DNA from: Thermoproteota archaeon
Lineage (GTDB): Archaea > Thermoproteota > Methanomethylicia > Methanomethylicales > B66-G16
Direction: 5' to 3'
DNA: 20,911 nucleotides
Assembly: GCA_003649085.1 (NCBI GenBank)
Contig: QMQV01000018.1
Coordinates: 1-20,911 of the forward strand
Numbering within the stretch: position 1 is the stretch's first letter; each line of letters begins with the position of its first letter. This document shows positions 1 to 20,911 of this stretch, piece after piece. Position numbers and translations under genes: made by a program. The notes under the pieces were generated by a model. It worked only from the letters and a program-made list of their open reading frames with translations, was not told where the DNA came from and did not search any database.

Positions 1-90
1 ATATTATAATAATATTGTAAAAAACTACTACTTCTTCTTCTACTACTACTACCATTATTTTACAGGATTATTTACTAAAGTGTAAAAAAC
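1..90. promoter_or_regulatory. Low-complexity upstream region with an 11-base direct repeat
   Basis: No gene is supported here. Positions 25-51 are made of CTA and CTT triplets, a simple-sequence tract. The 11-mer TGTAAAAAACT occurs at 16-26 and again at 81-91; the second copy abuts the TATA element of the first gene, so the pair could be a binding site for one of the winged-helix proteins just downstream. That role is inference. Nothing else is recognisable. Confidence 0.4.
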
Positions 91-98
91 TTTATATA
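91..98 (+). promoter_or_regulatory. TATA element of the first winged-helix operon
   Basis: TTTATATA is preceded by an A-rich BRE-like stretch (84-90). Its centre lies about 29 bases before the ATG at 124, so transcription would start at about 120-123 and the mRNA would be leaderless or nearly so. Confidence 0.65.
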
Positions 99-123
99 AC
101 AATCAGGACCCTTATTATTAAGA

Positions 124-345
124 ATGGCTGAGGAACTCAAGGATAGGATACTTAAATTCTTGGAGGACAAGAGAGGTCAGAAATTCAATATAAGAGCTAT
201 TTCAAAGGAGTTGGGAATTAGCTACGCAACGTGCCTCAAATGGGTTGAAGTTCTCATAGCTGAGAATAAAATTAAAGTCGAAGATTATGGAAATATAAAG
301 CTCGTCTGGGTTGAGGAAAATGAGCGACCTTCTGGAGAAAATTAG
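124..345 (+). CDS. Small winged-helix DNA-binding protein
   Basis: A 73-residue protein, probably a transcriptional regulator. Residues 8-60 fit a winged helix: an opening helix with LKFLEDKRG, then the helix-turn-helix around FNIRAISKELGISYATCLKWVEVL, then a short wing ending in IKLVWVEE. No ligand-binding domain is attached, so it is a bare DNA-binding unit, as is common in archaeal plasmids and viruses. It follows a TATA element with almost no leader, so it is probably the first gene of its transcript. Its 3' end overlaps the next gene, another winged helix, by 26 bases, which points to coupled translation. Its target is unknown; autoregulation at the repeats in 16-91 is plausible but unproven. 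Confidence 0.8.
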   Translation: MAEELKDRILKFLEDKRGQKFNIRAISKELGISYATCLKWVEVLIAENKIKVEDYGNIKLVWVEENERPSGEN

Positions 346-640
346 AGGGACGAATGATGAGAAGATAAAGAGGAGGATAAGGCATAAAACGTTTGCTAAG
401 ACAGTAATATTTCTAGTGGAGAATTTTGAGAGAGGGAACCCCGTTCACGCAAGGGACTTAGCAGATTTCCTCGGGGTGGATGTAGGTTATGCGTGGAGGA
501 TTTTGAGGCAATTTGTAAGTCTGGGCTTAATCGATATGAGGAGATTAGGAAGTTTGACTGAATGGGTTCCACTTTATAATAATAATGAACTCCTGATTAA
601 AAAATGGTTTGAGGAGGCAAAGAAAACTTTAGGGTTATGA
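320..640 (+). CDS. Winged-helix DNA-binding protein
   Basis: 106 residues from the ATG at 320. This start is preferred over an in-frame TTG at 311 because a TTGAGG ribosome-site-like sequence lies at 311-316. The middle of the protein reads as a winged helix: helices around AKTVIFLVENFERGNP and ARDLADFLGVDVGYAWRILRQFVSLGLI, then a short wing and a charged C-terminal helix (WFEEAKKTL). The pattern resembles archaeal MarR/ArsR-like regulators, but no specific family can be assigned. It overlaps the preceding winged-helix gene and is followed after 9 bases by a membrane coiled-coil gene with a good ribosome site, so all three probably form one transcript. Function beyond DNA binding is not known. 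Confidence 0.75.
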   Translation: MSDLLEKIRGTNDEKIKRRIRHKTFAKTVIFLVENFERGNPVHARDLADFLGVDVGYAWRILRQFVSLGLIDMRRLGSLTEWVPLYNNNELLIKKWFEEAKKTLGL

Positions 641-649
641 GGTGAGAAA

Positions 650-1357
650 ATGGAGAAAGTGGAGCTACCAAAAAAAGTTGTTTTTCTGGTTTTGATTGGA
701 GTATTAGTCCTCCTTATTGGTGCTTTCTTAAGTATCCGATGGTATGGAGAGGCGTATAATGAAATATCAGCGATGTATAAAGAACTAGAAGTCAACTACA
801 CGAACCTAAAACAGGAATATGAAAATCTATCTAAAAATTTCTCAGAATTATCTAAGGATTTCTCAGAGTTGTCCAAGGACTACTCAGATATCAAAAAAAC
901 CTCGGAAATTATAGGGGAGAGATACGGTATCGTGAGGGCGACACTCGGCACACTTCTTGAAGCAATAATCTCGGAAAGGAATGGAGATACCTTCTACGAT
1001 TTCGCAAGTTACTACTACGGGCTGAGCGACTTCAACAATACAATTTATTATTCGGAACTGGCATCGAGCTATTACAATCTTGCAAATACGAAGTGGAAGG
1101 CGGTTTTAAAAACCTTGAATCAGACATCAAGGGACGAATTCCTCGAAAGTCTTTATGAGATGGCAGTAGCTGGGGAAAATCTTGCTAGGATTTATTCCAG
1201 CATCTGTTTGAAGCTCAGCGAGGCTTCGGGCTATTACAGGTTTGGCAATTATGAGAAGGGGGATGCGACGATTGAGGAAGTGAACAGGTTAATAAACTCC
1301 ACCGAGGAGTGGGTTAATAAATACAACGAGGCATACTCAAGAATTTTAGCGGAATAA
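650..1357 (+). CDS. N-terminally anchored extracellular coiled-coil protein
   Basis: 235 residues with a GAGGTGAG ribosome site just before the ATG. Residues 9-29 form one hydrophobic segment after a short basic N-terminus, giving a signal anchor with the rest outside. Residues 47-81 are five consecutive seven-residue units (EVNYTNL, KQEYENL, SKNFSEL, SKDFSEL, SKDYSDI), a textbook heptad coiled coil. The rest (about 85-235) is predicted helical, with Tyr/Ser-rich stretches such as FYDFASYYYGLSDF and ASSYYNLANTKWK, and could be a helical bundle of the TPR or four-helix kind. Several Asn-X-Ser/Thr sequons suggest surface glycosylation. No enzyme motif is visible. It may be a cell-surface spacer, receptor or virion spike; I do not recognise the family. 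Confidence 0.75.
   Translation: MEKVELPKKVVFLVLIGVLVLLIGAFLSIRWYGEAYNEISAMYKELEVNYTNLKQEYENLSKNFSELSKDFSELSKDYSDIKKTSEIIGERYGIVRATLGTLLEAIISERNGDTFYDFASYYYGLSDFNNTIYYSELASSYYNLANTKWKAVLKTLNQTSRDEFLESLYEMAVAGENLARIYSSICLKLSEASGYYRFGNYEKGDATIEEVNRLINSTEEWVNKYNEAYSRILAE
830..892 (+). repeat. Three tandem 21-base units encoding heptads
   Basis: Units 830-850, 851-871 and 872-892 are similar 21-mers encoding SKNFSEL, SKDFSEL and SKDYSDI. Two more diverged heptads lie upstream (788-829). The DNA similarity suggests that the coiled coil grew by in-frame duplication of 21-base units. Confidence 0.75.
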
Positions 1358-1358
1358 A

Positions 1359-1478
1359 ATGGAAGTCAAGAAGAAAGCGAAGAAATCAAAGGTTAAATCC
1401 AAGTTTACAAATTACGAATTAGATATTGTAATTTTGTTACCGAAGGGGATTTTAGGATTAAAGAAGAAAAAGATATGA
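1359..1478 (+). CDS. Very small lysine-rich protein (39 aa), tentative
   Basis: An ATG one base after the previous stop opens a 39-residue frame. The first 15 residues are almost all Lys with Val, Ser and Ala (MEVKKKAKKSKVKSK), followed by a short neutral segment (YELDIVILLPKGILGL) and a KKKK tail. No clear ribosome site precedes it, but it fills exactly the gap between two genes. If real it could be a nucleic-acid-binding peptide or a short membrane-associated peptide. Coding status is uncertain. Confidence 0.35.
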   Translation: MEVKKKAKKSKVKSKFTNYELDIVILLPKGILGLKKKKI

Positions 1479-1497
1479 TGAAAATACAGGTGATATT

Positions 1498-1794
1498 ATG
1501 ACACGTGTTTCAAACCAAAAGTTGAAAGATAGGATACGTAGGTTGATAACGGAGCATCCAGAATATAGAGAAATACTTAAGAGGGCAGTCGAAATCGAGG
1601 AAAACCCACCAAATAACCTCATAAGGGACTATGGGTGGGAATGGTTCCATGTTAAGGCACATCCAGCGAAGCTAACCAAATTAGTAACTGAGGATATACT
1701 TGAGGTGAAACACAAGAGCCGACGCTATACAAACTATAGGTTAAAGGACAGAGAAGCTGTGAAGGAGGCACTTAAAAGTTGGAAGGAGAAATAA
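1498..1794 (+). CDS. Probable winged-helix-type DNA-binding protein
   Basis: 98 residues, with GGTGAT at 1489-1494 directly upstream. The N-terminal half is helical and strongly charged. The centre reads DYGWEWFHVKAHPAKLTKLVTEDILEVKHKSRRYTNYRL, which fits a recognition helix (HPAKLTKLVTEDIL) followed by a two-strand wing rich in basic and aromatic residues (KHKSRRYTNYRL). The C-terminal helix is again charged. This arrangement is typical of winged-helix modules that read double-stranded DNA. I cannot place it in a named family, and no catalytic or ligand-binding part is present. It sits in a run of same-strand small genes. Confidence 0.6.
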   Translation: MTRVSNQKLKDRIRRLITEHPEYREILKRAVEIEENPPNNLIRDYGWEWFHVKAHPAKLTKLVTEDILEVKHKSRRYTNYRLKDREAVKEALKSWKEK

Positions 1795-1815
1795 ACTTTT
1801 AAGACGTGATTGAAG

Positions 1816-2046
1816 ATGAGAACGAAAGAGAAATTTGAATTACTCAACTTAGGTTATGATATAGCTCAAGATAGTGAGAAGACTATGCTAAGAGAGAAAG
1901 TTAAGCAACTGTTAGAAGACCTTGACAAAATAAGGAAAAAGTTGTGCAAAAGATACTCTTACAACGCTTGGATTGTAGATGATATTCTTGCTCCAGTTTA
2001 TAGTAAAGTTAAACAAACTTTCAAGGATGTGATTGAAGATGATTAG
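1816..2046 (+). CDS. Hypothetical helical protein
   Basis: 76 residues from the ATG at 1816. An in-frame TTG at 1810 is possible, but GTGAT at 1806-1810 makes a well-spaced ribosome site for the ATG, and the same 14-base initiation block recurs before the next gene. The protein is almost entirely charged helix (SEKTMLREKVKQLLEDLDKIRKKL) with one Cys, then a Tyr/Trp-containing stretch (RYSYNAWIVDDILAPVY), and ends in FKDVIEDD. No motif, signal peptide or membrane segment is visible. It overlaps the start of the next gene by 8 bases. Function unknown. Confidence 0.6.
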   Translation: MRTKEKFELLNLGYDIAQDSEKTMLREKVKQLLEDLDKIRKKLCKRYSYNAWIVDDILAPVYSKVKQTFKDVIEDD

Positions 2047-2170
2047 CGATTTAGAAATCCAAATTTTCATACTTTACTCAGTATTGGTTGTTTACTTAGC
2101 GTATCTCACCCGTAGATTAGAGGACGAAATAGAAAAAATTAAGGAATTGCTCAAATGTTTGAAGAAATGA
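2039..2170 (+). CDS. Small single-span membrane protein (43 aa)
   Basis: 43 residues. Residues 7-22 (IQIFILYSVLVVYLAY) form one membrane segment, followed by LTRRLEDEIEKIKELLKCLKK, a charged amphipathic helix that would stay cytoplasmic by the positive-inside rule. The initiation block (GTGATTGAAG then ATG) is identical to that of the previous gene, which supports this as a real start. The frame overlaps the previous gene by 8 bases and the next by up to 16, including an ATGA overlap with the second ATG of the next gene (2167). Such small anchored helices often recruit partner proteins to membranes; no specific role can be assigned. Confidence 0.6.
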   Translation: MISDLEIQIFILYSVLVVYLAYLTRRLEDEIEKIKELLKCLKK

Positions 2171-2679
2171 AACCTGAAAGAATTATAACTTATCCAAATC
2201 CAAAAGAAGGAACAACAGGGCTAGCAATACAAATTATTAGGGTAGGAGGTTCTCTTCAGGGAATTTATATAGGAAGATTTTGGAAAGATGAGATGGACGA
2301 GTGGGTTTATATAGATGAGGATGAAATTCCAAAATTAATAGAAGAACTTGAAAAAATCGAAAATGAATATAATATGACCGAGAAGTTCGAACCTTTAAGA
2401 GGAGTATTTGTAAAAGGTAAAGAGGATTATTGGTGGGATTTCGAAAGAGATAGAGAATTAACTTATGATGAAGTCAGATTACTAATGAAAGTCAAATCAG
2501 CAGTTCAGGGATTGCTTGAGGAAATCCAAAAAGAGAAAGAGCGAGTTGAAGAAGAGGAGAGAAAGGCGGTGAAGGGAGGGTTATTCCAAGAACGATTTTT
2601 ATGTCAGGGTTGGGGGGCTTGTCTTGATTGGTTCGAACAAGAAATTAAGAAATGGTTTGCTGATGTGATAGAAGAGTGA
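2155..2679 (+). CDS. Hypothetical protein, acidic, C-terminal coiled coil
   Basis: 174 residues from the ATG at 2155; a second ATG at 2167 forms an ATGA overlap with the preceding small gene and is an equally good start. The N-terminal 60 residues look beta-rich (GLAIQIIRVGGSLQGIYIGRFW, then WVYIDEDEIPKLIEEL), like a small RNA- or DNA-binding beta-sheet or a PC4-like fold, but this is only a secondary-structure impression. Residues 115-140 are a charged helix with coiled-coil character. The C-terminus holds two Cys and several Trp (CQGWGACLDWFEQEIKKWF). No known family recognised. It closes the group of closely spaced genes that starts at 1498. Confidence 0.6.
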   Translation: MFEEMKPERIITYPNPKEGTTGLAIQIIRVGGSLQGIYIGRFWKDEMDEWVYIDEDEIPKLIEELEKIENEYNMTEKFEPLRGVFVKGKEDYWWDFERDRELTYDEVRLLMKVKSAVQGLLEEIQKEKERVEEEERKAVKGGLFQERFLCQGWGACLDWFEQEIKKWFADVIEE

Positions 2680-2689
2680 TTTCTTAAAA

Positions 2690-2699
2690 AATATAAAAG
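2690..2699 (+). promoter_or_regulatory. TATA element upstream of the 262-residue winged-helix gene
   Basis: AATATAAAAG is centred about 26 bases before the ATG at 2721, inside the only gap of more than 40 bases in this stretch. Initiation near 2717-2721 would give a leaderless message. Confidence 0.5.
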
Positions 2700-2720
2700 A
2701 TTGATGACTATTTAAATGAG

Positions 2721-3509
2721 ATGAGGACTTGGAGCGAGATTCCAACCCTTGAGGAGAGGCTGAGGTTACTCTACGACGTATTGAATTTCATAAAGAGAAA
2801 TCCAACTCTAACCACTGAAGGAGCAAGAGAGAGGATAGCAAGGACCTTCAACCTAACTCCATACACGGTTAAGAGGATTCTCGACTTCCTATGGTTCTCA
2901 GACTTGATAAGGACCGAGTATAGGGGATTTCCAGCGAGGGTTTTCTATGTCGTTACTGACAAGGGAGAGAGGGTATTGGCTAGGGGAAGACTTGAAGGAG
3001 GTGATTTTGCAGAAGCCCCTGAGTGGGTATGGAGAACCATAAAAAGGAGAGCAGTAGTTGTAGTAAAGAGAGAGCTCACGGTTTCGATTAGGGAATTTAC
3101 TTTCCTCCTCAGGGAGGATTGGAATTACAAGGTTATTGTTAGAACCCCGCTTGAATGGCTGAGACCTTGGGAAGTCGATAAATGGGGCAAGGAATACAGC
3201 GTGAAGGTAAGGGCAATAATGCTATTACAAACTTTCGCAGTAGCCCCAAATTATTTTGCTGGGTATAGCTGGGAGATGCTAAGTCCTGAGGAGATAAAAA
3301 GGAGGATGCAGTATGGAAGGCTTCCGGCTCGTTGGAGAACTATGAGGCTTGACCCTTACGACCTAATAGTTGTGAGGAAAATTTCTGAGGACGAGACAGG
3401 TATAACTTGGGAGGTTGACTTTACAGCTTTTAAGGACAAGCTACCGACCATGCTTAATCTCGCTGAGATTAAGAGCTTGGCTGAAGAAAGGGGTTACTCT
3501 ACGGCTTAG
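2721..3509 (+). CDS. Winged-helix protein with unrecognised C-terminal domain
   Basis: 262 residues. Residues 8-95 are a winged helix: LEERLRLLYDVLNFIKRNP, then helix-turn-helix around TEGARERIARTFNLTPYTVKRILDFL, then a strand pair with FPARVFYVVTDKGERVLARG, as in PadR/MarR-like archaeal regulators. Residues 105-262 form a basic, Trp-rich domain (EWVWRTIKRR, REDWNYKV, LEWLRPWEVDKW) that I do not recognise. It could bind a ligand, an RNA or a partner. A TATA element about 26 bases upstream makes this the probable first gene of a new leaderless transcript running through at least the next two genes. The size and fused domain set it apart from the short winged-helix proteins around it. A replication- or packaging-associated role is possible if the region is an extrachromosomal element, but nothing shows it. 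Confidence 0.7.
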   Translation: MRTWSEIPTLEERLRLLYDVLNFIKRNPTLTTEGARERIARTFNLTPYTVKRILDFLWFSDLIRTEYRGFPARVFYVVTDKGERVLARGRLEGGDFAEAPEWVWRTIKRRAVVVVKRELTVSIREFTFLLREDWNYKVIVRTPLEWLRPWEVDKWGKEYSVKVRAIMLLQTFAVAPNYFAGYSWEMLSPEEIKRRMQYGRLPARWRTMRLDPYDLIVVRKISEDETGITWEVDFTAFKDKLPTMLNLAEIKSLAEERGYSTA

Positions 3510-3517
3510 TGATTAAA

Positions 3518-3793
3518 ATGAGGAAAAAGAAAAAGATAATATTGAGGTTTTATCATGGGGTGGATGAAAAAGGCAGAAGATTTATAATTTTAAAATACAA
3601 GGGTAGATTTTTAATTTTTGGTAAAACAAGCAAGTTATTAAAATTCCTGCAGAAGCATATAGACGAGGGGCTTGAGGATGCTATAGAGAAGGCTGTGGAG
3701 TATGTTGATAAGGTTTTTAGGAATAGAGAGGAGGAATATGCAAAGCGTATCCTGAAGAAATTAATGAAAGAGAAACCTAGGTATATAGGGTGA
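3518..3793 (+). CDS. Small basic hypothetical protein
   Basis: 91 residues from the ATG at 3518; GTGAT at 3509-3513 acts as its ribosome site and also covers the previous stop, although GTG at 3509 could itself be a start. The sequence opens with a lysine/arginine block (MRKKKKIILRFYHGVD) and a small beta hairpin (RRFIILKYKGRFLIFGKT), then continues as one long charged helix. The strand-strand-helix order could fit a nucleic-acid-binding or ribosome-associated protein, but this is a guess. The nuclease-like gene follows after 4 bases with its own ribosome site. Confidence 0.6.
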   Translation: MRKKKKIILRFYHGVDEKGRRFIILKYKGRFLIFGKTSKLLKFLQKHIDEGLEDAIEKAVEYVDKVFRNREEEYAKRILKKLMKEKPRYIG

Positions 3794-3797
3794 TTTT

Positions 3798-4154
3798 ATG
3801 GGAAAGTTGAAAAGGGGAATTGCGGAAGAGTATCTATACAAAAATAAGCTTCAGAAGAGCGGAAATTTTGTTTTTAGAGTTGCTGGAAGTCTTTCACCAG
3901 CAGATTTGATAGTAGTTACTAAGGATAAGGTCAAGTTCATTCAGGTTAAATACACGAAGAAGAAATGTTATTATTTCAGCAGATTTGATATTGAGGAATG
4001 GAAGAATCTAAAAAAGTTGAAGGAGTGGAACCCGAATATAGAGATAGAGTTTGTAATAATTTTTAAGAGAGGGATGGGGAAGAAGCCACGCATAGTTATT
4101 CTACGCCCCAGTGTGGACGAATTGCCAAAGAAAGTGGAAATCCCAAAAGATTAA
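3798..4154 (+). CDS. Hjc-like PD-(D/E)XK nuclease family protein
   Basis: 118 residues, close in length to archaeal Holliday junction resolvases (Hjc). Motifs appear in family order: an N-terminal helix with Glu10 or Glu11 (KRGIAEEYLYKNKL), a strand with FRVAGSLSPADLIVV giving Asp36, then KFIQVKYT giving Gln49-Val-Lys51, followed by a helix after a Tyr/Phe-rich turn. In Hjc the third motif is normally Glu-X-Lys; here the Glu is Gln, as in some Mrr-type and other QxK members, so activity is plausible but metal binding is altered. Hjc cuts four-way junctions as a dimer during recombination or replication. It might instead be a restriction-like or junction-binding protein. Ribosome site GGGTGAT. 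Its presence agrees with a replicating or integrating element. Confidence 0.65.
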   Translation: MGKLKRGIAEEYLYKNKLQKSGNFVFRVAGSLSPADLIVVTKDKVKFIQVKYTKKKCYYFSRFDIEEWKNLKKLKEWNPNIEIEFVIIFKRGMGKKPRIVILRPSVDELPKKVEIPKD

Positions 4155-4178
4155 TAATTTAAATTGTTATTCTATAAT

Positions 4179-4427
4179 ATGCGGGCGTGGATGTTTTTGA
4201 ACGTTGACAATAATATAGAGGTTCTGGAGATTTTGGAGAAAGAGTTCTCGAAATCAGGTTATAAGATTGAAATCTTAGTCCCGAATGGTAACGGTTGGGA
4301 TGCTCTCCTCTTCATCCAAGATACGGATGTGGAGTCCCTCCTGAAGTTGAGGGAGAAGCTTAGAAAGTTTGGGGTTATCCTGACCTCAACCCTGCTGGAG
4401 AAGGGAGATGGTGGAGCTACTGGATAA
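4179..4427 (+). CDS. Stand-alone Lrp/AsnC-type (RAM) effector-domain-like protein
   Basis: 82 residues from the ATG at 4179; an in-frame TTG at 4164 is less likely. The predicted order is strand (RAWMFLNVD), helix (IEVLEILEKEFSKSG), strand (YKIEILVPN), strand (WDALLFIQD), helix (VESLLKLREKLRKFG), strand (VILTSTLLEKG). This beta-alpha-beta-beta-alpha-beta pattern, with the tail phrase like GV..T.TLL, matches the C-terminal ligand-binding domain of Lrp/AsnC regulators without their helix-turn-helix. Stand-alone RAM proteins exist in archaea and form dimers or octamers that bind amino acids. The match is by pattern only. It overlaps the next gene by 20 bases. It might co-assemble with winged-helix regulators encoded nearby. 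Confidence 0.5.
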   Translation: MRAWMFLNVDNNIEVLEILEKEFSKSGYKIEILVPNGNGWDALLFIQDTDVESLLKLREKLRKFGVILTSTLLEKGDGGATG

Positions 4428-4764
4428 GGAGTTTGGTGGTAAGGGCAAACAAGTGATTTGGCGTGGAAAGAAGCTCGGATATTTAATCCCAGAGAAGTTC
4501 GGCTATACCTTCGTGGCACTGAAGAAGAAGGAACACTTCTTCAGGCAGTATCTTGGATATGCATTGAACAAGCAAATGCTTGAGTATTTCAAACAGATAG
4601 GTGTTAAGAAGATTATTCTTAAGGTGAGGGGGAAGAAAAATACGGAAATTTATACATCGACCATAGACAAGTGGTTCAACTACGGCATTACCTACAGACA
4701 CCCGAATTATGAACCCCAGCTTGTATTACCGATTAAGTATATGGAAGCCCACGTGATAAAATGA
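4408..4764 (+). CDS. Hypothetical protein
   Basis: 118 residues. The start lies inside the preceding gene, with AGAAGGGAG as a purine-rich ribosome site. The protein is basic and mixed alpha/beta: KQVIWRGKKLGYLIPEKFGYTFVALKK looks like strands, the next stretch (FFRQYLGYALNKQMLEYFKQIG) is helical, and VKKIILKVRGKKNTEIYTSTIDKWFNYGI resembles a strand followed by a helix. No catalytic motif, cysteine cluster or membrane span is visible. I do not recognise the family. Its stop shares an ATGA overlap with the next gene, so the two are probably translated together and may act together. Confidence 0.55.
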   Translation: MVELLDKEFGGKGKQVIWRGKKLGYLIPEKFGYTFVALKKKEHFFRQYLGYALNKQMLEYFKQIGVKKIILKVRGKKNTEIYTSTIDKWFNYGITYRHPNYEPQLVLPIKYMEAHVIK

Positions 4765-5240
4765 TAGTAAATCCATACATCCTGAAGAATTTGAGGAAGG
4801 ATTTCAAGAAGGGGAATATAAAACTGAGAGATGTAGTTAGGAAGTATGACTTGAAAATTTGGGAAATCCGCCGACTTGTGAGGGTAGATAGAATTTTGAA
4901 ATTCCTCGAGAAAGATAAACTAGTTGTGAAGTGTGATGACGGGATTTTCATGACCATTGAGAAGCTTGGGAAGAATTACTGGATAGAGGCGAGAATAGCG
5001 GATAAGCCCGAAATCCTCGAACTTTTTAATGTGATTACGAGTAAGCTCCATAGGAGGATGGAAAAGAAGAATTCTTTCTACGAACTCTCGATACTCGTTG
5101 ATGGGGATACCTTCTTGAGTTTTATTAATAAATTCCACGAACGCTATATCAATTACCACTCCTACTTTTCAAGGTTTAAGAAGGTTCTATTTCTCTGGGG
5201 GGACAGAACCGAGAACTTCGTTAAAAAACTTTGCGAATAA
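4761..5240 (+). CDS. Hypothetical protein with possible N-terminal HTH
   Basis: 159 residues, coupled to the previous gene by an ATGA overlap. The N-terminus (KNLRKDFKKGNIKLRDVVRKYDLKIWEIRRLVRVDRILKFL) could be a helix-turn-helix of the kind found in RNA polymerase sigma-like or resolvase-type domains, followed by a small beta segment (KLVVKCDDGIFMTIEKLG). The rest is mixed, with LSILVDGDTFLSFINKFHERY and a Phe/Tyr-rich end. No known family recognised. Its last 54 bases overlap, tail to tail, the 3' end of the membrane-protein gene on the other strand, so both C-terminal coding ends are constrained by the same DNA. Confidence 0.6.
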   Translation: MIVNPYILKNLRKDFKKGNIKLRDVVRKYDLKIWEIRRLVRVDRILKFLEKDKLVVKCDDGIFMTIEKLGKNYWIEARIADKPEILELFNVITSKLHRRMEKKNSFYELSILVDGDTFLSFINKFHERYINYHSYFSRFKKVLFLWGDRTENFVKKLCE

Positions 5241-5693
5241 GAAGGTTATACCTCCAAGCAGGAACATAACACCTGAAAGGAAGAAAATTGAGCCGAGGTT
5301 CCAGAGGAAGAGTAATGTGTCAAGCTCGGGCTCAACTATCCAAGAGAGAGCACCGCACAGGTGGCAGAGGGAATAGAGGAGGAGGAAGGCGAAGAAGAAG
5401 GATGCAGGAACCTTAAGAAGTCTGCTTGTCTCGAACAGCTTTAATGACAAAAAGTATATGATGAACAATTCCGCTCCAGCCATGAGGACCAGACCATCCC
5501 TTCCAAGCAACGAGATTACTTTTCTAGCGGTGGGATTACCTTCGCAGTATGCAATTTTCTCATTGTAAGATAGAGGAAGGCTATTCACCCACCAATACTT
5601 CTCTGGACATTCCACTATGTTGTTGTATGTAGCCCAGTAATCTGAGAGTGTTAAAAGACTGAAGATTGTTAGAACGAAGATGAAGCGGTTCAT
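5187..5693 (-). CDS. Polytopic membrane protein, DUF5658-like
   Basis: 168 residues. There are about four membrane segments: 3-17, about 68-87, about 97-118 and about 127-156. After the first segment come Asp18 and Thr22, and a loop with CEGNPTARKVISLLGRDG. The order Asp/Thr in helix 1, then a Glu-Gly-Asn-Pro-X-Ala-Arg loop, then Gly and an acidic helix (AGAELFIIY) resembles small archaeal DUF5658-type proteins, whose function is unknown. Cys29, Cys50, Cys110 and Cys113 are present. It is transcribed divergently from the RHH regulator at 5747 through a nearly symmetrical promoter that gives a leaderless start. RHH control of this gene is therefore likely. Confidence 0.6.
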   Translation of the reverse strand: MNRFIFVLTIFSLLTLSDYWATYNNIVECPEKYWWVNSLPLSYNEKIAYCEGNPTARKVISLLGRDGLVLMAGAELFIIYFLSLKLFETSRLLKVPASFFFAFLLLYSLCHLCGALSWIVEPELDTLLFLWNLGSIFFLSGVMFLLGGITFLFAKFFNEVLGSVPPEK

Positions 5694-5709
5694 AATATTA
5701 AATTGAATA

Positions 5710-5729
5710 GAAAAGTTTATATACTTTTC
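5710..5729. promoter_or_regulatory. Symmetrical bidirectional TATA promoter with perfect inverted repeats
   Basis: Arms GAAAAGT (5710-5716) and ACTTTTC (5723-5729) are perfect inverted repeats around TTATAT (5717-5722). The centre lies about 27 bases from both start codons: the minus-strand ATG at 5693 and the plus-strand ATG at 5747. One shared TATA box with BRE-like purine arms on both sides would therefore serve two leaderless genes. Confidence 0.7.
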
Positions 5730-5735
5730 CTACCT

Positions 5736-5773
5736 GTAGTATAAATATGAGTAGTATGAAAAGTAGGAAAGTT
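5736..5773. promoter_or_regulatory. Candidate operator at the RHH gene start
   Basis: GTAGTAT occurs at 5736-5742 and 5751-5757, and GTAG again at 5763. A third copy of the promoter arm, GAAAAGT, lies at 5758-5764. The repeats straddle the predicted start site and first codons of the RHH gene; RHH dimers usually bind short repeats of this kind, so autoregulation is inferred. Confidence 0.4.
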
Positions 5774-5884
5774 AAAATCACGATAACCCTCTCAAAGAGC
5801 TTGCTGAGGAAAATCGATAAGGAAAGGGATGATGTTCCTCGCTCAAGATATATTGAAAAACTTTTGAGGAGGGTGATTAAATGA
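5747..5884 (+). CDS. Ribbon-helix-helix (CopG/Arc-type) regulator, 45 aa
   Basis: 45 residues. VKITITLSKSLLRKIDKE is the typical strand plus first helix, and the following VPRSRYIEKLLRRVI gives the conserved turn (here Pro-Arg-Ser-Arg) and second helix. Family members form intertwined dimers that insert a two-strand sheet into the DNA major groove. The strand residues facing DNA would be Lys10, Thr12 and Thr14. It starts leaderlessly from the shared promoter and overlaps the next gene by ATGA, so regulator and secreted protein are co-expressed. It probably represses its own promoter and that of the divergent membrane protein. No toxin gene follows, so an antitoxin role is unlikely. Confidence 0.8.
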   Translation: MSSMKSRKVKITITLSKSLLRKIDKERDDVPRSRYIEKLLRRVIK

Positions 5885-6426
5885 GGAGATTTGCCTTACT
5901 GGCTACCTTACTTTTGGTAGGAGTGGCTTCAGCAGTTCTAGTTGAGTATGTGAGCAACAAATTAACTTTCCAGACAGAGATTACCAAGCCACCAATTGAG
6001 CTAACGGTTCTCGGGAATGAGCTTGAAAACGCAACTGAGGTAATTGCTGGAAACACCTATACAATAAACGTTAGCACCGTAAACTTAGCTAACAACCCAA
6101 TTCCAAACTTAAGGACAATAATAACCTGCTCAGCAGACCCTGCTTTCCAGAGTGCGGACGAACTTAAAATCCAAGCCTATTTCATTGATGAGAATACTAA
6201 TGAAAGAGACCCACCCGGAGAAGGTTACTATAACTTAACTGGATACTTAGAGGACGGAAATATCACTTTTTACATACCTTCTTACAATAAGACTTGGATA
6301 GCAGATGTGGACTACAACACAACCGGCTACTTCCTAGTAACAACCGCTCCAAATTTGCAGAATGGAACTTCGATAACCTGCTCCGCACAAGTGAATATAG
6401 TTGAAAAAACTGGGGGAGAAACTTAA
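5881..6426 (+). CDS. Secreted, sequon-rich surface protein
   Basis: 181 residues. The signal sequence is MRRFALLATLLLVGVASA, with cleavage likely after Ala18, followed by VLVEYVSNKL. The mature part is beta-rich (IELTVLGNELENATEV, TYTINVSTVNL, then TIITCSADPAF) and reads like one Ig-like or TasA-like sandwich with two cysteines (TITCSAD and SITCSAQ) that may form a disulfide. Seven Asn-X-Ser/Thr sequons (NAT, NVS, NLT, NIT, NKT, NTT, NGT) imply dense N-glycosylation. No C-terminal anchor is visible, so it may be released or held by partners. It is translationally coupled to the RHH regulator and followed 1 base later by a membrane-anchored partner. A filament subunit or virion surface protein is possible. 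Confidence 0.7.
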   Translation: MRRFALLATLLLVGVASAVLVEYVSNKLTFQTEITKPPIELTVLGNELENATEVIAGNTYTINVSTVNLANNPIPNLRTIITCSADPAFQSADELKIQAYFIDENTNERDPPGEGYYNLTGYLEDGNITFYIPSYNKTWIADVDYNTTGYFLVTTAPNLQNGTSITCSAQVNIVEKTGGET

Positions 6427-6427
6427 A

Positions 6428-7120
6428 ATGAGGAAAATCCTTTTTCCCTTATTTTTTATTTTTTGCATGGGAATTTCATACGGATGGATAGCAGGGGAAA
6501 CCAAGGAGTTTTCCTTCGGCAAGTGTTCTATGCTTGAGGTCAAGATAGTTGGAGACGAGGGGGTATCCGCATGGCGGGTTGAGCCAGCCTGTCAGAAGAG
6601 CGGTGAAAGCTCTTGGTCATGCTCCTGCTGGGACAATTATGTCCTGAGGATTACCCCACCCCCAAATTTCAGGGGGAAGGCAACCATTACAATCATAAAT
6701 TATTACCCATACGAGAAGGAGATTGAGGTCTTAAACGTAACCGTGGAGAAGCCCTATTTTGTCCCCGAACCTTATGAAGTCCCTAAGATTGTTAACCAGA
6801 CCATAATAAAATACTACGAGGATAAGACCAAGATAAAGGAGTTGCAAGCTAGGATTGACAACCTCCTGATGGAGCTAAATCTGACCAAGTCCCAGAAGGA
6901 AGAACTCCAGAACCAGCTTAAGTCATTAAATTCAACCATCGAAGACCTCTCATCCACATTGGATTATTACAAGGAAGTTACCCTCTCCCTATCCAGTAGA
7001 ATTCTGTCCCTCCAATGGGAGAGGAATGTCCTCTTCTGGGTTATGATAACCTTTGGCGTGATTGCCATATTCCTTGCAATCTATGCGAAAATGGTGGTAA
7101 AACGTGCCCCTAAAGGTTAA
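6428..7120 (+). CDS. Membrane-anchored surface protein with coiled-coil stalk
   Basis: 230 residues from the ATG at 6428; GGGGGAGAA at 6412-6420 is a strong ribosome site, so the in-frame TTG at 6401 is rejected. The signal peptide covers about 1-19. Residues 24-107 form a small Cys-rich beta domain (Cys33, Cys55, Cys65, Cys67). Residues 129-185 are a coiled coil (KIKELQARIDNLLMELNL and following). A C-terminal membrane helix (about 201-221) precedes a short basic tail (KRAPKG). The layout is head, stalk and anchor, as in adhesins or spikes. It lies 1 base after the secreted glycoprotein gene, suggesting that the two interact. Confidence 0.7.
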   Translation: MRKILFPLFFIFCMGISYGWIAGETKEFSFGKCSMLEVKIVGDEGVSAWRVEPACQKSGESSWSCSCWDNYVLRITPPPNFRGKATITIINYYPYEKEIEVLNVTVEKPYFVPEPYEVPKIVNQTIIKYYEDKTKIKELQARIDNLLMELNLTKSQKEELQNQLKSLNSTIEDLSSTLDYYKEVTLSLSSRILSLQWERNVLFWVMITFGVIAIFLAIYAKMVVKRAPKG

Positions 7121-7340
7121 GGTTTTGAAAAAGAAGGGTTTGCCATATCCAACGATAGAGGCAATTTACAACTTCCTGAAAAAGAAGAAGATATATGCAT
7201 ACACCGCTGATGAGCTAGCGAACGAGCTCCATAGACCGGTATCAACTGTTAGGAGTGCCCTCAGGAAATTAGTATCCTCAAAGAAAATAAAGTTTTCGAT
7301 TGTGGACGGGAAAAAGTATTATTACTATGTTAAAAAATAA
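7104..7340 (+). CDS. Winged-helix DNA-binding protein
   Basis: 78 residues starting at GTG 7104, inside the previous gene; the GGTGGT sequence 5-10 bases upstream supports it. Helices PTIEAIYNFLKKKK and YTADELANELHRPVSTVRSALRKLVSSKKI, then a wing rich in Tyr and Lys (FSIVDGKKYYYYVKK), form a complete winged helix. It ends at the wing, with no effector domain. Such minimal modules are usual in archaeal regulators, and the Tyr-rich wing could contact the minor groove. It is co-transcribed with surface-protein genes and the metalloprotease that follows after 8 bases, so it may control this operon. Confidence 0.75.
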   Translation: MPLKVKVLKKKGLPYPTIEAIYNFLKKKKIYAYTADELANELHRPVSTVRSALRKLVSSKKIKFSIVDGKKYYYYVKK

Positions 7341-7348
7341 AGAGGGAT

Positions 7349-7819
7349 ATGAACAAGAAAGTGGAGGCATTGATTTTGATATGGTTATTCACGAACCTAA
7401 TCCAATTTACAGTTATACCCCACGAGTTCGGTCATCTATTAATGGCTACCGCCCTGAACTGCGACATCTACTCCACCAAGCTCGTCCAACCTCATTTTTA
7501 TTATTTTTTTATACTGATTGAGGGGAAATTCCTATCCAAGTGTAGTAATCCAACCTCAGACGCTCTTGTAGCCCTAGGAGGGTTACTGATAACCCTTTTC
7601 ATAATCATAATCCTCTTCTCCTTACCATATCCATTTCATTACTTCGGTCTAATGGCTCTTGGTCTGGAGCTTGCAGGTATTTTCCAAGATACCTTAATAT
7701 TTGTCGAGTCTTTCTACCCATCGGTTCTAATTGCCCGGACCATAGCAAGCTCCGTCACGTTCATCGGCTTGTTCCTATATTTTCTAGGAGCTCTGCTCTT
7801 CGTGATGAAATATGAATGA
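7349..7819 (+). CDS. M50-like membrane metalloprotease
   Basis: 156 residues with a GAGGG ribosome site at 7342-7346. The first membrane helix contains the zinc motif His25-Glu26-Phe-Gly-His29, followed after a loop by NPTSDALVALGGLLITL, which resembles the M50B arrangement in which HExxH sits in the first helix and a small-residue membrane helix follows. About four membrane spans are predicted (7-31, about 72-93, about 96-115, about 130-152). M50 enzymes cleave substrates inside the membrane. A third metal ligand is not certain: Asn67 or Asp71 are candidates. The gene lies between two winged-helix genes (8 bases after one, overlapping the next), which suggests signal-dependent release of a regulator or processing of a surface protein. 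An inactive or non-proteolytic relative cannot be excluded. Confidence 0.65.
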   Translation: MNKKVEALILIWLFTNLIQFTVIPHEFGHLLMATALNCDIYSTKLVQPHFYYFFILIEGKFLSKCSNPTSDALVALGGLLITLFIIIILFSLPYPFHYFGLMALGLELAGIFQDTLIFVESFYPSVLIARTIASSVTFIGLFLYFLGALLFVMKYE

Positions 7820-8087
7820 TTTAGAATTTTTGCTCGGCTGTAAGCTCAAGACGCTTTACTCAGTGTTAAAATCGATGTATCCAACGAGGGGTTATCCGCT
7901 AACCCAGAGTCAGATATGTAGGAGGGCGAAGATGACCTACTCCTACTTGCACAGATTACTCAAAGCTATGGAGGGGCTTGGACTAGTAACTAGACATAAG
8001 CTCGGGAGGGAGGTCAGGGTAAGCCTCACGGATAGAGGAGAAACACTAGCCAAGATGATATTATTTGTAATACAACAAAAGCTTTAA
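7812..8087 (+). CDS. MarR-like winged-helix regulator
   Basis: 91 residues with an 8-base overlap with the metalloprotease gene. Helix LKTLYSVLKSMYPTRGYPLTQSQICRRAKMTYSYLHRLLKAMEGLGLV carries the helix-turn-helix, followed by a wing with RHKLGREVRVSLTDRGETL and a C-terminal helix that may dimerise. The phrase L.DRG..LA is typical of MarR/PadR-like archaeal proteins. It closes the operon that begins at 5747, and its stop codon overlaps the TATA element of the putative RNA gene that follows. Target unknown; the metalloprotease or the adjacent RNA are candidate partners, by position only. Confidence 0.75.
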   Translation: MNDLEFLLGCKLKTLYSVLKSMYPTRGYPLTQSQICRRAKMTYSYLHRLLKAMEGLGLVTRHKLGREVRVSLTDRGETLAKMILFVIQQKL

Positions 8088-8089
8088 AG
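8082..8089 (+). promoter_or_regulatory. TATA element of the putative RNA gene
   Basis: CTTTAAAG follows a purine-rich stretch (ACAAAAG) like a BRE. Its centre is about 26 bases before G8112, exactly where the GC-rich hairpin begins. It overlaps the stop codon of the winged-helix gene. Confidence 0.5.
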
Positions 8090-8191
8090 GGACGCAGTTT
8101 CATTATAATTAGGGGCTTAGCTCCCTGAGGTGGATGTGCCTGAGGGCACCCCCACCCCTGAGTTGGAGCAAGCCACTCCTTCAACCTTTCG

Positions 8192-8209
8192 AAAAAAAGA
8201 TGAGCCATC
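8192..8209 (-). terminator. Possible terminator of the minus-strand surface operon
   Basis: Read on the minus strand, GATG-GCT-CATC forms a small hairpin directly followed by seven T residues (the A-run 8192-8198 of the plus strand), 70 bases beyond the stop of the last gene of the operon. Confidence 0.4.
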
Positions 8210-8212
8210 ACC

Positions 8213-8279
8213 CCGGTCGGGCTTCAGCAAGGTCCAGTTTCCTCCTAGGCATGCGATTTCTAGCCCGACCGGTTTTTTT
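8213..8279 (+). terminator. Long GC stem followed by oligo-T
   Basis: CCGGTCGGGCT (8213-8223) and AGCCCGACCGG (8262-8272) form 11 uninterrupted pairs around a 38-base loop. TTTTTTT follows at 8273-8279, then TATTTT. Oligo-T alone can stop archaeal RNA polymerase. The element probably ends the putative RNA and stops readthrough from the 5747-8087 operon. Confidence 0.55.
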
Positions 8280-8736
8280 ATTTTAAGAAGGAAGCGAGCT
8301 TCAGTAAGCCCAGATTACAGTTTACCTCATTGCCAAGCATAGTCAGATAGGAGAATTCGATGAAGACAGCAAGGCAGTAACTGAGTATTATGATAATACC
8401 GATGAACAGAGCCCCCAGAGTGGTTTCCCTCCTATGGAAGCTTATGGTTGAGGAGAGGATAAATCCATTTATCGCAAAGATTAGGAAGTCGCTTGGGCAT
8501 ATAACCCCAGTCATTATCTGCCTTCCAATCAGGAAGCAAATCGAAGCAGGTATGGAGTAGAAAAAGGAGATTGGCGGTTTAATCAACCAGAGAGGTATCA
8601 TGAGCAGGGAGACATCTAAAATGCTTACAGCTAGGGGAGGAAGATTGAGGACGTTTCCTATCACGGAGAACATCCCTAAGAATAAAGGAGATACAATCAG
8701 GAAAATTGTTTCCTCAAGCCCATTCAAACAGACCAC
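8278..8736 (-). CDS. Hydrophobic membrane protein, unrecognised
   Basis: 152 residues from GTG 8736, or 149 from TTG 8727; the GGTGG stretch overlapping the upper end fits a ribosome site for the TTG. Four to five hydrophobic segments are visible: about 9-28, 33-52, 58-76, 82-96 and 106-127. Charged residues are few (Arg72, His101-Arg102-Arg103-Glu104). No catalytic motif is apparent. The start overlaps the end of the upstream Ig-like gene by about 20 bases, so it is the last gene of the minus-strand surface operon. It might be a channel, a membrane tether or a sorting factor for the surface proteins; none of this can be shown. Confidence 0.6.
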   Translation of the reverse strand: MVCLNGLEETIFLIVSPLFLGMFSVIGNVLNLPPLAVSILDVSLLMIPLWLIKPPISFFYSIPASICFLIGRQIMTGVICPSDFLIFAINGFILSSTISFHRRETTLGALFIGIIIILSYCLAVFIEFSYLTMLGNEVNCNLGLLKLASFLK

Positions 8737-9847
8737 CCTTTTTACTCCTGTAATAAACGAGCAGTAAGATTATATAAGTTGCTACCGCACCTATCGGTAT
8801 TAAATATTTGTAGGGCAGTATAGGGGAAGGCTTCTGGGGAACAATCCTCTGCTTTAGATTGAACACGGTCTCATTGATTGAGTTAAGTAACTTGCATTGC
8901 TCGACCTCTGGTTTATAATCACAGTCTTCCATGTCCCATATCGCAAGAATGGAGGGATAGATGGTATTTCTCAGGTATTCATAGGTCCTTTCGTCAGAGG
9001 CATTGACAGTAATGTTCTCAACCTTTTCCCTTATTTCATACAAGAGGATGCACTTGGTCGTGTTTGGGGAGTAGGAACAATTCTCAGCTTCCCACAGATT
9101 TTGAACCAATGTTTTGAGGTCCGTGATATTGCTTGCCCAAGCAGAGACGTGGAAGGTCGAGGCATCGTAAGAACTGAAGTTACTTCTGGTGCAGTTAACG
9201 AACACGGAATATATGCCAAAAACATTCGGTGTCGTGAAATTGTAGTAGTAAATGCCATTATCCATGTAATTCATGGAACCCTCCTCGAATAGGGTTCTAT
9301 TGGGATAGTATATCCTCACGGCACAGGAGGCGTCCGGGACCAGATTTCCATCAGCATCCTTCACCAAGACCATAATGCTTCCCTCCTCACCACTCGAATA
9401 TTCCGTCGATGATATTATATCCGTGGATAAGGGCAACCTCCCAACCCATATCCAAGAAATAGTTTCTGTGTAGCTGTAATTTTTCTCAGCCCTGATGAAC
9501 AGCTTCCATAACCCAATCTTATTAAATTTGAAACTCAGGCTATAGTTTCCGTCGCCCAGAGACGTGAAATTCACATCATAAACCGTTCCATCTGGGGAAG
9601 TAAGGTTGCCATAGACGATTGCGTCGGGCTCAGGCTCCCTATCGCTCAGGTTAACGGTATTCTGCCTCCACAATCTGATTATTATTGTCGAGTTCTCCTG
9701 CTTCACCAGATTCTCCTCATTATAGACGTAGGGGATATGATACCATGCGAGGGAGACGTTCAGAACCGTATCGGTTGATGATGAGGATTCAGCCTCACAA
9801 TAACCGAGAAACAGGAAGATTAGCAAGATGGGTAGGAGCCATTTCAT
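8714..9847 (-). CDS. Large membrane-anchored surface protein with Ig-like domains
   Basis: 377 residues. The ATG at 9847 is chosen because AGGAGG lies just upstream and it shares an ATGA overlap with the previous gene; the frame stays open further upstream, but there the sequence lies inside that gene. The signal peptide is MKWLLPILLIFLFLGYCEA. Residues about 20-235 form two beta-sandwich segments: the first has NLTSPDGTVYDVNFTSLGDGNYSLSFKF and the second KDADGNLVPDASCAVRIYYP ... DNGIYYYNFTTPNVFGIYSVFVNC. This is the phrase typical of Big/macroglobulin-like Ig folds. A helical region with paired Cys (ENCSYSPNTTKC, EDCDYKPEVEQC) follows, then a membrane anchor (about 347-367) and a short tail. 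Many N-glycosylation sequons are present. It is probably a stalk or structural surface component. Confidence 0.7.
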   Translation of the reverse strand: MKWLLPILLIFLFLGYCEAESSSSTDTVLNVSLAWYHIPYVYNEENLVKQENSTIIIRLWRQNTVNLSDREPEPDAIVYGNLTSPDGTVYDVNFTSLGDGNYSLSFKFNKIGLWKLFIRAEKNYSYTETISWIWVGRLPLSTDIISSTEYSSGEEGSIMVLVKDADGNLVPDASCAVRIYYPNRTLFEEGSMNYMDNGIYYYNFTTPNVFGIYSVFVNCTRSNFSSYDASTFHVSAWASNITDLKTLVQNLWEAENCSYSPNTTKCILLYEIREKVENITVNASDERTYEYLRNTIYPSILAIWDMEDCDYKPEVEQCKLLNSINETVFNLKQRIVPQKPSPILPYKYLIPIGAVATYIILLLVYYRSKKGGLFEWA

Positions 9848-10503
9848 TTTTTCCTCCTGAAGTAAATACCTATTCCAATCCCTATCCCAGCTAAGGGAAC
9901 GATGATTAGGATTATTGGAATTTGCTGTCTCTGGACAAAGGCACATTTATATTCCTTCTGTCCGCATATATTCTCCCTCACCAAGCACTCCTGATTTATG
10001 GGGCATTTGTAATCCCCGCAAAGAACTCCTTTCCCTATACTTCTCCACTCGCTCCAAGGTGGCTTGACTATTAGCTCTAGAGGGGCAACAACCGAGCTAA
10101 TTACCTTGCTACCCGTTTGATTTACCCCCCCAACTTCCGTAGCTTTAGGATAAACCCCTCCTTTAATATGCCACGCAGGGCATTTATCCTCCGGGAATTC
10201 CTCCACCAGAAAGCATATTTTCTGAACCACGAGACCCTCTAAATTCTTTCCAGCATACATCGTATGGGCAGGTATCAACTCAGGTTCTGGAACGGAATAT
10301 GTGTAATTCTTCAGGTCTCCAAGGGTATCTAAATATGCATAAACGGGCTTATCGCTTGGATTTCCTATACCATATTCTATGCAGATTACCTCCCCCGCAG
10401 TTACCTCTTCACTAGTGGTTAGGTATCCAATCCCGAGGGTTTGAGCCCTACAAGTGCTTAAGAATGCTAGGAAAACGGCTAAAAAAATCAAGGTTTTTTT
10501 CAT
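9844..10503 (-). CDS. Secreted protein with C-terminal membrane anchor
   Basis: 219 residues with a GGAGGG ribosome site upstream. The signal peptide is MKKTLIFLAVFLAFLSTCRA, cleaved before QTLGIGYL. The mature part is beta-rich (VICIEYGIGNPSDKPVYAYLDTLGDL) with a Cys-dense later section (VLCGDYKCPINQECLVRENICGQKEYKC), probably a disulfide-bonded knob. The C-terminus is a Gly/Ile membrane helix ending in RRKK. The small sandwich domain around EVTAGEVICIEYGIGNPSD resembles the interaction domains of archaeal surface proteins. It shares an ATGA overlap with the next, larger anchored protein, so the two are likely made together at a fixed ratio and may form a complex. Confidence 0.7.
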   Translation of the reverse strand: MKKTLIFLAVFLAFLSTCRAQTLGIGYLTTSEEVTAGEVICIEYGIGNPSDKPVYAYLDTLGDLKNYTYSVPEPELIPAHTMYAGKNLEGLVVQKICFLVEEFPEDKCPAWHIKGGVYPKATEVGGVNQTGSKVISSVVAPLELIVKPPWSEWRSIGKGVLCGDYKCPINQECLVRENICGQKEYKCAFVQRQQIPIILIIVPLAGIGIGIGIYFRRKK

Positions 10504-10518
10504 CTTTCAGCCCTCCTC

Positions 10519-11088
10519 TTAATCTACACAGTTCTGCCCAGCTTCTACAGCTTGGAAGTAAACAGTATTTTCATAGGTCCCCGGTGCCTGCCCTGCTGGA
10601 ACATCCAACCAGAACCTCAGATACTCATTCTGAGTATTATCTAAGCCTGTGTCCATCTTTTGATAAGATGTTGTGAAGGCTTTCTTTGCTGATAGGGAAG
10701 GTGTATTTGCGTCGGTAGTTGTGCTATTTGCGAAGTAATAATTGCTTAAGGCTATAGTATTACTTCCGGAGGTTAGGGGACCATCAGCCTTTATACAGTA
10801 ATCCACATTTACATTGGTATCCTCGCTCACATTAATCCAGTAATCTGTCCCACCAGAACCATAATTGTTACCATCTGCATTGTTGTCCGTAGTCCCTTGC
10901 TGTAGGTTCGAGAATACTATACCAGTTTGCAAAGTGGGGCTTAGCTGGATTGCGATATAAACGGCTACGGTTGCGGAAGTTGTAGTCGAGGCATTGGAGG
11001 TTACTACCGCTTCACCTTTCTGAGGTAGTATCAAAATACTAGCTATTGCAAATGCTACAATCCCCAAAACTGCTAGCTTTTTCATCAT
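10519..11088 (-). CDS. Small secreted beta-sandwich protein, possible filament subunit
   Basis: 189 residues; the signal peptide is MMKKLAVLGIVAFAIASILILPQKGEA, with alternative ATGs at 11088 and 11085. The mature protein (about 160 residues, Ser/Thr/Asn-rich, almost without Lys) carries the phrases LSPTLQTGIVFSNL, TDYWINVSEDTNVNVDYCIKA and YLRFWLDVPAGQAPGTYENTVYF. The last is shared with the C-terminal half of the upstream gene's product. Size and composition are like donor-strand or TasA/AbpA-type filament subunits, an analogy only. It has its own possible TATA element (TTTATCAAT on the minus strand, 11111-11119) about 28 bases before the start, in contrast to the closely spaced neighbours, as expected for an abundant subunit. 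Confidence 0.65.
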   Translation of the reverse strand: MMKKLAVLGIVAFAIASILILPQKGEAVVTSNASTTTSATVAVYIAIQLSPTLQTGIVFSNLQQGTTDNNADGNNYGSGGTDYWINVSEDTNVNVDYCIKADGPLTSGSNTIALSNYYFANSTTTDANTPSLSAKKAFTTSYQKMDTGLDNTQNEYLRFWLDVPAGQAPGTYENTVYFQAVEAGQNCVD

Positions 11089-11110
11089 ATAATTTTAAAA
11101 ACCTCTTGGA

Positions 11111-11119
11111 ATTGATAAA
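11111..11119 (-). promoter_or_regulatory. Possible internal TATA element for the small sandwich protein
   Basis: On the minus strand TTTATCAAT is centred about 28 bases before the ATG at 11088, in the 36-base gap behind the stop of the previous gene. It would add a leaderless transcript for the putative major subunit. Confidence 0.4.
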
Positions 11120-11124
11120 TTTTT

Positions 11125-11994
11125 CTAATCCACTGGACTATAACCATTTTGAACCCCTTGGAATTTCAGCCCTGCATTATAAGTCCCTGCGGATTGTCCA
11201 GATGGGACATACAATCTAAATTTCAGATAGACAACTGTTCCATCCTCAAGATTTGAACCTATTGCTCCCTGACTGAAAGCCGTTCCTATCGGGTCATAAG
11301 TTGTTGGAACCGTGCTATCAGTTGTTGAGTAGGCAACCTCTATATTGGATATAGGTATCTGTTGAGAGTCAGTTGTCAGGTAGCTCTGATTTCCCTTGAC
11401 GTAAAGGTCGGCATTACAACCCTTTGCAGTAATCGTGATGTTGTAATCTGTAACCCCATCACCATTGTTCCCAGTTGCATAGCAGTATTCACCGGTCGGG
11501 CTACAGCCATCGAAATTCACACCATTCGAGAGAACAGAGGATAGGGAAATGGAGATAACGCAGACTTTGAAGGTTGTTGAGTTTGAAGCCGTATTATCGT
11601 AGCTATCGTTAGCCCACACCCACACTTCCCAAGTCCCACCGGGGTCCGTTGATTGAATAGTATAGTTATATTCATATATTGTGCAGTTCGTCCCGCAACT
11701 TTCGCCAGTGTCGGTCATCAACTCAAACTCAACCTTCTTCACATTGTTCGGGTCTGTTATATTTATTCTCACTTGGTCGATATCATTCAAATCATCGCTC
11801 ACATTAGCTCTTACTATAACCTTCTGCCCCCTTTCAAACACCTCAACAGCAACATAGGTCTCGTTGTAGGTTATAGGCTTATACACAAAGGGTGTGGCGA
11901 GTATAAACTCGGTTATTTTTGGTAAGAAGTAAGCAAGCAGGAGGAGAACAATCGATAGGAACAGGTAGGATAGTTGCTTTATTTTCTCCATCAT
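11125..11994 (-). CDS. Anchored two-domain surface protein (Ig-like plus subunit-like domain)
   Basis: 289 residues from the ATG at 11994, with AAAGGGA upstream; the in-frame TTG extension is rejected because it lies inside the radical SAM gene. Residues about 5-29 are a hydrophobic segment that could be a signal peptide or signal anchor. Residues about 45-140 form an Ig-like domain (VIVRANVSDDLNDIDQVRINITDPNNV ... GGTWEVWVWANDSYDN, the phrase of CARDB/Big-like repeats). The last ~145 residues align with the next gene's product: ISLSSVLSNGVNFDG, VTDYNITITAKGCNADLYVKG and YLKFRLYVPSGQSAGTYNAGLKFQ. This subunit-like end on an anchored Ig stalk suggests a base, tip or cap that joins the filament formed by the downstream protein; inference. 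Confidence 0.7.
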   Translation of the reverse strand: MMEKIKQLSYLFLSIVLLLLAYFLPKITEFILATPFVYKPITYNETYVAVEVFERGQKVIVRANVSDDLNDIDQVRINITDPNNVKKVEFELMTDTGESCGTNCTIYEYNYTIQSTDPGGTWEVWVWANDSYDNTASNSTTFKVCVISISLSSVLSNGVNFDGCSPTGEYCYATGNNGDGVTDYNITITAKGCNADLYVKGNQSYLTTDSQQIPISNIEVAYSTTDSTVPTTYDPIGTAFSQGAIGSNLEDGTVVYLKFRLYVPSGQSAGTYNAGLKFQGVQNGYSPVD

Positions 11995-11996
11995 TT

Positions 11997-13337
11997 TTAA
12001 ATTCCCTTTATGGCACACATCGGAACTCCGGGAAGGGGCTCATCAAGTCTCTCAAGCTCTTCTGGTTTCTTCAAATACAGGTAGAACAGCAAGTCGAGAC
12101 CGAGATTAAAATCTCTATTCAAATCTATATTTTCCGGTGTAAGAATCCTACTAAGGGTAAGTGCAAGGTCCTTTCTCCTATAATGATTTAGCTTGGCTCT
12201 TATGTATCTAATCAGTTCCGGAAGGAGCAAGGGGAGATGGAGCAGGAACTTCCCTATGGGCATGTTCAGTATTTTCTCTATCTTCCTGTTCATTCTCTTT
12301 ACTTCTTCCAGAGGAAAGAGGGGTTTTATTGTTCCATCCTCAATCTTGAAGAAGATGATGTCGTAGAGCATATCAGTATCCACTTCCTTCTTATTGGGCT
12401 TCAATCTATAATATACCTTAAATGCGTTCCACTTCAATCTCTTGAGCTCGTAGAAATATTCCTTCGGTATATTGTAGGTCTTGGAGACCTTTTCAACTAC
12501 ATCACTCGGTCTAGTATCGCTCGGATACAGGCTTATAGCCCACAAATCCTTTATGAACTTATTTTCATCTCTTATTATGAAGTCTATCACTTTCGGTAGC
12601 TCATCAATATTTTCCTTCGAAACCACCATGAATATATTTGTTGGAACATTATATTTCCTCAGCAATTCAATAGCCTTCTCCTTCCTCTTTAGCCACTCCT
12701 CACCATTTACCCCTCTCCACTTCTCATAAATTTCTGGTTTCCACCCATCGAAGCTCAGACAAACCCTATAAACTTTCTTTTCCTTCATCTTCCTGACAAA
12801 GCTCTCCTCATCTAGCATAGTCCCATTTGTCAATACCCAAGCCCTCTTCCCCTTCTTCCTTATAATATCTAAGATTTCGAAGAACTGAGGATGGATTGTC
12901 GGCTCTCCGCCAGTCAGAGTTATTGTCTTCCCCTTGTAAATTTCTAAAAGTTCCCCCAACTCCTCGGGTTTCATATCCCTCTCTTTCAGAGCGTCTCTTA
13001 TGAAACATACCTTGCATTTCATGTTGCATTTGCTCGTTATATAAACTTGGGGACAAGGCATGGTATTTAGTTTCTTCCTCCAAGCATCTAAGACGGTTTC
13101 CCCAATCTCCAGCTTCTGAGATACGAAATCCTCGAAATTTAGCCTGAACTCCCTGTAAAATTCCGCATCATTTTCAAGCTTATACACTATCCTTCTCCCA
13201 CAATGTTCCTTAACCAGATAAACACCGTCTTTAGTTTCAATCAAATCCGCTTCGATGACTTTGAGACATGTGGGACAGAAACTCAAGGTTTTAGAAAGTA
13301 AGGTCCCTTCCAGCAATTCCTCAACTCTTAATTCCAT
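11997..13337 (-). CDS. Radical SAM protein, Tes/MJ0619-like
   Basis: 446 residues. The radical SAM signature is Cys104-X3-Cys108-X2-Cys111 (SKCNMKCKVCF), followed by TLTGGEPTIHP (GGE at 143-145) and WVLTNGTML. The N-terminus has FCPTCLKVIEADLIETKDGVYLVKEHCG, with Cys21, Cys24 and Cys46, the layout of the metal-binding N-terminal part of tetraether lipid synthase (Tes) and other MJ0619-class enzymes. It also has the MPCP phrase just before the barrel. The C-terminus (GVPMCAIKGI) echoes the final Cys-containing motif of that class but is shortened. Tes forms C-C bonds between archaeal lipid tails; this relative is shorter and may act on a different lipid or a protein. Being first in an operon of surface proteins and divergent from a UbiA-like gene supports lipid or surface modification. 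Function is uncertain. Confidence 0.75.
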   Translation of the reverse strand: MELRVEELLEGTLLSKTLSFCPTCLKVIEADLIETKDGVYLVKEHCGRRIVYKLENDAEFYREFRLNFEDFVSQKLEIGETVLDAWRKKLNTMPCPQVYITSKCNMKCKVCFIRDALKERDMKPEELGELLEIYKGKTITLTGGEPTIHPQFFEILDIIRKKGKRAWVLTNGTMLDEESFVRKMKEKKVYRVCLSFDGWKPEIYEKWRGVNGEEWLKRKEKAIELLRKYNVPTNIFMVVSKENIDELPKVIDFIIRDENKFIKDLWAISLYPSDTRPSDVVEKVSKTYNIPKEYFYELKRLKWNAFKVYYRLKPNKKEVDTDMLYDIIFFKIEDGTIKPLFPLEEVKRMNRKIEKILNMPIGKFLLHLPLLLPELIRYIRAKLNHYRRKDLALTLSRILTPENIDLNRDFNLGLDLLFYLYLKKPEELERLDEPLPGVPMCAIKGI

Positions 13338-13374
13338 AATAAATTTAAACGATTTTGAGTTAATAAATTTTAAG
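13338..13374. promoter_or_regulatory. Compact bidirectional promoter between the radical SAM and UbiA-like genes
   Basis: Only 37 bases separate the two ATG codons. AAATTTAAAC (13341-13350) is centred about 29 bases before the plus-strand start at 13375. On the minus strand TTTATTAA (13360-13367) is centred about 27 bases before the start at 13337. TAATAAATTT is directly repeated at 13337-13346 and 13361-13370. Both transcripts would be leaderless, and each TATA box lies close to the start site of the other transcript. Confidence 0.6.
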
Positions 13375-13935
13375 ATGCTTGGAAAGATTTTCTATAAGAT
13401 AGAGGGTTGGTATCCTCTTCTCGGACTACCGCTCATCTCATCGCTCTATCTCAGGGATTTCTCCTTCTTTCCAGTAGCATTCATTCTCTCGCTCTTGCTT
13501 CTCTCACTTGCCCATGCATTCGATGACGGGAAGCCAACATCTATAATTTACTTTCTCCTAGCATTGTTCATAAGCTTACTCACAGATACAATCCAGCTAA
13601 CCCTAGTAATTTTCGTCCTCATAATCCTATACAAATTCTTTAAGAGGACCCCACTCTCCGCTTTCTACGTCGGTTTTTCCTACCCGACTTTGCTATTCTT
13701 CCAGTTCCGCCCTTCCCTCGGATTTTTCTTTCTCTACCTGCTCTTTTCCATATTGATAACTATAAGCGAATTTTATCATGAAGCCCATCACTACGAACAG
13801 GATTTGAAGGAAGGGAGGAAAACTACAGCAATTTACTTTGGATTTAAAGTTGATGAAGCTCAGAGAAAGGAGGTGAGAAGGTGTTTAATAGCCGTGACCG
13901 TGGCTGTAATAGTCTTCATCCTAGTAAGTGGTTGA
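13375..13935 (+). CDS. Short UbiA-like membrane protein
   Basis: 186 residues from the ATG at 13375 (in-frame upstream codons lie inside the divergent radical SAM gene). Five to six membrane spans are visible. Residues 47-56 (HAFDDGKPTS) stand where UbiA prenyltransferases have their first Asp-rich motif. Residues 138-157 (HHYEQDLKEGRKTTAIYFGF) match the second motif, D-X-X-X-D-X-X-X-G-K-X-T, with the first Asp changed to His139 or lost and Asp143 kept. UbiA enzymes transfer prenyl chains; the archaeal one, DGGGP synthase, makes membrane lipids and is about 100 residues longer. This protein is therefore reduced or divergent and may not be catalytic. Being divergent from the Tes-like gene and co-transcribed with a GT-C gene suggests lipid or glycan-lipid work. 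Confidence 0.55.
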   Translation: MLGKIFYKIEGWYPLLGLPLISSLYLRDFSFFPVAFILSLLLLSLAHAFDDGKPTSIIYFLLALFISLLTDTIQLTLVIFVLIILYKFFKRTPLSAFYVGFSYPTLLFFQFRPSLGFFFLYLLFSILITISEFYHEAHHYEQDLKEGRKTTAIYFGFKVDEAQRKEVRRCLIAVTVAVIVFILVSG

Positions 13936-15443
13936 TTTTCATATTTGCTTTGGCAATCCTCTTCAGGCTCTGGGTTTATTGGATAACGGATTTCGCTACT
14001 CTAGGGGCGGATGTAGGGAGGATGGCAATAATAGCCCATGCGTGGAAGCTCAAGGGCGGAGTTACTACAGACCTCAGACCCTACGATATGGCTAATGGCT
14101 TCTTCTACTTCCCCGCAACCTTATACTTGCTTTACTTCTTCGATTTACTCGGAATAAATCCAATAACAGCAGTTGCTATTTTCACTTTCGTGTTCTCGAT
14201 TGCTGGAATTTATGTATTCTACAAAATAGCAAGGATTTTCATGGACGAAGATAGAGCCATAGCTTCAACCTTCTTTTACTCGCTCACCTTCGACTTCATC
14301 TGGATTTACTCTTTCTTCGGGATGTTCACCTTCGGATGGGCTCTCCTCTTCTTCATGATTTCCTTATACTCCGCTCTCAGATTAGAGGAGAAGCTATGCT
14401 GGAAATGGTTCTTGGTGAACCTATTATCAACAACAGCATGCTGGCTCTTCCATTGGTTTGCAATAGCTGGTTTATGTATAGCCTACTTCTCCATCTTCCT
14501 TAAACAATTCATAACGGATTTGAAGACCAATTGGAAATACTTCTTGGTTCTCCTTTCAAGCTTACTGATAGGTTTTGGAATATCAATCCCAGCTTACCTC
14601 CCTTTCATCGAATACATCGGAATAACGAGGGTTTATGAAAATCAATTCGACCTCCTCACTTTCGCTATGGACAGGCTCTTAATCACCCCTCTCCAAAAAT
14701 TTCAAATCATTTTCTTTACGAGCTACGTAGGGACAATCCTCTCCTCAATCTTGGTGGTAGGCTTCGTGCTAACCCTCGCCCTCGCTTACAAGTGGATATT
14801 AACTAAAAATGCATTCCCAATCTACTTCTTCCTCCTCCTCGGATTTTTCTCCTATGTATTCCTCGGCGAATTGAATATGCTGAGATTGAATAGTTTGATG
14901 TGGATAACCTATGCTATGGCTTATGGTTATTTCTTCAATAAACATAAGCTGAACTTAATTTTAATCCCAATCCTCTTCCTCATTCCATCCCCGAGCTTCC
15001 CCTATCTCATAAACGCTCTGTATAATCAGGCTGATATCTTCGTCCCATTCGCAGATTTCCATAAATTCAATAAGGCAATGGCGTGGATTAGTGAGAACAC
15101 ACCAATAAATTCGACATTTCTCATTGATGGTGGAGGTAGCGGATGCACGGGGGCTTCAGCATCATTTGGAGAGAGGATTTTCCCACTAACTTCGAGAAGG
15201 ATTTTCTACTTTACCGACTACTGCTGGGCTATCTACGATAGAGACGAATTCATGAGAAGGGTTGAATTGTATAGAAAAGTCAGCATAGACCCATCTTGCT
15301 GTATCGACGAACTGAAGGAGTATGGGATAAATTATATTTTCATAGGGGAGAGGTGGGTAGGTCTCAACCCAAGAAAGTTTGAGGAAGCTGGCTACGAGTT
15401 GGTCTACAATGAGAGCGGATACAGGATTTTTAAGGTTAATTAG
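13881..15443 (+). CDS. GT-C-type glycosyltransferase-like membrane protein
   Basis: 520 residues starting at GTG 13881, 4 bases after GGAGGTGA, the strongest ribosome site in the window. It overlaps the UbiA-like gene by 55 bases. The first membrane helix is followed by LGADVGRMAIIAHAWKLKGG, an extracytoplasmic loop with Asp as in GT-C enzymes, where that residue is catalytic. At least ten further membrane spans run to about residue 380. The last ~140 residues are a soluble domain (MAWISENTPINSTFLIDGGG ... ELKEYGINYIFIGERWVG ... ELVYNESGYRIFKVN) of the kind that closes archaeal GT-C/YYY-type proteins. It likely moves a sugar from a polyprenyl-linked donor at the outer face of the membrane. 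Substrate unknown; the sequon-rich proteins encoded around it are obvious candidates. It is not AglB: no WWDYG motif. Confidence 0.7.
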   Translation: MFNSRDRGCNSLHPSKWLIFIFALAILFRLWVYWITDFATLGADVGRMAIIAHAWKLKGGVTTDLRPYDMANGFFYFPATLYLLYFFDLLGINPITAVAIFTFVFSIAGIYVFYKIARIFMDEDRAIASTFFYSLTFDFIWIYSFFGMFTFGWALLFFMISLYSALRLEEKLCWKWFLVNLLSTTACWLFHWFAIAGLCIAYFSIFLKQFITDLKTNWKYFLVLLSSLLIGFGISIPAYLPFIEYIGITRVYENQFDLLTFAMDRLLITPLQKFQIIFFTSYVGTILSSILVVGFVLTLALAYKWILTKNAFPIYFFLLLGFFSYVFLGELNMLRLNSLMWITYAMAYGYFFNKHKLNLILIPILFLIPSPSFPYLINALYNQADIFVPFADFHKFNKAMAWISENTPINSTFLIDGGGSGCTGASASFGERIFPLTSRRIFYFTDYCWAIYDRDEFMRRVELYRKVSIDPSCCIDELKEYGINYIFIGERWVGLNPRKFEEAGYELVYNESGYRIFKVN

Positions 15444-15831
15444 GGTAATCGTAGTGATTTTATTCCTGTATTCCCTCTACTTGTTTCTATCTCCCCTAGT
15501 CGGCTTCGTGGAAACCCCCATGAAAGTGAAATTCGGCTGTGAGCCAGTTAATAGAACTGAGGATTACTGCTATTTTAAATGCAAGCTAACGCCTAATATG
15601 GATGCCACAGCAATCATAAAAGTCACTCACACCCTCTGGGCTTCAATTTACGAGAAAAAATTTGAACTGGAAGCAAACAAGACCAAGGAAATCTACATTC
15701 AACTACCTCGAAGGAGATTTATTTACTGGCTTAGGGCAATATTTTTCAAGCAGGTAGGGGAAAGGAAGGGTTTGTTCCTTAGAGGCTATAATGTTTACTA
15801 TGATTTGAACCAGACTTTCTTAGCTTGTTAA
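15409..15831 (+). CDS. Small N-terminally anchored extracellular protein
   Basis: 140 residues from the ATG at 15409; TTG at 15379 would add ten residues, and both starts lie inside the GT-C gene. One membrane helix (residues 10-30, IRVIVVILFLYSLYLFLSPL) is followed by an extracellular domain with Cys44, Cys53, Cys57 and a final Cys140: MKVKFGCEPVNRTEDYCYFKC, then an alternating polar/hydrophobic region (TAIIKVTHTLWASIYEKKFELEANKTKEIYIQLP) like a small Ig sandwich. There are three N-glycosylation sequons. It closes the plus-strand operon and overlaps the radical SAM gene of the other strand by 12 bases, tail to tail. It may be an accessory subunit of the glycosyltransferase. Confidence 0.6.
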   Translation: MRADTGFLRLIRVIVVILFLYSLYLFLSPLVGFVETPMKVKFGCEPVNRTEDYCYFKCKLTPNMDATAIIKVTHTLWASIYEKKFELEANKTKEIYIQLPRRRFIYWLRAIFFKQVGERKGLFLRGYNVYYDLNQTFLAC

Positions 15832-17274
15832 AGGAAACCTGCGGGTCTCCGCTTTAATCTTCTTGTCCAGCGTCTTCCCTTTAATGGAAAAATACCTCTT
15901 CAGCATAGCTGTCAAGATAACCACGAGGGTGTTCTGCAACTTGTTATTCATTACGAATGGAACGTTATTAACGATGGGTGAGAGCTCATCTTCCATAATC
16001 TCGACATCATAAGATTCTGGATTTCTATGCACATCGCAGTTGTAGGCGAGGTAGAAGTAGTTAGCATCTATTTCTCCTATGTATTTTTGGAGGAGGAAAG
16101 TTCTCAAGATGGTTCTTAAAGCTCCCAGAAATGTGGTTTTTGGGAAGAGGAATAGGAGTTGAACATCAACATCCACTCCCGCTTCGCTCAAATTCTTCAC
16201 GCTATCAATAACCTCTCTCTCCGTCACATTCTTACCGAGAATTTTCAAATCCTTCGTATCGAAGCTCTCAACCCCAAGCCATACCCTCCTGCACCCAGAT
16301 TTCTTAATCAGGAATGCGGTTTCCCTATCTATCCTCGGGAACATCATGCCTTCCCACTCCACCTCGAGCTCCGCCAACCCCCTGCATAGCTCCTTTATCC
16401 TCTTAGGATAGGGATTTACTATATTGTCGCAGAAGAAAAATTTATTTTTAATCGATTTTAGCTCCCGGATTTCCTCCAAAACCTTTTCTATATCCTTTTC
16501 CCTATACATTTCCCCGCAGGGAAAGGTCCTTATGTTACAGAACCTGCACCTATTCACACAACCTCTCTGAGTTTCCACCCCTAAGAAGCAATATTTCCCC
16601 GTGTCTAAATCCCTGTAATTCGGGGTCGGGAGATTGTTTAGATTGACGAGGAATTCGTTAGAGAAGATAACCCTGTCCCGAACATCATTTGCGATTTTCA
16701 GCAATGCATGCTCCCCTTCCCCAACGATAATGTGGTCTATAAAATCGTATCTGAGAAGGAATTTCCAGCCGTAGAGAGTTCCCGGACCTCCGAAAATGAT
16801 TTTCAAATCCTTTCTTTCCCTTTTCAGAATTTTAGCTACATTCAAAGAGTGACCTATGCTGAAAACATCAGTCGAGAATCCAACGAGGCTTGGTGAACAG
16901 TCCATAATGTTCTCAGCAATTTCCAGATGAGTTTCATGCATTAAGTCATCCACCTCATCGAAGTCTTCCTCCTTTTTGTTGACCAGATACAGGGGGTAGA
17001 TGACCTTCGACCAAGCCCTTCTAAGGGCTACCTTCCTTACAACGTATCTTAAGATTGTGGAGTTGATGGCTGAAGCCCTGAGATAGCACTCAGCCAATTC
17101 CTCATCTTCAACCTTCTTCTTCCTGACAATTTCCACGAATTTTTCATTATAGCTTGGGGAGAAATCAACTACCTTGGTCTCCAAACCTTTTTGCTCGAGA
17201 AATGCTTTTAACAGAGCGAGATTCAGGGGTGCAACGTAATTCCATCTCAGGGGGAGTTGAGCCAAGACAATCAT
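15820..17274 (-). CDS. Cobalamin-binding-type radical SAM enzyme
   Basis: 484 residues from the ATG at 17274, chosen because it forms an ATGA overlap with the upstream gene and has GAGGTG about 8 bases before it; a GTG three codons earlier lacks a properly spaced site. The N-terminal ~215 residues form a B12-binding-like Rossmann domain (MIVLAQLPLRWNYVAPLNLALLKAFLEQKGLETKVVDFSP; later IIFGGPGTLYG and HIIVGEGEHALLKIA). There is no clear DxHxxG, as in many members of the class. The radical SAM barrel starts at QRGCVNRCRFCNI with Cys239, Cys243 and Cys246. Family members methylate unactivated carbons in lipids, RiPPs and cofactors. Its coupling to two surface genes suggests that a surface protein or lipid is the substrate; inference. 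Confidence 0.8.
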   Translation of the reverse strand: MIVLAQLPLRWNYVAPLNLALLKAFLEQKGLETKVVDFSPSYNEKFVEIVRKKKVEDEELAECYLRASAINSTILRYVVRKVALRRAWSKVIYPLYLVNKKEEDFDEVDDLMHETHLEIAENIMDCSPSLVGFSTDVFSIGHSLNVAKILKRERKDLKIIFGGPGTLYGWKFLLRYDFIDHIIVGEGEHALLKIANDVRDRVIFSNEFLVNLNNLPTPNYRDLDTGKYCFLGVETQRGCVNRCRFCNIRTFPCGEMYREKDIEKVLEEIRELKSIKNKFFFCDNIVNPYPKRIKELCRGLAELEVEWEGMMFPRIDRETAFLIKKSGCRRVWLGVESFDTKDLKILGKNVTEREVIDSVKNLSEAGVDVDVQLLFLFPKTTFLGALRTILRTFLLQKYIGEIDANYFYLAYNCDVHRNPESYDVEIMEDELSPIVNNVPFVMNNKLQNTLVVILTAMLKRYFSIKGKTLDKKIKAETRRFPLTS

Positions 17275-18110
17275 GCAACGCACACCTCAAGTGGCTGTAA
17301 CTTAACATTCTTTTCCCCGCAACATGGGTAGGGCTTGAGCCAAGCCTCAAGCCTATTCCCGCTCTTCGTCCCATTGATTATGAACTCCGGGTAGTCGAAC
17401 CTATGGTATATTATATTATTCCAGAAACTCATCTTCAGATGAACCCTTGAATATCTGGGGACCGGGAAGACCAAGCAAAAGGGTTCGGTTAAGCTATCGT
17501 TAAATTCGAAGACGAATATGGCGTTCATCCAAGTTCTATTGACCTTGAAGATGTTCATGGGGTCGGATTCAGCTAGGCTAACCAAAGTTTGGTAGCTTGG
17601 CTTCTGATTATAGGAAAAGTAAACTATTTTCCCCGGATTGCCATTCACTAGGAAGTAGGCAGGACTGAGGGAGAGAATTGCCCCGGATTTGAGAAATAAC
17701 CTTTTCTTACTTTCCAGTCTGTATAAGGTTCTGTAGAAATCGGAGATGGTTGCATTGGGATAGAAGGTTACATTGTAATAAGGTATTTTGTAGCGGACCC
17801 ATCTCCAGACCAGAGTTAGGAAGTTTCCACCCCAAGAGCTCTCATTGTATAGCAAGACGGTTAAATTCACAGCCAATCTATTGGATGAAATCTGTCTTAT
17901 CTCTATGTCGGTATCGCTGAAGTGATACTGCGTCCCATTCTCATAAGCATCTAAAGCCTTTCTAATTATGCTCCTCTCCACCTCTTTGTATCTCTCGATA
18001 GCCTGAGAGAGAGTATCAGCCCTCGCATACAAGCTCATCGTAATGAACATTTGAACGATGCTTATCAGAAACATTATAACAGAGCAAATGAACAACTTTT
18101 TAGCTATCAT
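17271..18110 (-). CDS. N-terminally anchored extracellular protein
   Basis: 279 residues, ATGA-coupled to the giant protein upstream and to the radical SAM gene downstream, with GGAG upstream. A membrane helix at 5-28 is followed by a predicted helix (DTLSQAIERYKEVERSIIRKALDAY), then a long beta-rich region with aromatic residues (DIEIRQISSNRLAVNLTVLLYN; VRYKIPYYNVTFYPNATISDFYRTLY; SRVHLKMSFWNNIIYHRFDYPEFIING). Several N-glycosylation sequons and a late PYPCCGE pair are present. There is no recognisable catalytic motif. The anchor-helix-sandwich order fits a minor surface or pilus-like component that supports or exports the giant neighbour. I do not recognise the family. Confidence 0.65.
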   Translation of the reverse strand: MIAKKLFICSVIMFLISIVQMFITMSLYARADTLSQAIERYKEVERSIIRKALDAYENGTQYHFSDTDIEIRQISSNRLAVNLTVLLYNESSWGGNFLTLVWRWVRYKIPYYNVTFYPNATISDFYRTLYRLESKKRLFLKSGAILSLSPAYFLVNGNPGKIVYFSYNQKPSYQTLVSLAESDPMNIFKVNRTWMNAIFVFEFNDSLTEPFCLVFPVPRYSRVHLKMSFWNNIIYHRFDYPEFIINGTKSGNRLEAWLKPYPCCGEKNVKLQPLEVCVA

Positions 18111-20911
18111 TTCTTCTCCAGTTCCTCAAACAACTTCTTGAATTTCTCTATATGCTCGGGCTTTATCTCAATCCTTATCTCCTTCTTCCTCTGAGACACA
18201 ACAACATATAAAATGATGCCTCCAACGATTATGAACACTATTAAGTATATTAATATTTGCTCGATGGGCATCCCCAAGTAGGTCTTCCTGTAGGTTATGG
18301 AGGATACAGGTCCAATTATGTGTTCCCTAGCAACAGTGTAGTTATACTTAATCCAGTGGTAACCTGCATCCCAAGAACTTTCTTCGAAGTCCTCTGGAAT
18401 TATGAAACAAAGTTCTTCAGTTCCGAGGGTATAATTTATTGGCTTCCCATCGGATAGGGCTGTGAGGTTCTCCATATTGTTATAGTAGTCAACTTCCCTC
18501 TCCAGATTGACGCAGTATCTTATCTCCTTCTGCTTCGTCAGGTTTGCTAGGTCGCTTACAACCCTGTGAGTGGAGTTATGCTCCCAGACAACGTAATCAA
18601 GCTCCTCAAGTTTACTCTTGCTTTTATTAACAGTAACGACAGGATAGCAAGTCCCGTTTATGGTTACGTTCTTCACACTCCCGTTGCTTATATCCACATA
18701 GACATAGCTTGATGGGAAATCCACACTCGGATAGTCATCGACCATCGTATTGTATCTAACGAGAACGTTGCTATAACTCACATTCTCATCTGTATTGTTC
18801 AGAGTTACATTGAATCTTGCATAATACTGGCTATCTACTAGTATGTATGGAGCGTCTATCGTGAGGTTCCAGAGCAATTTCTTTATAATATCGTAAGCCC
18901 TGCACCTCGTATCTATCCAGTAATAGCTGTTGGCTGAGAAATTGTAATACTCATACTGTTCCACAGCCTCCCAACCTTCTCTACAAGTGAGGTTGAACAC
19001 GACATCCTCGAAGTCTATAGAGGAGGGGTTATGGACGTAAGTCCTTTGCTTGGAGTAAGCCCAGCCACCAGCTTCTGTGATATTTAAAGTGTCTTGCTCC
19101 CAAAGGTAGATGGTCTCCCACAATACATCGCCACTATCGTTTGCGTATACTGTATTGGAAGTATCTGTCAGGTTAACGAAACCACTACAATTGTCGCAAT
19201 CCCCGAATTCATCTGGGTTGCTCGTCCACCAATATATATCCTTAAATGGTATGTCCGTATTCCTGACCAGATAAATCTCTTGGGAGATGAACTGGGTTGA
19301 GAGGTTGGAGGTCTTGCTCTTATCTTGCTCCCAGTCATAGAACACCTCATCTATATTATCTCCGGAAGCCCTCCCCGAGCTCAGGTTCTTATCCTCATTT
19401 GCTGAGATATTAAAGTAGTCGCATACGTTTTGGGTTATGAAGCTCCAGCTACCGGATGGGAAGCTAACGTTAGAAAAGTCCCAGCAGAAATACACGTTCT
19501 CCCAAGGTATATTAGCGTGATTGTGAACCGACAGATTGCTCTTAATATACTGGACATCTATCCTCGATTGAGAATCCGGGTCCTGCTCCCAAGGTAGCTG
19601 AGTTTCATTTAACCAATCGCCGTAAGCCATTACGTAGGTGCTAAAGTTGGAGTTAGCTGAGATATTGAAGGTTCCGGAACAGTTGTAGCATACAACCTCA
19701 CCGCTCCATCCCGCCTCGGCTATATCTGGAGAGGAGATGGTATATGAGACATTTTCAAAATCTATTGGCTCCAAGTTGGTGAAGTTTACCGCTTCAATCA
19801 CCCACTGCCTGCTGAGGTTCGAAGTGTTTGAAGAGTCTTGTTCCCAGCCCAATTCCGTGATTTGTATTCTGTTATACTCCGACCAGTTGAAAATAACCTT
19901 AGTTGTTACTCCACCACCAACCGATAATAGCATGTTACCGCAATGAATAGCTGTGTAACTACCATTCGCTCCATAGGGGCACTGGTCATAGATTACGACT
20001 TCTTCATCCACCTCGGCGTAATTACTCACGTTGAGGGAAGCGTATTCATACACATCTCCTCCAGCTACAGACTGGTAGCTCTTATCCTGAGCAACTACCA
20101 GAGCAGAGGTATTCGTTGCATTAATCCAGACATACTTACAGGTATAGTTAACCACCTCCCCAGCATTCACCGATGCGGGGAAGGTCAAGGAATTACATGA
20201 GGTGCAACTATCTAATAGGGTTCCATCAGGATAGTAAACATAGACTTCATCAACATTTGGATAAGTTTCACAGGTCAGGCTACGCCACCAGTCTATGGTT
20301 CCTGTATTATTCAAAGTGAGGTTCTTCCAGTAGCTCAGGTTCCCAGTATCCGAAGCGTTCAGGTAAACGGTCTCTACCTGCTTTTCCTCCTGCCATTCAG
20401 GTTGGATAATCAGTGTAATCGCTATGGTATCAGACATATTATAATTACCGCTGGTATCATTGGCATTGATTGAGCAGTTAATCTGCCCGACCTCATTACT
20501 AATCCTCGTTGCGTAGTATGTCTTCCCTTCGAGTAAGCTCATTGAGAGATTTCCATTCCAAGCCCCGGAACAATTCGCCCACACGCTATCAAGAGGTGTG
20601 TTATTCGTTATGTTAGCCCTTATCTCCATCGTTTCTCCGGGTATGAGGTTCGGATAGACCGACCATACGGCATCGAATTGTATCATCCACGTTGTTACGT
20701 AGGTGTAAATCTCCGACGCATTCCACTGGTTCGAGGTATCATTAGCATAAACTCTCCATGCTATGGTTGCCCCTGCGGTTGAGTTTACAACTTTTGTAAC
20801 ATTGGACCAACATTCCTTGAATGGATTAGGACACATTTCTTCTGTAAATGCGACCCAAGTATCATTCACCCAACCACCGACACAATTAGCACCGTCCCAA
20901 GTTCCGTTACA
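18107..20911 (-). CDS. Giant surface protein with WEQD repeats (5' end outside window)
   Basis: At least 934 residues. The reading frame stays open to the right edge, so the true start and signal peptide lie outside; the GTG at 20869 is only an internal codon. Four tandem units begin with Trp-Glu-Gln-Asp at residues 342, 427, 513 and 590 (counted from 20869), spaced 85, 86 and 77. Each holds SNLS-type and NISAN-type phrases and Cys pairs (CYNCSG, CDNCSG). A degenerate unit begins near residue 259. Earlier segments (WNGNLSMSLLEGKTYYA) are Ig-like with ANCSG/INCS cysteines. More than 50 N-glycosylation sequons are present. A single membrane helix (about 870-891) and a charged cytoplasmic tail (about 893-920) end the protein. 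Such layouts suit S-layer-like, adhesin or spike proteins. Confidence 0.8.
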   Translation of the reverse strand, partial: CNGTWDGANCVGGWVNDTWVAFTEEMCPNPFKECWSNVTKVVNSTAGATIAWRVYANDTSNQWNASEIYTYVTTWMIQFDAVWSVYPNLIPGETMEIRANITNNTPLDSVWANCSGAWNGNLSMSLLEGKTYYATRISNEVGQINCSINANDTSGNYNMSDTIAITLIIQPEWQEEKQVETVYLNASDTGNLSYWKNLTLNNTGTIDWWRSLTCETYPNVDEVYVYYPDGTLLDSCTSCNSLTFPASVNAGEVVNYTCKYVWINATNTSALVVAQDKSYQSVAGGDVYEYASLNVSNYAEVDEEVVIYDQCPYGANGSYTAIHCGNMLLSVGGGVTTKVIFNWSEYNRIQITELGWEQDSSNTSNLSRQWVIEAVNFTNLEPIDFENVSYTISSPDIAEAGWSGEVVCYNCSGTFNISANSNFSTYVMAYGDWLNETQLPWEQDPDSQSRIDVQYIKSNLSVHNHANIPWENVYFCWDFSNVSFPSGSWSFITQNVCDYFNISANEDKNLSSGRASGDNIDEVFYDWEQDKSKTSNLSTQFISQEIYLVRNTDIPFKDIYWWTSNPDEFGDCDNCSGFVNLTDTSNTVYANDSGDVLWETIYLWEQDTLNITEAGGWAYSKQRTYVHNPSSIDFEDVVFNLTCREGWEAVEQYEYYNFSANSYYWIDTRCRAYDIIKKLLWNLTIDAPYILVDSQYYARFNVTLNNTDENVSYSNVLVRYNTMVDDYPSVDFPSSYVYVDISNGSVKNVTINGTCYPVVTVNKSKSKLEELDYVVWEHNSTHRVVSDLANLTKQKEIRYCVNLEREVDYYNNMENLTALSDGKPINYTLGTEELCFIIPEDFEESSWDAGYHWIKYNYTVAREHIIGPVSSITYRKTYLGMPIEQILIYLIVFIIVGGIILYVVVSQRKKEIRIEIKPEHIEKFKKLFEELEKK
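18860..19846 (-). repeat. Four tandem WEQD protein repeats
   Basis: Units of 77-86 residues share WEQD at the start, a hydrophobic core around an Asp/Pro-Phe/Trp-Glu-Asn/Asp-Val phrase (FENVSY, WENVYF, FKDIYW, FEDVVF) and an Asn-rich SAN phrase near the end. On the plus strand TG(C/T)TCCCA marks each WEQD. The fourth unit ends in a diverged edge. Confidence 0.7.

Follow-up and report, generated by a model that had tools for sequence, protein, structure and literature searches.

A possible archaeal cell-coat locus uniting a surface operon, a UbiA/radical SAM pair and a GT-C glycosyltransferase block

For DPANN archaea, most of which live on other cells, the surface determines which cells they hold; the construction of these coats is poorly known. 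Several described enzymes offer a point of comparison. Tetraether synthase (Tes, or GDGT-MAS) has a rubredoxin-type site of the form CX2C-X20-CX2H, and its mechanism involves a carbon-sulfur bond to one of its auxiliary clusters (PMC9433317). UbiA prenyltransferases have nine transmembrane helices, and the three-component pentofuranose systems combine a UbiA-type polyprenyl-phosphoribose synthase, a flippase and a GT-C enzyme of family GT136 (PMC11127046).

The window, defined as the whole stretch of DNA that was analysed (20,911 nt), presents three blocks. The first is a surface operon of a subunit-domain protein, a stand-alone subunit and a C-anchored partner. The second is a divergent pair in which the gene of a short UbiA-like protein lies back to back with that of a radical SAM protein related to Tes and devoid of auxiliary-cluster motifs, while the third comprises a GT-C enzyme of the oligosaccharyltransferase (OST)/ArnT fold type, a one-helix partner with four Cys and a B12 radical SAM enzyme. 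Our preferred reading, which we hold at slightly under even confidence, is a cell-coat locus, probably of a small DPANN (Aenigmarchaeota-like) archaeon, in which three separately recurring blocks lie side by side and the enzymes build and attach a coat sugar through a lipid-linked donor. The sequence-only reading had described two radical SAM types, a UbiA-like protein and a GT-C protein interleaved with surface proteins. This description held in the window: both radical SAM proteins exceeded their Pfam cut-offs, the UbiA-like protein passed narrowly, and the GT-C protein was recognised from its modelled fold.

The Tes-like radical SAM protein (TesL; 446 aa, positions 11997-13337, minus strand) matched Pfam PF04055 and PF23545 above cut-off (radical SAM, 93.0 bits; HMPTM zinc ribbon, 35.8 bits), and its CX3CX2C motif is present, as in Tes, at C104/C108/C111. 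Its top PDB relative was tetraether synthase (7tol, 153.5 bits), aligned over the N-terminus and core only, and it shares 49% and 33% identity with its relatives P0002 and P0003. In the N-terminal zinc-ribbon or rubredoxin-like part, TesL has three Cys of the rubredoxin-type site (C21, C24 and C46) without the His (CGRR), which P0002 has (CCEH); in P0003 the second Cys is missing. The N-terminal auxiliary-cluster motif (three Cys and a His; CPxxCGxC) was absent from TesL, P0002, P0003 and the protein of genome G035, and was found in P0004 and in the Tes of genome G076, whose C-terminal Cys have no counterpart in TesL. The NCBIfam Tes model (NF045702) scored TesL at 83.2 bits against a cut-off of 450, with the G076 Tes as a control at 713. 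TesL was rejected as a genuine Tes because both auxiliary-cluster motifs are missing.

The divergent partner of TesL, a UbiA-like membrane protein, is short, with 186 aa when read from the ATG at 13375 (positions 13375-13935, plus strand). Its frame is open from 13255 and, read from there, scored 34.3 bits against a cut-off of 34.2 for Pfam UbiA (PF01040). Relatives were found in G035 (253 aa) and in genome G149 (277 aa, 36% identity). The first Asp-rich motif, NDxxD, reads NDFFD in G035 and NNFFD in G149 but FDDGK in the window, where the C-terminus is also shorter by about 40-55 residues and simple hydropathy revealed four hydrophobic stretches. Missing both the first N/D motif and the C-terminal end, the window protein may be inactive. 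The G149 protein matches A. fulgidus UbiA (4tq3, 2e-5) and its gene adjoins one for a family 2 glycosyltransferase, and the G035 protein is closest to archaeal prenyltransferase models, with every score below cut-off. No polyprenyl phosphoribose synthase or phosphoribosyltransferase model was present among the NCBIfam matches of these UbiA-like proteins. UbiA genes are ubiquitous, occurring in 3/3 GT-C genomes and 14/14 control genomes; the one in G076 is of another type, and G035 holds a second elsewhere.

These observations bear on membrane-lipid tailoring, in which the UbiA-like protein and TesL, perhaps with the B12 enzyme, would act on the membrane lipids of the archaeon in the manner of Tes, Gms and Grs, with the GT-C and surface genes as mere neighbours. 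The pair is present in both the window and G035, tetraether synthase is the best solved relative of TesL, and the G149 and G035 UbiA proteins show the resemblances to prenyltransferases described above, all of which is consistent with such a role. However, both auxiliary-cluster motifs are missing from TesL, although the mechanism given for Tes runs through one such cluster (PMC9433317); the pair also accompanies GT-C genes in the window and G035, and the G149 UbiA gene has its glycosyltransferase neighbour. We consider lipid tailoring unlikely.

The GT-C glycosyltransferase (520 aa from the GTG at 13881; positions 13881-15443, plus strand) was recognised by its predicted fold and PDB matches, its Pfam match being sub-threshold (PMT_2, 15.8 against 26.1 bits). 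A TTG at 13932 may be the alternative start, overlapping the UbiA stop as TTGA. The structure model (mean pLDDT 82) predicts a clear GT-C fold of the GT-C_A type, with OST/AglB, ArnT, Pmt4 and AftD among its PDB matches. Relatives occur in Aenigmarchaeota and Parvarchaeota, P0158 being 45% identical, and the alignment (A5) had 14 members. The gene for the small one-helix partner (150 aa, positions 15379-15831, plus strand) overlaps the GT-C 3' end. Four Cys are invariant in this protein, one of them the last residue, and it was located at the equivalent position in G149, G076 and G035.

The B12-binding radical SAM enzyme (487 aa, positions 15820-17283, minus strand) has the domains of class B enzymes, with PF02310 at 56.9 bits (cut-off 32.1) and PF04055 at 61.5 bits (cut-off 29.5), and a CX3CX2C motif at C242/C246/C249. 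Its nearest NCBIfam model was the RiPP C-methyltransferase TIGR03975, at 89.9 bits against a cut-off of 281.85; its relatives P0122 and P0123 (39% and 40% identity) scored 131 and 147.6, and a further relative, P0121, is 95% identical. B12 radical SAM genes are common (149/279 genomes), and the HpnJ/BchE/ApyD-like enzymes adjoining the GT-C genes in G149 and G035 are only 23-24% identical to that of the window and are not its orthologs.

The surface genes are all on the minus strand. The subunit-domain protein (297 aa, positions 11125-12018) has an N-terminal helix and a C-terminal subunit domain, is presumably secreted, and in the alignment proved 36% identical to the stand-alone surface subunit (189 aa, 10519-11088), which starts with a signal-like helix. 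Larger proteins ending in the subunit domain likewise adjoin subunit genes in other genomes. The subunit shares 33-39% identity with eight subunits from six loci of other genomes, and tblastn matches to it were present in 9/9 fetched loci; its structure model has a mean pLDDT of only 57. The C-terminally anchored partner (219 aa, 9844-10503), a homolog of which lies near subunits in 8/9 loci, has a conserved Cys and a YG..NP motif (blastp 1.7e-10 with L086). Next to it is a sequon-rich anchored surface protein with two hydrophobic helices (380 aa, 8714-9856), whose gene is overlapped by that of a multi-helix membrane protein with five overlapping hydrophobic segments (151 aa, 8278-8733). Upstream, the gene of a secreted or anchored protein with an N-terminal helix (279 aa, 17271-18110) overlaps the B12 radical SAM gene, and a large sequon-rich surface protein of at least 934 aa (18107-20911, frame open at the window edge) has a C-terminal helix and a charged tail. 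The left part of the window contains small winged-helix-like and Hjc-like genes with few known relatives.

Eight sequon-rich or anchored surface proteins had been claimed within 8278-17283; besides the four enzymes we counted six surface-type or membrane proteins there, and eight when the two upstream proteins are added. Relative to the mean of 500 composition shuffles, sequons exceeded expectation in the proteins at 18107-20911 (55 vs 14.6), 8714-9856 (17 vs 4.2), 17271-18110 (8 vs 2.3) and 11125-12018 (9 vs 3.9); the subunit at 10519-11088 showed no excess (3 vs 3.4). An alternative along the lines of the sequence-only reading is that the radical SAM enzymes act on the surface subunits, adding C-methyl groups or cross-links ahead of export or in its course and so yielding a chemically modified filament or spike layer. 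This would fit the RiPP C-methyltransferase model nearest to the B12 enzyme and its relatives, the peptide-maturase radical SAM models (NCBIfam) that also match the TesL core, and the interleaving of enzyme and surface genes. Yet the model scores are far under the curated cut-offs, and the nine fetched loci, with subunits 33-39% identical to those of the window, carry the conserved subunit block and no enzyme homologs, and we regard such modification as quite improbable.

The enzyme types are little known, and they are linked again in relatives. All four lie within about 15 kb in G035, where the UbiA and Tes-like genes are again divergent and back to back, and the GT-C and small-protein genes have an adjacent B12 radical SAM gene in an order that differs from the window. 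In G149, the B12 radical SAM, small-protein and GT-C genes follow the convergent order of the window. P0002 (Tes-like), P0122 (B12) and P0158 (GT-C) are each listed with one JGI contig of printed size 21198, and from this equal size they seem to share one and the same contig. Subunit genes and a C-anchored protein occurred together in 8/9 fetched subunit loci, and this block recurs in loci of eight other genomes. The GT-C gene of G076 adjoins neither a Tes-like gene nor one for a B12 enzyme, the only radical SAM gene near it being one that matches the core, and G149 has no Tes-like gene near its GT-C. The co-occurrence of UbiA and GT-C (hypergeometric 0.036) rests on one independent genome.

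The proposal of one dedicated system was only partly borne out. A single filament-building system is unsupported because the subunit/anchor block recurs without the enzymes and the G076 GT-C lacks adjoining Tes-like and B12 genes; separation in relatives, named beforehand as what would count against the proposal, was found between subunits and enzymes and not among the enzymes. A further alternative is that these are chance neighbours, unrelated enzymes gathered at a hotspot for surface genes that may belong to a mobile element. The left-part genes and the blocks found apart would suit this view, but it is improbable: other DPANN genomes repeat both the divergent UbiA/TesL pair and the B12/small/GT-C order, at roughly 20-36% identity, and a second organism seems to carry three of the enzymes on one contig, at 39-49% identity. 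As for gene coupling, the proposed ATGA overlaps were confined to 17271-18110/18107-20911; the UbiA/GT-C junction is likely TTGA, the remaining overlaps span 12-65 nt, and the subunit gene is separated from its two neighbours by 15 and 36 nt. The suggested compact bidirectional promoter showed nothing beyond base composition: the gap between the divergent start codons is 37 nt long and 86% AT, and TTTAWA on both strands also appeared in 1275/5000 shuffles.

In the cell-coat reading, the UbiA-like and Tes-like proteins would produce or modify the isoprenoid moiety of a sugar carried on a lipid. Methylation or rearrangement of this sugar or the lipid, or, less likely, of the exported protein, would fall to the B12 enzyme, and outside the membrane the GT-C enzyme with its partner would transfer the sugar from the lipid to proteins or glycans of the coat. 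The subunits would be targets or neighbours of the sugar path rather than its defining partners. Several points count against a sugar path: the possible inactivity of the UbiA-like protein, the ubiquity of UbiA, the common and non-orthologous B12 enzymes, the G149 GT-C without a nearby Tes-like gene, the G076 GT-C with only a core-matching radical SAM gene, and the one-genome co-occurrence. Nor did the window show any recognisable gene for a flippase, a phosphatase or sugar activation. A specific form, in which the auxiliary-cluster-less Tes relative, UbiA-like protein and B12 enzyme remodel the sugar donor and the OST-fold GT-C and its partner attach it to surface proteins, is possible but doubtful; if true, both the surface-glycan chemistry and the role of the Tes lineage would be new. 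The locus offers two uncharacterised enzyme types, the auxiliary-cluster-less Tes relative paired with a UbiA-like protein and the OST-fold GT-C with its small partner, and these, together with the recurring subunit/anchor operon, are defined gene sets open to expression and assay.

Compared with the pentofuranose systems, the window similarly links a UbiA-type protein to a GT-C enzyme, but the N/D motif that is required is absent from this protein, and no phosphoribosyltransferase model matched it. Two radical SAM enzymes are present instead, and no MATE or SMR flippase or phosphatase was recognised in the window. TesL resembles Tes (MJ0619, PDB 7tol) in its radical SAM core and in the Cys-rich ribbon at its N-terminus, whereas C73/C77/C80 and the His of the Tes N-terminal auxiliary cluster, as well as the C-terminal cluster Cys, are unmatched. 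The B12 enzyme has the B12-binding to radical SAM domain order of TIGR03975, matched over about 380-400 residues, although its score and those of its relatives range from a third to half of the cut-off. At 10-14% identity to AglB/STT3 oligosaccharyltransferase and ArnT (GT-C_A), the window GT-C shares their predicted fold over most of the chain and a C-terminal soluble domain; it has no WWD, and DGGGSG stands where AglB has its WWDYG motif. The subunit differs from archaeal threads and TasA/camelysin-type donor-strand filaments in having no Pfam or PDB sequence match, and its model is too poor for fold comparison; the likeness lies in its signal-like N-terminus, its beta-rich predicted structure, and the arrangement of subunit genes in tandem together with one for an anchored partner.

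The linkage of the enzyme genes in the window is real and recurrent, and it includes two unusual enzyme types. The set consists of a Tes-like radical SAM protein (11997-13337, minus strand), a UbiA-like protein (13375-13935, plus), an enzyme with a GT-C fold (13881-15443, plus), its small partner protein (15379-15831, plus) and a B12 radical SAM enzyme (15820-17283, minus). Genome G149 carries a B12 enzyme (+), the small protein (-) and the GT-C (-), the same convergent arrangement as in the window. In G035, a single strand holds the small protein, the GT-C and a B12 enzyme, and after these come a DegT-type aminotransferase, another B12 enzyme and a Glyco_transf_22 gene; a divergent UbiA/Tes-like pair lies ~10 kb off the GT-C, with an intergenic distance of 115 nt compared with 37 nt in the window. 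Three further relatives, P0002 (Tes-like), P0122 (B12) and P0158 (GT-C), probably sit on one and the same contig, because the contig of each is of length 21198. The near-copies P0001 (Tes-like, 100%) and P0148 (GT-C, 98%) share one ENA contig (length 12066); P0121, 95% identical to the B12 enzyme, lies on another (length 2522).

The GT-C has its nearest named relative in Candidatus Aenigmarchaeota (P0150, 49%); another, less close at 32%, is P0183 of a Parvarchaeota archaeon. These relatives make a DPANN archaeon the likeliest source of the window. PF02310 exceeded its cut-off twice in G035 (both in the GT-C cluster), three times in G149 (one adjoining the GT-C) and once in the third GT-C genome, G076 (elsewhere). 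Some findings count against the linkage. The B12 enzymes adjoining the GT-C in G149 and G035 are HpnJ-, BchE- or ApyD-like with 23-24% identity to that of the window, and they are not its orthologs. The GT-C locus of G076 lacks a full Tes-like gene and has a different radical SAM gene (L054:2323-3333, 88.4 bits in Pfam) divergent to the GT-C; this gene flanks the GT-C opposite the small protein, whereas the B12 gene of the window and G149 lies past the small protein. A conserved Cys forms the last residue in all four small partner proteins (15379-15831 and those of loci L053, L051 and L054).

In the Tes-like protein, the radical SAM and HMPTM zinc-ribbon domains both exceeded their Pfam cut-offs. 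A three-member profile searched against the PDB gave tetraether synthase 7tol as its top match (7.3e-44, 153.5 bits), confined to the N-terminus and core. Tes is described as having a rubredoxin site (CX2C-X20-CX2H), an N-terminal cluster liganded by C73/C77/C80 and a His, a C-terminal cluster whose Met is labile, and chemistry via a bond linking substrate carbon and cluster sulfur (PMC9433317). Of the four rubredoxin ligands the window protein retains three, and it also has the radical SAM motif. Its nine Cys residues lie at 21, 24, 46, 95, 104, 108, 111, 193 and 441, and sequence comparison found no counterpart of the auxiliary-cluster motifs, which were likewise absent from P0002, P0003 and the G035 relative. 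It scored 83 bits on the Tes model (cut-off 450), on which a control protein with these motifs, L055:17021-18592 of G076, reached 713 bits. That control is a full tetraether synthase in a ~0.7 Mb genome of the phylum sampled around the record titled Candidatus Pacearchaeota (L012). Tailoring of membrane lipids, the stronger rival reading of the locus, is in our view unlikely, at perhaps one chance in four.

The B12 enzyme exceeded the Pfam cut-offs for its B12-binding and radical SAM domains. The closest model was a RiPP C-methyltransferase, at 89.9 bits for the window enzyme and 147.6 for its relative P0123 (cut-off 281.85); for P0122 it was BzaD (138 bits, cut-off 450). Relatives numbered 27 among 7996 scored candidates at E <= 1e-5, only three with at least 39% identity. 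More remote B12 enzymes are widespread, occurring at E <= 1e-20 in 149 of the 279 genomes. Protein modification, another rival reading, is less probable still.

The UbiA-like protein was borderline in Pfam (34.3 against a cut-off of 34.2 bits, longer frame). It may be a minimal or decayed UbiA, because its motif is altered (FDDGK, where the G035 and G149 relatives have NDFFD or NNFFD) and its chain is shorter (186 aa, against 253 aa in G035 and 277 aa in G149); the shortfall comprises internal gaps and ~40-55 C-terminal residues. The G149 copy aligns with 36% identity, matches A. fulgidus UbiA 4tq3 in the PDB (2e-5), and lies on a separate contig from the GT-C, adjoining a family 2 glycosyltransferase gene; this placement also counts against the linkage. 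A general UbiA model was positive throughout, in three of three GT-C genomes and 14 of 14 controls, therefore only the subtype is informative. The window/G035 profile, of which the G035 protein is a member, found UbiA genes in six of 279 genomes, with G035 and G149 on top; with G035 excluded, the probability of the overlap with GT-C genomes was 0.036.

The surface operon beside the enzymes recurs independently. Its subunit domain is common to the proteins at 10519-11088 and 11125-12018 (both minus; 36% identity) and, at E <= 0.001, has matches in 12 of the 279 genomes, eight of them with two to four matches each; none was a GT-C genome, which is not significant. Nine loci from these eight genomes were studied (L086-L094); the other four genomes have single or weak matches. 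The operon there encodes a larger protein with a C-terminal subunit domain, subunits of ~190 aa that frequently stand in tandem, and a Cys-rich partner anchored at its C-terminus. A homolog of the anchored protein (9844-10503, minus) lies among the subunit genes in eight loci, the ninth being at a contig end. The window order of larger subunit-domain-ending protein, subunit(s) and anchored partner is present in L087-L090, and in L091 with the larger protein truncated by the contig start; in L086, L092 and L094 the partner separates the larger protein from a subunit-type protein of 275-294 aa. HMM matches here are partly circular, as profile members were drawn from the same loci. The window proteins alone recovered three of the eight anchored homologs by blastp (1.7e-10, 5.6e-9 and 5.8e-4) and matched all nine loci by tblastn with the subunit (1.4e-19 or better). 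Eight aligned subunits share 33-39% identity with that of the window; no relatives were found in Pfam, the PDB or viral contigs. The anchored partners had no common NCBIfam family, one of nine giving PEF-CTERM (9.5e-4). Homologs of the GT-C, small protein, UbiA-like, Tes-like and B12 enzymes were absent from all nine loci (profiles at 1e-4, B12 at 1e-3; tblastn with window proteins at 1e-3). The sequence-only reading of 8278-17283 as one dedicated system building a modified, glycosylated filament or spike layer is partly supported: enzymes are linked in G149 and G035 as well, but in these nine loci the surface block recurs without them.

Elsewhere, the small-gene run at 124-5240 (plus) looks like a mobile-element segment. 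Among its products are winged-helix-like proteins, which stayed below threshold, a membrane protein with a coiled coil, and an Hjc-like nuclease (3798-4154; 24.0 against 21.1 bits). Neither viral contigs nor phages nor 194 genomes yielded a relative of 2721-3509. Megablast of the window against phage and plasmid records gave no matches, and no Rfam family reached its gathering score. A 45-aa ribbon-helix-helix-like protein (5747-5884, plus), with HicB-like/CopG antitoxin matches all under cut-off, has a stop codon overlapping the ATG of surface gene 5881-6426. The latter opens a second surface cluster on the opposite strand (5881-8087, plus). Its 181-aa and coiled-coil 239-aa proteins each have an N-terminal helix, and the cluster further encodes an M50-like membrane protein, below threshold, and a MarR-type regulator. 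The gap at 8088-8277 is GC-rich (54%, about 41-45% around) and holds two long hairpins, the second with arms CCGGTCGGGC/GCCCGACCGG plus a T run; its folding z is -1.74, and it matched no Rfam family.

Polyprenyl-phosphate-linked sugars are the usual substrates of GT-C enzymes. What the analysis demonstrates is the gene content, its division into blocks, the GT-C fold, the loss of the Tes cluster motifs and the recurrence. On function we infer, as the likeliest reading but at slightly less than even odds, that the locus serves glycosylation: the GT-C would take such a sugar as donor, the UbiA-like and Tes-like proteins would act on its lipid part, and the B12 enzyme would work on either the sugar or the lipid of this donor; the subunits would be exported and form part of a coat. 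Searches of open-licence literature found no paper joining UbiA, radical SAM and glycosyltransferase in archaea/DPANN, glycosyltransferase and radical SAM in Aenigmarchaeota, or cobalamin-dependent radical SAM and glycosyltransferase at the archaeal surface. The pentofuranose system offers a published analogue in the coupling of a UbiA enzyme to a GT-C (PMC11127046), but the window protein lacks the UbiA motif of that system.
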